Positions 1 through 64,000 of a stretch of DNA of 64,000 nucleotides are shown here, piece after piece. The position numbers and the translations under genes are program-made. Within the stretch, counting starts at the first letter, position 1. The number at the start of each line of letters is the position of its first letter. The stretch is from Acinetobacter calcoaceticus (GTDB taxonomy: Bacteria; Pseudomonadota; Gammaproteobacteria; Pseudomonadales; Moraxellaceae): positions 1,488,001 through 1,552,000 of the forward strand of contig NZ_LS999521.1 in the NCBI RefSeq assembly GCF_900520355.1, read 5' to 3'. A model generated the notes under the pieces. It made no database searches and was not told where the DNA came from. It saw only the letters and a list, made by a program, of their open reading frames with translations.

Positions 1-653
1 CAATTTATTTGGCTGTGCTTTCTCAAAGTTTGCAAATGCACATGATGACGGCAGAAGCTTTTCCATTTCCGATTTTAGGCTTAGTCCATATTCGTAACCA
101 GATTAAACAAACCAGACCGATTGGTGTGACTGAAAAATTAACTCTGTCATGTAAGTTTGGGGAATTAAAACCGCATGATAAAGGTGTTCAGTTTGACTTT
201 ATTACCACGGCAAAAGTTGGCAACGAAGTAGTTATGGAAGGCCTAACGACTTATTTATCTCGCCAAAAAGTCGAGAAAAGAGTTGGCGAAAAAGCTAAAG
301 AAGAGCAGGTCCCAGCTTATGTGCCAAAGGCAGAGTGGGATATTTTAGAAAACACAGGTCGCCGTTATGCGAAAGTGTCAGGTGATTTCAACTTAATTCA
401 TATCCATGCCCTTACTGCGAAAGCATTTGGCTTTAAGCAAGCAATTGCACATGGCATGTGGAGCAAAGCTAAAGCACTAGCGAACCTTGAATTACCAAAT
501 GCTTATGAAGCAGATGTGTGGTTTAAGCTGCCAATGTTCTTACCTTCAAAAGTTGAGTTCTTAACTGCCAATGCAGATAAAAAGACTGATTTCTTGATTC
601 GTAATACGAAATCACAAAAACCGCATGTTGCAGGAACTGTAAAAGCATTATAA
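1..653 (+). CDS. MaoC-family acyl dehydratase, 5'-truncated by the window edge
   Basis: The reading frame is open through the first base, so the true start lies upstream and only the C-terminal 215 or so residues are seen. The C-terminal half contains a hydratase-2/MaoC signature: Gly-Asp-Phe-Asn-Leu-Ile-His followed about 20 residues later by an Ala-His-Gly-Met-Trp segment, matching the family's catalytic Asp/His hot-dog motif. The N-terminal part looks like the first, degenerate hot-dog repeat of a double-hot-dog protein. Proteins of this family hydrate or dehydrate 2-enoyl thioesters in fatty acid metabolism. The substrate cannot be told from sequence. A hairpin terminator follows directly. 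Confidence 0.8.
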   Translation, partial: IYLAVLSQSLQMHMMTAEAFPFPILGLVHIRNQIKQTRPIGVTEKLTLSCKFGELKPHDKGVQFDFITTAKVGNEVVMEGLTTYLSRQKVEKRVGEKAKEEQVPAYVPKAEWDILENTGRRYAKVSGDFNLIHIHALTAKAFGFKQAIAHGMWSKAKALANLELPNAYEADVWFKLPMFLPSKVEFLTANADKKTDFLIRNTKSQKPHVAGTVKAL

Positions 654-660
654 AAATATC

Positions 661-692
661 AGCAGCCTGAACAGGTGTTTGGGCTGCTTTTG
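661..692 (+). terminator. Intrinsic terminator after the MaoC gene
   Basis: AGCAGCC at 661-667 pairs with GGCTGCT at 682-688 and is followed by a short T run. It lies eight bases after the stop codon. Confidence 0.65.
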
Positions 693-724
693 AGCAAAAT
701 AACAAAAAATGCAAGGAACTTCAT

Positions 725-1987
725 GTGATTAAAGACATTCTGTTGGCCGATACCCATAACTATCACGGTATTTTAGATGAACGTTTTATTGATTTAGCTC
801 ACCAGTTTAGCCGCCTTCAAGATGCCAGAACGGGACAAGGTGGAGCTGCATTAGCGGTTTATTTTAGAGGTCAGAAAGTTGTCGATATTTACACCGGTCT
901 AAAATCACAAACTGAAGCTTGGCAACCAGATACCTTGGCAGTTTGCTACTCTACAGGTAAAGGTATACTTGCGACTTTAGCTCACATTGTAGTAAGTGAG
1001 GGTTTTTTAGAATACGACAAACCGATTTCGACTTATTGGCCTGAATTTGCACAAAATGGTAAAGAGCAAATGACATTACGTCATGTGCTGAGCCATCAAA
1101 GCGGTATGTTTGATATTCGAAATACCATCGAAAGTGCGAGAGAAATGCTCGACTGGCCACATATGTTAGATATGGTCGCGGCTGTTAAACCAAGATTTGT
1201 CGCGGGAGAGGGTAATGCTTATCAGGCATTAACATTTGGTTGGCTTGTTGGTGGGGTGCTTGAAAAAGCAACTGGTCAGTCTTTAGCTCAACTCATGCAA
1301 AAATATCTGGTTGAACCATTGGATTTAGATGGGGCATATTTTGGTGTACCAGCAAGCGAATTAGATCGTGTAGCACGTTTAATTATTCAATCGAAACCAG
1401 AAACTAAACCTGTATCTGCGTCATCTGAGAAGAAGAAAAGCTTTAAACCACGTAAAAGTTCACTTTCAGAAAAAATGATTACATGGACGGGACAAAACCC
1501 TCAAGATTTTCAAGATGCCATGATTCCTAAAGGCATGAAGCATTTTAGCTTTTTTAGTGATGAAGGGTTGCAAACCGTTATTCCGGCAGCAAATGGCGCT
1601 TTCACTGCAAATAGTCTGGCAAAAATTTATGGAATGCTTGCAAACCAAGGGGAATGGGATGGGCAACAACTGATTCGTCCAGAGATATTTAAAGAATTGA
1701 GTACCATCCAAAGTTACGCACGTGATCGGGTTATGCCGATTCCAATGAATTGGCGTTTAGGTTATCACCGTATTATTACCATGGGTAAGCGTGCTAAAAA
1801 TGGCTTTGGACATATTGGCTACAATGGTTCAGGTGCGTGGTGTGATCCTGAACGTGATCTTAGTTTTGCTTATACTCATAACTTTCAGATTGGTTCAATC
1901 ACGGGTGACTATCGTTTATGGGGGCTTACTCAAGAAGCTTTACGTTGCACCGACCAAATTTTAAAAGGCCGCAAAGGCTGGTTCTAA
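725..1987 (+). CDS. Serine hydrolase, beta-lactamase/EstB-like family (420 aa)
   Basis: This is a class C beta-lactamase fold protein of the esterase (EstB-like) branch. The nucleophile motif Ser-Thr-Gly-Lys (SxxK) is at residues 76-79, and a Tyr-Gln-Ala segment at 166-168 fits the catalytic Tyr position. A HIGYNGSG segment near residue 365 corresponds to the third active-site motif. There is no signal peptide, so it is probably a cytoplasmic esterase or lipase-like hydrolase rather than a periplasmic beta-lactamase. The start is GTG at 725, because the overlapping ATG two bases earlier runs straight into a stop; AAGGA at 713-717 is the likely ribosome site. A lysine- and serine-rich stretch near residues 225-245 looks like a flexible insert. 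Confidence 0.8.
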   Translation: MIKDILLADTHNYHGILDERFIDLAHQFSRLQDARTGQGGAALAVYFRGQKVVDIYTGLKSQTEAWQPDTLAVCYSTGKGILATLAHIVVSEGFLEYDKPISTYWPEFAQNGKEQMTLRHVLSHQSGMFDIRNTIESAREMLDWPHMLDMVAAVKPRFVAGEGNAYQALTFGWLVGGVLEKATGQSLAQLMQKYLVEPLDLDGAYFGVPASELDRVARLIIQSKPETKPVSASSEKKKSFKPRKSSLSEKMITWTGQNPQDFQDAMIPKGMKHFSFFSDEGLQTVIPAANGAFTANSLAKIYGMLANQGEWDGQQLIRPEIFKELSTIQSYARDRVMPIPMNWRLGYHRIITMGKRAKNGFGHIGYNGSGAWCDPERDLSFAYTHNFQIGSITGDYRLWGLTQEALRCTDQILKGRKGWF

Positions 1988-2006
1988 ATTCTGTACTTTC
2001 AACCAT

Positions 2007-2030
2007 GCTGGTATTTTAATAAATGCCAGC
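2007..2030. terminator. Hairpin between convergent genes
   Basis: GCTGGTATTT at 2007-2016 pairs with AAATGCCAGC at 2021-2030 (10 bp, one G-U pair) around a 4-base loop. It sits between the convergent hydrolase and TetR genes. Neither side has a strong T tract, so termination strength is uncertain. Confidence 0.5.
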
Positions 2031-2038
2031 TTCTACAT

Positions 2039-2617
2039 TTATAATAATTCTAGGCGAATAATCACTTCTGTATGGCGCTTAAAGTCATCTTCAGTTAAAC
2101 CTTGTAATCCCAGTTTATAAATTCCTTCTAATCCACACACAAAAGCGATAAGCCGCCAAGCAATATCTGTCGAATTAGATATGTCTTTAAATTCGCCTTC
2201 CTTTTTTCCACTTTCAATTGCTTGAACAATCGTTTGATGCCAACTTTGCATGGCCAAGTTATAAGCTTTTTGTATTTCTACATCTTGTTCAATCAAGAGT
2301 TCAGCTTCATTCCATAATCGTAAGTAGGGCTGAAGTTTATCTATATTTTCTGCACCTAATAAAATGAAGAGTCTTTGAAATTGACTATTTGTTTGTAAGG
2401 TTTGTTCAATTTCATCAAGCTGTTCCATAAGCTTTAAAAAAGCTTCAGCTTTTAAGTGAGATCCCGACGAAAAGTGATGATGAACTTGTCCAGTAGAGGT
2501 TTGGGCTTCACTTGCGATTCTACGTACCGTCATGGCCGTAAAACCTTCAGCCAAAGCAACTTGCATGGCAGCTTGCAGAATCATTTCTCTGCGTTGATCA
2601 CGATTAAGATAGGCCAT
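2039..2617 (-). CDS. TetR-family repressor of the adjacent efflux gene (192 aa)
   Basis: The N-terminal TetR helix-turn-helix covers about residues 8-52, with recognition-helix sequence STGQVHHHFS. The C-terminal ligand domain is only weakly family-specific. I start it at the ATG at 2617 because an AGGTG ribosome site lies about 8 bases upstream. A start at 2647 would add 10 residues with no comparable signal. It is divergent from an SmvA-like multidrug pump, and two matching palindromes lie between them. This is the arrangement known for SmvR-SmvA in enterobacteria. It probably represses itself and the pump and is released by cationic compounds (inference). Confidence 0.82.
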   Translation of the reverse strand: MAYLNRDQRREMILQAAMQVALAEGFTAMTVRRIASEAQTSTGQVHHHFSSGSHLKAEAFLKLMEQLDEIEQTLQTNSQFQRLFILLGAENIDKLQPYLRLWNEAELLIEQDVEIQKAYNLAMQSWHQTIVQAIESGKKEGEFKDISNSTDIAWRLIAFVCGLEGIYKLGLQGLTEDDFKRHTEVIIRLELL

Positions 2618-2666
2618 GTTTATTTCACCTGACTGAATTCGAGACAAACTACATTAAAATTTAAAG

Positions 2667-2682
2667 TTGGACAAGTGTCCAA
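2667..2682. promoter_or_regulatory. TetR operator 1
   Basis: The inverted repeat TTGGAC-AAGT-GTCCAA is perfect in its six-base arms. It lies 49 bases upstream of the repressor start codon and recurs in near-identical form 38 bp away. Confidence 0.65.
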
Positions 2683-2704
2683 TTGTGTATATAATAACCT
2701 TAAT

Positions 2705-2720
2705 TTGAACACATGTCCAA
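2705..2720. promoter_or_regulatory. TetR operator 2, in the efflux gene leader
   Basis: TTGAAC-ACAT-GTCCAA differs from operator 1 at one arm base and has the same arm and spacer lengths. It contains an ATG at 2713 in frame with the pump gene. Overlap with a repressor site argues that this ATG is not the translation start and that the ATG at 2743 is. Confidence 0.6.
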
Positions 2721-2742
2721 GTTTTGGATATCGAAGAGCGTT

Positions 2743-4221
2743 ATGCAAAAGAAATGGTTAATTCTGACAATCATCGTCCTTATTTATTTGCCGGTTACAA
2801 TTGATGCAACAGTGATGCATGTTGCAACACCATCTTTAAGTGCAGCATTGAATTTAACTGCCAATCAGCTTTTATGGATCATTGATATTTATTCACTGAT
2901 TATGGCGGGTTTGATTTTGCCGATGGGTGCACTCGGTGACCGTATTGGCTTTAAAAAATTATTATTTATTGGAACTGCAATTTTTGGAGTTGGTTCACTG
3001 GCAGCTGCTTTTTCACCAACAGCCTATGCCTTAATTGCTTCCCGTGCTCTTTTAGGGCTAGGAGCAGCCATGCTTATTCCTGCAACTTTATCAGGCATTC
3101 GTAATGCTTTTACCGAAGAAAAGCAAAGGAATTTTGCACTTGGCCTTTGGTCTACAGTAGGGGGCGGTGGTGCCGCTTTTGGTCCATTAGTGGGTGGTTT
3201 TTTACTAGAGCATTTCCATTGGGGAGCAGTATTCCTCATCAACATCCCAATTATTTTGGTTGTTCTGGTCATGATTGTCATGATCATTCCTAAGCAGGAA
3301 GAGAAAACTGATCAACCAATTAATTTAGGCCAAGCTTTAGTGTTGGTTGTGGCAATTTTAAGTCTGATCTATTCAATTAAATCAGCCATGTATAACTTCT
3401 CAGTACTTACAGTCGTGATGTTTGTAGTTGGGGTAAGTGCTTTAATTCACTTCATTCGAAGCCAAAAAAGAAGTACCACTCCAATGATTGATTTGGAGTT
3501 ATTTAAACATCCAGTCATTTCTACCAGTATTGTTATGGCCGTTGTTTCAATGATTGCTTTGGTTGGCTTTGAATTACTCTTGTCTCAAGAATTGCAGTTT
3601 GTGCATGATTTTTCTCCATTACAAGCAGCCATGTTTATTATTCCATTTATGATTGCAATTAGTTTAGGTGGTCCATTAGCAGGAATCTGTTTAAATAAAT
3701 GGGGACTTAGACTTGTATCTACTGTTGGGATTTTAATAAGTGGCTTTAGTCTATGGGGACTTGCCCAGCTTAACTTTTCGACCGATCATTTTTTAGCGTG
3801 GGCGTGTATGGTCTTTTTAGGTTTTAGCATTGAGATTGCCTTACTAGCTTCAACAGCCGCCATTATGTCTTCTGTACCACCAAACAAAGCAAGTGCAGCA
3901 GGTGCGATTGAAGGTATGGCCTATGAGTTGGGTGCTGGTTTAGGTGTCGCTATTTTTGGCCTAATGTTGTCTTGGTTTTATAGTCGCTCAATTATTTTGC
4001 CAGAGGAACTCCCGACGAACTTAATTGAAAAAGCGAGTATTTCGATTGGTGAAACCATGCAATTGGCTTCTAACCTTGAAAGTCCTTTGGGAGGACAATT
4101 AATTGCAGTTGCTCAGCAAGCTTTTAGCTATGCACATAGTTGGGTACTTACAATCTCAGCCATTTGTTTCTTCTTTTTAACAATATTTGTCTGGTTTAGT
4201 TTTCCAAAGAAAGTAAGTTAA
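2743..4221 (+). CDS. smvA: SmvA-like MFS efflux transporter, 14-TM DHA2 family (492 aa)
   Basis: This is an inner-membrane drug:proton antiporter of the 14-helix DHA2 type. TM1 carries the family motif Ile-Asp-Ala-Thr-Val (about residues 20-24), loop 2-3 has the MFS motif A sequence GALGDRIGFKK (62-72), and TM5 has the antiporter motif C pattern with GPLVGG (147-152). Overall it resembles SmvA, which exports methyl viologen, acriflavine, and cationic biocides such as chlorhexidine. The start at 2743 has a GAAGAG ribosome site at 2732-2737. An ATG at 2713 would add 10 residues but lies inside an operator. Regulation is probably by the divergent TetR protein. The symbol is by similarity. Confidence 0.8.
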   Translation: MQKKWLILTIIVLIYLPVTIDATVMHVATPSLSAALNLTANQLLWIIDIYSLIMAGLILPMGALGDRIGFKKLLFIGTAIFGVGSLAAAFSPTAYALIASRALLGLGAAMLIPATLSGIRNAFTEEKQRNFALGLWSTVGGGGAAFGPLVGGFLLEHFHWGAVFLINIPIILVVLVMIVMIIPKQEEKTDQPINLGQALVLVVAILSLIYSIKSAMYNFSVLTVVMFVVGVSALIHFIRSQKRSTTPMIDLELFKHPVISTSIVMAVVSMIALVGFELLLSQELQFVHDFSPLQAAMFIIPFMIAISLGGPLAGICLNKWGLRLVSTVGILISGFSLWGLAQLNFSTDHFLAWACMVFLGFSIEIALLASTAAIMSSVPPNKASAAGAIEGMAYELGAGLGVAIFGLMLSWFYSRSIILPEELPTNLIEKASISIGETMQLASNLESPLGGQLIAVAQQAFSYAHSWVLTISAICFFFLTIFVWFSFPKKVS

Positions 4222-4248
4222 TGATCTAAACAAGCTTAACAGTTGTGG

Positions 4249-4276
4249 AAAAAGAGAGAGAAATTTCTCTCTTTTT
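4249..4276 (+). terminator. Intrinsic terminator after the smvA-like gene
   Basis: AAAAAGAGAG at 4249-4258 pairs with CTCTCTTTTT at 4267-4276 around an 8-base loop, giving a 10-bp stem whose right arm ends in a T run. Confidence 0.65.
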
Positions 4277-4280
4277 CTTG

Positions 4281-4511
4281 TTATAAATATAATTTTTAAA
4301 TACACATAAATTGATAAAGCTTTCTTCATCTCAGAATATTATTAGTTATTTAGTTCTCATAAAAAGATTATTCTTTAATAAGTTTCATATTTTTATTTCA
4401 AAATGATTCAGTGGTCATGTAATTGAAATTTAATAAAAAATTAATTGATCAAAAATTGACTGTAAAAAAATGGTTTGTTAATCTGCTACTCGAAAAATCT
4501 AAAAACAAATA
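4281..4511. other. AT-rich intergenic region before cpaA
   Basis: No gene, repeat or clear hairpin is seen. It presumably holds the cpaA promoter; the AAGAGG ribosome site of cpaA begins at 4512. Confidence 0.5.
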
Positions 4512-4523
4512 AAAGAGGCTGCT

Positions 4524-6305
4524 GTGAATTTAAAATTAAAAACATCACTTATTATCGGAGCAATTGTTGCATCTTCACTTGTATATGCCGCAACTGTACT
4601 TTCACCCAATCAGAATAATAATAGTGGATCAATTCCATCTGGTTATTCAGATTTAGAATTTTCTTTAGCAAATGGGAATTGGGTCAAAAATCTCTCTTTA
4701 CCAGCAAGTGCTAATAATTTAGACAAAATTACAATTCGCTCTAGTGCGGCTTATAGTAGTTATTTAGATACTTCTAATACGAATATTCCGTTAGAAGTGT
4801 TGAAGATAAATAGCGGGGATGTTTACCAATTTGTCTTTAATACCGCTCAAAATAAATGGATTGCTCAATTAGCGACAGTGAGTCCTACGAATGGTGCTAA
4901 CTATGAGGTTGTACCGTTAACAACTGCATCCATACAAAAAGTACTTATTCAAAATGATAAATGGGCACAAACCATTGCATTACCAAGTGACGTACACGAT
5001 GGAACGACTGTACGAATTGTTTCCACAGCAAGTGCTGATTCCAATATAGATAAAGCAAATTTGCTATTCCCAAGCAGTTTTTTATTAAAAAATGGGTCTG
5101 AATATTGGTTTAAATATTATTCGGCTTTAGGGAAATGGGTGCCAGAATATATTAAACCGCAGAAGTTAAATGTTCAGCAAATTGGAACATCTTTAGCAGT
5201 TGTAAATAGTCCACTTACAGAAGTTTCATTTGGGGATGGGAACTGGGTATCCAATTTCACTCTACCAGCGACTGCAAATGATCGGGATAGAATTGTTATT
5301 AAATCTACGGCGACTTGGTCTGCAAAAATTAATAATACCAATATTAATAGCCAAGCGACTTTAACGCTAAAAACAGGCGATCAATATGAGTTTATGTATG
5401 TCAGTGATAAAGGATATTGGCAGCTGATCTCTTCACCAACGAAGGTGATTGATTCATCGGCAACAATTCCTGCAATTTTACCGAATATGACTCAACCCGC
5501 TTTAAAGGTAAAACTTTCTACCTCAAATTGGCAGCCAACCTTGCAACTACCAGTTAAAGCTCAAGTCGGGGATAAGGTGGTTATTGCGTCAAATGCATCG
5601 GCAGACACCTTTATTAATGCGGCTAATGGTTTGTCTACAGCAATTAAAAATGGTGAAAATCGCCGTTTTATTTACACGGCTCAAGGCTGGTCAGTAGATA
5701 GCTACACAATTGATATGTTGTTGGTTTCTAGCCCAGAAGTAAATTCAATTTTAGGTGAAAGCGCTGCAAAATTGAGAATGATTGAAGGTGTAAATTTAAC
5801 GAATTTAACTGCTGAAAATTCGAATGCACGTTTTTACTTAAGAGATGTGGGCTATTTAACTTATAAAATACCTGCTGCAACTTTAAAAGAAGCGATTTCT
5901 TTTGGACGTGATGACACGACTGTACAAAATGAACGCAAACGCGTATTGGCCGATGGCGTCTATTATCAAGGCAATGAACCAGGCGATGGCGGTTGTGGCT
6001 GGGCATGGATTAATGCATCTTCATATAACATGATTGGTGCAAATGATATTGCAGGTTGTTCTTTTGCTGCGATGCGTCATGAGGTGGGACATAATCTTGG
6101 CCTATACCATAATGGTTCAACCAATATTGGTTCAGGCTTTGCTCATCCTTTAGGGAGTACTGCGATGGGAGGCAACAATATTAATTTTTACTCTAACCCG
6201 TATCTATATAACCCTAAATATGGTGTTCGTTTGGGTGAGGAAGGAAAAATTGATGCGGTCAGTGTCATTAACCTAAATGCACAGAAAATTTCTTTATATA
6301 ACTAA
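4524..6305 (+). CDS. cpaA: CpaA, secreted metzincin glycoprotease (593 aa)
   Basis: The zinc-protease motif HEVGHNLGLYH (HExxHxxGxxH) is at residues 519-529, with a Met-turn candidate at Met548. Upstream lie four similar domains that share a pattern of Asn/Lys-Trp, Leu-Pro, Asp-Lys/Arg and (I/V)-x-Ser, at about 45-75, 142-172, 236-266 and 332-360. This matches CpaA, a type II secretion substrate of clinical Acinetobacter that cleaves O-glycosylated human proteins including coagulation factors. The signal peptide ends near residue 22 (VYA). Translation starts with GTG after AAGAGG. cpaB follows 22 bases after the stop, as expected for its chaperone. Cys491 and Cys512 may form a disulfide near the active site (inference). 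Confidence 0.9.
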   Translation: MNLKLKTSLIIGAIVASSLVYAATVLSPNQNNNSGSIPSGYSDLEFSLANGNWVKNLSLPASANNLDKITIRSSAAYSSYLDTSNTNIPLEVLKINSGDVYQFVFNTAQNKWIAQLATVSPTNGANYEVVPLTTASIQKVLIQNDKWAQTIALPSDVHDGTTVRIVSTASADSNIDKANLLFPSSFLLKNGSEYWFKYYSALGKWVPEYIKPQKLNVQQIGTSLAVVNSPLTEVSFGDGNWVSNFTLPATANDRDRIVIKSTATWSAKINNTNINSQATLTLKTGDQYEFMYVSDKGYWQLISSPTKVIDSSATIPAILPNMTQPALKVKLSTSNWQPTLQLPVKAQVGDKVVIASNASADTFINAANGLSTAIKNGENRRFIYTAQGWSVDSYTIDMLLVSSPEVNSILGESAAKLRMIEGVNLTNLTAENSNARFYLRDVGYLTYKIPAATLKEAISFGRDDTTVQNERKRVLADGVYYQGNEPGDGGCGWAWINASSYNMIGANDIAGCSFAAMRHEVGHNLGLYHNGSTNIGSGFAHPLGSTAMGGNNINFYSNPYLYNPKYGVRLGEEGKIDAVSVINLNAQKISLYN

Positions 6306-6327
6306 TCTCTATTTTTAGCCGTAAATA

Positions 6328-6963
6328 ATGAAAAAAAATAAATTGTTAATAGGAACTGCTATCGCTTGTTTAGCGCTAGCAGTTCTCATCTGGCTCGCAT
6401 TTTCACAGCAAAGTTCTTCTGCTTTAACGTCATCTGCAGATAACCAGAAAGGTGAAGTTAGCTTAAAGCGAGTTGAAAGTCAGAATGGTTTTACTCGTCA
6501 AAATACAATGAATTTGAGTCCGTCAGAGAAAGAAAGATTATCTAAGCAACAAATTGTTTTTAATGAAATAGAAAAGGATCAGCTGCCTTCTAATGTTAAT
6601 TTTCCATTGATTAAAAATGGACAAGGTATGGTGATTAAGTATGATCCAAACGTGATTGAACTCAAAAAAGTAGGTGATACGGTTAAGTTTCAAATGTTGG
6701 AATATGGCATTAACCGCACAGGGAAAATTGTAGAGATCGAGCCTGTTGACCAAGATATTGTTCGGTGGACTGGGAAATTTGATCAGGGAGATCCAAATCA
6801 GAATTTCTTTACCATCACCCAAAGTCAAAAAGACCACTATACGATCATGCAAATTTTTACCGAAAAAGGAAATTATTCGGCTGAAATTAAAGATGGGGTT
6901 GGGCTGGTACAAACGATGGATGACGGAGTCACTGATCAGGAGTTACATCATGATCACCCTTAG
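6328..6963 (+). CDS. cpaB: CpaB, membrane-anchored chaperone of CpaA (211 aa)
   Basis: A short lysine-rich start is followed by one membrane helix (about residues 7-26). The rest is a hydrophilic periplasmic domain, matching CpaB, which holds CpaA for delivery to the type II secretion machine and stays in the inner membrane. The domain resembles a lipase-chaperone-like binding module only in layout; I assign it mainly from its size, topology and position directly after cpaA. No terminator is obvious after it. A 122-base gap separates it from dnaX. Confidence 0.88.
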   Translation: MKKNKLLIGTAIACLALAVLIWLAFSQQSSSALTSSADNQKGEVSLKRVESQNGFTRQNTMNLSPSEKERLSKQQIVFNEIEKDQLPSNVNFPLIKNGQGMVIKYDPNVIELKKVGDTVKFQMLEYGINRTGKIVEIEPVDQDIVRWTGKFDQGDPNQNFFTITQSQKDHYTIMQIFTEKGNYSAEIKDGVGLVQTMDDGVTDQELHHDHP

Positions 6964-7085
6964 TCAAATAAATGGTTTGGATGGGAAAAGAGTATAGTTC
7001 GCAGTTTATCTGTACGGATATGAGCTTTATGCGTTCACTCTCTTTTAAAAACAAAGTATGCTTATACCTGTAACAAGGAGCATAC

Positions 7086-9215
7086 ATGTATCAAGTACTT
7101 GCTAGAAAATACCGTCCACGTAATTTCAATGAGTTAGTGGGGCAAAACCATGTTTCTCGTGCATTAAGCAGTGCATTGGAACGCGGTCGTCTACACCATG
7201 CTTATTTATTTACAGGAACGCGTGGTGTGGGGAAGACCACAATTGCACGTATTTTAGCCAAGTGTTTAAACTGTGAAACAGGTGTGACCTCTACACCATG
7301 TGAAGTCTGTGCAACTTGTAAGGCGGTAAATGAAGGCCGTTTTATTGACCTGATTGAAATTGATGCTGCTTCAAGAACAAAAGTAGAAGATACGCGTGAA
7401 CTTTTAGACAACGTTCCATATGCGCCAACGCAAGGTCGTTTTAAAGTTTACCTGATTGACGAAGTACATATGTTATCTACGCATTCCTTTAATGCGTTAT
7501 TAAAAACATTAGAAGAACCACCAGAACACGTTAAATTTTTATTTGCAACGACTGATCCACAAAAGCTGCCGATTACGGTCATTTCACGTTGTTTGCAATT
7601 TACATTGCGCCCTTTAGCTGTCGATGAAATTACAAAGCATCTTGGCACTATTCTTGAAAAAGAACAGATTGTTTCTGACCAAGATGCAATTTGGCAAATT
7701 GCCGAGTCTGCTCAAGGTTCATTGCGTGATGCATTATCTTTAACCGATCAGGCAATTGCCTATGGTCAGGGTGCTGTACAGCATCAAGATGTTAAAGAAA
7801 TGCTCGGTCTAATTGACCGCACCATTATTTATGATTTGATTTTAGCGATTCATCAGAACCAACGTGAAAAAGTTAGTCAGCTTTTATTGCAATTTAGACA
7901 TCAAGCGCTCGATGTTTCACTGGTGCTTGATCAGTTGATTTCGACATTGCATGAATTGGCAATTTTGCAATATCTGCCTGATTTGAGTTTGAAATATAGC
8001 GATGAAATCAATCGCAAAATCATGCAACTGTCCAAGCTGATTTCTGCTCAGGATTTACAACTGTATTATCAAATTGCATGTAAAGGGCGGTCTGACCTCC
8101 AACTTGCCGTGACGCAAGAACAAGGTTTTGAAATGTGTATTTTACGCTTATTGGCATTCCGTCCTTTAGCGCCAAATGAAATTGTGGTTTCAGAGCCTGT
8201 TCAACAAAATCAGCAAATTGTGTTGAATCCCCAAGTTCAACAAACAGCCCAAGATATTGCTCCTGTAAGTGCTATTCAGCCAGTTGAAGTTATTAGCCAA
8301 CCCGCTATAGTTGAACCTGAACCTGAACCTGAACCTGAACCTGAACCTGAACCTGAACCTGAACCTGAACCTGAACCTGAACCTGAACCTGAACCTGAAC
8401 CTGAACCTGAACCTGAACCTGAACCTGAACCTAATCAGGATTTAATGGTATTTGATCCAAGTCATCATGAGTTAATCGGATTTGAGTCAGCATCTGTTCA
8501 AGAAACAAGTAATGTTTTGGAGGAAGATTTTATTCCTGTACCAGAACAAAAGTCAGTACAAGTTCAGGCTGAAACCATCGCTAAAAATATTGAACCTGAA
8601 CCAGCTTTTACTGCTGAGCCTATAGGTTTATTTGAAGCGCCTAGCACTGATTTTTCAATTGCCCAAGATACGCCCGTTACTGATGATTTAGCCTTAGAAT
8701 CTGTTGTCGAGCAACCGTTACTGGTGGAAACCCCAGATGCGATTGAGAAGGTTGCAGTTGTAAAAGAAATTAGTGCAACTGATAACGGGCAGCTTATGCC
8801 TCAAGACATTTTGAAGCTAACCACGCAAACCTTAGAAGGCGAGTGGACACTAGCAAAATGGGAATATTGGTTTAGAACTAGTCAACTTTCTCCAGCTGTT
8901 CAAGAGCTTGCTCAGCATGGCGTGATGACAGGTCAAATTGGTGGCAATACAGTTTTCCATATTCCTCAAGAATATGAAAATATGTTGACTCAATTACAAC
9001 AAGGTCTTATTGATGCATTAAATGAGCAATGGCCTGATACCCAATTTACAGTTGAATATGGTGCTGTAAATACGGCTACACCATATATCATTCAAAGTGC
9101 GCGTAAAGAAAAAGCCTTTCAAAGAGCAGCTGAGTTATTACAACAGCAGCCAGTCATTAAAAGCCTCATAGAGACCTTTGATGGCGAATTACAAAATATT
9201 CAATTAAAGCCTTAA
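7086..9215 (+). CDS. dnaX: DNA polymerase III subunits tau/gamma (709 aa)
   Basis: This is the clamp-loader ATPase. Walker A (GTRGVGKT) is at residues 44-51, four zinc-binding Cys lie within 63-78, and Walker B (LIDEVH) is at 123-128. The C-terminal region from about 580 is the tau domain that contacts the polymerase alpha subunit and helicase. It is longer than the E. coli protein (643 aa), partly because of a 40-residue Glu-Pro tract at 410-449 between the clamp-loader part and the tau-specific part. No E. coli-type A-AAA-AAG slippery site with a following hairpin was noticed, so production of a short gamma form is unclear. AAGGAG lies just before the ATG. Confidence 0.97.
8313..8432 (+). 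repeat. Perfect 6-bp tandem repeat, 20 copies, in dnaX
   Basis: GAACCT is repeated 20 times without a mismatch over 120 bp and encodes (Glu-Pro)20. The six-base unit keeps frame, so copy-number change alters linker length without inactivating the gene. Perfect identity suggests recent or ongoing slippage. Confidence 0.97.
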
Positions 9216-9233
9216 CTTTTTAGTCCTGTGATG

Positions 9234-9264
9234 AGCTTGGAAATTATACAATTCCATGCTTTTT
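9234..9264 (+). terminator. Intrinsic terminator after dnaX
   Basis: AGCTTGGAA at 9234-9242 pairs with TTCCATGCT at 9252-9260 with one internal mismatch, followed by TTTT. Confidence 0.6.
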
Positions 9265-9351
9265 CACGGGATTGAAACATTCAGGTCACGTCACTGTCAT
9301 TGTACTTTTCTATGTTAGCCATTTTAGATTCTAAATGGATTGAACATAGAT

Positions 9352-9504
9352 ATGAAAAGGCAATACGCAGGAATAACTTCTTTTAAATATTCATATTTTT
9401 TATTGATCAGCGCACTTTTGCTGAGTGGTTGTAACGACTCGTCAAATGATAATTCAAATACACCAGATACAGGTAAAAAGCCTGTAATGCGCTGTGCTCC
9501 ATAA
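9352..9504 (+). CDS. Small lipoprotein, 50 aa, upstream of phospholipase C
   Basis: ATG at 9352 opens a 50-residue frame with a basic start, a hydrophobic helix and the lipobox Leu-Leu-Ser-Gly-Cys, with Cys27 as the lipidated residue. The mature part is only about 24 residues, rich in Asn, Ser and Asp, and ends in Lys-Lys-Pro-Val-Met-Arg-Cys-Ala-Pro. Its stop lies 26 bases before the phospholipase C ATG and no terminator separates them, so they are probably co-transcribed. I do not recognise the family. Two Cys in the mature protein, one lipidated and one near the C terminus, are the only unusual residues. Confidence 0.7.
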   Translation: MKRQYAGITSFKYSYFLLISALLLSGCNDSSNDNSNTPDTGKKPVMRCAP

Positions 9505-9530
9505 ACTTAAATAATAAAAAGAACCTGATC

Positions 9531-11759
9531 ATGATTACACGTCGTAAATTTTTAAATTACTCTTTAAATATGGGTTTTGGTGCTGCGGCATTGGCAGCTT
9601 TCCCATCTAGTATTCAAAAAGCTTTGGCAATTCCTGCAAACAATAAAACAGGCACAATTCAAGATGTCGAACATGTCATTATCTTAATGCAGGAAAACCG
9701 ATCTTTTGACCATTATTTTGGAACATTAAAAGGCGTTCGAGGTTTTGCTGATCGTTTTACGATTCCTTTACCAAGCGGCCGCTATGTATGGGAACAACTC
9801 AGAAGTAATGGGCAAGTTTTAACGCCATTTCATTTAGATGGTACAGCCAATAATGCACAGCGTGCAGATGGTACGCCACATACATGGAATGACAGTCAGT
9901 TGGCTTGGGACAGTGGGCGTATGGCGAATTGGCCAGCCCATAAAACCGATATATCAATGGGCTATTTTAAAGAAAAAGAAATTCCATATCAGTTTGCACT
10001 TGCAAATGCTTTTACGATTTGTGATGCCTACCATTGCTCTATGCACACTGGAACAGATGCGAATCGGTCTTTTCACTTAACAGGTACAAATGGGGCAACA
10101 CCAACCAAGCGATCATTTGTAAATAATGAATGGGACTGGATTGATGGTAACCCAGCTACGGCAGATCGTGGTTATACGTGGAAGACTTATGCAGAACGTT
10201 TGGAAGAAGCCGGTGTAAACTGGATTTGTTATCAAAATATGCCAGATGAATGGGGCGATAATATGCTTGGTGCATTCCGCTCATTTAGAAAGGCAAATAT
10301 CGCATCTGGTTATCCGGTTGCAAGTGGTGGTGAACCAAACAAACCGTATGCCGATACAGGTCAAAAGTTACCATATAAAGCTTATGATGCTGCGACTGAT
10401 AATGCCAAAAATCCATTATATAAGGGCATCGCAAATACTTTACCGGGCAATAAACCAGAAGAATATCTCGACGCTTTTAAACGAGACATTCGTGAAGGGA
10501 AATTGCCACAAGTCTCTTGGATTAATGCGCCGTCAATTTACTGTGAACATCCAGACCCTTCAAGCCCAGTTCAAGGGGCGTGGTTTATTCAAGAAATTAT
10601 TGATGCATTAACTGCTGTACCAGAAGTTTGGAGTAAAACAGCACTGATTATCAATTTTGATGAAAATGATGGTTACTTTGACCATATGCCATCACCATCA
10701 GCGCCATCTCGTCTTAAAAATGGTCAGTATGCTGGAAAATCGACATTAAGCAGTGCTGATATGCAGGACGAATATTTTGATCATGCTGCGCCTGAGGGAA
10801 GCCATTCTCAGCCTACACCTGATGGACAAGTTTATGGTCCGGGTCCTCGTGTACCGTTATATGTGATTTCTCCATGGAGCCGCGGTGGTTGGGTCAACTC
10901 GCAAGTTTTTGACCATACGTCCGTGCTGATGTTTTTAGAAAAACGATTTGGTGTAAAAGAGCCGAATATTAGTCCATACCGCCGTGCAGTGTGTGGTGAT
11001 TTAACCAGCGCATTTAATTTTAAAACACCAAATGCAGATGTTCTACCACAGCTCAATGGAAAACAAACACGTTTACAAGCAGATGAGTTAAGAGAGCATC
11101 AAGAAGCCTTGCCTGCTGTTCCAGTACCAACAGATAGCAAATTACCGATTCAGCAAAGTGGTATACGTCTGTCACGTGCATTGCCTTATGAGCTGCATAC
11201 GAGTGCACGTTGTAAAGCGGATGGTAAGGTGCAATTGATTTTCTCTAATACGGGGCAGCAAGCGGCGGTTTTTCATGTATATGACAAGCTCAATCTCGAC
11301 CGTATTCCAAAGCGTTATATTGTCGAGCCGAATAAAACCTTAGATGATGAATGGGATGCTTTAAAAGATAACTTAGGTCGTTATGATTTATGGGTGTTAG
11401 GCCCAAATGGTTATCATCGTCACTTTAAAGGAGATACTCAACGTATTGTCGATAGTGGAATTAAACCTGAAATTCGAGTGTGTTATGACATCGCCAATGG
11501 TGATGTTTATGTAGAGCTGATGAATGATGGGACTAAGGATGCAATATTGACGGTAAAACCATGCGCATATCGACAGGATGCTCCATTACAACTGACCGTA
11601 AAAGCGGGTCAAATCGTTAAACAACACTGGGCTTTGGCTGAGGTTGGACATTGGTATGATTTTGAAATCACGAGTCAGAGTGATCCATATTATTACCGAC
11701 GTTTTGCTGGCCGAGTTGAAACGGGTGAAGACTCTTTTAGTGATCCCGCAATGATGTAA
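9531..11759 (+). CDS. plc: Phosphocholine-specific phospholipase C, Tat-exported (742 aa)
   Basis: This belongs to the non-haemolytic/haemolytic PLC family of Pseudomonas (PlcN/PlcH), which hydrolyses phosphatidylcholine or sphingomyelin. A twin-arginine signal (TRRKFLNYS, residues 3-11) leads to cleavage after about residue 34. The phosphoesterase motif ENRSFDHYFG is at 55-64 and the metal-site segment FDENDGYFDH is in the middle of the protein. The C-terminal 200 or so residues form the two repeat domains typical of the family. Acinetobacter genomes usually have two such genes. Its length fits the family. Confidence 0.93.
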   Translation: MITRRKFLNYSLNMGFGAAALAAFPSSIQKALAIPANNKTGTIQDVEHVIILMQENRSFDHYFGTLKGVRGFADRFTIPLPSGRYVWEQLRSNGQVLTPFHLDGTANNAQRADGTPHTWNDSQLAWDSGRMANWPAHKTDISMGYFKEKEIPYQFALANAFTICDAYHCSMHTGTDANRSFHLTGTNGATPTKRSFVNNEWDWIDGNPATADRGYTWKTYAERLEEAGVNWICYQNMPDEWGDNMLGAFRSFRKANIASGYPVASGGEPNKPYADTGQKLPYKAYDAATDNAKNPLYKGIANTLPGNKPEEYLDAFKRDIREGKLPQVSWINAPSIYCEHPDPSSPVQGAWFIQEIIDALTAVPEVWSKTALIINFDENDGYFDHMPSPSAPSRLKNGQYAGKSTLSSADMQDEYFDHAAPEGSHSQPTPDGQVYGPGPRVPLYVISPWSRGGWVNSQVFDHTSVLMFLEKRFGVKEPNISPYRRAVCGDLTSAFNFKTPNADVLPQLNGKQTRLQADELREHQEALPAVPVPTDSKLPIQQSGIRLSRALPYELHTSARCKADGKVQLIFSNTGQQAAVFHVYDKLNLDRIPKRYIVEPNKTLDDEWDALKDNLGRYDLWVLGPNGYHRHFKGDTQRIVDSGIKPEIRVCYDIANGDVYVELMNDGTKDAILTVKPCAYRQDAPLQLTVKAGQIVKQHWALAEVGHWYDFEITSQSDPYYYRRFAGRVETGEDSFSDPAMM

Positions 11760-11768
11760 GTTTAGGTG

Positions 11769-11803
11769 GGCAAAAAGAGCAGCTTATTTTCTTTTTGCCT
11801 CAT
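11769..11803. terminator. Terminator between convergent plc and thioesterase genes
   Basis: GGCAAAAAG at 11769-11777 pairs with CTTTTTGCC at 11791-11799 (9 bp). T-rich sequence follows on the plus strand; the minus-strand gene stops just before it at 11807. Confidence 0.65.
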
Positions 11804-11806
11804 TTT

Positions 11807-12244
11807 TTATAATAAAAATTTCTCTAAAACGTCACGAGTAGACTCAGAAATTGGAATCGTTTTTCGGGTTTCACGGTCAACAAACACATGTAAAAAATGT
11901 CCTTGGGCTGAAGCTTGTTGTTGACCTTGTTTAAAGATTGCCAATTCATAACGCAGTGAAGTGTTACCGATTTTACCAATCGCAACGCCTACTTGAATAA
12001 TTTCTGGGAATGACAATTCTTGAAGAAAACTACAAGCTGAATCGACCACTAAGCCAATTGATTGTGATTGATGAATATCAAAACCTGTTTCTTGAATGAG
12101 TAAAGCATTTGCTGCTGTATCAAAATAGCTATAGTAAGTCACATTATTCACATGACCGTAGATATCGTTATCTGCCCATCGAGTTTGAATATCTAAAAAG
12201 AACTTAAATTGATCACGGGTTTTTAAAACGGGTTTAGTCATCAA
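11807..12244 (-). CDS. Acyl-CoA thioesterase, 4HBT/YbgC-like hot-dog (145 aa)
   Basis: The single hot-dog domain has the family's N-terminal signature Arg-Trp-Ala-Asp-Asn-Asp-Ile-Tyr-Gly-His-Val-Asn-Asn, with Asp as catalytic residue and the His-Val-Asn-Asn helix start, followed by Tyr-Phe-Asp. Such proteins cleave acyl-CoA thioesters in the cytoplasm. The start codon overlaps the stop of the upstream alcohol dehydrogenase by four bases (ATGA type), so the two are translationally coupled and likely act in one pathway. The substrate is unknown. Confidence 0.82.
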   Translation of the reverse strand: MMTKPVLKTRDQFKFFLDIQTRWADNDIYGHVNNVTYYSYFDTAANALLIQETGFDIHQSQSIGLVVDSACSFLQELSFPEIIQVGVAIGKIGNTSLRYELAIFKQGQQQASAQGHFLHVFVDRETRKTIPISESTRDVLEKFLL

Positions 12245-13404
12245 TGAATCGCCTGATAAATTGCCAAAGCAGCAGCTTCTGTCATGTCACGTGGGTTATT
12301 TTGCAGTAAGCGGGTTTGTAGCATGGCATCTTGCGCAAGCCTAGGTAAACTGGACTCTTCAATACCCAAATCTCTAAGTTTTAAAGTCAAACCACTGCGG
12401 TCTAAGTGGTTTTGCATATGATCAATAAACAAGTCACATAAACCGTCAGTGCTACCATTACTATATGGGTCTAGCCATTGCATAAGCTCTGCATAATATT
12501 GTTTGGCATTTGGCGTATTAAATTTTAAGACTTCAACCAATACTAAGGCATTGGTATGCCCATGCGATAAATGAAAATGCCCACCGAGTGGATAAGCCAA
12601 AGCATGCACAGCGGCAACTGGAGAATTAGCAAATGCCTGACCTGCAAGCATAGAACCGAAAAGCATGTTTTGTCGCGCTTCGAGGTCATTTTCATTCTTA
12701 AGCACTTTAGGCAAATTATGGTTCAGTAATTTCAAAGCATGTTTGGCTAAAATATCAGTATAAATATTCTTTTTATGTTTAGAGGTATATGCCTCAATGG
12801 CATGCACCATCGCATCAATACCCGTTGCAGCAGTAATATGAGCGGGTAAATTTTGAGTAAAGGTCGCGTCAAGAATTGCTGTATCGGCATAAAGCACTGG
12901 AGAGACAATTCCCATTTTAGTGGTTTCACCCGTTGTGACAATCGAAATTGGAGTGACTTCCGAGCCTGTACCCGCTGTAGTTGGAATTAAAATGAGCGGA
13001 AGACGAGTAGTTTTTATTTGATTTACGCCATACATGTCTTGCAAACTTTGAGTTTGGTCGGGGTGTGCCAACAAAGCAATTACTTTTGCAACATCTAAAG
13101 AACTACCACCACCAAAACCAATAATGGCATCTACATTTTGTTGTTTTGCATAATTGGCTGCATCTAATACCACTTGTTCCGGTGGGTCAGCCTGAACATC
13201 GGCATAAACGACATAATCAAGATTAAGCGTATCTAAAATTTGAAGAATGGGTAGGTGTAGCTGATTTTTGATCATTCCTGCATCGGTCACCAGTAATAAT
13301 TTGCCGTAACCTTTTTGTGCTAAAACATTCTGTAATTCTTGTATAGAGCCTAAGCCTGAGATGATATTTGGAACGGTTTGCAATTGAAAATGGCTCATAT
13401 ACAT
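12241..13404 (-). CDS. Iron-containing alcohol dehydrogenase (387 aa)
   Basis: This is a group III metal-dependent alcohol dehydrogenase. The NAD-binding segment GFGGGSSLDVAK is at about 96-107 and a later GTGSEVT segment is present. Metal ligands fit the Asp and three His of segments GIDAMVHAIEAY and HALAYPLGGHFHLSHGH. An AAGGGA ribosome site suits either ATG at 13404 or 13398, so the start is uncertain by two codons. An earlier codon would add seven more residues. The coupled downstream gene is a thioesterase. The alcohol or aldehyde substrate cannot be deduced. Confidence 0.87.
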   Translation of the reverse strand: MYMSHFQLQTVPNIISGLGSIQELQNVLAQKGYGKLLLVTDAGMIKNQLHLPILQILDTLNLDYVVYADVQADPPEQVVLDAANYAKQQNVDAIIGFGGGSSLDVAKVIALLAHPDQTQSLQDMYGVNQIKTTRLPLILIPTTAGTGSEVTPISIVTTGETTKMGIVSPVLYADTAILDATFTQNLPAHITAATGIDAMVHAIEAYTSKHKKNIYTDILAKHALKLLNHNLPKVLKNENDLEARQNMLFGSMLAGQAFANSPVAAVHALAYPLGGHFHLSHGHTNALVLVEVLKFNTPNAKQYYAELMQWLDPYSNGSTDGLCDLFIDHMQNHLDRSGLTLKLRDLGIEESSLPRLAQDAMLQTRLLQNNPRDMTEAAALAIYQAIH

Positions 13405-13586
13405 TATTCCCTTATTTTTGAACATTATTGTTGAACGGTTCTATAAGACTCAATCTTTAAATAACTTAGCATAAGACACTCTAAAATAAAGTAGTTCTGA
13501 AGTGATTATATTTTATGTTGTACGAGCTAATCACTATTTTTACGGGGTTGGATTGGGATGGTAGGGGGCGATCACGCAAGATGTTT

Positions 13587-13616
13587 AAAAGCTCATCGGA
13601 AGGTGGGCTTTTTGTT
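13587..13616 (+). terminator. Orphan intrinsic terminator, possible small RNA end
   Basis: AAAAGCTCA at 13587-13595 pairs with TGGGCTTTT at 13604-13612 (9 bp, one G-U) with an 8-base loop and a T tail. No coding gene on the plus strand ends nearby; the gene upstream runs the other way. The 280-base gap 13405-13699 otherwise shows nothing but this hairpin and a G-rich stretch at 13552-13570. Confidence 0.5.
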
Positions 13617-13699
13617 ATTTATACTGTTCGGTAGATTTTCCTGAAGGCTACTAATTCATATAATGCCCTAACAATTTATAATTTTATTTGGTTCAAAAA

Positions 13700-14053
13700 G
13701 TGAAAATTTCTAAAACTTTACTTAATCTTATTGGATGTACTTGTTTAATGCTGAGCTCCGCAGCAATGGCGAAAACTAGCTCTAGCGTCTATTCACCTAA
13801 AAAGGGTGTCATTTGTGACAAATATATCTGTGCTGACAAGAAGGGTGTATCTAAAAAACTTACAGCCAAATATTTAGGAACTAACAAAGCGAACAAAGCA
13901 TTCTCTCAAGGCGATTTTGATACCTCAGCATTTACACTCTCAAACGGCGTATTCTGTGATACAAAAACAAAACTATGTCATGTCGACCGATACTTTGAAA
14001 ATGGGCATCGTAGTAAAGTTGATAGAAAAATGACGGATAAACTTTTTAAATAA
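13700..14053 (+). CDS. YcgJ-family exported protein (117 aa)
   Basis: A signal peptide of about 23 residues ends in Ala-Met-Ala. The mature part is basic, has four Cys in two close pairs (Cys-x4-Cys near 32-37, and a second pair near 81-89), and resembles E. coli YcgJ, a small protein of unknown function. I choose GTG at 13700, which gives a normal signal peptide; TTG at 13688 would add four residues. No strong ribosome site is visible for either. The gene is alone, beside decayed sequence. Confidence 0.6.
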   Translation: MKISKTLLNLIGCTCLMLSSAAMAKTSSSVYSPKKGVICDKYICADKKGVSKKLTAKYLGTNKANKAFSQGDFDTSAFTLSNGVFCDTKTKLCHVDRYFENGHRSKVDRKMTDKLFK

Positions 14054-14178
14054 ATAATTCTTGTCTTAGTTTTAAAAAAAAGCCCTTAATGATTGGACTT
14101 TTTTCTAGATGAATATTTTAAATTGAATTTTAATAAAACGATTATTAAATATTAAAAATGAATCTAAAAAGTTAGGTG

Positions 14179-14345
14179 ATGAAAAAAATCTAATAAATTG
14201 TCTGATTACTTTTAGTGTTACTGGGTGTGTTTCCAATTAGCCTAAAGGTTACTTCATTAGAAGTAAAACCTAAAGATATTTATTTCATCCAGATGAGCCT
14301 AAAAGCTCAAAGGATAACCATTCATTTTATTATAGTGAAAATTAA
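14179..14345 (+). pseudogene. Remnant of a small lipoprotein gene
   Basis: ATG-AAA-AAA at 14179 is followed by stops, then, in shifted frames, by a lipobox-like stretch ending Thr-Gly-Cys-Val-Ser-Asn and by a C-terminal piece reading HPDEPKSSKDNHSFYYSEN before TAA. Several frame changes and stops are needed to join these. It looks like a decayed lipoprotein; the family is not recognised. Confidence 0.35.
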
Positions 14346-14456
14346 ATATTGATATTCCATAATAGAAGCTTTTTTAAAATTACCGCTTATCATTTTTTAA
14401 TCAATGTTTATAAATGCTTAGCTATACTATTTGCTCAAATAAAAAAGGAAGATTAC

Positions 14457-15276
14457 ATGAATAAAATTATTTTGGGTTTATTAATCTGCAGTGGATTTTC
14501 AGTAAATATTTATGCTACCTGTACTTATAATTTTGATGCAACTCAAGCATCAAGTTGATGCGGTAAATGTAGCAGGAGGGAGACCGATTAAATTAATGTC
14601 TCCGATCAGTATTTCTGAGCAAAAAGGTACGGCAACAATTGGTTATATAGGAAGTACACCAGCTGACTAGATTGTAGCTTTAGGTAAAATGATAAGCCTA
14701 CCTTCTATACAGACTACTTTAGTTGATAAGTCAGTAATAGGAACAAATATTGTTGCTGCAGAATTTATATTTGATGTTTTCAATATTAAAAACATTACAT
14801 TAGGAGATAGCCATGAAGTTCAATAGTTAGCTTTTAATGTATCGGGAGCTTCTAATTTAAAGAATGAAATTAGTTTAGATCTTGATTATGGATTAATTAA
14901 TAAAGATGCAAATTATGTTGATGGAAGCTATGTGACTCTCACGGGAGCAAGTACTAAAAGAGATACTTCTGGCTCAGTAGTTGCAAAGGAGCTTGATCGA
15001 AAGGTAATTCTTGTTACGGTACCAACAGATGGCAAAGTTAGGGTTGGACTTTATTTTAATCAGGTTAGTAAACAAATAGGTTATATCATCAATGGTACTA
15101 ATTATGGATACCTTAACTTACTTGCTGAAAACTCTTTAAAAAGTATTGGATTTAAAGGGACAGGAATACAATCATCAAATGTCAACTCTAAATTTCTTGG
15201 TAAAATTATTGATAAAGCAAATATACAGTTTACCTATCCAACAGGTACCACTGATATTTGTGGCAGTACCATTTAA
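14457..15276 (+). pseudogene. Decayed exported protein, probably DUF4882 family
   Basis: An intact start (ATG 14457, AAGGAAG ribosome site) encodes a signal peptide ending Ile-Tyr-Ala-Thr, then CTYNFDATQAS. The frame is lost by a one-base-type shift near 14550. The remaining coding sequence continues in one other frame to the stop at 15276, broken only by TAG codons at 14668 and 14824. The restored product would be about 270 residues, secreted, with Cys near both ends. The start resembles Acinetobacter DUF4882 proteins as I recall them. Function of that family is unknown. Confidence 0.65.
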
Positions 15277-15293
15277 GAATTTTATTAAATTAG

Positions 15294-15318
15294 AAACCAC
15301 TCATTTTAGTGGTTTTTT
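15294..15318 (+). terminator. Terminator after the DUF4882-like pseudogene
   Basis: AAACCACT at 15294-15301 pairs with AGTGGTTT at 15308-15315, followed by T residues. Confidence 0.65.
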
Positions 15319-15331
15319 ATGGGAGAAATTT

Positions 15332-15424
15332 ATGGGGGGAAAGAAAAAAACGACTAGTTTTAGTTTTGATGTAGCTAAACAGGCAGAAGACAAAGTTAAG
15401 AAAATTACTATGAAAACTATATAA
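15332..15424 (+). pseudogene. Short reading frame, likely 5' remnant of a lost gene
   Basis: ATG at 15332 encodes 30 residues beginning MGGKKKTTSFSF and rich in Lys. A further stretch in another frame (about 15429-15503) reads VSDANSHFLGDGLHINLAG, as if the original protein continued after a frameshift and stops. I do not recognise it. Confidence 0.3.
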
Positions 15425-15551
15425 TTATAGAAGTTAGTGATGCCAATAGTCACTTTTTAGGAGACGGGCTTCATATAAATTTAGCAGGTCTCGACAAGTT
15501 ATGAAGAATTTCTATTTTATTCAAATCATTCAACGAATAATTTATTGATAT

Positions 15552-15582
15552 AAAAGGCCCTGCAATTTGCAGGGTCTTTTTT
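15552..15582. terminator. Bidirectional terminator
   Basis: AAAAGGCCCTGCA at 15552-15564 pairs with TGCAGGGTCTTTT at 15568-15580, with one G-U pair and a three-base loop, followed by T on the plus strand and by the A/T-reversed T run on the minus strand. It closes the acyltransferase gene. Confidence 0.75.
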
Positions 15583-16630
15583 AGAATCTGTTCTTTAAAC
15601 TTAGAGCTGGTTTTTCTATTAGTTTCCAGCTTAATATAGCTAAAATTATTGTGACTATGAATGTAAGAAATATATAGATTGGTTCATGCAACAACCCAAT
15701 GGTCACAAGAGTATTTACAACAAGCATATGATAAATATATATCCCATAAGAAATGTCATTGTGTTTTAACAACTTATCACTGAGATTTTTATGAGAAAAT
15801 GCAAATGATAGAGTGACCAAAGAAAGCAAAGCTGTTGTAATTATTTGGAAAATGTTACTCATCTCATAAGCATGTGTCTCTTTACCTAAATACACTCCGA
15901 ATATTAAAAAATAAACTACATAGATCGTGAACCAAACAATAAACTTATTCTCAATAAATTTAGATAATTTTGTCCAAAAAATATAGAAAGATGAACCGAT
16001 CAAAAAATTAAAAAGATAAGGAATGATAGATACAAAACTTAATTTTTTAATAATATTTTCATCGAGCCCAGCAAAATAGAAGTTTGCAATAAGGGATAAT
16101 ATAAAAAGAAGAAGTAAAACAAATGCTCCTTTTAGTTTTTTCATAAGAAAAAATATAATGGGAACAAGAATGTAAAATTGAACTTCAACTGTAATTGTCC
16201 ATAAAGCTCCATTGGGTGTACCTACACCCCAGAATTTTAAAATTTCTGGTGTATAAAACTGTAAAATTGTTAATTGACCAATTAACCATATATAAAAACT
16301 TGTATGTGTAAGTAGAGAAAATGAAGAGAAAAAAATGAGAAGTAAAACTGTAATAAATAAGCATACGTATAGAGCAGGATAAAGCCTTAATATTCGATTA
16401 ATACTGTATTTTTTAATATCATGATTACGATCAAATGCCCAAAAGATAAGAAATCCACTGACAGTAAAGAATATTGGAACACCAGGAAAATATTGGAAAA
16501 ATTTATCAAAAAATTCACGTAATAAACCATTTATTTTCAGGTGATTTAGACTATGCATATATACGACTTGACAGGCTGCTAGAAGTCGAATGAGGTCGAA
16601 ATTATTAGTCCGGGGAATTGATAAGAGCAT
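15581..16630 (-). CDS. Acyltransferase 3 (OafA/YrhL-type) membrane protein (349 aa)
   Basis: This is a polytopic inner-membrane O-acyltransferase with about ten hydrophobic helices. The N-terminal segment FDLIRLLAACQVVYMHS carries the Arg and His of the family's first motif. A later VPIFFTVSGFLIFW segment corresponds to the second conserved helix. Such enzymes acetylate or succinylate sugars of surface polysaccharides, lipids or peptidoglycan. I start it at ATG 16630; a TTG 12 codons earlier is open but gives an unlikely hydrophilic head. The gene stands alone and is more AT-rich than the housekeeping genes nearby, which suggests acquisition. Confidence 0.82.
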   Translation of the reverse strand: MLLSIPRTNNFDLIRLLAACQVVYMHSLNHLKINGLLREFFDKFFQYFPGVPIFFTVSGFLIFWAFDRNHDIKKYSINRILRLYPALYVCLFITVLLLIFFSSFSLLTHTSFYIWLIGQLTILQFYTPEILKFWGVGTPNGALWTITVEVQFYILVPIIFFLMKKLKGAFVLLLLFILSLIANFYFAGLDENIIKKLSFVSIIPYLFNFLIGSSFYIFWTKLSKFIENKFIVWFTIYVVYFLIFGVYLGKETHAYEMSNIFQIITTALLSLVTLSFAFSHKNLSDKLLKHNDISYGIYIYHMLVVNTLVTIGLLHEPIYIFLTFIVTIILAILSWKLIEKPALSLKNRF

Positions 16631-16828
16631 ATCCGTATTGACTGTTGTTATTAAAATCGAAAGCAATTCTACAGGGCAGCTAAATCTTAGTCGTTGAGTT
16701 TTTTTTATGTTTATGTTTTTGTTTTTATCAAAATATGTTTTCTTAAATTCATAATTAAGTCAGTTTAAGTATTTGTAATTTAAATATTAAGAAAAGAATA
16801 TTATGCAAGATGTTCCTCTAAAATTTAG

Positions 16829-16996
16829 CTACTATTAAAGAAGCTTTAAAGTGCTTGGTACTGCTTGCTAACTATCACCAAGGCGATGTAAAAGGCGTTA
16901 TCTTGTAAGACCATTGCTACATTGAAATCTGTGAACAAAAAAACTAATCAAGAACAATTTTTCTATAGTTGAATTGTTAACCAGATTACATTGTGA
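16829..16996 (+). pseudogene. Decayed phage lysozyme C-terminal fragment (PG-binding type 3-like)
   Basis: Translated piecewise, this reads TIKEALKCLVLL, then CYIEICEQ, then QEQFFYSW, ending at a TGA at 16994. The same order of pieces (ATINALK, RYIEICEH, RQEQFFYGW, then a TGA) occurs at 31384-31696. Frame changes and stops interrupt it. The rest of the 16681-17290 gap shows no gene. Confidence 0.5.
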
Positions 16997-17291
16997 AGGC
17001 GTTAGTTCTTTTATTAAAAAATATGCTCATATGATTAATAACAATGTTAATTTGAGTGTTTGCCTTTAAGTCCTTTGAAGGGGCATTAACCTAATAAAAA
17101 AATAATATAAAAAAGTTATTCCTTTATGTAAAAGCCTTCTGATGAGGGCTTTATTATTTTCCTGAAAATTAGAAGATCAGCTACTTTGTCGACTGATTTA
17201 TCAACTTTTAATCTATTGATAAACATTATTTTCCTTTTCAAGCCATGTGAGTTTTGACAAAATGCATCACGTCACAATGGTCAATTCAATT

Positions 17292-17320
17292 CTGACAATA
17301 ATTTATAGTTTTGTTAGGAT
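17292..17320 (+). promoter_or_regulatory. Predicted sigma-70 promoter of the phosphatase-murB run
   Basis: CTGACA (-35) and TAGGAT (-10) are separated by 17 bases, about 55 bases before the start codon. This is a pattern match only. Confidence 0.4.
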
Positions 17321-17375
17321 TTTGCATGCACCATATTTATTTCTATGTAATTCAAATATTTGGAAGTAATTTCTA

Positions 17376-17879
17376 ATGGAAACACAATATAAGGTGTTAT
17401 GTGTCTGTTTAGGAAATATTTGCCGCTCTCCCACGGCTGAAGTAGTTTTTAGGCATTATTGTGATACACATCAACTCAATATATTTGTCGATTCGGCTGG
17501 AACCAGTAATTATCATCCAAACAAAGCACCAGATCAGCGTAGTCAGCTGCACGCTAAAAAAAGAGGTTATGACTTATCTTCATTGCGTGCAAGACAGCTT
17601 TCAACTCAAGACTTTTTAGAGTTTGATTTAATTTTGGCAATGGATCATCAAAACTTTGATGATATTCATGACATGCTACAAAGTGCGGTTTCTCAGTTTG
17701 GTACACATCAAATTCGTGCAAAAGTAGCGTTAATGAGCGAGCATGATCCCCAATATCCACAACAAGCCTTGCCTGACCCTTATTATGGTGGCGCTGAAGG
17801 CTTTGAACGCGTACTCGACCAATGCGAATCAAGTAGTTTGGCGTGGATTAATATTTTACAAAAACAATTGAATGTTTAA
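17376..17879 (+). CDS. Low-molecular-weight protein-tyrosine phosphatase (167 aa)
   Basis: The P-loop C-x5-R-S is at Cys11-Arg17-Ser18 ([10 protein letters not shown]), and the general-acid loop Asp-Pro-Tyr-Tyr-Gly-Gly is near residue 130, as in the LMW-PTP family. It is cytoplasmic. Some relatives act on capsule tyrosine kinases, but no kinase gene is nearby, and the link with murB suggests a housekeeping or cell-envelope role (inference). It starts a run of four close genes in one direction. Confidence 0.93.
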
Positions 17880-17898
17880 GAATAGGTTTTTCAATACG

Positions 17899-18933
17899 AT
17901 GCAAATTCAAAATCAGGTACAGCTTAAGCCATTCAATACTTTGAGTTTAGATGTAACAGTTTCTCACTACACCAAAGTCCAAACTATTCAGGATATTGAG
18001 GAAGCTCTGGGTTTTGCTGAGCAGCATAATTTAAATGTACTTGTATTATCGGGCGGTAGTAATATGCTACTGCCGCAACAGATCAATGCGTTGGTTATTC
18101 ATCTTGATATTCAAGGAATTGAAGTTTTATCGAACGATGATGATTTTGTTCGAGTTAATGTTGGTGCAGGCCAAGTCTGGCATGATTTCGTTTTATATAG
18201 CACTAATCAAAATTGGTTTGGCTTACAAAATCTCGCACTTATTCCTGGATTAGTCGGCGCTTCACCTGTACAAAATATTGGTGCTTATGGGGTAGAGGTG
18301 GGTGAGTTTATTGAGTCAGTACAAGTGTATGACCGTAAATTAAAAGAAACTCAGACAATTTTAGCGGCAGACTGCCATTTCGCCTATCGTCATAGTATTT
18401 TTAAAGATGATCCGAACCGTTACATTATTACGCACGTTACTTTTAAATTACTTAAACAACCACATTTCAAACTTAACTATGGTGATTTGAAGCAAGCAGT
18501 CGGAGACAACTTGACTGCCGAGAACTTACAAAATCAAGTCATCCATATTCGCCAAAGTAAGCTCCCTGATCCCAAAGAATATCCAAATGTGGGTAGTTTC
18601 TTTAAAAATCCGATCGTTAATCCTCAAGAATTTGAACGTTTAATCACACAATTCTCAACAATTCCACATTATCCTCAAGCCCATGGAAACGTTAAAATTG
18701 CAGCAGGCTGGTTAATTGATCAGGTGGGTTGGAAAGGTAAACAACTCGATATGGTGGGAATGTTTCATAAACAAGCGTTGGTTTTGGTCAATTATGCCAA
18801 TGCATCTCTCACGGATGTAAAGAAAACTTATCAGGCTGTACAACATGATGTTGATCAGCGTTTCCATATTATGTTAGAACCAGAACCTGTGCTTTATAAC
18901 AGTTTAGGTTTAATTGAAAATCATACGGAATAG
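17899..18933 (+). CDS. murB: UDP-N-acetylenolpyruvoylglucosamine reductase MurB (344 aa)
   Basis: MurB makes UDP-N-acetylmuramate with NADPH and FAD. The FAD-binding segment [10 protein letters not shown] and the Gly-Ala-x-Pro-Val-Gln-Asn-Ile-Gly-Ala-Tyr-Gly segment are present. The catalytic Ser is in GSFFKNP near residue 235, and there is a C-terminal glutamate near LEPEP. Length fits the E. coli-like type I enzyme. ATG 17899 gives the usual N terminus. ATG 17872, which overlaps the phosphatase gene, would add nine residues and has no ribosome site. Confidence 0.95.
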
Positions 18934-18937
18934 TTTT

Positions 18938-20062
18938 ATGCCACAAGTACACTTAATGGTACGTTTAGTACAAGTAGTCACCGCGCTATTTTTACTATTA
19001 GGCTGTTTCGTGGTTTTTTTATATTCGCCGTTTTATTCAAAATTAATTGTAGCTGGACTTAATTATTTTGTACCGGTTGATGTTAATCAAGTCGCCGCTG
19101 AAAGCCAGAGACAGGCTGCATTAAGTGAGCATGACAATTTAGAACCAGGTTCAAATCTATGGATTGCTCGTCAAGCATATTTAAAGCTGACTGAAAAAGC
19201 ATTACGTGAAAAAAAGACAACTGATCTGACCTATATTCAAGAGAACTATAAAGCCTTGCAGCAAATTATTCTCTTAGAAGAAAAGGAACAAGATTTAGAG
19301 AAGGAAACAGCAACTGTAACTGTTCCTTTGGTCGTAAAAAAATCAGAAATTGATGCTGCAGATGAAGCAAGTAGCCCAGTTGACAAGTCATTTTTGATTA
19401 ATAGCTCTGAAAATAAGGCACTTACAGAACAATATACAGAGTTCTTGGCAAGAAAGCCTGAAGTACCAGAGCATCAACAAGCTGTTAGTGAGCCTGAACA
19501 GAAAATTGAGTATGTCCGTAAAAACCCGATACCTATCCAGCCTAAAAAATTATCAGAACCTTATGCAATTGTTGTGTTGGGTGGCGGATTAACCTTAGAT
19601 AAAAATGGAAAAGATATTGTAGTTAATGGTTATACACGCTTGAGACTGGAAAAAACCTTAGAAGTTGAAAAACAAAATCAGCTTCCTATTGTACTGAGTG
19701 GTGTTGAAGCCCCTTATATGCAAACTTGGTTAAAAGAGCGTGGTGTTGATGCAAAATTACTAGAAAATCGAAGTATGAATACCTGTGAAAATACACGATT
19801 TAGTTCTTTATTGCTTCAGAAAAAAGGTGGAGCACCTACGGTCATGTTGGTGACAGATGAATACCATATGCCACGTACACGTCGACTATTTGCTTTAAAT
19901 GGTATAGAAACGATTCCTGTTGTAGCTCCGATGCCAACACCACTTACACGCTGGCAACCAAGTGTACAAAATTACGATCATAGCCGCCGTGCGAATTATG
20001 AATTACTTGCGACAATTCGCGACATGTTGTTTGGTTCAAGCGATTGTCGAGAGGTACCTTAA
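18938..20062 (+). CDS. YdcF/ElyC/SanA-like (DUF218) membrane protein (374 aa)
   Basis: One N-terminal membrane helix (about residues 10-32) is followed by a 150-residue charged linker and a C-terminal DUF218 domain from about 210. The DUF218 domain starts AIVVLGGGL, continues with LSGVEAPYM and a conserved Asn-Thr-x-Glu-Asn, and ends with a His-Met-Pro-Arg segment. Family members such as ElyC and SanA affect envelope integrity; the chemistry is unknown. ATG 18938 lies five bases after the murB stop. Its stop overlaps the next start (TAATG), so the run is translationally coupled. Confidence 0.83.
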   Translation: MPQVHLMVRLVQVVTALFLLLGCFVVFLYSPFYSKLIVAGLNYFVPVDVNQVAAESQRQAALSEHDNLEPGSNLWIARQAYLKLTEKALREKKTTDLTYIQENYKALQQIILLEEKEQDLEKETATVTVPLVVKKSEIDAADEASSPVDKSFLINSSENKALTEQYTEFLARKPEVPEHQQAVSEPEQKIEYVRKNPIPIQPKKLSEPYAIVVLGGGLTLDKNGKDIVVNGYTRLRLEKTLEVEKQNQLPIVLSGVEAPYMQTWLKERGVDAKLLENRSMNTCENTRFSSLLLQKKGGAPTVMLVTDEYHMPRTRRLFALNGIETIPVVAPMPTPLTRWQPSVQNYDHSRRANYELLATIRDMLFGSSDCREVP

Positions 20063-21090
20063 TGTCAGATATCCCGTTTCTCAATCCTGCTGTATTAAAA
20101 CAATTAGATTTACCGGTCCCGAATCGTGATCTCACACCCCAGGTTTTAAGCCCACTCAATTTAAATACACTAGAAGAACCATCTCGCGATTTGCTAGCCT
20201 ATCGCAAGTTGTATGGTTTACATTTACTTGAATGTGACCATTGGCAGGGCTATGTTCAAATGCCATTATTTCGCTTACATGTGCAGGTTTTCAAACCTAA
20301 AATAGACAAAATACAAGGTACTGTCTGTTTATTACATGGTTATCTTGAGCATAGTGGTATTTATCAGCCCATCATTCGAGAAATTCTTGAACAAGGTTTC
20401 AGTGTAATTACCTATGATTTACCTGGTCATGGCCTCAGTAATGGTTCACCAGCAAGTATTCAAAATTTTGACCACTACCAACAAGTTTTGATGGCTGTTT
20501 ATCAATATGTCAAAAATGCAGATCAGTTGCCTAAACCTTGGGTGGGAATTGGTCAAAGTACGGGTGGGGCAATTTGGATGCATCATTTATTAGAATATGC
20601 TGAAAAACGCCAAGACCCGATTGTAGATAGAGTCTTATTACTTTCTCCTTTGATTCGTCCTGCAAAAACAGCATGGTGGCATAACCCAGTCGGGTTAGGC
20701 ATTATTCGTCGTATTAAAAGACAGGTTCCGAGACACTTTAGACGCAATAATCATAATCCAGAATTTTTGCGTTTTATTCGTTTAAAAGATCCGTTGCAGC
20801 CTCGAATGATGGGAATGGACTGGATTTTGGCAATGTCAAAATGGATGCAAGAAATGGAAGAGCGGCCTGCTTGCCGTATTCCTGTTTGGCTTGCTCAAGG
20901 CGCTCTCGACCAGACGGTTGATTGGCGTTACAACATCGAATTTATTCGTCGTAAATTTAGGCTTCAAACGCTATTAATGCTTGAAGAAGGTTCACATCAA
21001 TTAATTAATGAACGTGCAGATATACGTGCGGCTTTAACAGGATTGATTCCAGCCTTTTTGCATGCAAAGCCAAAACATTTTTATTATTAA
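20062..21090 (+). CDS. Alpha/beta hydrolase, monoacylglycerol-lipase-like (342 aa)
   Basis: The nucleophile elbow GQSTG places Ser166 as catalytic. The oxyanion/lid start LLHGYLEHSG (91-100) and DLPGHGLSNG (119-128) match the serine aminopeptidase S33/monoglyceride lipase group. The catalytic Asp is probably in GALDQTVDW and the His in EGSHQL. ATG 20062 has a GAGAGG ribosome site at 20049-20054 and overlaps the preceding stop by one base. The protein lacks a signal peptide. The substrate is unknown; lysophospholipid or monoacylglycerol is possible. Confidence 0.85.
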   Translation: MSDIPFLNPAVLKQLDLPVPNRDLTPQVLSPLNLNTLEEPSRDLLAYRKLYGLHLLECDHWQGYVQMPLFRLHVQVFKPKIDKIQGTVCLLHGYLEHSGIYQPIIREILEQGFSVITYDLPGHGLSNGSPASIQNFDHYQQVLMAVYQYVKNADQLPKPWVGIGQSTGGAIWMHHLLEYAEKRQDPIVDRVLLLSPLIRPAKTAWWHNPVGLGIIRRIKRQVPRHFRRNNHNPEFLRFIRLKDPLQPRMMGMDWILAMSKWMQEMEERPACRIPVWLAQGALDQTVDWRYNIEFIRRKFRLQTLLMLEEGSHQLINERADIRAALTGLIPAFLHAKPKHFYY

Positions 21091-21094
21091 AAAA

Positions 21095-21131
21095 TCATGC
21101 ATCTATCCAATAATTCTGGATAGATGCATGA
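21095..21131 (-). terminator. Strong intrinsic terminator of the lipoprotein gene
   Basis: A 15-bp perfect stem (21095-21109 with 21117-21131) around a 7-base loop is followed on the minus strand by six T. The plus strand lacks a T run, so it mainly serves the minus-strand gene. Confidence 0.8.
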
Positions 21132-21147
21132 CTTAATCTTTGTCGCT

Positions 21148-21651
21148 TTATTTTGAATTTTGATAAAGCTGCATAAAGTTTTTATAAACTGAAGATTGTT
21201 TTTGTGGACTATACATATTGCGTTCAATCGTTCCTTTATCTGTTTTGATTAAAACGTTTACATTTTGAGCATCTTTAAACTCTTGCAAGAATTTGCTTGG
21301 AATAATAAAGAATGTAGTTGAATGTTTAGGAACTAATCGGCTTACATTCGCTTTTTCAGTGGCTTGAGCGGGTTGATAATTAAATCGTTTCCCATCGATA
21401 TCAAATATTAACTCGTTAATATCATAAAAGTTATAACTACTACTTAAATGAACATCTACGCGAAGCTGATCTTTTTGATTCTCGTTCCATTTAACGAGCA
21501 TGCTAGGACATAATTCAGTTGGTAAACAGTTGAGCTGACCAGCTGTCTTTACTACTGTAGGAGCGGTTGCTTTATCTGTACCAAATTGTGTGGTGCTACA
21601 AGCCGTTGTCAGTAGACAAGAACTCAATAAGAGTAGAGATTTCTTCATCAT
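21148..21651 (-). CDS. Putative lipoprotein (167 aa)
   Basis: A signal peptide ends in a lipobox-like Leu-Thr-Thr-Ala-Cys with Cys18 as the modified residue. A second Cys pair occurs near residues 42-48 (LNCLPTELCP). The mature domain is about 145 residues and looks like a compact beta-rich fold. I do not recognise the family. It has its own terminator and lies 62 bases downstream of the amidase gene, so they may share a transcript. Confidence 0.75.
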   Translation of the reverse strand: MMKKSLLLLSSCLLTTACSTTQFGTDKATAPTVVKTAGQLNCLPTELCPSMLVKWNENQKDQLRVDVHLSSSYNFYDINELIFDIDGKRFNYQPAQATEKANVSRLVPKHSTTFFIIPSKFLQEFKDAQNVNVLIKTDKGTIERNMYSPQKQSSVYKNFMQLYQNSK

Positions 21652-21713
21652 ATAAATTCCAAGACAGTATGTTTAATATTATTTATGTTAATGCCAATAA
21701 ATTTTGGCATAAA

Positions 21714-22769
21714 TTAACGAGTAGTTGGGCTTAAAAATAAAAAAGGTTTGGCAACTTTAAAGGAAGAAGTAGCATCACCTGCATAGATATGACTTTGATC
21801 GGGCCCTAAATCAAGTCTACGTGTTTTACCATCTTTAAAGTTAATCTTTTTTAAGTCGATCCAAAATACATTTGGGGATAGGGCAGATTCGAAAAAATAG
21901 AGCATCTGTTTATGATCGGCTACAGTTCGCCAACGAGTCGAAGAGATATTAGGTTCTTCTTGAGTATTTAGCCCATAGGGAACAGATGCATTTCGAATCA
22001 CACTAAATACAGAGGCTTGAGCCTGTTTACTATCATCATTTTTAGGAATTGCATTAATATAAAATGATGCGCGTGCAAAGCGATCAGATGCTCGGTTTGT
22101 ACCAGGAAGCATGATCGTTCCACCAATTTGTTTCCAATATTCGGCAAGTGCGAGTTGCTTATCGAAAGTAGGTGAGTTAGTCATGACTTGATAGTTACGA
22201 CTATGGTGAATAGTCTGCTTTCCGTCAATATATTCAATAATTGCGCTATCACCTGTTTTGTCAGAAATAGATAAATGCAGAGTAGTAAGCCTTGATTCGC
22301 CTGGAACATTGTCGGTAACAATGGTGTAAGGTTCTTTTTCTAAGGCTTTGACAGCCTCATCTACAGTTGCAAAATTATCGAGTACATATTGTGCCCAAGC
22401 AGCAATGCTTAGTAATGGTTTATTAGTTTTTTTTACATCTGGATATTGAGATTCTACTAACCATAAAATATTGGCAACCAATCCAGCTTCATTCATGCCA
22501 TCTGTTGTGGAAACTTCATAACCTGTAGCAATCACACTTCCATATTTAGATGTCCATTTTATTGAATTGGAGCCTGCACTACCATCACGGGTAACCCCGC
22601 TTGGCATAATCCATAAATTTGTACCCGTATCAACTTTCCAGTCCATCGAACGAGCCGTAATAATATGTTGATTATTACCTAAATATACAGCACGTGTACA
22701 AGCAACAGTATAGCTACTTAAGGCTACCGCCAGTGCAACAAAAGAAGAGATGAATGTTTTTTTCAACAT
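21714..22769 (-). CDS. Exported Ntn amidase, choloylglycine hydrolase/penicillin V acylase family (351 aa)
   Basis: After a signal peptide of 23 residues the mature protein begins at Cys24 in Cys-Thr-Arg-Ala-Val-Tyr, the N-terminal nucleophile context of linear amide hydrolases. ARSMDW supplies the conserved Arg and Asp near residues 40-45, and later Asn and Arg residues fit the family. Gram-negative relatives degrade acyl-homoserine lactones or penicillin V; bile-salt hydrolysis is less likely in this host. ATG 22769 has an AAGG ribosome site. An upstream in-frame start would add nine residues that spoil the signal peptide. Confidence 0.85.
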   Translation of the reverse strand: MLKKTFISSFVALAVALSSYTVACTRAVYLGNNQHIITARSMDWKVDTGTNLWIMPSGVTRDGSAGSNSIKWTSKYGSVIATGYEVSTTDGMNEAGLVANILWLVESQYPDVKKTNKPLLSIAAWAQYVLDNFATVDEAVKALEKEPYTIVTDNVPGESRLTTLHLSISDKTGDSAIIEYIDGKQTIHHSRNYQVMTNSPTFDKQLALAEYWKQIGGTIMLPGTNRASDRFARASFYINAIPKNDDSKQAQASVFSVIRNASVPYGLNTQEEPNISSTRWRTVADHKQMLYFFESALSPNVFWIDLKKINFKDGKTRRLDLGPDQSHIYAGDATSSFKVAKPFLFLSPTTR

Positions 22770-22979
22770 GATGGAATACCTTCTTGTTATAAGCATTAAA
22801 ATTTTTTATTAAATAAAATTAAAATGTGTACGTTATTTATACTTTTATATTAGGTGAAAAATCTATTAAATACAAATCAAAAGGAGAGTAAAATTTAATC
22901 AAAAAATCACAAATTAGTTTTAAAGATGGAAGAGCATCACACTATAAATGTAATGCTCAAATGATAGGATTAATATAAA

Positions 22980-24653
22980 TTAGAAATGATTAGCATCAGC
23001 CATATTCCACATACGATAATAGAAATTATCATCGTCATTATTAAGTTCAGATTGTAAAAGTTCACCTTCTTTTAAGAAAAAATGCAGTTGAGCATAGTTC
23101 TTAATTTCGCGGTCATTTACTCGCTGAGCCAAATGGTGGGCTTTAATATCTGAAGGATGACGTAAACCAGCTGCCGCAATCATTTCTGATAACGCATGCA
23201 ATGTATTTTTATGAAAATTAAATACCCGTTCTGATTTGGTTGGTACATCAATTGCTTTTTGACGGTCTTTATCTTGGGTTGCAACACCTACAGGGCATTG
23301 GTTAGTGTGACAGCTTTGTGCCTGAATACATCCAACAGCAAACATGAAACCACGTGCTGAGTTAACCCAATCTGCACCTAGTGCAAAAGTACTAGCAATA
23401 TCAAATGCACTGATGATTTTACCACTAGCACCAATCTTAACTTGATCTCTTAACCCAGCACCGACAAGGGTGTTATGGACAAAGCGCAAGCCTTCGCGTA
23501 ATGGAGTACCAATATTGTCGCTAAACTCAATTGGTGCTGCACCTGTACCACCTTCAGAACCATCAACCACAATAAAGTCAGGAACAATTTTTGTTTCGAG
23601 CATTGCTTTAACAATACTCATAAATTGCCAAGGTTGACCAATACACAGTTTAAAACCAACTGGTTTACCGCCAGATAATGTGCGCAATTTCTGTAAGAAA
23701 TGCATCATTTCTATTGGGGTAGAAAAACTAGAGTGCTTTGCAGGAGAAATACAGTCATGATCGCGCGAAACGCCGCGGATTTCGGCAATTTCTGCGGTAA
23801 TTTTATGTTTAGGTAAAATACCGCCATGGCCCGGTTTTGCACCTTGGGAAAGCTTCAGTTCAATCATTTTGATCTGTGGTAATTGGGATTGTTTGGCAAA
23901 CTTTTGCTCGTCAAATTTCCCATCTACGGTACGACATCCAAAATAACCACTGGCAATTTGCCAAACAATATCACCACCATTTTCTAGATGATAAGGGCTT
24001 AAACTACCTTCGCCAGTATCATGATAAAACCCACCTAACTGCGCTCCTTTATTTAACGCAAGAATTGCATTCGCACTTAAACTACCAAAGCTCATGGCAG
24101 AGATGTTCATAATGGATGCGCTATAAGGTTGAAGGCATTGTGCATTACCAACCTGAATACGGAAACTCTTTGGATCTGCTGGTGGGCAAGGGCTTATTGA
24201 GTGGACAATAAAGCGATAGTTTTCTTGATAAACGTCAATAATTGAACCAAAAGGTTTATCTGCATTTTCATTTTTAGCGCGTTGATAAACTAGACTTCTT
24301 TGCATACGCGAAAAAGGTAGAGCATCTTGATCCGCTTCAATAAAGTATTGACGAATTTCTGGGCGTATATCTTCAAACAAAAAACGGAAATGCCCCATAA
24401 TTGGGTAGTTTCTTAAAATTGAATGTTTATTCTGCAAAACATCATAAAGGCCTAATAAGCTTAGTGCACCCGTGAGTACCCATAAACCGTTAAGTAGAGT
24501 ATCTGAAATAAAATAATAGATACTATGAGGGGTATATACAGTGCGAAACCATGTAATGCTGAGTGCAGTAAAAATACATAAGAACCAGAGAGAATGGCGT
24601 GAAAAAAATGTATTGAGAAATTTATGTCGAATGATTTGTGCTGGACTCGCCAT
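22980..24653 (-). CDS. FMN-binding glutamate synthase family protein (557 aa)
   Basis: The protein has the central FMN/TIM-barrel domain of glutamate synthase large subunit but no amidotransferase domain, and begins with two membrane helices (about 18-62). The substrate/FMN loop DGSEGGTGAAP and the 3Fe-4S cluster segment Cys-His-Thr-Asn-Gln-Cys-Pro-Val-Gly are clear. These stand-alone proteins are common in proteobacteria; their reaction is not well established and may not be glutamate synthesis. A single monocistronic gene with a 460-base gap upstream. Confidence 0.88.
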   Translation of the reverse strand: MASPAQIIRHKFLNTFFSRHSLWFLCIFTALSITWFRTVYTPHSIYYFISDTLLNGLWVLTGALSLLGLYDVLQNKHSILRNYPIMGHFRFLFEDIRPEIRQYFIEADQDALPFSRMQRSLVYQRAKNENADKPFGSIIDVYQENYRFIVHSISPCPPADPKSFRIQVGNAQCLQPYSASIMNISAMSFGSLSANAILALNKGAQLGGFYHDTGEGSLSPYHLENGGDIVWQIASGYFGCRTVDGKFDEQKFAKQSQLPQIKMIELKLSQGAKPGHGGILPKHKITAEIAEIRGVSRDHDCISPAKHSSFSTPIEMMHFLQKLRTLSGGKPVGFKLCIGQPWQFMSIVKAMLETKIVPDFIVVDGSEGGTGAAPIEFSDNIGTPLREGLRFVHNTLVGAGLRDQVKIGASGKIISAFDIASTFALGADWVNSARGFMFAVGCIQAQSCHTNQCPVGVATQDKDRQKAIDVPTKSERVFNFHKNTLHALSEMIAAAGLRHPSDIKAHHLAQRVNDREIKNYAQLHFFLKEGELLQSELNNDDDNFYYRMWNMADANHF

Positions 24654-25116
24654 ATTGGAACAAATTCCTAATGTTTTACTGGCACATACCTTGCCAAGAA
24701 GCGAGTAAAACTACAAGTATGAAATTGTTAGTTTTAGGGGACAAGAAAGAGTACATTCAAAGGCTCGCTTGATTTAAAAATATATTTTTAAATAGAAAGT
24801 ATTTTGACTATAAATAATATTTAATCTGAAGATTTTAGCATTAAGATAAATTATAAAATTAATGGATTTTATAAATGTTTAGTTGTACTGAAAAATATAT
24901 TTTGTTAAATCAATTTATAAAAAACTATATATAAACTAAATGTAAATTTAGATTTATTTAAAAATAAGAGAATTATTTGAATGTTATTTTTTATTTTGGA
25001 ATACTTAATGCTGTGCTATTTAATTATTGTTTGCTAATATAAATAAATTGAAATAATATTTTTTAATAGACATTACTAAAACTATATAAGATTCTAAAAA
25101 TTATTTAAGGACTGAA
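24654..25116. other. AT-rich intergenic region
   Basis: About 460 bases with no reading frame of note, repeat or terminator that I can support. It must hold the divergent promoters of the flanking genes. Confidence 0.5.
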
Positions 25117-25548
25117 ATGAATTGGAAATTATTAATATGCTCTATTTTTCTAACAGGAGTCTTTTTCTTAACTTTAATGTTCTATCTAGGTTTTGACTTT
25201 GATACTTTCAAAAAAGTCGTTCTAATACAAAGTTTGTTAGTCGCTGTGGCTATCATCTTTGACTCTATGGAACGAAAGAATAATCCTATTTTTCCAGGAT
25301 GTATTGTTTATCCCTTACTTGGCATTGTATTTGTTTTAGGATTTACACCTATTTTAGATTTTTTTGCTGAAAGACCTAAAGGATTTCATAGTTGGGATAT
25401 TAGAAATATGTTTGTGATCAACTCTGGCAGTGCAGACTATCATTTTAGGAAACTGGCTTGGTATGGCAAAGCCTATATACAATTAGGTTTTGCTATGGTG
25501 GGTGGATTTCTCGGCCTGTTTTTTCATTTAATTTTTAGAAATAGTTAA
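25117..25548 (+). CDS. Hypothetical membrane protein (143 aa)
   Basis: Three or four hydrophobic segments (about 5-27, 32-46, 58-80 and 120-140) are separated by short loops. A polar loop at about 83-118 contains Phe-His-Ser-Trp-Asp and Tyr-His-Phe-Arg. AAGGA lies 7 bases before the ATG. I do not recognise it. It is AT-rich like its surroundings and has no operon partner. Confidence 0.6.
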   Translation: MNWKLLICSIFLTGVFFLTLMFYLGFDFDTFKKVVLIQSLLVAVAIIFDSMERKNNPIFPGCIVYPLLGIVFVLGFTPILDFFAERPKGFHSWDIRNMFVINSGSADYHFRKLAWYGKAYIQLGFAMVGGFLGLFFHLIFRNS

Positions 25549-26082
25549 GCTAATGCTACCTTCTTATGGTAGGTGAAAAGTTGTTTTAATTACTGAAAAT
25601 TCTTAAAAAATCCTAGAACTGTTATAAGTTACTTAGATTTCTTATTCATAAAATATTGTTTTCTTATTCATTTAAAATATATAGAACAATCAGTAGTTTA
25701 CTTTTTATTCTTGTTTTTTTGACCAAAGGTTAAAAAATTATAAATTACTAAAAGTGATGGTAAATTTTAACTAATGAAAATATATAATTTTTTTAGTAAA
25801 ACTAATAAAAACTGAATAAAAGTATCGAAAATTCATATAAAAAGTGTAATAAACCATAAAACTTTTTCTAATTGAGAAATTCATCAGAAGTTGAACTATT
25901 AATTGATATTTAAAATGAAACTTATGTTAGTGTTTTTGTTGTTTTTTTGTATTATGCGCGGTCAGTAGAGTAAAAAAATAATGCTTTGAAAAAACAATCA
26001 GAAAAGCTAGTGATTGTGTTGGGGAAGGCTAGTTTTTACATCTATTAATTTTATTGGCGTAATGTAAAAAAGGTTTTTAACC
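25549..26082. other. AT-rich region upstream of the pilus operon
   Basis: About 530 bases with no gene. A weak hairpin (CTACC...GGTAG) follows the membrane protein gene at about 25556-25573. The pilus operon promoter must lie here, but I cannot place it. Confidence 0.45.
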
Positions 26083-26610
26083 ATGAAAAAGTCTCTCATT
26101 TGTTTATCAGCAATTGCTATGGGTTTAATGTCTATCAATGCCGCAAATGCTGCAACTGCAACAGGCACCTTGACTGTTAAAGCAACAATTACGAATAGTT
26201 GTGTATTGAATACTTCAGCTACAGGTACAACAGCAAATGCAGTTTTAGATTTCGGTACTTTAAGTTCTCTTGCTAGCAACGTGGATGCAGACACCACAAC
26301 GGGTGGTACTGCAATTAAAGTTTTATGTAACAACACTGTGCCATGGACTTTGGCTTTTGATGCTGGCAAAAATGCTCAAACGACTCAACGTCGTATGATT
26401 GGTGGCGCAACAAGCAACGAATATATCCCTTACAACCTCTTCTCTGACACTAATCGTGCAACAGCGATTGGTATTGCAACAACTGCATATAGCGGTACTG
26501 GTACTGGTGCGCCACAAGCAGTTAACGTATATGGCCGTATCCCTGCTGGGACGACTTTACCAAGCGCAGGTAGCTATGTTGACACCGTAACTGTAACAGT
26601 GACTTATTAA
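26083..26610 (+). CDS. Spore-coat-U-domain major pilin, CsuA/B-like (175 aa)
   Basis: A 23-residue signal peptide (ending Ala-Asn-Ala) leads to one SCPU domain. Two Cys (about 40 and 86) form the expected disulfide. It ends in alternating Val-Thr and a final Tyr, as subunits recognised by archaic-type chaperones do. It is the first gene of a four-gene chaperone-usher operon in the order pilin, chaperone, usher, tip subunit. Csu in A. baumannii has six genes with three small pilins; this system has one. A 83-base gap to the chaperone with an inverted repeat (AGCTCT...AGAGCT near 26640-26660) may favour pilin expression. Confidence 0.85.
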   Translation: MKKSLICLSAIAMGLMSINAANAATATGTLTVKATITNSCVLNTSATGTTANAVLDFGTLSSLASNVDADTTTGGTAIKVLCNNTVPWTLAFDAGKNAQTTQRRMIGGATSNEYIPYNLFSDTNRATAIGIATTAYSGTGTGAPQAVNVYGRIPAGTTLPSAGSYVDTVTVTVTY

Positions 26611-26693
26611 TTTTTAATAAGTTTTATTGTGTCATTGCTAGCTCTTGATTGAGAGAGCTAGCCTAATTTGAGAAAAGTAGTTCTGGGCAAATC

Positions 26694-27401
26694 ATGAGAA
26701 AAAATATCTTTGTTATTACAAGTTTATTGTTATTTTTGCCTAGTATGCTGAACGCTGCATCAATTCGTCTTTCGCCTGTAAGTGTTGAAATATTAAATGA
26801 TCAATCGGCGTCCTCAATTAGCCTATATAACCAGTCAAATGAAAGCACTGATTTGCAGGTACGTGTATTTGAATGGCGCCAAAATGCTGGGCAAGATCAA
26901 CTCATACCTACAGATGAGATTGCGGTTAGCCCCCCGTTTTTAAAATTACAACCTAATGATTCTTATAACTTACGTGTAGTTAGAATTAATCCAGCACCAG
27001 TTTCTGGTGAGCAAACATACCGTATTATTATTGATGAACTACCGAAACCGATTGATAACCGTAAAGCTGATCAAGGGATTAACGTACTACTACGTTCGTC
27101 ATTGCCTTTATTTGTCGTAAATAAAGATGCAATGACTAAACTTACGTGGTCAATACAACAAGAACAAAATAATTCTTCTCTTATGATTAGCAATGTTGGC
27201 AATCGACACGCACTTTTAAATAATTTAACACTTGTTGATGTAACAGAAAATAAAAGCTATGCCATTAAAGTAAATACGGTGAATGGTTATATTCTTGCTG
27301 GCAAAGCAAAAAATTTTAATATTAGCCCTGATTTTAAATTTCAAGCGGATCATAAATATAATATTTCATTGAATATTAACGGTAAGCAAACATCTCTTTA
27401 A
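26694..27401 (+). CDS. Periplasmic pilus chaperone, CsuC-like (235 aa)
   Basis: After a signal peptide of about 21 residues comes a two-domain PapD-like immunoglobulin fold. The beginning Ser-Ile-Arg-Leu-Ser-Pro-Val matches the subunit-binding edge strand, and a Tyr-Arg-Ile segment and Leu-Arg-Ser-Ser-Leu-Pro-Leu-Phe-Val follow in the usual order. It would cap pilins until delivery to the usher. Ten bases separate it from the usher gene. Confidence 0.88.
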   Translation: MRKNIFVITSLLLFLPSMLNAASIRLSPVSVEILNDQSASSISLYNQSNESTDLQVRVFEWRQNAGQDQLIPTDEIAVSPPFLKLQPNDSYNLRVVRINPAPVSGEQTYRIIIDELPKPIDNRKADQGINVLLRSSLPLFVVNKDAMTKLTWSIQQEQNNSSLMISNVGNRHALLNNLTLVDVTENKSYAIKVNTVNGYILAGKAKNFNISPDFKFQADHKYNISLNINGKQTSL

Positions 27402-27411
27402 AGAGGCACAT

Positions 27412-29850
27412 ATGAAATATCTCGTAAGTGCCTTATGTGTTATGTACTTGCCGATTCATGCTTTTGCTGAATCATTGCAAGATAACACCAATATTGCTTT
27501 ACCAAGTATTCCGGAAGTTACAAGCTCTTCTCATCAGGTGTTTAGTTCTGATAAGGCATATACACAGCTTTTCTTAAAGATTTCTATTAACTCGGATATT
27601 TCAACAGATTTAATATCGGTACGCCAAGATCAAGATGGAAAGCTATATATTCGTGCTCGTGACTTAAAAGTTTTAAGGGTAAAAATGGATGAACACACTC
27701 CAGATAGCCAATGGGTGTGTATTAATGAGCTAAAAGGAATCCAGTTTAGATATCTAGAGAATGAACAATCTCTAAACTTACAAGTTCCTTCAAGCATGTT
27801 GACGGATTATTCAGTTGACTTAAATGGTCAACAGCTCACCAGCCCTCATTTACTCAAAATGAAACCCTTAAACGCTGCCATTCTGAACTATAGCCTCTAC
27901 CACACCCTGACCAATGACGAGAATGTCTTCTCCGGTTCGGCAGAAGGGATCTTTAATAGCGCAATCGGTAACTTTTCATCAGGTGTTTTATATAACGGTA
28001 GTAATGAAAATAGTTATAGCCATGAAAAGTGGGTACGTCTGGAAAGTAAGTGGCAGTATGTCGACCCTGAAAAGATCAGGATATATACCTTAGGAGACTT
28101 TATTTCCAATAGTTCTGACTGGGGAAATAGCGTACGTCTGGCAGGTTTTCAGTGGTCGAGTGCCTACACTCAACGTGGTGATATTGTCACCTCGGCACTA
28201 CCGCAATTTTCTGGCTCGGCTGCATTACCTTCGACTTTAGATTTATATGTTAACCAGCAAAAGATTTATTCGGGGCTTGTGCCTTCGGGTCCGTTTGACA
28301 TTAAACAGTTACCATTTATTTCCGGAAACGAAGTCACGCTTGTGACCACCGATGCAACCGGTCAGCAGAGCATTACCAAACAGGCTTATTATTTTTCATC
28401 TAAAATTCTGGCAAAAGGCATCAATGAATTTTCAGTAGATATAGGGGTGCCACGCTATAACTTTGGGCTATATTCAAACGATTATGATGATGCCACTTTT
28501 GCTTCGGGTGCGATTCGATACGGTTATAGTAACTCACTGACCTTAAGCGGTGGTGCAGAGGCTTCAACGGATGGGCTATCAAATCTGGGCACTGGCTTTG
28601 CCAAGAACCTGTTTGGTATTGGGGTGGTGAATGCCGACATTGCGGCGAGCCAGTATAAAGATGAAAACGGTTATTCTGCCTTAGTTGGTTTAGAGGGGCG
28701 GATTAGCAAGAATATTTCGTTTAATACCAGTTATCGCAAAGTATTTGATAACTACTTTGACCTTGCCCGTGTGTCTCAAATTCGATATTTAAAAGATAAC
28801 CAAACCGATGCTGAACCCAAAAACTATCTGAGCTACAGCGCACTGGCAGATGAGATTTTTAGAGCAGGGATTAACTATAATTTTTATGCAGGCTATGGGG
28901 CTTATCTAAGTTATAACCAGATTAAATTTAGTGATAACTCCTATAAGTTATTGTCTGCCAATTTAAGCGGAAGCCTGAACAAGAACTGGGGATTTTATAC
29001 CTCAGCGTATAAAGATTATGAAAACCACAAAGACTATGGCATTTACTTTGCGTTGCGTTATACACCGTCTACCCGAGTTAATGCGATTACGAGTGTTTCT
29101 AGTGATAGCGGCAGGTTGAGTTATCGCCAAGAAATATTTGGTTTATCAGAACCACAAATCGGTGCATTTGGATGGGGTGGCTATGTTGAGCATGATCAGG
29201 ATGCCAATCAAAACAATGCATCGGTGTATGCCTCTTACCGTGCCCGTGCTGCTTACCTGACAGGGCGATATAACCGAATTGGGGATAACGATCAAGTTGC
29301 AGTTTCAGCGACGGGATCGTTGGTTGCGGCAGCTGGAAGGATTTTTGCGGCCAATGAAATTGGAGATGGCTATGCGATCGTGACTAATGCTGGACCGCAA
29401 AGCCAAATTCTAAATGGTGGCGTTAATTTAGGCGTAACTGATAAGTCTGGAAGATTTCTGATTCCTAGTTTAATGCCATATAAAGAGAATCATATTTATT
29501 TAGATCCGTCGTATCTTCCTTTAAATTGGAGCGTTAAATCTACAGATCAAAAAACGGTGGTAGGTTATCGCCAAGGTGGTCTTATTGACTTTGGTGCTCA
29601 TCAGGTCATTTCAGGATTAGTGAAACTTGTTGATCAGAACAACTCACCTTTATTGCCGGGTTATACAGTTCGAATTAATGGCCAAGAAGATGGTGTACTG
29701 GGTTACGACGGTGAAGTATTTATTCCAAATCTATTAAAACAAAACAAACTTGAAGTCGATCTTCTGGATCATGGTTCATGCCAAGTTAATTTTGCGTATG
29801 AAAATAATCAATACAGTGCTAAAAAATTGGGGCCTTATGTATGTCAATAA
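27412..29850 (+). CDS. Outer-membrane pilus usher, CsuD-like (812 aa)
   Basis: A signal peptide (1-19) is followed by an N-terminal chaperone-binding domain, the beta barrel with a plug domain, and C-terminal domains starting near residue 665 (GGVNLGVTDKSGRFLIPSLM). Length fits FimD/CsuD-type ushers. The base composition changes within the gene: about 27830-29300 is clearly richer in GC and in codons such as CTG, ACC and GGC than the AT-rich two ends. That suggests a recombined central segment. The last ten bases overlap the tip-subunit gene. Confidence 0.9.
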   Translation: MKYLVSALCVMYLPIHAFAESLQDNTNIALPSIPEVTSSSHQVFSSDKAYTQLFLKISINSDISTDLISVRQDQDGKLYIRARDLKVLRVKMDEHTPDSQWVCINELKGIQFRYLENEQSLNLQVPSSMLTDYSVDLNGQQLTSPHLLKMKPLNAAILNYSLYHTLTNDENVFSGSAEGIFNSAIGNFSSGVLYNGSNENSYSHEKWVRLESKWQYVDPEKIRIYTLGDFISNSSDWGNSVRLAGFQWSSAYTQRGDIVTSALPQFSGSAALPSTLDLYVNQQKIYSGLVPSGPFDIKQLPFISGNEVTLVTTDATGQQSITKQAYYFSSKILAKGINEFSVDIGVPRYNFGLYSNDYDDATFASGAIRYGYSNSLTLSGGAEASTDGLSNLGTGFAKNLFGIGVVNADIAASQYKDENGYSALVGLEGRISKNISFNTSYRKVFDNYFDLARVSQIRYLKDNQTDAEPKNYLSYSALADEIFRAGINYNFYAGYGAYLSYNQIKFSDNSYKLLSANLSGSLNKNWGFYTSAYKDYENHKDYGIYFALRYTPSTRVNAITSVSSDSGRLSYRQEIFGLSEPQIGAFGWGGYVEHDQDANQNNASVYASYRARAAYLTGRYNRIGDNDQVAVSATGSLVAAAGRIFAANEIGDGYAIVTNAGPQSQILNGGVNLGVTDKSGRFLIPSLMPYKENHIYLDPSYLPLNWSVKSTDQKTVVGYRQGGLIDFGAHQVISGLVKLVDQNNSPLLPGYTVRINGQEDGVLGYDGEVFIPNLLKQNKLEVDLLDHGSCQVNFAYENNQYSAKKLGPYVCQ

Positions 29851-30869
29851 CTACTGCGAGCCATAGTTTTTGGATGAATAGTAAAAAGTTTTCATTGGCC
29901 ATAAAGTATATTTTAGCACCTGTTCTGTTTTTTATATTATATGCATTTTTTAGCTCTGCACATGCGGCTTGTACGGTAACCGGAACCACTAATAGTACGT
30001 ATACCTATACGGCTGCCACCATTAATAGTGATGCAAACATCAACTTTTCTGGCACGATTAGCTGTCTTGGTGGACGTACTACTCCTGAAATTTCAGCTTA
30101 TATGTGTATGAAAACCGTATTTACGGGAACCACAAACACCAATAACAGTGTTTCATTGCCTTATACGGTCACTGCAACTGTAGGTGGCGCAGGTTCTTCT
30201 AGCACAAATCAGACCTCAAATGTTTGGTCTGGACCAGTGAGAACAGTCGCTTCAAATAATATTATTAATTACTCTGTAAATGTAAAAGTTCCAGCCCGCA
30301 CTGGTTCTCTTATTGCGTACCCTAAAGGTACATATACTGGTACGGTTCAGCTTTTCTGGGATATGCAGGCAAGCTCTAGCACTGTTTGTGAAGGAAATAG
30401 TGGAGGCGGGTGGGACTCAGGTAATGCCACTATAACTGCTAATTATGTTATGCCAAGTTTGTGTCAATTAGATTCAACTTCAAATGTAGATTTCGGCAAT
30501 ATTAATGATATTGGCACAGCCACTCGTGATTACACAGCACAAGGCGCAGTGAATACGACTTGTAACAATGGAACACCATATAGCATTTATTTGGGGGATG
30601 GAAATAACCGTATTGTTGGCAGTTTTAGACGTATGACAAATGGTAGTAGTCAATACATTCCTTATCAGCTATATCAGAACTCGACTTATAGTACGGTATG
30701 GAACACAACTGGTGGTGTAACCGTAATTGGAGGCGCTGGGGGCGTATCTAAGACGGGATCGGGGAATGCTCAAAGTACAAATGTCTATGGAAAAATTCCG
30801 CAGGGTACAACTATTTCAACGACTCCAGGTAACTACTCAGACACTATAGTTGTTACAGTCACTTATTAA
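29841..30869 (+). CDS. Two-domain spore-coat-U tip adhesin, CsuE-like (342 aa)
   Basis: A long signal peptide (to about residue 43, AHA) leads to two SCPU domains, about 45-195 and 205-342. The second resembles the major pilin, including the Val-Tyr-Gly-Lys/Arg-Ile-Pro segment and the Val-Thr-Val-Thr-Tyr end. The first carries extra Cys residues, as expected for a receptor-binding tip domain. In Csu pili the equivalent CsuE tip binds abiotic hydrophobic surfaces. The start ATG overlaps the usher stop; an ATG 11 codons later is an alternative. Confidence 0.88.
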   Translation: MSITTASHSFWMNSKKFSLAIKYILAPVLFFILYAFFSSAHAACTVTGTTNSTYTYTAATINSDANINFSGTISCLGGRTTPEISAYMCMKTVFTGTTNTNNSVSLPYTVTATVGGAGSSSTNQTSNVWSGPVRTVASNNIINYSVNVKVPARTGSLIAYPKGTYTGTVQLFWDMQASSSTVCEGNSGGGWDSGNATITANYVMPSLCQLDSTSNVDFGNINDIGTATRDYTAQGAVNTTCNNGTPYSIYLGDGNNRIVGSFRRMTNGSSQYIPYQLYQNSTYSTVWNTTGGVTVIGGAGGVSKTGSGNAQSTNVYGKIPQGTTISTTPGNYSDTIVVTVTY

Positions 30870-31296
30870 TGATCTGTTGGAATTTGATATTGAGTAAGTT
30901 TCTGGAGTTGGATTGGTAATGCAAATACCCAAGAGTTTTAGATTTAATATTTAAGCTAAGCTTAATTTGAACATTTAAAGAAAAGATAGATGTAAAAAGG
31001 TGATTAACGGTAATGTTGTTTTAGAATAAGTAAAAACAGAAAAAGACAAATTAAAAAAATAAGAAAAAACATCTGATGAATAAATACCTTATGAATATTA
31101 AATGTATTTTTACACAAGTTAACACATTGTACAAATTAAATTACAGTTCTCTTATCTTTATTTAATCTTTCTTATCAATAAAAAAAGATTTTAAGGGCAA
31201 AACTGGTTATTAATAAATTATTTATTTGTATTGGAAAACAAAGTGTTAAAATTGTAGGGTTGGGGTGCTTTGATATATACAACTATCTCGAATTTT
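30870..31296. other. Intergenic region after the pilus operon
   Basis: No gene and no clear terminator are seen. The sequence is very AT-rich and merges into the decayed lysozyme region. Confidence 0.45.
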
Positions 31297-31331
31297 AACC
31301 TATTGAAAATACCAAGGTTTACAACTTGTTC

Positions 31332-31376
31332 CAACCACTTACAATCCGAACTAGACTCGGTGGATTCTACTTCTTC
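31332..31376 (+). repeat. Partial duplicate of the start of the downstream MFS gene
   Basis: This 45-base stretch matches 33229-33273, the first codons of the MFS gene, with three mismatches. Weaker similarity extends about 35 bases upstream. The duplicate has no start codon (TTC replaces the Met region) and ends where lysozyme-like sequence begins. Confidence 0.85.
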
Positions 31377-31383
31377 TGCTATT

Positions 31384-31696
31384 GCTGAAGAACTTTTAGA
31401 TACCGATGGGAACTGTGGTACTGGCTTTGCAACACCACTTTTATAACCTGCTTTAAATTTACTGAATAACTAAGGTAAAGCAGGTTGGCGAGATCTTGCA
31501 GTAGATGGGATTCATGGATCAGCAACAATAAATGCCCTTAAAGTGTACTTGTCCAAACGTAGTAAAGAGGGTGAAAAGACTCTGGTACGTGTTTAATATC
31601 ATGCAAGGTCAACGCTATATTGAAATTTGTGAGCATAATCCACGACAAGAACAATTCTTCTATGGCTGGACCGCTGCTAACCGAGTTTCCTTATGA
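31384..31696 (+). pseudogene. Decayed GH108-type lysozyme C terminus (PG-binding type 3-like)
   Basis: Piecewise translation gives EELLDTDGNCGTGFATPLL, a stop, PALNLLNN, a stop, then GWRDLAVDGIHGSATINALK, KRSKEGEKTLVRV, RYIEICEH and RQEQFFYGW. These match the C-terminal peptidoglycan-binding part of phage-type N-acetylmuramidases (glycoside hydrolase family 108) as I know the family. The catalytic N-terminal domain is missing, and stops and a frameshift interrupt it. It is probably a prophage leftover. The remainder of the gap to 31834 shows nothing. Confidence 0.6.
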
Positions 31697-31834
31697 AGGT
31701 TCTAGTCTTACTGTGTATTCTGCTTTGAGAATGTACATTTCAAGGTAAAGATAGAGACATGATAAGTAAGTAATGAGTCCTGCGGGAAATAGGACTCATA
31801 TAATACAGAAGATTTTAATATTTTTTATCTAAAC

Positions 31835-32236
31835 TTATTTCTTGGTGGCTATTGCTGCTAAGAGAAGTCCTCCAGTTAAAGCAATATGTTCTAAAACAAT
31901 TTGGAAATCTTGAGTTCTCTGTGGTTCAGCTAATTCCCAAAAGGGGTGTCCAACAGGAATACAAAGTAAAGTGAAAACGGTAAGTATTCCTGCACCTAAC
32001 CATGTAAGTCCTGCAAAATTTGAAATAAGTAGAATTGATCCTACAAGTTGAACAGCTATAGTTGCAAAAGCAAATAATTGAGGAAGCGGTAGATTCGCTC
32101 GAATCATTTCATTAACAACAGCATCAAAGTTAAAAACACCAAAAATACCAGCAATTAAAAAAAATGAAGATAAAACTATTCTTCCAATAACTAATGCGTA
32201 ATTACTTGCTAAAGCATTTTGAATTAAGGATGCCAT
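31835..32236 (-). CDS. DoxX-family membrane protein (133 aa)
   Basis: Four hydrophobic helices with the DoxX-type N-terminal segment (Ile-Gly-Arg-Ile-x-Leu-Ser-Ser-Phe-Phe-Leu-x-Ala-Gly) and a Gly-His-Pro-Phe-Trp segment before the last helix. DoxX proteins are small inner-membrane proteins, some linked to thiol or oxidative stress; the role here is unknown. It is divergent from a TetR regulator with a palindromic site between, so its expression is probably controlled by that regulator. Confidence 0.82.
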   Translation of the reverse strand: MASLIQNALASNYALVIGRIVLSSFFLIAGIFGVFNFDAVVNEMIRANLPLPQLFAFATIAVQLVGSILLISNFAGLTWLGAGILTVFTLLCIPVGHPFWELAEPQRTQDFQIVLEHIALTGGLLLAAIATKK

Positions 32237-32261
32237 AAGAAGGTAATTCCTGTTCAGGGTT

Positions 32262-32283
32262 GATGGTAATGATCGTTACCATC
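32262..32283. promoter_or_regulatory. Palindromic operator between doxX-like and tetR genes
   Basis: GATGGTAA-TGATCG-TTACCATC has perfect eight-base arms. A further ATGGTAATG half-site lies at 32295-32303. The position, in a 109-base divergent gap, fits autoregulation by the TetR protein. Confidence 0.65.
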
Positions 32284-32345
32284 ATACTTTTGTACATGGT
32301 AATGTCAATAGCCATGGCACGCCTTTTATTTTGTAGGAAAGAATT

Positions 32346-32960
32346 GTGATAAGTGAAAGTAGCAAAACCAAGCAAATTGATAATAAAAATCGCCTTATAA
32401 TTCAGACAGTAGGTGATATGTTTCTGGAGCATGGTTATTCAAGAGTCTCTATTAATGCAATTATTTCTAAGATAGGCGGATCTAAAAGGGACCTATATGC
32501 TCAGTTTGGAGATAAAGAAGGGCTTTTTAGGAGTGTGATTGCTGATGTATGCCAGCAAGTACTTGATCCACTAAAAGCTTTGCCTATAGAAGGTGGTTCT
32601 ATTGAGCAAGCTCTCACTTCTTTTGGAAGAATATTTTTATCAGTACTTTTATCTTCACGCGTAATTGCTTTACAGAAATTGGTACTTTCCGAAGCGACTC
32701 GTTATCCCGAGTTTGCAAAGACATTCGTACAATTAGGCCCAGTTAGCGCATATACTTTAGCCGCAGATCTTTTAATGAGAAGAGCTGAAGTTGGGGAGAT
32801 AAAAGTTTCAAAACCGAAAGTCATGGGTGCTTTATTTTGCGATATGCTCATCTCAGATCTACAATTCAAAATTATATCTGGTGAAATAGTTTCTGATAGC
32901 CAAATAGATGAACGTGTTGAGATGGCGGTTTCAACTTTTCTAAATGGTATAAAAAACTAA
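32346..32960 (+). CDS. TetR-family regulator (204 aa)
   Basis: The helix-turn-helix lies at about residues 30-53 (SINAIISKIGGSKRDLYAQF), followed by a C-terminal domain of the AefR-like type. The start is GTG at 32346. It is divergent from the DoxX gene and probably represses it and itself through the palindrome at 32262-32283. Its stop codon lies inside a hairpin (CTAAAG...CTTTAG at about 32957-32972) followed by a T run, which may be its terminator. Confidence 0.82.
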   Translation: MISESSKTKQIDNKNRLIIQTVGDMFLEHGYSRVSINAIISKIGGSKRDLYAQFGDKEGLFRSVIADVCQQVLDPLKALPIEGGSIEQALTSFGRIFLSVLLSSRVIALQKLVLSEATRYPEFAKTFVQLGPVSAYTLAADLLMRRAEVGEIKVSKPKVMGALFCDMLISDLQFKIISGEIVSDSQIDERVEMAVSTFLNGIKN

Positions 32961-33225
32961 AGCTCTCTTTAGAGGGTTTTTATTATTTCTGTCAACAATA
33001 ATTCATTTACGTTCTAATCGAAATGATAGAATTGCGACGATCAGTAATTTGATGAGTAGTTTCTGCTTAAAAAGCATGCAGTCTACAAATTTTTTTAAAT
33101 TGATTGGAAATTAAATTTGTAGACTGATTTGTAGATTAGTGAAGTGCAAAATACAGCATATCAGTACAAATGGATGCAACTTTAATTATAATTAACTATT
33201 TGAAAATTCAAGATAAAGCAACTTA

Positions 33226-34389
33226 ATGCAACCACTTACAATCCAAACTAGACTCGGCGGATTCTACTTTTTCTATTATTCAATTGTTGGCACTTTCATG
33301 CCTTATTGGAACTTATATCTTCAAGATCAGGGGTTTAACTATCAAGAAATTGGTATTTTATCATCAATTGCCATTGTAACGCGTTTTTTTGCGCCTTTAG
33401 TTTGGGGGTGGATTGCTGACAAATCTGGTAAAAGAATGCTACTAGTACGTTTGGCGACTTGGATGGAATCATGTATATGGTTGGCTATTTTTATAGTTCC
33501 AAATACCTTTCAATCTATTGCTTTACTCATGCTTATTTTTAGCTTCTTTCAAAATGCTATTTTAGCTCAATTTGAAGGAGTTACTTTATTTTGGTTGGGC
33601 GATCAAAAAGCTAAACTTTACGGCAAAATCCGTAAGTGGGGATCTGTTGGATTCATTGTGGGCGTTTTCGTTATTGGTACACTTCTAGAAATAGTACCTA
33701 TTTCGATGCTTCCGATTTTATTATTAATTATTGCTTCATTGGCATTTATTTGGTCTTTCACAATTCGAGAACCGGATGGTGCGCCTACCTCACAAAAGCA
33801 GTTGGAGCCTTTACTTCCTGTACTTAAACGCCCGATAGTAGCTGCATTTTTTATAATTGAATTTATTTTACTTTTTTCACATGCGCCTTTTTATAGTTTT
33901 TATAGTAATTTTCTGAAATCTTTGAATTTTAGTACGACTGAAATTGGATTTTTATGGGCTATGGGGGTTTTTGCAGAAATTTTTATGTTTTCAATTGCTC
34001 CAAAGGTTTTTCAACGTTTTTCATGGCGTAGTTTGGTGATTGTATGTCTGCTAGTGACGAGCATACGTTGGATGTTAGTGGCACTATTTTCGCATTACTT
34101 TGTTGGTCAACTTTTTGCACAGTGTTTGCATGCTTTTAGTTTTGGTCTATTTCACTTAATTGCAATGCGAGTTATTTTTCAAAATTTCTCAGCTGGACAA
34201 CAAGGGCGTGGACAAGCTCTTTACAGCACCATGTGGGGGTTGGGTGTGGCTTTTGGTAGTGTTCTGGCTGGGCATTTTTGGAAAATTCTTTCCGGTGAGC
34301 TCATCTTTATGTGTGCCAGCTTGGTTGTGCTCTTAGGTTTATGCTTTGTAATGTGGCTTCCTAAACACATCGATTCTTCAACGGCATAA
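33226..34389 (+). CDS. MFS transporter, HcaT/nucleoside-symporter-like (387 aa)
   Basis: Twelve hydrophobic helices and the MFS loop 2-3 signature GWIADKSGKRMLL (about 64-76) are seen. The N-terminal segment RLGGFYFFYYSIVGTFMPYW with a Pro in the first helix pair is typical of the 3-phenylpropionate transporter (HcaT)-like group. The substrate is unknown. Its first 15 codons are duplicated 1.9 kb upstream beside a phage lysozyme remnant. The ribosome site is weak. Confidence 0.83.
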   Translation: MQPLTIQTRLGGFYFFYYSIVGTFMPYWNLYLQDQGFNYQEIGILSSIAIVTRFFAPLVWGWIADKSGKRMLLVRLATWMESCIWLAIFIVPNTFQSIALLMLIFSFFQNAILAQFEGVTLFWLGDQKAKLYGKIRKWGSVGFIVGVFVIGTLLEIVPISMLPILLLIIASLAFIWSFTIREPDGAPTSQKQLEPLLPVLKRPIVAAFFIIEFILLFSHAPFYSFYSNFLKSLNFSTTEIGFLWAMGVFAEIFMFSIAPKVFQRFSWRSLVIVCLLVTSIRWMLVALFSHYFVGQLFAQCLHAFSFGLFHLIAMRVIFQNFSAGQQGRGQALYSTMWGLGVAFGSVLAGHFWKILSGELIFMCASLVVLLGLCFVMWLPKHIDSSTA

Positions 34390-34544
34390 GCTTGAGATAA
34401 TGTAAAACAAGGCATTTATATTGAAAAAAGCAAGTAAATATAAAATTGTTTGATGACTTGTTGTAGCACGTTACAGTTGAAAAATATTGTTTTTATATGG
34501 TTATGAACCCGTGATTTTGTCAAAAAATATGCTAACTTAACTTC

Positions 34545-35048
34545 ATGCGTTTAATGATTAATAAATCTATGAAAAATATTTATATTATTGGATTATTGTG
34601 GGCTTGTTCTGGTTTAGCTGTGGCAGAAACGGCTACTCAACAGCCAGCCGAACAACCCGTTCGGACTGCAAGTAATCCTAATGCTATACGTATTGTTACG
34701 CGTCCTGAAATTATGGGATTATGGGGAATGGAAATTCCAAATAATAAGAAATGTGTGGAATATTATAACTTCCGTAGTAGTAATGATGTAGTGATCAAAA
34801 GTGGTCAAGAATGGTCATATGGCTTATATGAATATCAACCGTCAGATGATCCTAAAGAGCAGTTAGCTGCTTTGGTCATGCAAATTAAATTTGATAATAA
34901 TAAAATGGATTGTTCTGGACAGAAACAAGATCAAACAGGTGATGTTTCTCAATATTTTGTACAGTGGAAAAATGATCATACTATTAACTTCTGTTCAACC
35001 GCTAAGGGTGAACAGTGTTTTGCGACTTTGCGTAGAGTACTACCATAA
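34545..35048 (+). CDS. Hypothetical exported protein (167 aa)
   Basis: A signal peptide ends near Val-Ala-Glu (about residue 27) and is followed by a mature domain with four Cys (about 70, 122, 148 and 155) that could pair as disulfides in the periplasm. I do not recognise a family. Starts at ATG 34545, 34554 or 34569 are all possible and none has a good ribosome site. A strong terminator follows. Confidence 0.68.
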   Translation: MRLMINKSMKNIYIIGLLWACSGLAVAETATQQPAEQPVRTASNPNAIRIVTRPEIMGLWGMEIPNNKKCVEYYNFRSSNDVVIKSGQEWSYGLYEYQPSDDPKEQLAALVMQIKFDNNKMDCSGQKQDQTGDVSQYFVQWKNDHTINFCSTAKGEQCFATLRRVLP

Positions 35049-35060
35049 AGTAATAGATAT

Positions 35061-35089
35061 AAAAAAGCCTCTTTATAAGAGGCTTTTTT
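35061..35089. terminator. Bidirectional terminator between the exported protein and accC
   Basis: A perfect 13-bp stem (AAAAAAGCCTCTT with AAGAGGCTTTTTT) surrounds a three-base loop, with T runs on both strands. It serves both convergent genes. Confidence 0.92.
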
Positions 35090-35091
35090 TA

Positions 35092-36462
35092 TTATACAGT
35101 TTCAGCTTTCTTCTTTTCTTCCAATTGCTTTAGCAAGTGTTTTTCAAGGTAATGGATGTCCATTGCTTGAGAGCAGAAGCTCTTATCTTGCAAAATAAGA
35201 TCTTTATGCAGAGGAATATTGGTTTTAATTCCTGTAAGGATCATTTCATCTAAAGCTTGACGCATACGTGCAATTGACGTTTCACGGTCTTTACCATGAG
35301 AAATCAATTTGGCAATCATAGAGTCATAGTAAGGTGGAATGCTATATTCTGGATAGATATGAGAGTCTAAACGAATACCAGCACCGCCTGGTGCATAGAA
35401 ACTTTCGATTTTACCTGGTGAAGGTAAGAAAGTTGTTGGGTCTTCAGCATTGATACGACATTCGATTGCATGTCCTTGAACTTTGATATCTTCTTGTTGA
35501 AGTTCTAGTCCTAGGCCGCCTGCAATACGTAGCTGTTGTTCAATAATGTCAACACCAGTCACCATTTCAGTAACAGGGTGCTCTACCTGAACACGAGTGT
35601 TCATTTCGATAAAGAAGAATTCACCGTCTTCAAATAAAAATTCAAACGTACCAGCACCGCGATATTGCATTAACTGACATGCATGAACACATGCTTCTAG
35701 AATATCAGCTCGAGCTTGTTCTGGTAGATTTGGGGCAGGCGCTTCTTCTAGCACTTTTTGATGACGACGTTGTAATGAACAGTCGCGGTCATATAAATGA
35801 ATCGCATGACCATTACCATCACCAAGAATTTGAACTTCGACATGGCGAGGTTTCTGTAAAAAACGCTCCATGTAAACTGTATCGTCACCAAACCACATTT
35901 CTGCATCGCGTTGTGCTGCTTGAACTGATTCAAGTAGTGTATCTACACGCTCAACAATACGCATACCACGTCCGCCACCACCAGATGCCGCTTTAACAAT
36001 AAGCGGGAAGCCGATTTCTTTAGCTTCTGCCAAGGCATTGTGGATGGTCACAGCATGGTCGCAACCAGGTACAGTAGGTACACCAGCTTTTTTCATGGCA
36101 ACAATCGCAGAAACTTTATTCCCCATAAGGCGAATATGTTCTGGGCGAGGGCCAATAAAAGTAAAACCTGAACTTTCTACAATTTCAGCAAATTCAGCAT
36201 TTTCTGAAAGAAAACCATAGCCGGGATGAATAGCATCGGCACCGGTAATTTCTGCAGCAGTAATAATTGCCGGGATATTTAAATAGCTATCACTACTTGC
36301 ACCCGGACCAATACATACTGCTTCATCAACAAAACGTAAATGCATCAAGTCCTTATCGGCATCTGAATAGATCCCAACAGTCTTGATTCCTAATGTTTTG
36401 CAAGCCCGGGTAATTCGTAAAGCGATTTCACCACGGTTTGCAATTAAAACTTTTTGCAACAT
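35092..36462 (-). CDS. accC: Biotin carboxylase subunit of acetyl-CoA carboxylase (456 aa)
   Basis: AccC carboxylates biotin on AccB with ATP and bicarbonate, the first half-reaction of fatty acid synthesis. The N-terminal segment [12 protein letters not shown], the ATP-grasp glycine loop [10 protein letters not shown] (about 162-171), and the [16 protein letters not shown] segment with active-site Glu/Asn/Arg are all intact. Length is normal. It is the last gene of aroQ-accB-accC and ends at a strong terminator. Confidence 0.98.
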
Positions 36463-36479
36463 AGACGTCCCCGAGGTAA

Positions 36480-36899
36480 TTACGCGCGATAACGGAATAA
36501 AGGTTGACCGAATTGGATAACATCACCATTTTTCACTAAAATTTCTTCAACCACGCCACTTTGAGTTGCTTCAATTGGGTTCATGATTTTCATTGCTTCA
36601 ATAATACCCAAAGTTTCACCAGCAGATACAGTTTGGCCTACTTTAACAAATGGTGCTTCACCTGGGCTTGGAGCAGCGTAGAACACACCAACCATTGGAG
36701 AAGGTTCAACTGCTCCACGTGGTGTTTTTGCTACTGGTGCTTCTGCAACAGAAGCTGCCGGAAGTGCTACACCAGCCGCAGCAACGACTGGATTACGGCG
36801 AGTTAAAGCGATTGATTGATCACCTTCTTTAACTTCAATCGCTTGCAAGTCAGACTCAATCATTAAATCGATGAGTTTCTTAATTTTGCGGATATCCAT
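36480..36899 (-). CDS. accB: Biotin carboxyl carrier protein (139 aa)
   Basis: The N-terminal helix [13 protein letters not shown], an Ala/Pro-rich linker (about 38-62) and the C-terminal biotinyl domain are present. Biotin attaches to Lys104 in the motif Glu-Ala-Met-Lys-Ile-Met. It carries carboxybiotin from AccC to the transferase AccAD. It lies 17 bases upstream of accC and 17 bases downstream of aroQ. Confidence 0.98.
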
Positions 36900-36916
36900 G
36901 GGCGACTATTCCTAAA

Positions 36917-37372
36917 CTAGTTTGGGTTAGATGGTTGAATTTTTTCAATAGCGTAATCGAGTGCAAAGCTATAGCCTTTTGCACCTAGACCACAAATCAC
37001 GCCAATTGCTTTATCAGATAAATATGAATGATGTCTGAATGCTTCTCTTGCATGAACATTCGACAAATGTACTTCAATAAATGGAATGGCAACGCCGAGT
37101 AGGGCATCGCGTAGGGCAACGGAAGTATGGGTGAGGGCCGCAGGATTAATAATAATAAGTTTTACGCCTTCGGTTTGTGCCTGATGAATACGGTCAACAA
37201 TGGCACCTTCCCAATTGCTTTGAAAAGTATCTAATGTAATTGAAGCGTTTTGAGCTTGGATAACGAGTTGTTGGTTAATATCACCTAATGTAAGATGACC
37301 ATATACTTCTGGTTCGCGTTTTCCCAGCAAATTCAAATTCGGTCCATGAATCACCAAAATGGTCGAACTCAT
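36917..37372 (-). CDS. aroQ: 3-dehydroquinate dehydratase, type II (151 aa)
   Basis: This small dodecameric enzyme of the shikimate pathway begins with the conserved [17 protein letters not shown] containing the catalytic Tyr. It has [16 protein letters not shown] in the middle and a His-Leu-Ser-Asn-Val-His-Ala-Arg-Glu segment with catalytic His. It is first in the aroQ-accB-accC operon, a common gamma-proteobacterial order. The 235-base gap upstream (37373-37607) holds its promoter and no supported gene. Confidence 0.97.
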
Positions 37373-37607
37373 TCAGATTGCTCCAGCTCTAAAGTTGCAA
37401 ATATCCTTTGCAAGATGTCTGCAAAGTTTGCTTATTATGGCATAGGTTTCTACAATTTTTTTATAATTTGTTTTAATTGTCGCAGAAAGGGTATACCAAA
37501 TTCGGCTTATATATTGTGAATTTTGCGATGATTTAGCAATGTTAAAAAATGACAAAATTTCAAGTAATTTAATGAAGCTTATTTTAAACTGAATTGACAA
37601 AAACAGT

Positions 37608-38933
37608 TCATGTATTTTGTGTAACGGTCATAGAATTCTCTCCAATTAAAAGTAGCTCATTCCATCGGGTTAGATAGTTTTTTGAACGGTGACATTGTTT
37701 CATATGCCAAGATGGGCTACGTGAATGATAGCCCACTTGTAAATAGTGACTACCGAATCGATTACGGACTGTACTTAGTGTTTTCATGAGTTGTTGTCTT
37801 TGCTGAATCAACTCAAGAGGTTGCCATAAATCATCAATGTGATGTTGACGGGCATGCAAACCACAAAATAAAACTCCAATCTTAATGTATTTTTTATTTT
37901 CTTTATATAAAACATCAATTTGTTGCATTGCTGCTTTAGTTATTATGCATAGATCATCTGTTGCATAATTTAAGCCAATCGCTTGAGATGAGGCTTTTTT
38001 ATAAGGTGATTTATCTATTTTTTCATAAAGCATGACTTGAATGCAGGCACAGAGTTGCTCTTGTTTCATTAAACGGCGGTGAGCACGGTTGAGATGAAAG
38101 ATAAGCGCTTGTTTAATAATCTCAAGGCTGGATAAAGCTTGAGCAAAACTGCGTGATGCTAAAATTCGTTTTGTTGAAATAGCGGGATCATCAAGTTGAA
38201 TACAGGATTGGCCTTTTAGCTCACGAATGGTACGTGCCATAACCACAGAAAAAGCTTTTGCTAGATGATGTTCATTGGCAAAAGTTAAGTCTAGGCATGA
38301 ATAAATTTCATAGCTTCGTAATTGTTTGACCAATTGGTAGCCAACTCCCCAAACTTCTTTGACCGAAGTGTGTTGCATGAGGTCTTCAAGAAGTAAGGGA
38401 TCTAAGGTGGTAAAATTACAAATCCCATTAAAGCTTTTAATTTTTTTTGCATAGTGATTGGCTAACTTAGCTTGAGTTTTTGAATAGCCGATGCCAATAC
38501 AGCAAGGTAAGCTTAACCATTTTTCTAAGGTTTTCACGACTTTGGCGCAATAAGAATGGATATCTAGAGATTGAAGATAAGGGGTCAGACGGATAAAGCA
38601 TTCATCAATAGAATAAGCTTCTAAATCATCAGGGGAAAAAAATTCACCTAAAACTGAAAAAAAGCGACGTGACATTTCGGCATATAAAGTGTAGTTGCTT
38701 GAATAGACGTGTACGCCTGCTTGCAGAGCTTCTTTTTCAATTTGATACCATGGGATTGCCATTTTTATACCCAAGTCTTTTGCTTCTTCGCTGCGTGATA
38801 CAACGCATCCATCGTTATTAGAAAGTACTACAACAGGCAAACCAATAAGTTTGGGGTTGAATAGTCGCTCACAGCTGACATAACAATTATTAATGTCTAC
38901 AAGCGCATAAATTTCTCGATGTGAGATTTCCAT
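37608..38933 (-). CDS. umuC: Y-family DNA polymerase, UmuC-like (441 aa)
   Basis: The catalytic palm has the metal-binding Asp13 in ALVDINNCYVSCE and the SIDECF motif (Asp107-Glu108). A steric-gate aromatic lies in the CYVSCE segment. A little-finger domain follows, with a C-terminal UmuC-type extension. It performs translesion synthesis, usually with UmuD'. No umuD neighbours it; Acinetobacter commonly carries several umuC copies apart from umuDAb. No clear damage-box was identified in the 264-base gap upstream, which also lacks genes. Confidence 0.88.
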   Translation of the reverse strand: MEISHREIYALVDINNCYVSCERLFNPKLIGLPVVVLSNNDGCVVSRSEEAKDLGIKMAIPWYQIEKEALQAGVHVYSSNYTLYAEMSRRFFSVLGEFFSPDDLEAYSIDECFIRLTPYLQSLDIHSYCAKVVKTLEKWLSLPCCIGIGYSKTQAKLANHYAKKIKSFNGICNFTTLDPLLLEDLMQHTSVKEVWGVGYQLVKQLRSYEIYSCLDLTFANEHHLAKAFSVVMARTIRELKGQSCIQLDDPAISTKRILASRSFAQALSSLEIIKQALIFHLNRAHRRLMKQEQLCACIQVMLYEKIDKSPYKKASSQAIGLNYATDDLCIITKAAMQQIDVLYKENKKYIKIGVLFCGLHARQHHIDDLWQPLELIQQRQQLMKTLSTVRNRFGSHYLQVGYHSRSPSWHMKQCHRSKNYLTRWNELLLIGENSMTVTQNT

Positions 38934-39141
38934 TATGATTTCCCCTTAAAAATATTGGTAAAGCTACATGCATAAATTGAGTTTCACAGACACGATGTTG
39001 AAAAGTGTTGGTAGAAAGTTATATTTTGAATATGTAACAAAATCAAGTTAACAAAATTTCTGCTAGAAAGCTAGGGTAGTCCCGACAGTCGGCTTCAAGC
39101 CAATAAAGAAAAGAAGGTAAGACTTAAATAATTTTTAAATA

Positions 39142-39173
39142 AAAAAAGGAGACCGTAATAGATCTCCTTTTTT
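39142..39173 (-). terminator. Terminator of the TonB receptor gene
   Basis: AAAAAAGGAGA at 39142-39152 pairs with TCTCCTTTTTT at 39163-39173 around a 10-base loop. The minus strand reads a T run immediately after the stem. It lies 24 bases past the receptor stop. Confidence 0.8.
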
Positions 39174-39197
39174 GTGACACATACTATGTAATTTTAA

Positions 39198-41438
39198 TTA
39201 CCATTTATGGCTATAAGAAACTTTAAGCGTTGCCCCATTTGCCACTAAATGGCTAGTGTTATCGCTAGTTCTTAATAATTGACTATAGAGAGGGTAGTAC
39301 TTACGATTAAACATGTTTTCTAAACCAATCGTCACAGTGTCTTTCTTGTTAAGCGCAAAGCTACTGATTAAATCGGCTGTTGTGTAAGACTTCACATCAT
39401 AGCGACCAAAACCATTTACACCATTTAAGCGGTAATCTTCTGAACCGAAGTAAGTTGCTTGTAGACGGTTGGTCCAAGTTTCTGTTGGACTATAAGAAAC
39501 GTAAGCTGTGAGTTTTAAAGGCGGTATACGGAAGCCCGTCATATCACGGTCTGTATCACTGCCTTGAGGTGTTTCGCGCCCCTTCATCCACGTTACACTA
39601 CCACCAGTTCCCCAAACATTTGCATCATTAAGATAGTCAACAGTTGCTTCAACACCAGTTACTTTTTCTTTTGTTCTAGCAAGCACCAGACCATTGTTGA
39701 AAGATTGCACAGCCCCAAGATCAGATGTTGAGTGGAATACCGCTAAACTTGATGAGAAGTTATTGAAATTACCTTTCCAGCCCAGTTCGTAGTTATCAAC
39801 TTTTACAGGTTCTAAAAATGATGAGCCAAGGTTAAAACCTTCACCAGCATTACGGATAATTAAACCTACATCAGGCAACTGAAAACCTTGGTTAAACGAT
39901 GCATAGATCGAGTTTTGATCATTTGGAGAAAAGGTCACATTAGCATTGTATAACCATGCACCAGCTTTCACTTTTCCGCCTGGAACAGTGTAAGGGTTGG
40001 TCTTACCTAATTGTGATAATGGAACAAAACTATCAATTTGCGCATAGCTGTCTTCATAGCGTGTACCTGCTTCAGCTGACCATTGGTCATTAAAGCGGTG
40101 TTTTAACTGTATAAAACCGCCAACACTTTGCGTGGTGAGTTCGGGTAAATAAATGAGCTTGCCAGTTTTTACAAATTCTAGACCACCTGATTGATCATAA
40201 ATTTGAGGGTCAAAAATATCTAAAGGCATTTCGCTTTTTTCACGGCTGAAGTCACCACCCCAAACCAATGATGTATCGCCTAAAAACTCAAGTGGTGTTG
40301 TAACAGTTAAGCGGCTACCGAGTACATTATTTTCTTGATAAATCTGGTCGACTTGTTTGCCACGGTTCGCATTTCCACGAGCATCAAATGGTGAAAAACG
40401 GGTAAAGAAGTCGCGGTAATAAATTTGAGCATCAACCTTATTACCCAATAAGTCTTTATTGGTATAGGTTAAATTGTATATTTGGTTTTCATTTTTATTT
40501 TGGTCTTTAAGCTTTAATCCTTTGATGGCTTTCGCTGGCACAGTTCCAACTGGAGCTTTTTTTACACTTGGGTCAGATGCATAATCTGAGTCTTGCTCGG
40601 CATTATAGTAGTTTGCTGCGAATTGTAGGTATTGATTGTCATCAATGTGATAACCAAGCTTACCGCCTACGCTGTAGCCATCGGAATCATAAAGGTCGCC
40701 CTGACTTGGTTCAGGTGCAACACGATCACCACTTGCATCGTACGGACTACCAATACGTTGATAACCAAAGTCGAGTGCATAATCAAAAGCGTTAAAGCTG
40801 CCTGTGAAATATTGATGAATATCTCCGCTTAGGGCATTAGAACGGAAATTTGTTAAAGGTGTTTGAAGTCCAACTACAGTGTTTGCTGTAGGTTCGCCAC
40901 CCGCAGCTTTCGTGGTAATTGAAATAATACCGCCGGCAGCACCGCCGCCATAAATTGCATTACTGCCTCGAATGACTTCAATGTTGGCAATACTTTCTGG
41001 GTCAATTGAGGAAAGTCCGCGTGAAGTATCTCGTGTTAAGTTCATCGGCACGCCATCAACCAAGATGAGGGCATTACGACCACGCAAAGTTTGACCGTAA
41101 TCGGTAATAGTACGGCTTGAGTCAGACAGGCCCGGTACAGCTTTTGCTAATACAGTCGCAATACTTCCAGATGAACCATTTCTTAAAAGTTCAATTTGTT
41201 TTTCATCTAGCTTGGTGACTTGCTTGGCAGAAGTAGAGAGTTCATCTGCACGTGAAGCGGAAATTGTAATTGTAGGAAGTGCTTCGGGCTTTTTTTCTGT
41301 TTCTGTTGGCTCAGAGGGTGAGACCGCGAAAGCAGAGTTTGAAAGAAAGATGAATCCACTAAGTGAAAGAAGTGGAATGATATTTTTTACTTCAGACTTT
41401 CTTGTAAAAAGTTTATTACTTTTTATCTTATTTCCCAT
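39198..41438 (-). CDS. TonB-dependent siderophore receptor (746 aa)
   Basis: A long signal peptide ends near Ala38 (SAFA). It is followed by a TonB-box candidate (residues 54-60, about LPTITIS), a plug domain with LRGRNALILVDGVPM and IEVIRGSNAIYGGGAAGGIISI, and a 22-strand barrel. The final residues Tyr-Ser-His-Lys-Trp give the C-terminal aromatic. It resembles receptors for carboxylate or hydroxamate siderophores. A Fur box lies 40 bases upstream of the start codon. Its position beside the synthesis operon suggests it imports that siderophore. Confidence 0.9.
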   Translation of the reverse strand: MGNKIKSNKLFTRKSEVKNIIPLLSLSGFIFLSNSAFAVSPSEPTETEKKPEALPTITISASRADELSTSAKQVTKLDEKQIELLRNGSSGSIATVLAKAVPGLSDSSRTITDYGQTLRGRNALILVDGVPMNLTRDTSRGLSSIDPESIANIEVIRGSNAIYGGGAAGGIISITTKAAGGEPTANTVVGLQTPLTNFRSNALSGDIHQYFTGSFNAFDYALDFGYQRIGSPYDASGDRVAPEPSQGDLYDSDGYSVGGKLGYHIDDNQYLQFAANYYNAEQDSDYASDPSVKKAPVGTVPAKAIKGLKLKDQNKNENQIYNLTYTNKDLLGNKVDAQIYYRDFFTRFSPFDARGNANRGKQVDQIYQENNVLGSRLTVTTPLEFLGDTSLVWGGDFSREKSEMPLDIFDPQIYDQSGGLEFVKTGKLIYLPELTTQSVGGFIQLKHRFNDQWSAEAGTRYEDSYAQIDSFVPLSQLGKTNPYTVPGGKVKAGAWLYNANVTFSPNDQNSIYASFNQGFQLPDVGLIIRNAGEGFNLGSSFLEPVKVDNYELGWKGNFNNFSSSLAVFHSTSDLGAVQSFNNGLVLARTKEKVTGVEATVDYLNDANVWGTGGSVTWMKGRETPQGSDTDRDMTGFRIPPLKLTAYVSYSPTETWTNRLQATYFGSEDYRLNGVNGFGRYDVKSYTTADLISSFALNKKDTVTIGLENMFNRKYYPLYSQLLRTSDNTSHLVANGATLKVSYSHKW

Positions 41439-41477
41439 TTTCTCGCCCTGAGAGTGATTTTAAATTGAGCGAATTAT

Positions 41478-41496
41478 AAATGAGAATCATTGTAAT
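41478..41496. promoter_or_regulatory. Fur box of the receptor gene
   Basis: AAATGAGAATCATTGTAAT matches the core of the Fur consensus (GATAATGATAATCATTATC) around AGAATCATT. It lies in the 155-base gap between the receptor and the end of the synthesis operon. Confidence 0.75.
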
Positions 41497-41593
41497 TAAC
41501 AACATTATTAATTGCTGAAAAAATAATATATTTGAAATTTATTCAATGAATTAGGGGAATAGGTATTTATTCCCCCAAAAAATTGAATAGCGA

Positions 41594-42370
41594 TCAGATT
41601 TCTTTGAAGGTATTTAAATGATTTTGATGGGCACGGCGAATAATGCTTCGGTCATCACCGAGTACAAAAAGCTGAACAGATTGTTGTTTCCAAGCTGTTA
41701 TATCTTCTGGCTTTCGGGGAATTGCGCAGAAATACTTATTGCTCATTTTTGTCTTTACATACATCTTTTGGACTTTTTCTTTGACCTTCGGATGGCTGGT
41801 TTCCCATGGTATTCCCATAGACTGAGAAAGGTCGGCTGCACCTTCAAGAATAATATCAATGCCGTCAACTTTTAAAATTTCATCAAGATGTTCTAGTCCT
41901 TCCAGGCTTTCAATCATGGCAACCACAACCGTCTCGTTTTTCGCTTGTTGAACAAAACTGGCTAAATCATCAATGCCATATCTATTTAATCTTGTCGAGT
42001 TAAGACCTCTTTGCCCAAGCGGCATATAGTGGCAATAATTCACAGCTTCTCGTGCCTGCTGGGCATTTTCAATACGCGGAAAAACAATGCCTGTTACCCC
42101 TGCATCAAGCAGAGGTAGAACTAAATGGTTGGCGTTTAAAGGCACTCTGACAAAAACATCAAGACTCATGGCTCTAGCGGCTAAAATCATGGTCTCGACT
42201 TGGGACGTGGTAAATAAAGTATGTTCTAAGTCGATAATAATAAAGTCATAGCCCGCAAGTGCCAGTTGCTCGACATTAATCGGAGACACTACGGAACAAA
42301 ATATTCCGTAGAGCGTCTCGCCATTTGCTATTCGTTTCTTAAAAGAAATCGAATATTTATTCATATTCAA
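41594..42370 (-). CDS. SbnG-like citrate synthase, HpcH/HpaI aldolase fold (258 aa)
   Basis: Residues follow the class II aldolase pattern: IIIDLEHT (about 45-52), VRVPLNA, then LDAGVTGIVFPRIEN (about 88-102) and MIESLEGLEHL. Length matches SbnG of Staphylococcus aureus (about 259), which condenses oxaloacetate with acetyl-CoA to supply citrate to the siderophore independently of the TCA cycle. It lies last in the operon and its start overlaps the double-NIS gene stop by 14 bases. An ATG two codons later is an alternative start. The context of SbnA-, SbnB- and SbnE-like genes makes this assignment stronger than fold alone. Confidence 0.83.
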   Translation of the reverse strand: MNMNKYSISFKKRIANGETLYGIFCSVVSPINVEQLALAGYDFIIIDLEHTLFTTSQVETMILAARAMSLDVFVRVPLNANHLVLPLLDAGVTGIVFPRIENAQQAREAVNYCHYMPLGQRGLNSTRLNRYGIDDLASFVQQAKNETVVVAMIESLEGLEHLDEILKVDGIDIILEGAADLSQSMGIPWETSHPKVKEKVQKMYVKTKMSNKYFCAIPRKPEDITAWKQQSVQLFVLGDDRSIIRRAHQNHLNTFKEI

Positions 42371-45300
42371 TTTCCTTAATGAGACTTAGCGGGTTTGGTA
42401 TGGTTTGTACTCTTAGGCGAATTTCCGGAAGGAAACGACGGCTTGCTAATTGTTCAATATCAATGGTGTCATCTGTAAAGTTGAACAATTCATATCGCTC
42501 GGCAAACTCTGGATGAGCTTCCTTGTGCTGATTGATGACGGTTCTTAACATGGTCCAGAATTTGATTTCATCGAAGTCATAATGCTCATTTAAGAAAATC
42601 GCTAACTCTGCCAAATTTACAAACCAAAGCGCATCTTGAGTAAAGTCTCTTAACTCATTTGGAGAATGGGTTTCCAAGAATGAGTTTGGGTTAATTTTGG
42701 CATGCTCTTTTGGCGCATCTTGTAAATTTGGTAGAAGGTCTGGCTCACGTAAAAGATGACGACTAAAACGAATCCCATCGTGGAAGTCTTTCAAAGCAGC
42801 TTTAACTGGTAAGCCATTTTTATGAATCAGAACCATATTTTGCGCATGTGACTCTAAAGCTAAGCCATGGCACCACAAAATATGCATGATAGGTAAATAA
42901 GCATTGGTGAGTAACTTTTCCAACCAGAACTCGATACCGTATTCTTGAATCCATTCATCAATTAGAGGCTTTTGGTCAATGTCGACTTGCATGAGGCCAG
43001 TTACCGGTGTTGCCGATTCACCTTCTTTTAAGTAACTGTAAATACTTTCGCGCCAAATGCAGGCGAGTGCGCCGTATTGAACAGGTAAAGCAATTTGCTG
43101 CTTAACTGAAAGTCCAGCAATCTCTCTTAAAATAACAGGCTTGCGATGCTTTTCTAAAATATGGTCTTGCTCGACAATTTTATAAAGCCAGTCACTCATT
43201 TTTGCAGCATTTTGAACGGTATGCGGTGCCAATACACGAGATGTAGATGTATTTACCAAATTCATTGCCAACTTGAGAGAAAGCGCTGAGATATCACTAA
43301 TATTCGATAAAGTTCTGATCGATTGCTGTGGTAAATAAGTTGGACCTTCAATATCTAACGGGATGATGAGTTGGTTGCTAATTGCATCTTGATAATATAA
43401 TTCAATAATTTTATCCCACTGCCACGGATGAATTGGGGTGAGGATATATTCCTGAAAATCTACATTGTTATCTTTTAATTGATCACTAATTGCTTGTAGA
43501 TCTTTTTCTGAAAAATGCTGTTTATAAAGCTGCTCTAAGTTAATCGTTTCGCTTAAAACTAATTTACACAGACTGTTATGAGTCGCGACCCATTTGACTG
43601 GAAAGCCTTCAGAAAGCTCAGGTGCATATTTTTGGTTTTCTTTTAAATCGAAGCCGATACGAGACTTAAAACTCGGATGATATAGGTGTGCATTGGTAAT
43701 TCGTGCTTCTTGTTCTAGGTAAGGCAGGGTTCTTAAAGGTTGAGCAGGTGCTTGGCTTAAAGTCTGCGCATGTTTAACGTAAGTTAAATTGAGTTCATCA
43801 TTAAAGTTTTGCCATTTAACTGGGTCAGCTTCAATAATATTTTTTAGATCGGCAAGTAGCATTTTTAAGTTAGGGCGAGTTTCAGCGCCCAAAGTAATAT
43901 CAGAACGGACTAGGCTTAAAGGATCTAACTTAATTCGTTTAAAGCTGAAATGTCGTTTAGCGGCGCATGTATAGAAAACTGTATCTGAAATATAAAACTT
44001 GATCTGACCTTTAGAAAGTTCATATTTAAAGGTATTTTCAAAAATGAGCGCTTCTAATAATTGGCTCATCACGCGATTTTCTGCAAGAGTCTTATAGTTG
44101 GCTTGCTGTGTCGGCTGAAGAGGGCAAAGGGCTTCTGCGCCGCGATATTTATAAATAGGGTTTTCAACTTCAATCCAGATTGGATTGCCACCACTGTGGT
44201 AGAGCGTATTTAACATATTTGCCTTGATTGGTAGTGTGAGTGAATTAATTAATAAATCGCGGTAGTGCTGGCCTTTGGCGGTAAATTTTTCTTGTGTGAG
44301 CGTAAGGCGTGTGGCTTCCCAAAGTTCAGATTCTTCAATCACCGTAACTCGCGCAATTGCACTGATGAGATGCGCAATGTGATTGATCACGAGGTAATAT
44401 TTTAAAAAGGTCCAAGCATCTTTTTGAGAGAACCAAACGGTACTATCTTCAGAAATAGATGAGTCATCTTCTATCATTTCTGGAACAATACTAATGCCTT
44501 CCATATCTCGAAGAATAAGGCGATGTGGATAGCCATTTTTAAATTCCATTAAACTGTTTTGCATATGGGCTTCTACGCTAATGCCTTTATTTGCAAACAA
44601 CTCAACTAATGGAATAAGTGAAACTTTAACGTACTGTTTCCACCAAAAAGTAATAAAGTCTTTAGCATCGTTCGATTGTAAATTTTGGTTGGGTGCAGCT
44701 TGCTGAATAAAGCTTAATAGAGGAATTTCATGATGTTCGTTTTCTTCGACCAAGCCACCGAGCATTCTGGTATTTTCTAGTACATCAGGTGTAAGTCCAG
44801 CTCTATAAATAATGCCAAATGAACTCTCAAGCTCTGGAATTTTGACTGTTTTCGCCTCTAACTCTGGCAGAATAACAAGGTCTGGATATTGCTCATTAAT
44901 CTTGTGATTAATAATAATTTTGCTTGCATCAATTGCTCGTTCCATTTCATCCATTGGATTATTACGAATGAAACTGGTAATTCGCACATCAATTGAGAGC
45001 TTTAAGAATAGGTTCGATTGAGGTAACCACACCGTGCGAACGGAGGAGGTTGGCCATACGGTTTGGCCTAATGCACCCAGATGTATGATTTCTTGACTGT
45101 CTAAATGTTTCTTTAAAGACGAGTGTTGAAGCAAGAAATTGGCTTGCCACGGATGGGTCGGCATGAGCTCATAATTTGCTAAGTTCTCTTGCAAACGCTC
45201 TTTTGCAGTTTCTAAAACTTCGTTTTCAATACGATTAGATGGCTGCTCTTCGCTTACAAGCTTTTCGATTAAAGAAGAATGAACTGCAAAGTAGTGGAGT

Positions 45301-45884
45301 TGAAAACTTGCGCCTAACTCTGGGCTATACTTGTTCATGTCTTCTTTCGAAAAACCTAAATTGGCTTTCGAGGTCACATGAAAAGGATGTCCATATAGCA
45401 TTCCTTGTTCAGTAGCTTGAAAACCACTCAGCTCTTTAGATGTTGTTAGGGATGGTTTATTTTCTAAAAAGAATTTTGTGTTCTCGATACTATTGGCAAT
45501 ATCGGAATAAAGGTTCTTGTTTTGGTTTTTGTCTTTGAATAGGTTATTTAACTCATCTGTAATGAGCTTCACCAAATTTTTAGGATCAGTTAGCGAGTCA
45601 AATGTATTTTCGCTTAAGTTTTGCAGAGCAAAGCCACGCTGATATCGATGATAGCCAGTGGTGGAGAAGTGTTGAACTGCTCCGTAAACAATCGTATTAG
45701 ACGCACTAAACGTATAAGAAAAATAGATCGAGTTAGGCTGTTCTGCATATATTGTGAATAAAGGAGAATCTTGAGCTGAGATAATGTGCTCTTCAAGATC
45801 TACTTTAAGTTCGCGAAAGAAAGTATTCAGGTACTGTTCGAAAAGTTTATAAGACCATGCATCGGTTGTAATAATTGAGTTCAT
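42357..45884 (-). CDS. Double NIS siderophore synthetase, two IucA/IucC modules fused (1175 aa)
   Basis: Two complete IucA/IucC-type synthetase modules lie in tandem, about 1-590 and 600-1175. Each has the ATP-binding His-Pro segment (GHPFHVTSKANLGF near 168-181; YHPSFKSRIGF near 760-770), a Thr-His-Pro-Trp-Gln or Ile-His-Pro-Trp-Gln motif, the SxRT segment (TSSVRTVWLP; QQSIRTL) and a C-terminal FerR/FhuF-like domain. Each family member is normally a separate 580-620-residue enzyme that adenylates a carboxylate and joins it to an amine. By analogy with staphyloferrin B the modules replace SbnF and SbnC, adding the second diaminopropionate and 2-oxoglutarate. Its start overlaps the exporter stop (ATGA). 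Confidence 0.9.
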   Translation of the reverse strand: MNSIITTDAWSYKLFEQYLNTFFRELKVDLEEHIISAQDSPLFTIYAEQPNSIYFSYTFSASNTIVYGAVQHFSTTGYHRYQRGFALQNLSENTFDSLTDPKNLVKLITDELNNLFKDKNQNKNLYSDIANSIENTKFFLENKPSLTTSKELSGFQATEQGMLYGHPFHVTSKANLGFSKEDMNKYSPELGASFQLHYFAVHSSLIEKLVSEEQPSNRIENEVLETAKERLQENLANYELMPTHPWQANFLLQHSSLKKHLDSQEIIHLGALGQTVWPTSSVRTVWLPQSNLFLKLSIDVRITSFIRNNPMDEMERAIDASKIIINHKINEQYPDLVILPELEAKTVKIPELESSFGIIYRAGLTPDVLENTRMLGGLVEENEHHEIPLLSFIQQAAPNQNLQSNDAKDFITFWWKQYVKVSLIPLVELFANKGISVEAHMQNSLMEFKNGYPHRLILRDMEGISIVPEMIEDDSSISEDSTVWFSQKDAWTFLKYYLVINHIAHLISAIARVTVIEESELWEATRLTLTQEKFTAKGQHYRDLLINSLTLPIKANMLNTLYHSGGNPIWIEVENPIYKYRGAEALCPLQPTQQANYKTLAENRVMSQLLEALIFENTFKYELSKGQIKFYISDTVFYTCAAKRHFSFKRIKLDPLSLVRSDITLGAETRPNLKMLLADLKNIIEADPVKWQNFNDELNLTYVKHAQTLSQAPAQPLRTLPYLEQEARITNAHLYHPSFKSRIGFDLKENQKYAPELSEGFPVKWVATHNSLCKLVLSETINLEQLYKQHFSEKDLQAISDQLKDNNVDFQEYILTPIHPWQWDKIIELYYQDAISNQLIIPLDIEGPTYLPQQSIRTLSNISDISALSLKLAMNLVNTSTSRVLAPHTVQNAAKMSDWLYKIVEQDHILEKHRKPVILREIAGLSVKQQIALPVQYGALACIWRESIYSYLKEGESATPVTGLMQVDIDQKPLIDEWIQEYGIEFWLEKLLTNAYLPIMHILWCHGLALESHAQNMVLIHKNGLPVKAALKDFHDGIRFSRHLLREPDLLPNLQDAPKEHAKINPNSFLETHSPNELRDFTQDALWFVNLAELAIFLNEHYDFDEIKFWTMLRTVINQHKEAHPEFAERYELFNFTDDTIDIEQLASRRFLPEIRLRVQTIPNPLSLIKEIEYE

Positions 45885-47086
45885 TCTTGTGCCTCTTTTA
45901 AAATTGTATCCATTAAGAATCTGTTCAAAATCACCACTAATCCCGCACCGATAAAAAATAGTGAGGTGCAGATTAATGCAGCAGTAATATTGAAAAATGA
46001 GTAGGTTAGCGTGATAGTGATCGGACCAAAAAGTTGGCCTAAGACAAAAGCACTGTTAGAAATGCCAATCACTTTTCCTTGGCTTTGACTGCCAGCTTTT
46101 AGAGAAATCGTGTGTAAGATCGAAGGAATAAGCGCTGCAAAGCAAAAACCTTGTATGAGTCGTAATACGAGAATGAGCCAGAGATTAGACACCCATACCA
46201 ACGCGAAAATCGTGATGCCACAAATTAAAGATGCATAAACGAAGTTATTAAAAGAATCTCCTTTATCATCATTTCTTTTTCCCCAATAGGTTGCCGCAAT
46301 AAAAGCCGCTCCCCATGAAAGCGCATGGATTGTGCCTGTTAAACTTGCAGCAGATAACGATGAGTGAATGTTTTGGCTTATTTCACTAATGTATAGAACG
46401 AAGCAAGACACTAGACCAAAGCCACCGGCTTGAACCAAAATACCGGCGCTTAACCATGAAAAAATTGTTCTATCAAAAAAGTCTGGAATTTTAGATTTTT
46501 CTTTGGTTTTTACAGCCTCAGTTTTAACAGGATTGGCTAATAAAAAGGATGCGATCACAATTAATGTAACTACAATAAATGCAGTTGCATTGAGTAATAT
46601 TTCAACCCGCCAGTGGTCTATAAATATACCGCCAAGCACGGGACCACATAGGCAAGCTAGTGCAACACTACTTTGTAGTTGCCCAAAAGCGGCACCTCGT
46701 TGTTGTTCATTAGAAAGATATGAAACATAGGCATTCAAAATGACTGAGAGACCGCAAAAACCGAGTAAAATTCGCGCGAAAATAAATACGAATAAATGCT
46801 GTGCGCTAGCCATGAGCAGTATTGAAATACAAAAACCAGCCAGTGAAAGTAACAAGGCTTTTTTATGGCCAAACGTATCTGCTAAATGACCAACAATCGG
46901 TGCTGTAAATAAACTGCCAATAGCCGGAGCCGCGAGTGCCAAACCTGCCCAGATAGTGGGAGCACTCATATGCGCCGTCAGTTTTTCCATATAAAGCGGC
47001 ATGATCGGAATAAGCACCATGAGCCCGAAAGTGGAAAAAAACTGGCAGAGCAAAATAATGAAATGATCTAGGCGAGATGAGCGCAT
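45881..47086 (-). CDS. MFS siderophore exporter, SbnD-like (401 aa)
   Basis: Twelve hydrophobic helices and the MFS loop 2-3 signature GHLADTFGHKKALL (about 65-78) are seen. It resembles 12-TM drug efflux proteins. In this operon it is expected to move the finished siderophore across the inner membrane. It lies three bases after the first NIS gene and overlaps the double-NIS start by four bases, so expression is tightly coupled. Confidence 0.87.
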   Translation of the reverse strand: MRSSRLDHFIILLCQFFSTFGLMVLIPIMPLYMEKLTAHMSAPTIWAGLALAAPAIGSLFTAPIVGHLADTFGHKKALLLSLAGFCISILLMASAQHLFVFIFARILLGFCGLSVILNAYVSYLSNEQQRGAAFGQLQSSVALACLCGPVLGGIFIDHWRVEILLNATAFIVVTLIVIASFLLANPVKTEAVKTKEKSKIPDFFDRTIFSWLSAGILVQAGGFGLVSCFVLYISEISQNIHSSLSAASLTGTIHALSWGAAFIAATYWGKRNDDKGDSFNNFVYASLICGITIFALVWVSNLWLILVLRLIQGFCFAALIPSILHTISLKAGSQSQGKVIGISNSAFVLGQLFGPITITLTYSFFNITAALICTSLFFIGAGLVVILNRFLMDTILKEAQE

Positions 47087-47089
47087 GAT

Positions 47090-48784
47090 TTAGATATCCA
47101 TGGTCTCATAGCTAGAAACAGATAAGCTGTGATAAGGGTTTGGCGTGCTTCCTATTTTGCTTGGCATTCCTGTTGAGTCGCTTTCTTGAGCGAGTAAAGG
47201 CGTAAGTAGCTGTTTGAATGGCCAAGTTTTATTGTCGAAAAGATAGGTTTGAATCTGGGATTTTGTCTGTTCTGAAATCGGTTGGGTTTCTACAAAATCT
47301 TGAATAATGTCTTGAACCATTTCCCAGAAATCGCTTTCTGAACGATCTGTATATTTCAAGGTAGCTAAAGCAATTGGGTAGAGGTTAATTTGAATCCCTA
47401 ATGTGATGAAGTAATTAAATAAGTCTTCATTTCTAGTAAAGATAAGATTGTTCGGCGTACTCGTGTCGATGGTATAGGTTGGAGGTGTGAAGCCACTTTC
47501 TTCAATTGCTGTCGTACATATTCTTAATGTATCGTGGTCACGTAAAATAAAGCATTTGAACTTATTATTTTCATAACACACCATGGTGTTTTGCCCATGG
47601 CATTCAGGCATGATTCCTTTTGCCCAAAGCGTTAAGAATGTTTGAATAAAATGGACACTTAGATCTTTTAATAGTGTCCATTTATCACCTTCAACGCCTA
47701 AAGCTTCCCAAGGGTCAACATAAGTACAGCTTAAAGCTGACATGGTAATTGGGGTGACGTCTTTATCTTGGCAAAAATCGGGTAGGTGCCTTACTTGGCA
47801 ACCGATTACACCTAAATTTTTTACAATGTGCTCTTGTTTACCCAGTACCCACCAGTGAGTTTCATTACTCAAAAAGAGACGATTTTTTAATAAAGGCGTT
47901 TCATTAATGACTTCATTTAAAAAATCATATGCCCTGTGACCATTCATTAAATAACGTCCCGGCATAGAACGGATCGCACCTAATGTTTTGGCATTCGTTG
48001 ATAGTTTTAAATGTAGATTAGGGTTTGCGTTATGAATAAGCGTTCTTAAAGATGAGGTCGGTAAACCAATTGTCGTGACATGGATCAGGTCAATACCGTC
48101 ATACTTATTTTCTTCAAATTTTAAATAGCGATGTTGAGTCTCTAGTAAAGGAAGGGCTAAGTAGTCATCTGAAAGCTCGGCCATTTTTTCAGTAATATTA
48201 TTGTCCTCAGCTTCTGATAACAGAAGCTCTTTATGAGGAATCGAATCCATATTGTTGATCACGTCATCTTTCTTAAAAGCCCACCAATACACTTCAATTT
48301 CTTTTTGAGTTGTGAGTGGTGCGAGTTCACCTTTTGAGTGGGCGAACGGATGAAATGGACGATCAGCAACTAGAGAGAGCAATTCACTTGTAATTAAAGG
48401 TGAGGAAAATGAAAGTGCTGACTGTAAAATTTGAGGGATTTTTTCAGCCGTTACTAAGTTGTCGAGCCAATAGTCAATTGCCTTTTGATGATGAGGTGAG
48501 GGCCACCAAGATGCTTTTGTTAAATAAGTAAAAACTTCAGAAATAGAAATTTTAGAAGTCGTATTACTCAAGAGGTTGTGAAGCAAAACTTCGGGTTGAG
48601 TAACGCAGAAAGGATTTACACCATCTACTTTTAAACAGCTGAAATAGAGTTCCGATGCATGATTTAGAGTAATTGCCAAATAAGGCTTTTTATAGGAAAT
48701 ATGATCTCTAAAATTTCCATAATTCTCCATGTAAAGGGCATCTATCGTTTTTTGTAGTTGAGCTGTGTAAATCCGATCTAACAT
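47090..48784 (-). CDS. NIS siderophore synthetase, SbnE-like (564 aa)
   Basis: A single IucA/IucC module. The ATP-binding segment DRPFHPFAHSKGEL lies near 165-178, TSSLRTL is the SxRT motif (near 248), and GIMPECHGQNTMV with the FIL-RDHDTLRI segment forms the catalytic C-terminal lobe. It resembles SbnE, which joins citrate to L-2,3-diaminopropionate as the first assembly step. ATG 48784 with an AGGAA ribosome site is preferred. An upstream start would overlap the SbnB-like gene and add 25 residues of a different character. Confidence 0.88.
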   Translation of the reverse strand: MLDRIYTAQLQKTIDALYMENYGNFRDHISYKKPYLAITLNHASELYFSCLKVDGVNPFCVTQPEVLLHNLLSNTTSKISISEVFTYLTKASWWPSPHHQKAIDYWLDNLVTAEKIPQILQSALSFSSPLITSELLSLVADRPFHPFAHSKGELAPLTTQKEIEVYWWAFKKDDVINNMDSIPHKELLLSEAEDNNITEKMAELSDDYLALPLLETQHRYLKFEENKYDGIDLIHVTTIGLPTSSLRTLIHNANPNLHLKLSTNAKTLGAIRSMPGRYLMNGHRAYDFLNEVINETPLLKNRLFLSNETHWWVLGKQEHIVKNLGVIGCQVRHLPDFCQDKDVTPITMSALSCTYVDPWEALGVEGDKWTLLKDLSVHFIQTFLTLWAKGIMPECHGQNTMVCYENNKFKCFILRDHDTLRICTTAIEESGFTPPTYTIDTSTPNNLIFTRNEDLFNYFITLGIQINLYPIALATLKYTDRSESDFWEMVQDIIQDFVETQPISEQTKSQIQTYLFDNKTWPFKQLLTPLLAQESDSTGMPSKIGSTPNPYHSLSVSSYETMDI

Positions 48785-48801
48785 TTTAGTTATTCCTATT
48801 C

Positions 48802-49815
48802 TTATAAAAGTGGTAGAACCGTGCCAACGTTTTGTTCTTGTGCGGCATTGAAGAACCACTTAGCGCAAACAATATCGTCAATCGCCATGCCCATTGGGTT
48901 CAGCAAAATGATTTCATCTTCATGTTCGCGACCATTTTTATGGCCAATAATGATGTCGCCAAGTTCGGCATGCAGTTTTTCACGGCTGAATAAGCCATCT
49001 TCAACCAGTACGTTGATGACTTTCTTTTCTCGGTTTGATTGGTCCCAGTCATCTACAATCACTTTGTCAACTTTTAAGAACACTTCAGGTTCAATATCCA
49101 TAATTGAAATATTGGAAACAAAGCAGCCCTTTTTAAGCCACTCAAACGGGATGTAAGGCTTATCTGAAACGGTACAGGTAATCAGCACATCTGCTTGCTG
49201 AATCGCAGACTTGGCACTGTCATGAATTTCAATTTCTAGATGTGGATATTCTGATAAGAACAATGCTTTGAGTTTTTCGGCAGCTTCAGGGTTCACATCA
49301 AATAAATGTATTTTTTTCACTTGAGCGTATTGTTCAAGTACAGTCTTAATCTGCATTTGAGCAATTGGTCCGCAGCCAATCACGGTAATGTCTGAAAAGT
49401 CTTTTTTCGCTAGATATTTAATCGAAACACCAGTAATTGCAGCAGTTCGCATTGCGCTAATTAAGCTGCCTTCCATCACTGCGACTGGGTAATTTGTTTC
49501 TGAATCATTCAGAACAATAAGCGCGCTGGCACGTGGAATATTGAATTTTTTAGGGTTATGTTGTCTTGAGCCAATCCATTTGATTCCAGCAATCGGGTCA
49601 TTGCCGCCTAAATAACAAGGCATTGCAATAATACGGTCAGCAATATGATCTGCACCTTGCCAGCGGAGGTAAGGTTTTAAGGGTTGTACAAACTGTTTAT
49701 TTGCATGCAGGGTTAAACCTTCGGTAATCGCTTCAATAAATGAATTGCTATGATTTGCGCCAAGATTTAATAAATCTGATTGACTCAGGTAACGAAGGGT
49801 AGCCAAATTGCTCAT
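48802..49815 (-). CDS. SbnB-like N-(aminocarboxyethyl)glutamate dehydrogenase (337 aa)
   Basis: This belongs to the ornithine cyclodeaminase/mu-crystallin family, with the NAD-binding segment VIGCGPIAQMQ near 145-155 and the conserved MPCYLGG and ITGVSIKYLA segments. SbnB oxidatively splits the SbnA product to L-2,3-diaminopropionate plus 2-oxoglutarate, both building blocks of staphyloferrin B. It lies 21 bases after the SbnA-like gene and 17 bases before the first NIS synthetase, which supports that role over ornithine cyclodeaminase. Confidence 0.87.
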   Translation of the reverse strand: MSNLATLRYLSQSDLLNLGANHSNSFIEAITEGLTLHANKQFVQPLKPYLRWQGADHIADRIIAMPCYLGGNDPIAGIKWIGSRQHNPKKFNIPRASALIVLNDSETNYPVAVMEGSLISAMRTAAITGVSIKYLAKKDFSDITVIGCGPIAQMQIKTVLEQYAQVKKIHLFDVNPEAAEKLKALFLSEYPHLEIEIHDSAKSAIQQADVLITCTVSDKPYIPFEWLKKGCFVSNISIMDIEPEVFLKVDKVIVDDWDQSNREKKVINVLVEDGLFSREKLHAELGDIIIGHKNGREHEDEIILLNPMGMAIDDIVCAKWFFNAAQEQNVGTVLPLL

Positions 49816-49836
49816 GAATATTTCCTAAGGAGAGGG

Positions 49837-50841
49837 TTAAACAACATTTTGTAAAGTAAGGTTTTCTTGACGTCGTAAGTTTCGATTGAAGTGACGTTTT
49901 TTGATCATTTCGAACCACTCATCTGCATAAACGAGATCTAGATAACGATCGCCTCGATCAGGCAGCAGCGTTAAGACACATGAACCTTCAGGAATGGTTG
50001 GAATGAGTTTTTTTATGGCTGAAATAGATGAGCCGCTGGAGCCGCCTGCAAAGATTCCTTCATGTTCAAGGAGTTCTCTGCAACCGACTGCTGACTCATA
50101 GTCATCTACATAAATGACATCATCAATTTCATCGGGAGAGAGTAGAGGGGGAACAGTACTTGCACCGATGCCAGGAATCTCGCGTGGACCAGAGGTGCCA
50201 CCAAACAAGACAGAGCCGACAATATCGACTGCAATCACTTTTAATTCGGGGAACTTTTCTTTAAGGCGGCGGGATACGCCCATAATCGTGCCAGAGGTAC
50301 TTGCTCCAATCACGAGGTAATCAATTTTGCGATCTATTTGATTTATGATTTCTTCTGCTTCACCAAAATAGTGGCTTTTCCAGTTGTTTGGATTTGCGTA
50401 TTGATTAATCCATACAGCATTTGGTAATTGTTCACATAGTCGCTTTACAGTATCAATTCTGGTTTTTAAATAGCCTCCATTTTGATCTTTCTCAGAGACC
50501 ATATGGATATTGGCTTTGTAGAGCTTCAACATTTGTAAGTTTGCTGAAGCAATTTTAGGGTCAATAACGGCAGTAAATTTTAACCCATATATTTTGCATG
50601 CCATTGCGAGTGCGATGGCCAAGTTCCCTGAAGAACTTTCAACAATATGGCTATCTTTATTAATTGCTCCAGATTTTAGACCTTCCTGTAACATGAATAA
50701 TGCTGGACGGTCTTTAATACTTCCTCCTGGGTTTAACAATTCCATTTTCGCAATCACTGAGATCGATTGATGCGTGAATAGCCTTGATAATTGTAATAGT
50801 GGCGTTTTACCTATGCAGTCGAGAATATTTTCATGGATCAT
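49837..50841 (-). CDS. SbnA-like N-(aminocarboxyethyl)glutamate synthase (334 aa)
   Basis: This is a PLP enzyme of the cysteine synthase fold. The PLP lysine is Lys43 in GGSIKDRPA, with the ESSSGNLAIALAM loop and phosphate-binding GASTSGT segment. SbnA condenses O-phosphoserine with glutamate. The first gene of the operon, immediately downstream of a Fur box, next to the SbnB partner. The GTSGPREIPGIGAS segment differs from housekeeping cysteine synthases, which supports SbnA. Confidence 0.87.
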   Translation of the reverse strand: MIHENILDCIGKTPLLQLSRLFTHQSISVIAKMELLNPGGSIKDRPALFMLQEGLKSGAINKDSHIVESSSGNLAIALAMACKIYGLKFTAVIDPKIASANLQMLKLYKANIHMVSEKDQNGGYLKTRIDTVKRLCEQLPNAVWINQYANPNNWKSHYFGEAEEIINQIDRKIDYLVIGASTSGTIMGVSRRLKEKFPELKVIAVDIVGSVLFGGTSGPREIPGIGASTVPPLLSPDEIDDVIYVDDYESAVGCRELLEHEGIFAGGSSGSSISAIKKLIPTIPEGSCVLTLLPDRGDRYLDLVYADEWFEMIKKRHFNRNLRRQENLTLQNVV

Positions 50842-50871
50842 GGTAGATCTTCTCAGGTTTTTATGTGATGT

Positions 50872-50906
50872 GAATGATAATGATTATTAATTAAATTATC
50901 ATTACT
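50872..50906. promoter_or_regulatory. Fur box of the siderophore operon
   Basis: GAATGATAATGATTATTAA (50872-50890) contains two forward and one inverted copy of the GATAAT hexamer. Another AAATTATCATT element lies at 50894-50904. It starts 31 bases upstream of the SbnA-like start codon. Confidence 0.82.
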
Positions 50907-51421
50907 ATTTGTGACAAGATTGTTGCGGTTTGTAATATGAAATTGAGGGTATTTATAGGATTTTTCACTAATTTTTTTTAAGTAATTATTTGAATCGTAA
51001 TGTTTATATTTTATAGATGAGTTAATTAATAAACTTTTTAAATATAAGTAGATAGGCAGGAAATTACTTTTTGCTAAAAAAATAATTTAATGAGCATATG
51101 GTTTTGTAAATTAAAAGTGTTTTAAAAAATTAAAGTGGAAACCTATTCTGATTAACCTAATTTGCATGCCATTTTTTTCTGTGTTTATTAAGATTTTTAT
51201 AGGAAGGAGTGGTAGGCAGAAAGTGCAATTTGCACTGCTTTTTAAAATTATAAGAATGGTAGAACGAAATTGATCAAGTGGCAGTTATTGATATGAAAAT
51301 GTCTGAAAATGATAAATTTAGATGGCTATGATGAGTTCTATAAGCGCTATATTTTGAATGGATCAATTGAGTCCAGAAAGTATAGTAATGCGTGTTTCGC
51401 ATTTTGTCTTATGGGTCTTTC
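50907..51421. other. AT-rich gap between the siderophore operon and nasS
   Basis: No gene of normal size is seen. A perfect small palindrome AGTGCA-ATT-TGCACT lies at about 51221-51235, and the region ends in a strong plus-strand terminator, which suggests a short transcript. Confidence 0.45.
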
Positions 51422-51454
51422 AAGCTGTCTTTTTTATAAAAGACAGCTTTTTTT
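51422..51454 (+). terminator. Strong plus-strand terminator with no gene upstream
   Basis: AAGCTGTCTTTT (51422-51433) pairs perfectly with AAAAGACAGCTT (51438-51449) around TTAT, followed by a T run. The minus strand has no T run after the stem, so it points to a plus-strand transcript rather than to the end of nasS. Confidence 0.75.
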
Positions 51455-51482
51455 ATGACTGATTAATTGAAAATGCTAGAAG

Positions 51483-52499
51483 TTATAATCGTTGTCTAGC
51501 TTGATTATAAGCCTCAAGGTTAATACATTGATGACTCAATATATTGATTTGAGCTTGCTCTAACTGAAGGTCATCCCACTTTTGCATTTGTTGGAAGAGC
51601 CAATAAAAATCTTCTACTTTTGGAAGTGCGTTTTCTTTTACCAAATGACGCACAATATCTTGAATCATGTAGTATTTGTCGACATGCACCTCTTCTGAGC
51701 AATGAAAACGAACAATTCCAGACTCGACCAATAATTTTAGAATTGGAGCAAAGTCTTGTAACTCACTCAATTCTTGTTGAGCTTTCATAATTGCAGCGGT
51801 GAGTGCAATCAAAGTTTGTGGATGTTGTTCAGCCCATTCCTGTGTTACGGCTAAAACTTTATCAGCCACAGTAGGAATAACGTTCTGACTTGAACAGATC
51901 ATTTTGCTTAAGCCAAGAAGCTCACCTTGAGTATTCCAAGGTTCACCTACACAAAAACCATCTATCACATGTTTATCTAGTGCTTCAACCATATACGGTG
52001 GTGGTAAGGTTTTGAGCTGGATTGATTGAGCGAGTTTTGGATTTGCTAGAGCTAACCATTCTCTTAAACAATAATGATGAATGGAGTGCTTAAACACATG
52101 AGCTAAAGAAATGGAATGATCTTGTTCAAGATAATCTGCTAATTTTTGAGCCGTTACTTGAGCCGTATCATTTTCTTGAAGTTTAAGTTGATGCGTTAAT
52201 TTCTGGCTTAAACTGATAAATGCACGATTTTCACTCAAAACAAGTGAAGTTTGTAGCGGCGTACCAATTTGATCTGACCCGACTGCGGCCGCAGGTAACA
52301 TTGCAGATAAGCAGTGGGCTGCATCTAATAAACCAAAAGCAAGACGGTCGCGAAGACTTGCCCAAGATGCTTCTTTAACTAAAGTAACGTCTAAACCTAC
52401 ATCTTCAAAGAAACCTTGTTGTTTAGCCCAAAGCAACGCAAGGCAATCAAGTAAAGGAATATAGCCGAGTTGTAATTGAGTCTTTTCTAATGTGCTCAT
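51483..52499 (-). CDS. nasS: NasS, nitrate/nitrite sensor of the NrtA/CmpA binding-protein fold (338 aa)
   Basis: The protein resembles NrtA-type nitrate-binding proteins (LGYIPLLDCLALLWAKQQGFF at the start, GEPWN near 180) but has no signal peptide, so it acts in the cytoplasm. NasS binds and inhibits the antiterminator NasT and releases it when nitrate or nitrite is bound. It abuts nasT (next base) and is divergent from the nirB-nasA operon, as in other gamma-proteobacteria with this system. Confidence 0.88.
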   Translation of the reverse strand: MSTLEKTQLQLGYIPLLDCLALLWAKQQGFFEDVGLDVTLVKEASWASLRDRLAFGLLDAAHCLSAMLPAAAVGSDQIGTPLQTSLVLSENRAFISLSQKLTHQLKLQENDTAQVTAQKLADYLEQDHSISLAHVFKHSIHHYCLREWLALANPKLAQSIQLKTLPPPYMVEALDKHVIDGFCVGEPWNTQGELLGLSKMICSSQNVIPTVADKVLAVTQEWAEQHPQTLIALTAAIMKAQQELSELQDFAPILKLLVESGIVRFHCSEEVHVDKYYMIQDIVRHLVKENALPKVEDFYWLFQQMQKWDDLQLEQAQINILSHQCINLEAYNQARQRL

Positions 52500-53090
52500 T
52501 TATTCATCCTTTAGTTGATTGCCAAGTAATTTTTGGGCGTCAAGTAAACGCCGTGCCATTTCTCCAATCGTAATACGGTGGCTCATAGCATTTTTTCTGA
52601 GGAGCTGAAATGCTGTATCTTCAGGAAGGCCATGGAGTTGCATCAGTAAAACTTTGGCTTTTTCAACATCTTTGCGGTCAGCGAGTTTGGTTTGAGCTTC
52701 TTTTAAGTCACCTTCGAGTTTTTTGTGTTTTTTATATTGCTCAATTGAGATTTCTAAAATGGTATGTAAGCGGGCAGGATCGATGCCATCGACAATATAA
52801 GCAGTTACTCCCGCATCTATGGCTTGTTTGATTGTGTCTTTATCTGAATTTTTGGTGAACAGTACGGTAGGCAAGTCATAACTACTGACACAGCTTTCGA
52901 TAATGTCACGGTGAGGATGATCCATATCAAGCAAGATCACATCAGCTTGCAAATGTTCTATGCGAAAGATATTCAAATGATCCAAAGTAAGGCAGGCGAC
53001 CACTTCAAAATCATTTTCAAGCAGACTTTTTCTTATATAGTCGGCTCGCGCATGATCATCATCAATAAGGGCTATTTTGAGTTTTGGCAT
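52500..53090 (-). CDS. nasT: NasT, ANTAR-type antiterminator (196 aa)
   Basis: A receiver-like N-terminal domain (about 4-120, with IDDDHARADYI and Asp55 in LLDMD) is followed by a coiled coil and a C-terminal ANTAR RNA-binding domain (about 130-190; AKVLLMQLHGLPEDTAFQLLRKNAM). NasT binds paired hairpins in leader RNA and blocks the terminator hairpin from forming. The target is very likely the leader at 53436-53646 ahead of nirB. nasT is expressed with nasS. Confidence 0.92.
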   Translation of the reverse strand: MPKLKIALIDDDHARADYIRKSLLENDFEVVACLTLDHLNIFRIEHLQADVILLDMDHPHRDIIESCVSSYDLPTVLFTKNSDKDTIKQAIDAGVTAYIVDGIDPARLHTILEISIEQYKKHKKLEGDLKEAQTKLADRKDVEKAKVLLMQLHGLPEDTAFQLLRKNAMSHRITIGEMARRLLDAQKLLGNQLKDE

Positions 53091-53409
53091 AAGTTCAGAA
53101 AATCAGGCTAAGAAAATGCGCCAATACGACGCGTTTTTGTTATCAGTTTTTAAAGCAAGATTAGTGCCATAGAAAACTAAAGAAAAAATCAATATTTAAT
53201 GGCACTTTAGCATGTTAAATGATCGGTCTGATCAATTTTGGTGCAAAAATACGGTTCATTTTGTAGCAAGGCGTATTTTTATTTAAACCATATAAGTGTA
53301 CAGTGATAGAGCAGGCGAAATCAGGTTTGTTTCTTTACTTACCTATTGAAAATTTATATCTATATGAAATTAAATATAAAAAATATTATCAGCTTAAATA
53401 TTTAAAATA

Positions 53410-53427
53410 TTGGCATGCAAAGTGCTT
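53410..53427 (+). promoter_or_regulatory. Sigma-54-type promoter of the nirB operon
   Basis: TTGGCATGCAAAGTGCTT has the -24 GG (53412-53413) and -12 GC (53424-53425) separated by exactly ten bases, as sigma-54 promoters require. One C of the consensus TGGCAC is T. Transcription would begin near 53436, just before the first leader hairpin. A GGTGCA half-site at about 53239-53244 resembles an NtrC site. Confidence 0.6.
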
Positions 53428-53438
53428 ACTTAATTACA

Positions 53439-53484
53439 GGTCGAAGACGACCATGAGTTTTAAAGACGGCCAACGATGTCCGTT
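53439..53484 (+). promoter_or_regulatory. NasT target: paired hairpins in the nirB leader
   Basis: Hairpin 1 is GGTC-GAAGAC-GACC (53439-53452). Hairpin 2 pairs 53465-53471 with 53478-53484 around the six-base loop AACGAT. Twelve bases separate them. ANTAR targets are paired stem-loops with six-base loops that have A at position 1 and G at position 4: loop 2 fits fully, loop 1 has G at 4 but G, not A, at 1. Hairpin 2 has one internal C-U mismatch. Confidence 0.6.
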
Positions 53485-53612
53485 CTGATCGAGTTTGTGA
53501 GTGCAACCGTACACACAAAGAAGTTACGTTCAGTCGGAGTGAAGGTCATGTCTTTATTTTTATTGCATAAAAAAGTTACATCTGAATTATTTAATTTTTC
53601 AGTTTCAGCGAT

Positions 53613-53646
53613 GCGAGCCTTCTCTATGAGGGGGCTCGCTTTTTTT
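53613..53646 (+). terminator. Leader terminator before nirB, predicted NasT-controlled
   Basis: GCGAGCC (53613-53619) pairs with GGCTCGC (53633-53639), and the stem continues inward for five more pairs to a three-base loop, followed by seven T. It stands about 180 bases before the nirB start and inside the same transcript, so it can only serve as an attenuator. Confidence 0.85.
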
Positions 53647-53828
53647 ATTTCTTTTTATGACTTTGCTGTGCATTGGGTGTCGTCAACGAGTGAAAAAAAT
53701 TGGTTTCAAGCAGCTATACGCTTTGTGAGCTTGATTCGCTTCTCGGTAGAGCACAAAGCAAAAGAACAACGTCTATTTGAGAACGGAATAACGCAGCTTA
53801 AAAGCAACGTGATTTGAGGAGAAACACT

Positions 53829-56375
53829 ATGAAATTGGTAATGATTGGTCATGGTATGGTGGGCCACAAATTCATCGAAGCCATTTTAGAAAAAGCAGAT
53901 GATGAACTAGAAATCACTATCCTCGCGGAAGAACCTCGTATCGCGTATGACCGCGTACATTTAACTGAATATTTCTCAGGGAAATCGGCAAAAGATTTAT
54001 CTTTGGCGCGTTTTGACTTTGCCGATGCACATGGCATTGACTTACGTCTAAATACAAAAGCAACTGCAATTGATACGGCTGCACAAACCGTAACAACCAA
54101 CCATGGCGATGTGATTAGCTATGACAAATTGGTGTTGGCAACGGGTTCTTATGCCTTTGTTCCACCCATTCCGGGTAATGACCGTGAAAACTGTTTTGTT
54201 TACCGTACCATTGAAGACTTAGATGCGATTCGTGCAGCGAGTCTAAATGCAAAAACTGGTGTAGTCATCGGTGGTGGTTTGCTTGGTCTTGAAGCAGCTA
54301 AAGCATTACGTGACCTAGATTTGGAAACACACGTTGTTGAGTTTGCGCCACGTTTGATGGCAGTTCAAATTGATGACTTGGGTGGTAAAGTTCTACGCCG
54401 TAAAATTGAAGATTTGGGTGTAAAAGTTCACACGCAAAAAGCGACTCAATGCATTGAATGCGGCGATAATACGACACATGTCATGAAGTTTGCTGATGGT
54501 AGTGAACTTGAAGCAGATATCATTTTATTTTCGGCAGGCATCCGCCCACGTGATGAACTCGCGCGTAATAGTGGTCTGGCGATTGGTGAACGTGGCGGTA
54601 TCGTGATTAATGATTACTGTCAAACCTCAGATAACAACATTTACGCAATTGGTGAATGTGCGCTTTGGCAAAACAAAATCTATGGCTTGGTTGCACCAGG
54701 CTATGACATGGCACGTATTGCAGCAAAGCACATCTCAGATGAAGAATGTAACACTTTCGCTGGCGCGGACATGAGCACCAAGTTGAAGTTGATGGGTGTT
54801 GATGTTGCCTCTGTTGGGGATGCACATGCCATGACTCCAGGCGCATTAAGCTACTTCTATGCAGATGAGCATGCACTGGTTTATAAAAAGATTGTTGTAA
54901 ATGCGGACAAAACTAAATTGCTTGGTGCAGTTTTGGTCGGCGATGCCAAAGAATATAACGACCTTTTACAAATGATGCTGAATGGTCTGGCGTTACCAGA
55001 AGTACCTGAAAGTTTAATCATGCCGGGCTTTGAACAATCAGCAGGTAAATCTGGTGGTAGCGGTGTAGATTTACTGCCAGACAGCGCAACCATCTGTTCA
55101 TGTAACAACGTATCAAAAGCGGACATCTGCCAAGCAATTAGTGATGGTTCGACTTCTTTAGGTGCATTAAAGAAATGCACCAAAGCAGCAACTGCATGTG
55201 GTGGTTGTGCACCATTAGTGACTCAAGTTTTAAAGTCAGAGTTACAACGTCAAGGTGTAACCGTTAACAACCACATTTGCGAACATTTCCCGTACTCACG
55301 TCAAGAGTTACATCACTTGGTTCGTGTTAATGAAATCAAAACTTTTGATGATTTGATTCACCAGCATGGCCACGGTTTGGGTTGTGATATTTGTAAACCG
55401 ACTGCGGCAAACATCTTGGCTTCTTGCTGGAATGATTTCGTACTTGAGCCAAGCCATGCTGGTCTACAAGACAGTAACGACTACTACTTGGGTAACATTC
55501 AAAAAGATGGTTCTTACTCGGTTGTACCACGTATGGCAGGCGGTGAAGTGACTCCTGATGGTTTGATTGCTATTGGTCAAATCGCGAAAAAATATAACCT
55601 TTATACCAAAATTACTGGTGGTCAACGTGTTGACATGTTCGGTGCACAAGTTCACGAGCTTCCATTCATTTGGGAAGAATTGAATGCAGCTGGTTTTGAA
55701 TCTGGTCATGCATACGGTAAGTCATTACGTACTGTGAAATCTTGTGTCGGTAGCACTTGGTGTCGTTATGGTGTAGACAACTCGGTTGGTTTGGCTATTG
55801 AGCTTGAAAACCGCTACAAAGGTTTACGTTCACCACATAAATTAAAAATGGCGGTGTCTGGCTGTACACGTGAGTGCGCGGAAGCGCAAAGTAAAGACGT
55901 GGGTATTATCGCGACCGAAAAAGGTTGGAACCTTTATGTATGTGGTAACGGTGGTATGAAACCGCGCCATGCAGAATTGCTTGCATCTGACCTCGATAAA
56001 ACAACGCTTATCCGTTATATCGACCGTTTCTATATGTTCTACATCCAAACCGCAGATCGTTTACAACGTACCAGCGTGTGGCGTGACAACATGGAAGGCG
56101 GGCTAGATTACCTTAAATCTGTAGTTGTTGATGACTCTCTTGGTTTAGCTGCTGAGCTTGAGCGCCGTATGGAACACATCATTGGAACCTACCAAGATGA
56201 ATGGCGTACTGCGGTAGAAAACCCTGAAGTCCGTAAACGCTTCCAGACTTATATCAATGCAGGCGCGAGTGAACAGGCCGATCCACACATCCAATTTACG
56301 ACTGAACGTGGTCAAATCCGTCCATTATCAGATGTTGAGCGTTCAGAAGACCGTATTCCAATGGTTGAAGCATAA
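53829..56375 (+). CDS. nirB: NADH-dependent nitrite reductase large subunit NirB (848 aa)
   Basis: NirB reduces nitrite to ammonium. Domains in order: FAD/NAD module (1-400; IGHGMVGH and VIGGGLLGLEAAKAL), a BFD-like 2Fe-2S domain with Cys423/Cys425 and later Cys near 450-460, and the sulfite/nitrite reductase half with siroheme-4Fe-4S ligands Cys639, Cys645, Cys679 and Cys683. Length matches the E. coli enzyme (847). ATG 53829 is chosen for its GAGGAG ribosome site; a TTG five codons earlier lies inside that site. It is first in nirB-nirD-nasA-mobA, behind the attenuator. Confidence 0.97.
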   Translation: MKLVMIGHGMVGHKFIEAILEKADDELEITILAEEPRIAYDRVHLTEYFSGKSAKDLSLARFDFADAHGIDLRLNTKATAIDTAAQTVTTNHGDVISYDKLVLATGSYAFVPPIPGNDRENCFVYRTIEDLDAIRAASLNAKTGVVIGGGLLGLEAAKALRDLDLETHVVEFAPRLMAVQIDDLGGKVLRRKIEDLGVKVHTQKATQCIECGDNTTHVMKFADGSELEADIILFSAGIRPRDELARNSGLAIGERGGIVINDYCQTSDNNIYAIGECALWQNKIYGLVAPGYDMARIAAKHISDEECNTFAGADMSTKLKLMGVDVASVGDAHAMTPGALSYFYADEHALVYKKIVVNADKTKLLGAVLVGDAKEYNDLLQMMLNGLALPEVPESLIMPGFEQSAGKSGGSGVDLLPDSATICSCNNVSKADICQAISDGSTSLGALKKCTKAATACGGCAPLVTQVLKSELQRQGVTVNNHICEHFPYSRQELHHLVRVNEIKTFDDLIHQHGHGLGCDICKPTAANILASCWNDFVLEPSHAGLQDSNDYYLGNIQKDGSYSVVPRMAGGEVTPDGLIAIGQIAKKYNLYTKITGGQRVDMFGAQVHELPFIWEELNAAGFESGHAYGKSLRTVKSCVGSTWCRYGVDNSVGLAIELENRYKGLRSPHKLKMAVSGCTRECAEAQSKDVGIIATEKGWNLYVCGNGGMKPRHAELLASDLDKTTLIRYIDRFYMFYIQTADRLQRTSVWRDNMEGGLDYLKSVVVDDSLGLAAELERRMEHIIGTYQDEWRTAVENPEVRKRFQTYINAGASEQADPHIQFTTERGQIRPLSDVERSEDRIPMVEA

Positions 56376-56389
56376 GCAGGAGAAACTCT

Positions 56390-58012
56390 ATGAATATTGT
56401 ACAAGACAAAAATATGCTTCCTGATGGTCAATGGATTGATGTGTGTGCACTTGATGACTTAACACCAAACACTGGTGCAGGTGCGTTAGTAGATGGTCAA
56501 GCGGTTGCAATTTTCCGCGTGGGACATGAAAAACGCGTTTATGTGTTAAGCAATAAAGATCCGTTTAGCCAAGCAAATGTCATGAGCCGCGGCATTATTG
56601 GTGATTTACAAGGCGAACGTGTGATTGCATCACCGATTTATAAACAACACTTTAGTTTGGCAACTGGTCGCTGTTTAGAAGATAAAGATCAAAAACTTTC
56701 AGTTTATCCAAGCAAAATTGTTGATGGTCGTGTTTTGATCAACCCCGTGCCACAAAAAACTTATATTACCAATACAGGTGTCTCTCAAGACAAACTGAAA
56801 TTGGTACTGATTGGCAATGGCTTAGCAGGTATGCGTTGCCTAGAAGATTTACTCGACATGGCGCCAGATCGTTATGAAGTCACGGTCATTGGTGAAGAAC
56901 CTTGGGGTAACTACAACCGTATTATGTTATCTCCGGTTTTATCGGGTGAAAAAACCATTGAAGACATTATGCTGCACCCACCAAAGTGGTATAGCGACAA
57001 AGGCATCAAGTTTATTGCTGGTGACAAGGCCGTAAAAATTGATCGTCCACGTAAAGTGGTTTACACCGAAAAAGGTCAGACGGTTGATTATGACCGTTTG
57101 ATCTTGGCAACCGGTTCGGCGCCATTTATTCCTCCAGTTCAAGGAATAGATTTAAAGGGCGTTTTAACTTTCCGTGATATTTATGATGTTAACACCATGA
57201 TTGAATACTGCGGTTCAAAAACCAATGCAGTGGTGATTGGCGGTGGTTTACTCGGTTTGGAAGCAGCTTACGGTTTAAAACAACGCGGTATGAATGTGAC
57301 CGTGCTGCATTTGATGGACCGTATTATGGAGCGTCAACTCGACGGCCGTGCGAGTCAGTTACTGCGTCACAGCATTGAACAAAAGGGCATTAATATTATT
57401 ACCGAAGCCAATACAGAAGCCTTGGTAGGTGATGAAAATGGTCATGTAAAACAGATTCGACTCAAAGACGGTACTGTTTTAGAGGCAGACCTTGTGGTTT
57501 TTGCAGTCGGTATCCGACCAAATATTAGCTTGGCGCAAAGTGCAGGTTTACGCTGTAACCGCGGTGTATTGGTGAATGACACTATGCAAACCTTTGACCC
57601 AAGTATTTACGCAGTTGGGGAGTGTATTGAACACCGTGGACAGACCTTTGGTTTGGTTGAACCATTATGGGGCCAAGCTTTTATCTGTGCGACGCACTTG
57701 GCTGAGCACGGTAGCTTGACCTTTAAGGCGCCGACTGTACCGACTCAGTTAAAAGTCAGTGGTGTCGATGTATTCTCTGCGGGTAATTTTGAACCTAAAG
57801 ATGATTATGAAGATATTATCCTGAACGATGAAAAACGCCAGATTTACAAACGCATTATTATTCAAAGCGATAAAGTGATTGGTGCAGTTTTGTTTGGTGA
57901 TACTGAAGATGGCATGTGGTATGCAGAGTTAATTGCAGATCAAACCCCTGTTTCGTTATTCAGAAATAAACTGTTGTTTGGTCGAGATTTTGCATTAAAA
58001 AATGCAGGCTAA
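56390..58012 (+). CDS. nirD: NirD-like domain fused to FAD-dependent oxidoreductase (540 aa)
   Basis: Residues 1-115 form a NirD/Rieske-like domain lacking the usual Cys-x-His and Cys-x2-His ligands, as small nitrite reductase subunits do. From about 130 to the end is a pyridine-nucleotide-disulfide oxidoreductase module (VLIGNGLAGMRCLE, LILATGSAPFIPP, VIGGGLLGLEAAYGL) resembling the N-terminal part of NirB and NasB/NasC reductases. NirD is normally about 108 residues and separate. The fused oxidoreductase probably feeds NADH electrons to NasA, since the operon has no other reductase for it (inference). Fourteen bases after nirB, 18 before nasA. Confidence 0.9.
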   Translation: MNIVQDKNMLPDGQWIDVCALDDLTPNTGAGALVDGQAVAIFRVGHEKRVYVLSNKDPFSQANVMSRGIIGDLQGERVIASPIYKQHFSLATGRCLEDKDQKLSVYPSKIVDGRVLINPVPQKTYITNTGVSQDKLKLVLIGNGLAGMRCLEDLLDMAPDRYEVTVIGEEPWGNYNRIMLSPVLSGEKTIEDIMLHPPKWYSDKGIKFIAGDKAVKIDRPRKVVYTEKGQTVDYDRLILATGSAPFIPPVQGIDLKGVLTFRDIYDVNTMIEYCGSKTNAVVIGGGLLGLEAAYGLKQRGMNVTVLHLMDRIMERQLDGRASQLLRHSIEQKGINIITEANTEALVGDENGHVKQIRLKDGTVLEADLVVFAVGIRPNISLAQSAGLRCNRGVLVNDTMQTFDPSIYAVGECIEHRGQTFGLVEPLWGQAFICATHLAEHGSLTFKAPTVPTQLKVSGVDVFSAGNFEPKDDYEDIILNDEKRQIYKRIIIQSDKVIGAVLFGDTEDGMWYAELIADQTPVSLFRNKLLFGRDFALKNAG

Positions 58013-58030
58013 ATAGGGAAAGGAGCAGTT

Positions 58031-60811
58031 ATGAACAGTATTCCAAGCGTTGAAATCGATAGCTCCGATCATGTTGCAAAAACAACTAAAACAACATGTC
58101 CATATTGTGGTGTTGGTTGCGGTGTCAGTGTACACGTTCAACAAAATCCTCAAGGGCCTCTAGTTCAAGTTGAGGGGGATGCAGAGCATCCTTCCAATTT
58201 TGGACGCTTATGCATTAAAGGTAGCCGTCTTGCGGACACATTGGGGTTAGAAACACGTGTTTTACAGCCAATGATGGGGCGTAAGTCTAACCGGACTGTA
58301 ACTACATGGGACGATGCAATCGATAAAATTGCCGATAAATTTCAGTCGTGTATCGACAAATACGGTCGTGACAGCATCGCCTTTTATGTTTCAGGACAAT
58401 TGCTTACCGAAGACTATTATATTGTTAACAAGTTTGTAAAAGGCTATTTAGGTACAGCGAACATCGACACCAACTCAAGGTTATGTATGTCATCAGCAGT
58501 AGCCGGACATAAACGTAGCTTTGGTGAAGATCTTGTACCAGCAAGCTATGAAGATTTTGAACACGCAGACATGGTGGTATTGGTGGGTTCCAATACTGCA
58601 TGGTGTCATCCGGTACTTTATCAACGGATTATGCAGGCAAAGAGCCAAAACCCAGATATGTTTGTGGTGGTGATTGATCCACGTTTTACCAGTACTTGCG
58701 AACAAGCCGATTTGCACTTGCCGATTTTACCAGGCCAAGATGTAGCCTTGTTTAATGGTCTATTTCAATACCTATATCAAAATGGTCATGTCGATCAAGC
58801 TTTTGTCGACGCTTACACCGAAGGCTTACAAGAAGTTTTGGCAAGCAGTCAACCAGAAATGGATATTGCATACGTTGCAAAACGTAGCGGCATCTCTTTA
58901 GACAAATTGCAGCAGTTCTTTGAGAAATTCGCTCAAACTGAAAAAGTGGTAACACTATTTTCAATGGGTGTAAATCAGTCAAGTCAGGGTGTAAATAAAG
59001 CCAATAGTATTATTAACTGTCATTTACTCACTGGAAAAATTGGCAAACTGGGCGCAGCACCATTTTCAATGACAGGGCAACCCAATGCGATGGGTGGTCG
59101 AGAAGTGGGTGGCTTAGCAAATATGCTAGCAGCTCACATGGACTTAGATAACCCAGTGCATCAAAAAGTCGTGCAAACCTTTTGGGATAGCCCATTTATT
59201 GCGACCCAAGCGGGTTTAAAAGCAGTTGATTTGTTCCGTGCTGTTGAAGATGGAAAAATTAAAGCAATCTGGATTATGGCAACTAATCCTGTTGTGAGTT
59301 TGCCTGATGCAGACCAAGTAAAACGTGCATTAGAAAAATGCGAGCTGGTCGTGGTGTCAGATATTTGTGCCGATACAGATACGACAGCATATGCTGATAT
59401 TTTGCTTCCTGCCTTAGGTTGGGGAGAAAAAGACGGTACAGTAACTAACTCTGAACGCCGTATTTCACGTCAACGAGCTTTTTTACCTGCTCCGGGTGAA
59501 GCAAAAGCAGATTGGTGGTCAGTGAGCCAAGTTGCGAAAAAATTAGGCTTTAATGGTTTTGACTTTGCGGGTGCAAGTGACATTTTTAATGAGCATGCCG
59601 CACTATCTGCACAAGATAATGTAGATATTGATGCACGTGAAGAAAGTAATACATTCCGTTATTTCAATCTGAAAGGTTTAACAGACCTAAGGGTAGCCGA
59701 ATATGATGCTTTAGAACCGATTCAATGGCCAGTATGGAACAAAAACCAAGACATTAAAAAGGTTCAACAACTGTTTAGTAAGGGCCAGTTTAGCCATAAA
59801 AATGCAAAGGCAAAACTAATTCCAACCGTTGCAATTGATCCAGTTCATGCAGTTTCAGAAGACTATCCACTCATTTTGAATACGGGGCGTATTCGTGATC
59901 AGTGGCACACCATGACCCGTACTGGTTTGTCAGCAAACTTGACGAGTCACCGTGCGGAACCATTCTGTGAGATTCATCCGAGTGATGCATTAAAGTTTGG
60001 TGTACGTGATCAAGGCTTGGTTGAAGTTCGTTCGAAATGGGGCAGTTGTGTTCTGCGTGTGACATTCTCATCGGGTGTACGTCGTGGGCAAATTTTCGCA
60101 CCTATTCACTGGACTGAACAAGTTGCCTCCGATGCCCGTATTGGTAAAGTCGTTAACCCTGAAGTTGATGCAATTTCGGGCGAGCCTGAATTTAAGCATA
60201 CACCTGTCACCATTCAACCGTTTTATACAGCATGGCAAGGCGTGTTATATATCCGTGAAGGTTTCGACTCTCATATTCAAGAATCGCTACATCACTGTGC
60301 ATGGTGGACCAAGGTCAAAATGGTAAAAACCAACCGCTATGAACTTGCAGATCGCCAAACTTTTAATGATACTCAAAAGAACCTGAAAAGCTTTTTACCA
60401 TTTGCAGATGAAACTTTTGAATGGTTAAGCATAGAAGATATTTCTTCTCAACTCAGCCACAGCATTATTTTGAAAGATGGCATTGTAATTGCAAGCTTAT
60501 ATATTGCACCGCCAGATTTATTGCCAGACCGTGACTGGGTGGCTAGTCTGTTTAAACGTGAACGTTTAAGTGCCTTACACCGCAAAGCTTTGCTAGCGGG
60601 TATGCCGATGTCGGCTACTAATAATGATGGGCCTTTAGTGTGTAGTTGTTTTAAAGTAGGTAAGAATAAAATTATTGAAGCGATAAAAACACAAAACATT
60701 ACCCATGAAAAACAGGTCACTGCTTGTTTAAAAGCAGGTGGAAACTGTGGTTCATGTTTAGCTGAAATCCGTGGCCTGATTAAAGCTTGTCAACAGGAGG
60801 TGGAAGTGTGA
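58031..60811 (+). CDS. nasA: Assimilatory nitrate reductase catalytic subunit NasA (926 aa)
   Basis: This is a periplasm-free, cytoplasmic molybdenum enzyme. The N-terminal 4Fe-4S site is Cys23, Cys26, Cys30 and Cys61; the Mo-ligand Cys is Cys152 in RLCMSSAV; and the bis-MGD segments VGGLANM and MATNPVVSLPDAD are intact. A C-terminal BFD-like 2Fe-2S domain (about 880-920; VCSCF and GGNCGSCL) accepts electrons. It reduces nitrate to nitrite for NirB. Its stop overlaps the mobA start by four bases. Confidence 0.96.
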   Translation: MNSIPSVEIDSSDHVAKTTKTTCPYCGVGCGVSVHVQQNPQGPLVQVEGDAEHPSNFGRLCIKGSRLADTLGLETRVLQPMMGRKSNRTVTTWDDAIDKIADKFQSCIDKYGRDSIAFYVSGQLLTEDYYIVNKFVKGYLGTANIDTNSRLCMSSAVAGHKRSFGEDLVPASYEDFEHADMVVLVGSNTAWCHPVLYQRIMQAKSQNPDMFVVVIDPRFTSTCEQADLHLPILPGQDVALFNGLFQYLYQNGHVDQAFVDAYTEGLQEVLASSQPEMDIAYVAKRSGISLDKLQQFFEKFAQTEKVVTLFSMGVNQSSQGVNKANSIINCHLLTGKIGKLGAAPFSMTGQPNAMGGREVGGLANMLAAHMDLDNPVHQKVVQTFWDSPFIATQAGLKAVDLFRAVEDGKIKAIWIMATNPVVSLPDADQVKRALEKCELVVVSDICADTDTTAYADILLPALGWGEKDGTVTNSERRISRQRAFLPAPGEAKADWWSVSQVAKKLGFNGFDFAGASDIFNEHAALSAQDNVDIDAREESNTFRYFNLKGLTDLRVAEYDALEPIQWPVWNKNQDIKKVQQLFSKGQFSHKNAKAKLIPTVAIDPVHAVSEDYPLILNTGRIRDQWHTMTRTGLSANLTSHRAEPFCEIHPSDALKFGVRDQGLVEVRSKWGSCVLRVTFSSGVRRGQIFAPIHWTEQVASDARIGKVVNPEVDAISGEPEFKHTPVTIQPFYTAWQGVLYIREGFDSHIQESLHHCAWWTKVKMVKTNRYELADRQTFNDTQKNLKSFLPFADETFEWLSIEDISSQLSHSIILKDGIVIASLYIAPPDLLPDRDWVASLFKRERLSALHRKALLAGMPMSATNNDGPLVCSCFKVGKNKIIEAIKTQNITHEKQVTACLKAGGNCGSCLAEIRGLIKACQQEVEV

Positions 60812-61437
60812 ATAAGGGATATCCCGTAACTGATCTAGTCATTCTGGCGGGTGGACAAGCCCGCCGTATGAACGGTTTAAATAAGTTGTTGCAGCAATTT
60901 GATGGTGAAACACAACTTTTTAAAATTCACCAAAAATTAAAATTATCGGTGTCTGAAATTTGGGTTAACAGTCATCGTGACTATTCAATTTATCAGAGTA
61001 TCGTGCCTGATATTCGTTGTTATCAAGATGATGCATCAGGTTTTTTAGGCCCGCTTATGGGGATGAAAAGTGCATGGTCGAATGTTGAGGCAGATTATGT
61101 TTTGTTCATTCCTTGTGATGTGACTTATGTGCCTACGCAAGTTGTTGCAAAATTACATCATGCGATACGCAAAAATAAACAAGCTCAAGCGGCCTATGTT
61201 TCAATCAATGGGGATGCGCTGTATCCATTTTGTTTATTAAAACGCGAAAGTCTGGCAACCATAGTTCAGCAAATTGAAAAACAACAATTGAGTTTGAAGG
61301 AATGCTTTAAATTATTGCATGCACAAGTTGCCGTATTTCAGAAACAAAACTTATTTTTTCATAGCATTAATTCGTTGGATGAACTCCAACAATATAAGCA
61401 AATCAAAGCATTTAAAGAGATTTTTACAACGAGTTAA
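60808..61437 (+). CDS. mobA: MobA-like molybdenum cofactor guanylyltransferase (209 aa)
   Basis: The nucleotidyltransferase opens with LVILAGGQARRMNGLNKLL, the GTP-binding loop, followed by a FIPCDVTYV metal-site segment. MobA adds GMP to molybdopterin to make the dinucleotide form used by NasA. GTG 60808 overlaps the nasA stop and has CAGGAGG seven bases upstream. An earlier TTG would place the ribosome site inside the gene. The overlap suggests dedicated supply of cofactor to nasA and to the downstream enzyme. Confidence 0.9.
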   Translation: MNKGYPVTDLVILAGGQARRMNGLNKLLQQFDGETQLFKIHQKLKLSVSEIWVNSHRDYSIYQSIVPDIRCYQDDASGFLGPLMGMKSAWSNVEADYVLFIPCDVTYVPTQVVAKLHHAIRKNKQAQAAYVSINGDALYPFCLLKRESLATIVQQIEKQQLSLKECFKLLHAQVAVFQKQNLFFHSINSLDELQQYKQIKAFKEIFTTS

Positions 61438-61586
61438 GTGTTTATCATAAATTTAAAATTCATATTGATCGCATGGAATAACTGTTTTTTAATTTTTGAT
61501 TTCTTGACTATTTGTTGGATAAGTTCTATTTTGGAACTTGATATTTCATTCCAGTGAAATATATAAAAATAAAGGAGTCAATAGGA

Positions 61587-63860
61587 ATGGTAGAAGCACT
61601 GAAGCAAAATACAACAGATGTTACCGCATGTATTTTGTGTTCAAGAAATTGCGGGTTAAGTGTCGAAATTAAGGATAATCAGTTTACCAAAATCAAAGGC
61701 AATCCTGAGCATCCTTTCTCTCAAGGCTACATTTGTCAAAAGGCAGCAAGATTACAACACTATCAGCAGCATGCAGACCGCTTGACTACGCCGTTAAAAC
61801 GTCAGCCAGATGGTTCTTTTCAAGAAATTAGTTGGGACAATGCTATACAAGAAATTGCCGAGCGCTTAGTTCATATTCGAGATAATTTTGGCGGGACTGC
61901 TTTTGCTTCCGTAGGCGGCGGTGGCCAAGGTAACCATCTCGGTGCAGCTTATGGGCGTCAACTTTTACTAGCCATGAAAAGTTATTACGCATACAACTCT
62001 CTTGCCCAAGAAAAAACGGGTGATTTCTGGCTGAATGGACGTTTATTTGGAAGTCAGGCCTGCCATACCACCGAAGATGTTGAATACGCTGACTACGTTC
62101 TGTTCATTGGTACAAATCCATTTCAAGCACATGGGATTCCAAATGCACGAGACACGCTAAAGCATATTAAGAAAGACCCTAACCGGACTATGGTGGTATT
62201 TGACCCGCGCGTTACCGAAACAGCCAAACAAGCAGATATCCACGTGCAATTAAAGCCTGGAACTGATGCTTTTTTAATGTCAGCCATGATTGCTATTATT
62301 ATTAAAGAACAACTTTATGATGTGCAGTTTATTGAGCAGCATACGCATGGCTTTGAAGAGGTAAAAACAGCTTTTAACCGTGTCCCGATTGAAGAATATA
62401 TTGCTAAAGCGGATGTACCAGTCGATTTGATTTATCAAGTGACTAGAGATTTTGCCAAGGCTAAAAGAGGCTGTCTGCGCATTGATTTAGGTATTCAGCA
62501 TACTTTAAATACAACATTAAACGGATATTTAGAAAAACTACTGTATTTAGTGACTGGTCACTTTGGAAAACAAGGTACCAATAATTTGCATACCATGTTT
62601 ATTCCAATTTTAAGTGATACAGATGAAAGAAAATCGAAATATCGACGTAGTGTTTACCATAAAATGTTCCCGATTTCTGGATTTTTCCCACCAAATATTT
62701 TGCCGGATGAAGTATTAAAAGCAGGTGAAAAACGAATTCGCGCAATTTTTGTAGATAGCTGTAATCCTTTAATAACTTACCCCGATACACCTGCCTATGA
62801 AAAGGCATTTAAGGCGTTAGATTTATTGGTCGTGGTCGATGTTGCCATGACGGAAACGGCTAGGTTGGCAGATTATATTTTGCCTGCACATACTCAGTTT
62901 GAAAAATGGGAATTTACAGGTTTTAATCTTGAGTTTCCTAAAAACGGTTTTCATTTAAGACATCCTGTATTCACGGCTCAAAGCAATACTTTACCCGAAG
63001 CAGAAATTTACACGCGGTTGCTTGAGGCTATGCAGGTTATTCCTAAAAGCTTTCCATTGTTAGAAAAAATAGCTGCGGTCGACTCGAAAAAAACAGCATA
63101 TTTACCTTATCTGTCGGCTTTAGGCGTGACCTTCGCTCGGCATAAAAAATATATTCCTTTTGCAGCCTCAATTCTTTATCGCACTTTAGGTAAGCGTTTA
63201 GAAAACTCAGCTGCTTCAACGGCATTTTTATTACCTCTGTCTATTCAATACGCTGTTTTACATACAAAAGCTGTTCGCCGTGTGGGCTATAAAGGTAATC
63301 CTTTAACCTTAGGTGTTCGCTTGTTTGATCAAATATTAAAGCAGAGGTCAGGCGTGGTGTTGTCGCAACATGAATATGAAGAAGTTTGGAAGCTGGTTGC
63401 CTATAAAGACAAAAAAATACGTCTGGCTATTCCCGAAATGTTAAATGAGTTGGCAAATTTAAAAAATCATCAATTTAGTATTGAAGAGTTTCCTTTCATC
63501 CTGTTGTCAGGTGAACGTCGTAGTTATAACGCCAATCAAATTTACCGCGACCCTGCATGGCGAAAAGTAGATGCAGAAGGGGCTTTGCGAATTCATCCTG
63601 AAGATGCGACAAACTTGAATGTAGCAGTAGGAGATCAACTCAAATGTATCTCACAACACGGAGAAATTCAGGTCACCGTAGATTTTGATGAAGGTATGAG
63701 AAAAGGTGTTGTTTCTCTTCCACATGGCTATGGCATGCGCTTTCAAGGTGGAGAGCCGATAGGACCACAATTAAATCTTCTGGTGTCTGCTGAACATTGT
63801 GATCCGTTGTCTAAAACCCCGTACCATAAATATGTACCCATCCGTTTAGAAAAATGCTAG
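61587..63860 (+). CDS. Molybdopterin oxidoreductase of unknown substrate (757 aa)
   Basis: This belongs to the DMSO-reductase superfamily, with an N-terminal 4Fe-4S site (Cys15, Cys18, Cys22, Cys50) and bis-MGD segments (GTNPFQAHGIPNARD; DPRVTETAKQAD; a C-terminal cofactor-binding domain from about 620). It has no signal peptide and no separate electron-transfer subunit nearby. At the position of NasA Cys152 it has NSLAQEK, so no Cys, Ser or Asp Mo ligand is evident. ATG 61587 follows AAAGGAG. It has its own 149-base leader after mobA, so it may be a separate unit. Substrate unknown; no hydrogenase or formate-associated genes are adjacent. The remaining 140 bases of the window show no gene. 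Confidence 0.82.
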   Translation: MVEALKQNTTDVTACILCSRNCGLSVEIKDNQFTKIKGNPEHPFSQGYICQKAARLQHYQQHADRLTTPLKRQPDGSFQEISWDNAIQEIAERLVHIRDNFGGTAFASVGGGGQGNHLGAAYGRQLLLAMKSYYAYNSLAQEKTGDFWLNGRLFGSQACHTTEDVEYADYVLFIGTNPFQAHGIPNARDTLKHIKKDPNRTMVVFDPRVTETAKQADIHVQLKPGTDAFLMSAMIAIIIKEQLYDVQFIEQHTHGFEEVKTAFNRVPIEEYIAKADVPVDLIYQVTRDFAKAKRGCLRIDLGIQHTLNTTLNGYLEKLLYLVTGHFGKQGTNNLHTMFIPILSDTDERKSKYRRSVYHKMFPISGFFPPNILPDEVLKAGEKRIRAIFVDSCNPLITYPDTPAYEKAFKALDLLVVVDVAMTETARLADYILPAHTQFEKWEFTGFNLEFPKNGFHLRHPVFTAQSNTLPEAEIYTRLLEAMQVIPKSFPLLEKIAAVDSKKTAYLPYLSALGVTFARHKKYIPFAASILYRTLGKRLENSAASTAFLLPLSIQYAVLHTKAVRRVGYKGNPLTLGVRLFDQILKQRSGVVLSQHEYEEVWKLVAYKDKKIRLAIPEMLNELANLKNHQFSIEEFPFILLSGERRSYNANQIYRDPAWRKVDAEGALRIHPEDATNLNVAVGDQLKCISQHGEIQVTVDFDEGMRKGVVSLPHGYGMRFQGGEPIGPQLNLLVSAEHCDPLSKTPYHKYVPIRLEKC

Positions 63861-64000
63861 AAATAATGTAGGGTATTTCAGAGATTAACGCCGCACTCAT
63901 TTGATACAGCTTTCAAATTTAAGTTGAAAATAGTACGGCGATTAATCTAGCTGATGCCCAAAAAGTTATGGATGATAATTAGAATTGGAACAAATTTTGC

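What the first reader, a model, noticed from the sequence alone, without database searches (positions are those of the whole stretch)
41594..50841. Staphyloferrin-B-like siderophore operon without a decarboxylase and with two synthetases fused
Seen: one SbnA-like, one SbnB-like, one SbnE-like NIS synthetase, an MFS exporter, a 1175-residue double NIS synthetase, and an SbnG-like citrate synthase, tightly overlapped. Known: staphyloferrin B synthesis also needs SbnH, a PLP decarboxylase acting between the first and second condensation. No such gene lies between 39 and 52 kb. Inference: either a decarboxylase elsewhere in the genome serves the pathway, or the product keeps the carboxylate and is a new diaminopropionate-citrate-2-oxoglutarate siderophore. 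The fusion of two NIS modules could channel the intermediate.
Basis: partly seen in the sequence, partly recalled or inferred. Interest (0 to 1): 0.75.

Follow-up and report, generated by a model that had tools for sequence, protein, structure and literature searches.

The report
Staphyloferrin-B-type operon that lost its decarboxylase
A group of Acinetobacter species carries a staphyloferrin-B-like iron-scavenger operon that has lost the usual decarboxylase gene, and the enzyme module that would have fed that decarboxylase has changed at the site that recognises its usual substrate, so these bacteria probably build in a ready-made diamine and make a new siderophore.

Summary
A seven-gene minus-strand operon (39,198-50,841) encodes SbnA, SbnB, an SbnC-type synthetase (not SbnE-like), an MFS exporter, an SbnE+SbnF fusion, an SbnG-like protein and a TonB receptor. 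There is no SbnH, and the complete 3.93 Mb genome holds one decarboxylase of that fold, LysA.

In the seven closest fused operons sbnH abuts sbnG. All ten Acinetobacter loci of the named scan lack it, inside an otherwise SbnH-bearing clade, so SbnH was probably lost there.

In the same lineage the first-condensation (SbnE) module lost the arginine equivalent to AcsD R501, which recognises the acceptor's carboxylate: Phe in 14 of 14 Acinetobacter rows, Arg in 72 of 72 others. Switches at deeply conserved sites concentrate there (6 of 93; SbnF module 0 of 113).

Best reading: citrate is joined to a carboxylate-free amine, probably 1,3-diaminopropane, so SbnH became redundant. A carboxylate-retaining product is less likely. 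SbnH's absence was footnoted in print in 2011 and an SbnE-SbnF fusion reported in Methylobacterium in 2022; nine searches found no account of an acceptor switch. The product is unproven.

The parts
49837..50841 (-). SbnA-like L-Dap biosynthesis enzyme (PLP, 334 aa), first gene
   Evidence: TIGR03945 437.7 bits, cut-off 349.95; PDB best match SbnA 5d84
48802..49815 (-). SbnB-like dehydrogenase, L-Dap biosynthesis (337 aa)
   Evidence: TIGR03944 402.5 bits, cut-off 326.9
47090..48784 (-). SbnC-type NIS synthetase (2-oxoglutarate attachment inferred); the listed ORF runs to 48859 with a GTG start, ATG at 48784 more likely
   Evidence: NF033583 SbnC 253.5 bits, below its cut-off of 700; only PDB match 7cbb, E 6e-52; several close relatives 562-572 aa
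45881..47086 (-). MFS exporter, SbnD position (401 aa)
   Evidence: PF07690; same position in relatives
42357..45884 (-). Fused SbnE+SbnF NIS synthetase (1175 aa)
   Evidence: PF04183 and PF06276, two stretches each; full-length relatives from 95% down to about 31% identity
44145..45884 (-). N-terminal module (residues about 1-580), SbnE/AcsD type, first condensation; AcsD R501 equivalent is F493, other switched sites S304, F485, I553, N559, G566; E438, H440, N443, D460 and K554 kept
42357..44084 (-). C-terminal module, SbnF type, second condensation with L-Dap (inferred)
   Evidence: NF033586 490.4 bits, below its cut-off of 900; 0 of 113 deeply conserved sites switched
41594..42370 (-). SbnG-like aldolase-family protein, citrate synthase candidate (258 aa, TTG start)
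   Evidence: PF03328; same position in relatives
41439..41593 (.). 155-bp intergenic stretch where sbnH stands in the closest relatives; no SbnH-HMM match in the window; Fur-box-like sequence similar in carriers
39198..41438 (-). TonB-dependent siderophore receptor, RhtA-like (746 aa)
   Evidence: PF00593/PF07715; TIGR01783 256.9, cut-off 223.5; NF052649 RhtA 264.2, cut-off 1100 not met
50870..50910 (-). Fur-box-like promoter sequence upstream of sbnA
   Evidence: seen, similar in carriers; not significant on its own (49 of 500 shuffles as good)

Best explanation
This is a probably iron-regulated siderophore operon of the staphyloferrin B (sbn) kind in which the decarboxylation step has been bypassed by a change of substrate. 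SbnA and SbnB make L-Dap and 2-oxoglutarate, and the SbnG-like enzyme makes citrate. In ordinary sbn operons the SbnE enzyme joins citrate to L-Dap and SbnH then removes the carboxylate. Here the SbnE half of the fused synthetase has lost the pocket arginine that recognises that carboxylate and is proposed to join citrate directly to a carboxylate-free diamine, most likely 1,3-diaminopropane from the unlinked Dat-Ddc pathway. The SbnF half then adds L-Dap to the other end of citrate, and the SbnC-type enzyme adds 2-oxoglutarate to the free amine. The MFS protein exports the product and the TonB receptor takes up its ferric complex. Predicted product: a one-carbon-longer homologue of staphyloferrin B, C17H26N4O11, [M+H]+ 463.167. 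Shown: gene content, genome-wide absence of an SbnH-type gene, its absence from the Acinetobacter copies of an otherwise SbnH-bearing clade, purifying selection, the lineage-specific change of the SbnE module. Inferred: that the acceptor lacks a carboxylate (about 0.6), that it is 1,3-diaminopropane (about 0.4), and the product structure.
For: (1) No SbnH-type gene in the complete genome; 11 of 13 carrier genomes have one PF02784 protein, LysA by score and length (family-tested only in the window's genome), and two have a second one that is not a clear SbnH (see against). (2) 60 of 75 loci of the named scan have the decarboxylase; the 15 without are all 10 Acinetobacter loci, L065/L098/L105 (contig ends near), L107 and L108. 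In the 7 closest fused operons sbnH overlaps or abuts sbnG. (3) In a tree of 11 Acinetobacter copies and 49 SbnH-bearing loci the Acinetobacter copies lie inside the gammaproteobacterial fused clade, whose support is 1.0. (4) In AcsD, R501 recognises the acceptor's L-carboxylate; R501K cuts L-serine use 14-fold but keeps ethylenediamine (PMC3323832). The equivalent is Phe in 14 of 14 Acinetobacter rows and Arg in 72 of 72 others, and Arg in 202 of 209 proteins of a wider set; the 7 with Phe are P0001-P0006 (five named Acinetobacter, one unnamed at 79% identity) and P0035. (5) Deeply conserved sites switched in Acinetobacter: SbnE module 6/93, SbnF module 0/113, the five other genes together 7/374 (Fisher p 0.008 against SbnF, 0.0096 against all the rest). 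(6) The module is not decaying: dN/dS 0.06-0.09, catalytic residues kept. (7) Ddc is in all 13 carriers; Acinetobacter makes 1,3-diaminopropane by Dat and Ddc (PMC10267138, passages). (8) AcsD is reported to take 1,3-diaminopropane or ethylenediamine (PMC3323832). (9) Precedent: rhizoferrin synthetases use putrescine directly, or ornithine followed by a citrylornithine decarboxylase (PMC7857480, passages). (10) In A. oleivorans DR1 sbn induction coincides with CAS activity (PMC5658608, passages).
Against: AcsD R501A was inactive with every nucleophile tested, so loss of the arginine alone does not predict a working enzyme (IucA, however, has Tyr in this column). AcsD prefers a two-carbon spacing; L-2,4-diaminobutyrate, with three, was used only just above background, so 1,3-diaminopropane would need a remodelled pocket. 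All Acinetobacter copies probably descend from one event, so the link between SbnH loss and pocket change is a single coincidence, and the Fisher tests ignore phylogeny. The excess is confined to the most conserved sites: at an 80% threshold the SbnC gene is switched as often (10/93) as the SbnE module (10/114), and against only the seven closest relatives the SbnE module is not faster than the SbnF module (16/216 vs 20/218). The sister group inside the fused clade is poorly resolved (support 0.34), and loci without a decarboxylase outside Acinetobacter were not in the tree. One carrier (G016) has a second decarboxylase that scores 226.7 on my SbnH HMM, above LysA (152.7) but below AcsE (410.0). 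No structure model could be made. Baumannoferrin BfnA-type enzymes keep Arg, and their acceptor was not established here. CAS activity in DR1 is not specific, because DR1 also has an acinetobactin cluster.
Confidence: 0.5

Rival explanations
1. One reading: L-Dap is still the first acceptor, nothing is decarboxylated, and the product is a carboxy-staphyloferrin B (C17H24N4O13, [M+H]+ 493.141), possibly with two 2-oxoglutarates.
For: No SbnH-type decarboxylase in the genome; L-Dap genes are in the operon; K554, the probable equivalent of AcsD K563, which may also contact the acceptor carboxylate, is kept; AcsD accepts L-Dap.
Against: The Arg that recognises the carboxylate is lost in the SbnH-less lineage and in no other row examined; the SbnF module, which would have to accept a bulkier, more charged intermediate, shows 0 of 113 deeply conserved sites switched, and the SbnC gene 2 of 64 (F397L, V491I).
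Confidence: 0.17
2. True staphyloferrin B is made because another decarboxylase acts in trans, on citryl-Dap or on free L-Dap giving ethylenediamine: LysA, Ddc or an enzyme of another fold.
For: AcsD accepts ethylenediamine; the genome has LysA and one group II decarboxylase, Ddc; decarboxylase families other than PF02784, PF00278 and PF00282 were not searched.
Against: LysA sits with dapF and passes the LysA model; Ddc sits next to Dat and best matches L-2,4-diaminobutyrate decarboxylase, though below that model's cut-off (386.9 against 900). If citryl-Dap were decarboxylated in trans, the first module would have no reason to lose the carboxylate-binding Arg; free ethylenediamine from Dap would remain compatible.
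Confidence: 0.15
3. The first acceptor is a carboxylate-free compound other than 1,3-diaminopropane, for example ethanolamine, putrescine or a modified polyamine.
For: The pocket changes say only that carboxylate recognition was altered; ethanolamine is an AcsD substrate, slower than L-serine.
Against: 1,3-diaminopropane is reported as the major Acinetobacter polyamine (title of a reference and passages in PMC10267138), so it is the simplest source.
Confidence: 0.13
4. The operon is a decaying relic without product.
For: A gene needed in other sbn operons is missing; dN/dS of the first module is somewhat higher than that of the second (0.06-0.09 vs 0.03-0.06).
Against: All seven genes intact in the carriers looked at, dN/dS 0 to 0.14 wherever it could be computed; same order in A. 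stercoris at 66% identity; Fur-like promoter boxes similar across carriers; operon induced and culture CAS-positive in DR1.
Confidence: 0.03

Closest known systems
Staphyloferrin B (sbnA-H) operons: S. aureus, Ralstonia, Cupriavidus, Methylobacterium
   Same: SbnA, SbnB, SbnC-, SbnE- and SbnF-type synthetases, MFS exporter and SbnG-like gene; same order in Cupriavidus L073 and Methylobacterium loci
   Different: No SbnH in operon or genome; the SbnE module lacks the carboxylate-recognising Arg found in 49 of 49 SbnH-bearing background loci
Fused SbnE-SbnF operons of Marinomonas, Marinobacter, Zobellella, Pseudoalteromonas, Rheinheimera
   Same: Same fusion and gene order, 43-51% identity; same clade in the tree
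   Different: They continue with sbnH overlapping or abutting sbnG and keep Arg, Tyr, Asn and Glu at four of the switched sites
Acinetobacter oleivorans DR1 sbn operon (PMC5658608; PMC3179956 Table 4)
   Same: Probably the same operon; sbnH absence footnoted in 2011; induced on alkane together with CAS activity in 2017
   Different: The passages read here give no product, no account of the missing step and no acceptor-site analysis
Direct-putrescine rhizoferrin route (Ralstonia pickettii) versus citrylornithine + FigC (Francisella)
   Same: Same logic: a ready-made diamine removes the need for a citryl-amino-acid decarboxylase (PMC7857480, passages)
   Different: One synthetase and a symmetric product there; three synthetase modules and L-Dap here
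Achromobactin AcsD/AcsE
   Same: AcsD is the structural model for the first module; AcsE is the counterpart of SbnH
   Different: AcsD uses L-serine and keeps R501; an achromobactin-like cluster with an AcsE-like decarboxylase occurs in another Acinetobacter (L025)
Baumannoferrin (bfn) cluster
   Same: NIS siderophore of Acinetobacter; in three genomes looked at, a bfn-like cluster stands beside the orthologous receptor (L029, L039, L040)
   Different: Different gene set, with a monooxygenase gene (list) and no SbnA/SbnB match

Membership tests
Staphyloferrin B (sbn) pathway | L-Dap supply by SbnA and SbnB | tested here: met
   Both pass the curated NCBIfam equivalog cut-offs
Staphyloferrin B (sbn) pathway | Three NIS synthetase modules of SbnE, SbnF and SbnC type | tested here: met
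   By best match and operon position; the cut-offs of NF033586 and NF033583 are not reached
Staphyloferrin B (sbn) pathway | Citryl-Dap decarboxylase SbnH | tested here: not met
   Absent from operon and complete genome
Staphyloferrin B (sbn) pathway | First synthetase recognises the L-Dap carboxylate (R501-type Arg) | tested here: not met
   Phe in 14 of 14 Acinetobacter rows; a residue, not an assay
Staphyloferrin B (sbn) pathway | SbnG citrate synthase | tested here: inconclusive
   PF03328 protein in the SbnG position; activity-defining residues not examined
Staphyloferrin B (sbn) pathway | Product is staphyloferrin B | not testable with these tools
   Needs mass spectrometry
RhtA siderophore receptor | Passes the RhtA model NF052649 | tested here: not met
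   264.2 bits, cut-off 1100; it passes the general TonB siderophore receptor model TIGR01783 (256.9, cut-off 223.5)
Direct-diamine NIS route (rhizoferrin-like logic) | First synthetase uses a free diamine without a decarboxylase | tested here: inconclusive
   Indirect only: SbnH absence plus change in the first module; no enzyme assay

The most novel reading that the evidence does not exclude
The Acinetobacter operon makes a new siderophore, a 1,3-diaminopropane homologue of staphyloferrin B, because the first synthetase module changed its acceptor from L-Dap to the genus's own main polyamine; the decarboxylase was then lost and central polyamine metabolism was wired into siderophore assembly.
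Probability: 0.4. Interest if true: 0.68.

Novelty: new variant of a known kind. Interest (0 to 1): 0.56.

Why it matters
A missing step noted in a 2011 table footnote becomes a testable mechanism with one mass to look for (m/z 463.167) and one gene to remove (ddc). If true, it is a natural case of a siderophore pathway dropping an enzyme by changing the acceptor of the enzyme before it, it ties the amine specificity of a synthetase to a few pocket residues, and it names a likely uncharacterised siderophore of the Acinetobacter calcoaceticus-baumannii complex and its receptor.

Tried and rejected
Rejected: that the fusion explains the missing decarboxylase (fused relatives keep SbnH). Rejected: an SbnH copy in the window or a PF02784/PF00278 copy in the genome other than LysA. 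Rejected: the single NIS as SbnE-like. Not pursued: the change at SbnA residue 229 (Arg in 49 of 49 background loci), whose role is unknown to me.

Led nowhere: the strict Fur consensus with up to 3 mismatches gave 0 matches in the window, and the best 19-mers are weak against shuffles (49 of 500 and 16 of 500); only similarity across carriers speaks for them. Comparison with the seven closest relatives alone gave no excess for the SbnE module. The 2009 AcsD structure paper was not held.

Dropped or uneven rows: background loci for the conserved-site scan were limited to the 49 with SbnA, SbnB and a decarboxylase; for NISs and SbnG 44 of these, and for MFS 48, gave a sequence. In the wider R501 check 223 proteins went in (105 and 118 further ones from the 120 listed of 209) and 209 covered the region. 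Rows are not independent: some genomes appear twice, as locus and as protein (for example P0006 and L049, P0019 and L052). The receptor count rests on seven scored candidates per genome.


Full report
WHAT IS THERE. The window lies at 1,488,001-1,552,000 of a complete one-contig genome of 3.93 Mb. The closest named matches to the fused protein are Acinetobacter calcoaceticus (95% and 97%). On the minus strand, from 50,841 down to 39,198, stand sbnA, sbnB, an SbnC-type NIS synthetase, an MFS exporter, a 1175-aa double NIS synthetase, an SbnG-like aldolase-family gene and a TonB receptor. SbnA and SbnB pass the curated family cut-offs. The first half of the double enzyme matches AcsD best in the PDB and the second half the SbnF family. 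None of the synthetases reaches the cut-offs of the SbnC and SbnF models. So all three synthetase types of staphyloferrin B are present, and only SbnH is missing.

IS THE DECARBOXYLASE REALLY MISSING? Yes, for its own family. PF02784 and PF00278 find one protein in the genome, LysA next to dapF. An HMM made from 17 operon-encoded SbnH homologues finds nothing in the window. Among 13 carrier genomes, 11 have one PF02784 protein; I tested its family only in the window's genome and take the others as LysA by score and length. The second protein of G016 (L122) is a LysA-type decarboxylase fused to an acyl carrier domain that scores 226.7 on my SbnH HMM (LysA 152.7, AcsE-like protein of L025 410.0); that of G019 (L123) is a partial LysA-like match scoring 57.7. 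The 2011 paper on L-Dap synthesis already marks the sbnH homologue as missing from the operon of Acinetobacter sp. DR1 (PMC3179956, Table 4 and its footnote, seen as passages; the footnote mark is garbled in the text version, and I match it to the double asterisk of the DR1 row).

WHERE IT CAME FROM. The fusion is not special to Acinetobacter. Full-length relatives at 41-51% identity occur in Marinomonas, Thalassomonas, Pseudoalteromonas, Rheinheimera and others. A fusion was reported in Methylobacterium aquaticum 22A, where the sbnH mutant is CAS-negative (PMC9301485, passages). In the named scan 75 loci were kept, the best 80 of 127 matches. Of these 75, 60 have an SbnH/AcsE-type gene and 15 do not: all ten Acinetobacter loci, three with a contig end close by (L065, L098, L105), L107 (Microbulbifer) and L108 (Brevibacillus, without SbnA and SbnB in the stretch). 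In the seven closest fused operons sbnH overlaps or abuts sbnG. In a tree of four proteins from 11 Acinetobacter copies and 49 SbnH-bearing loci, rooted on actinobacteria, the Acinetobacter copies lie inside the gammaproteobacterial fused clade (support 1.0); their immediate sister is poorly resolved (0.34; 0.97 one node deeper). The other loci without a decarboxylase were not in that tree. The simplest reading is loss of SbnH on the Acinetobacter stem. The operon's fused gene is in 13 of 149 genus genomes sampled, the window's own included, 12 at 93% identity or more and one at 67%. Pairwise dN/dS of the window's genes against nine named carriers is 0 to 0.14 in all seven genes where it could be computed (for A. 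stercoris synonymous sites were saturated or nearly so).

THE NEW CLUE. In AcsD, R501 and K563 are held to recognise the L-configured carboxylate of the acceptor and E442 is the proposed general base; R501K keeps ethylenediamine but is 14-fold poorer with L-serine, and R501A is dead (PMC3323832, parts 1 and 2 of 4 read). The window's N-terminal module aligns to AcsD with E438 = E442, H440 = H444 and F493 = R501; K554 stands where K563 is expected (my placement by motif). Position 493 is Phe in all 14 Acinetobacter rows and Arg in all 72 others, AcsD included (some genomes appear twice). In a wider set it is Arg in 202 of 209; the seven with Phe are P0001-P0006, of which five are named Acinetobacter and P0004 is unnamed at 79% identity, and P0035, an Acinetobacter-like protein in a nematode record. 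Sites conserved in at least 90% of the SbnH-bearing background and fixed differently in all Acinetobacter rows number 6 of 93 in this module, 0 of 113 in the SbnF module, 2 of 64 in SbnC, 2 of 98 in SbnA, 1 of 128 in SbnB, 2 of 56 in SbnG and 0 of 28 in the exporter. With 11 other clades (partly overlapping) as foreground none gave a comparable excess in the SbnE module over the SbnF module: the nearest are Actinobacteria (3/100 against 1/120) and the single divergent Aliiroseovarius locus (6/96 against 5/119, with most of its other genes strongly switched or missing).

RESULTS AGAINST. At an 80% threshold SbnC is switched as often (10/93) as the SbnE module (10/114), and relative to the seven closest relatives alone the module is not unusual (16/216 against 20/218), so the excess is confined to the most conserved sites. 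The copies probably represent one evolutionary event, and the Fisher values (0.008-0.01 at the 90% threshold; 0.0007 at 95% and 0.005 at 100%) ignore phylogeny. The module is not degenerating (dN/dS 0.06-0.09, against 0.03-0.06 for the second module).

HOW IT PROBABLY WORKS. The module whose product SbnH would decarboxylate lost its carboxylate-recognising residue in the same lineage that lacks SbnH, while the next module shows no switch at its deeply conserved sites. The simplest account is that the first acceptor no longer has a carboxylate. Acinetobacter makes 1,3-diaminopropane by Dat and Ddc (PMC10267138, abstract and passages). A Dat-Ddc pair lies at about 1,076,346-1,079,254 of this genome; Dat passes its family cut-off, Ddc best matches L-2,4-diaminobutyrate decarboxylase below that model's cut-off (386.9 against 900), and Ddc is in all 12 other carriers at 89-100% identity. 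AcsD itself is reported to use 1,3-diaminopropane or ethylenediamine. The rhizoferrin pathways show the same choice between a free diamine and a citryl amino acid plus decarboxylase (PMC7857480, passages). The predicted product is C17H26N4O11, [M+H]+ 463.167 (formula by me, mass). The identity of the amine is inference.

IS IT IN PRINT? Nine paper searches were made. Printed: the DR1 operon and its induction on long-chain alkane with CAS activity (PMC5658608, passages), the SbnH footnote (PMC3179956, passages), a cluster line for A. pittii S-30 (PMC11089254, passages) and the Methylobacterium fusion (PMC9301485, passages). In these and in the passages read of PMC7595644, PMC10483418, PMC9162365 and PMC3554770 I saw no product structure for this operon and no account of the missing step; most subscription papers are not in that library.

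VERDICT. The carboxylate-retaining product is possible but less likely than a carboxylate-free amine. It works like a staphyloferrin B pathway with a substrate bypass; it is not filed as a staphyloferrin B pathway, because two defining features were tested and not met.

Noticed in passing
L029 3927-6707; L039; L040: Beside the orthologous receptor these genomes carry a baumannoferrin-like cluster instead of the sbn operon; L040 and L029 also have an ORF of about the size of the window's UmuC-like neighbour. L029 keeps a 128-aa SbnG-like remnant and a receptor split into two ORFs, as if one siderophore cluster had replaced the other.
   Followed up: partly
window 39198-41438 and genus genomes: The receptor orthologue (E <= 1e-200) is in 28 of 149 genus genomes, of which 13 have the fused synthetase; 15 have the receptor only, three of them with a short match, so many species may take up a siderophore they do not make (seven candidates scored per genome).
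   Followed up: partly
L107 (Microbulbifer litoralis) 2346-14296: A rearranged sbn-like operon without SbnH in the locus; the genome's only two PF02784 proteins look like LysA and SpeA by score and length. It keeps the R501-type Arg, so it is a better candidate for a carboxylate-retaining product.
   Followed up: partly
P0069, P0087 (Paenibacillus): NIS synthetase domains together with decarboxylase domains PF02784/PF00278 in one protein.
   Followed up: no
P0035: A protein in a Ditylenchus dipsaci (nematode) record is 74% identical to part of the first module and carries its Phe; probably Acinetobacter contamination.
   Followed up: no
window 49837-50841, SbnA residue 229: Arg in 49 of 49 SbnH-bearing background loci is Thr in all 11 Acinetobacter rows; S. 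aureus SbnA also has Arg there (alignment).
   Followed up: no
L122 2783-5951 (G016): LysA-type decarboxylase (passes TIGR01048, 316.4 against 297.9) with a C-terminal acyl carrier domain beside a 522-aa gene; among 13 carriers only this genome showed it.
   Followed up: no
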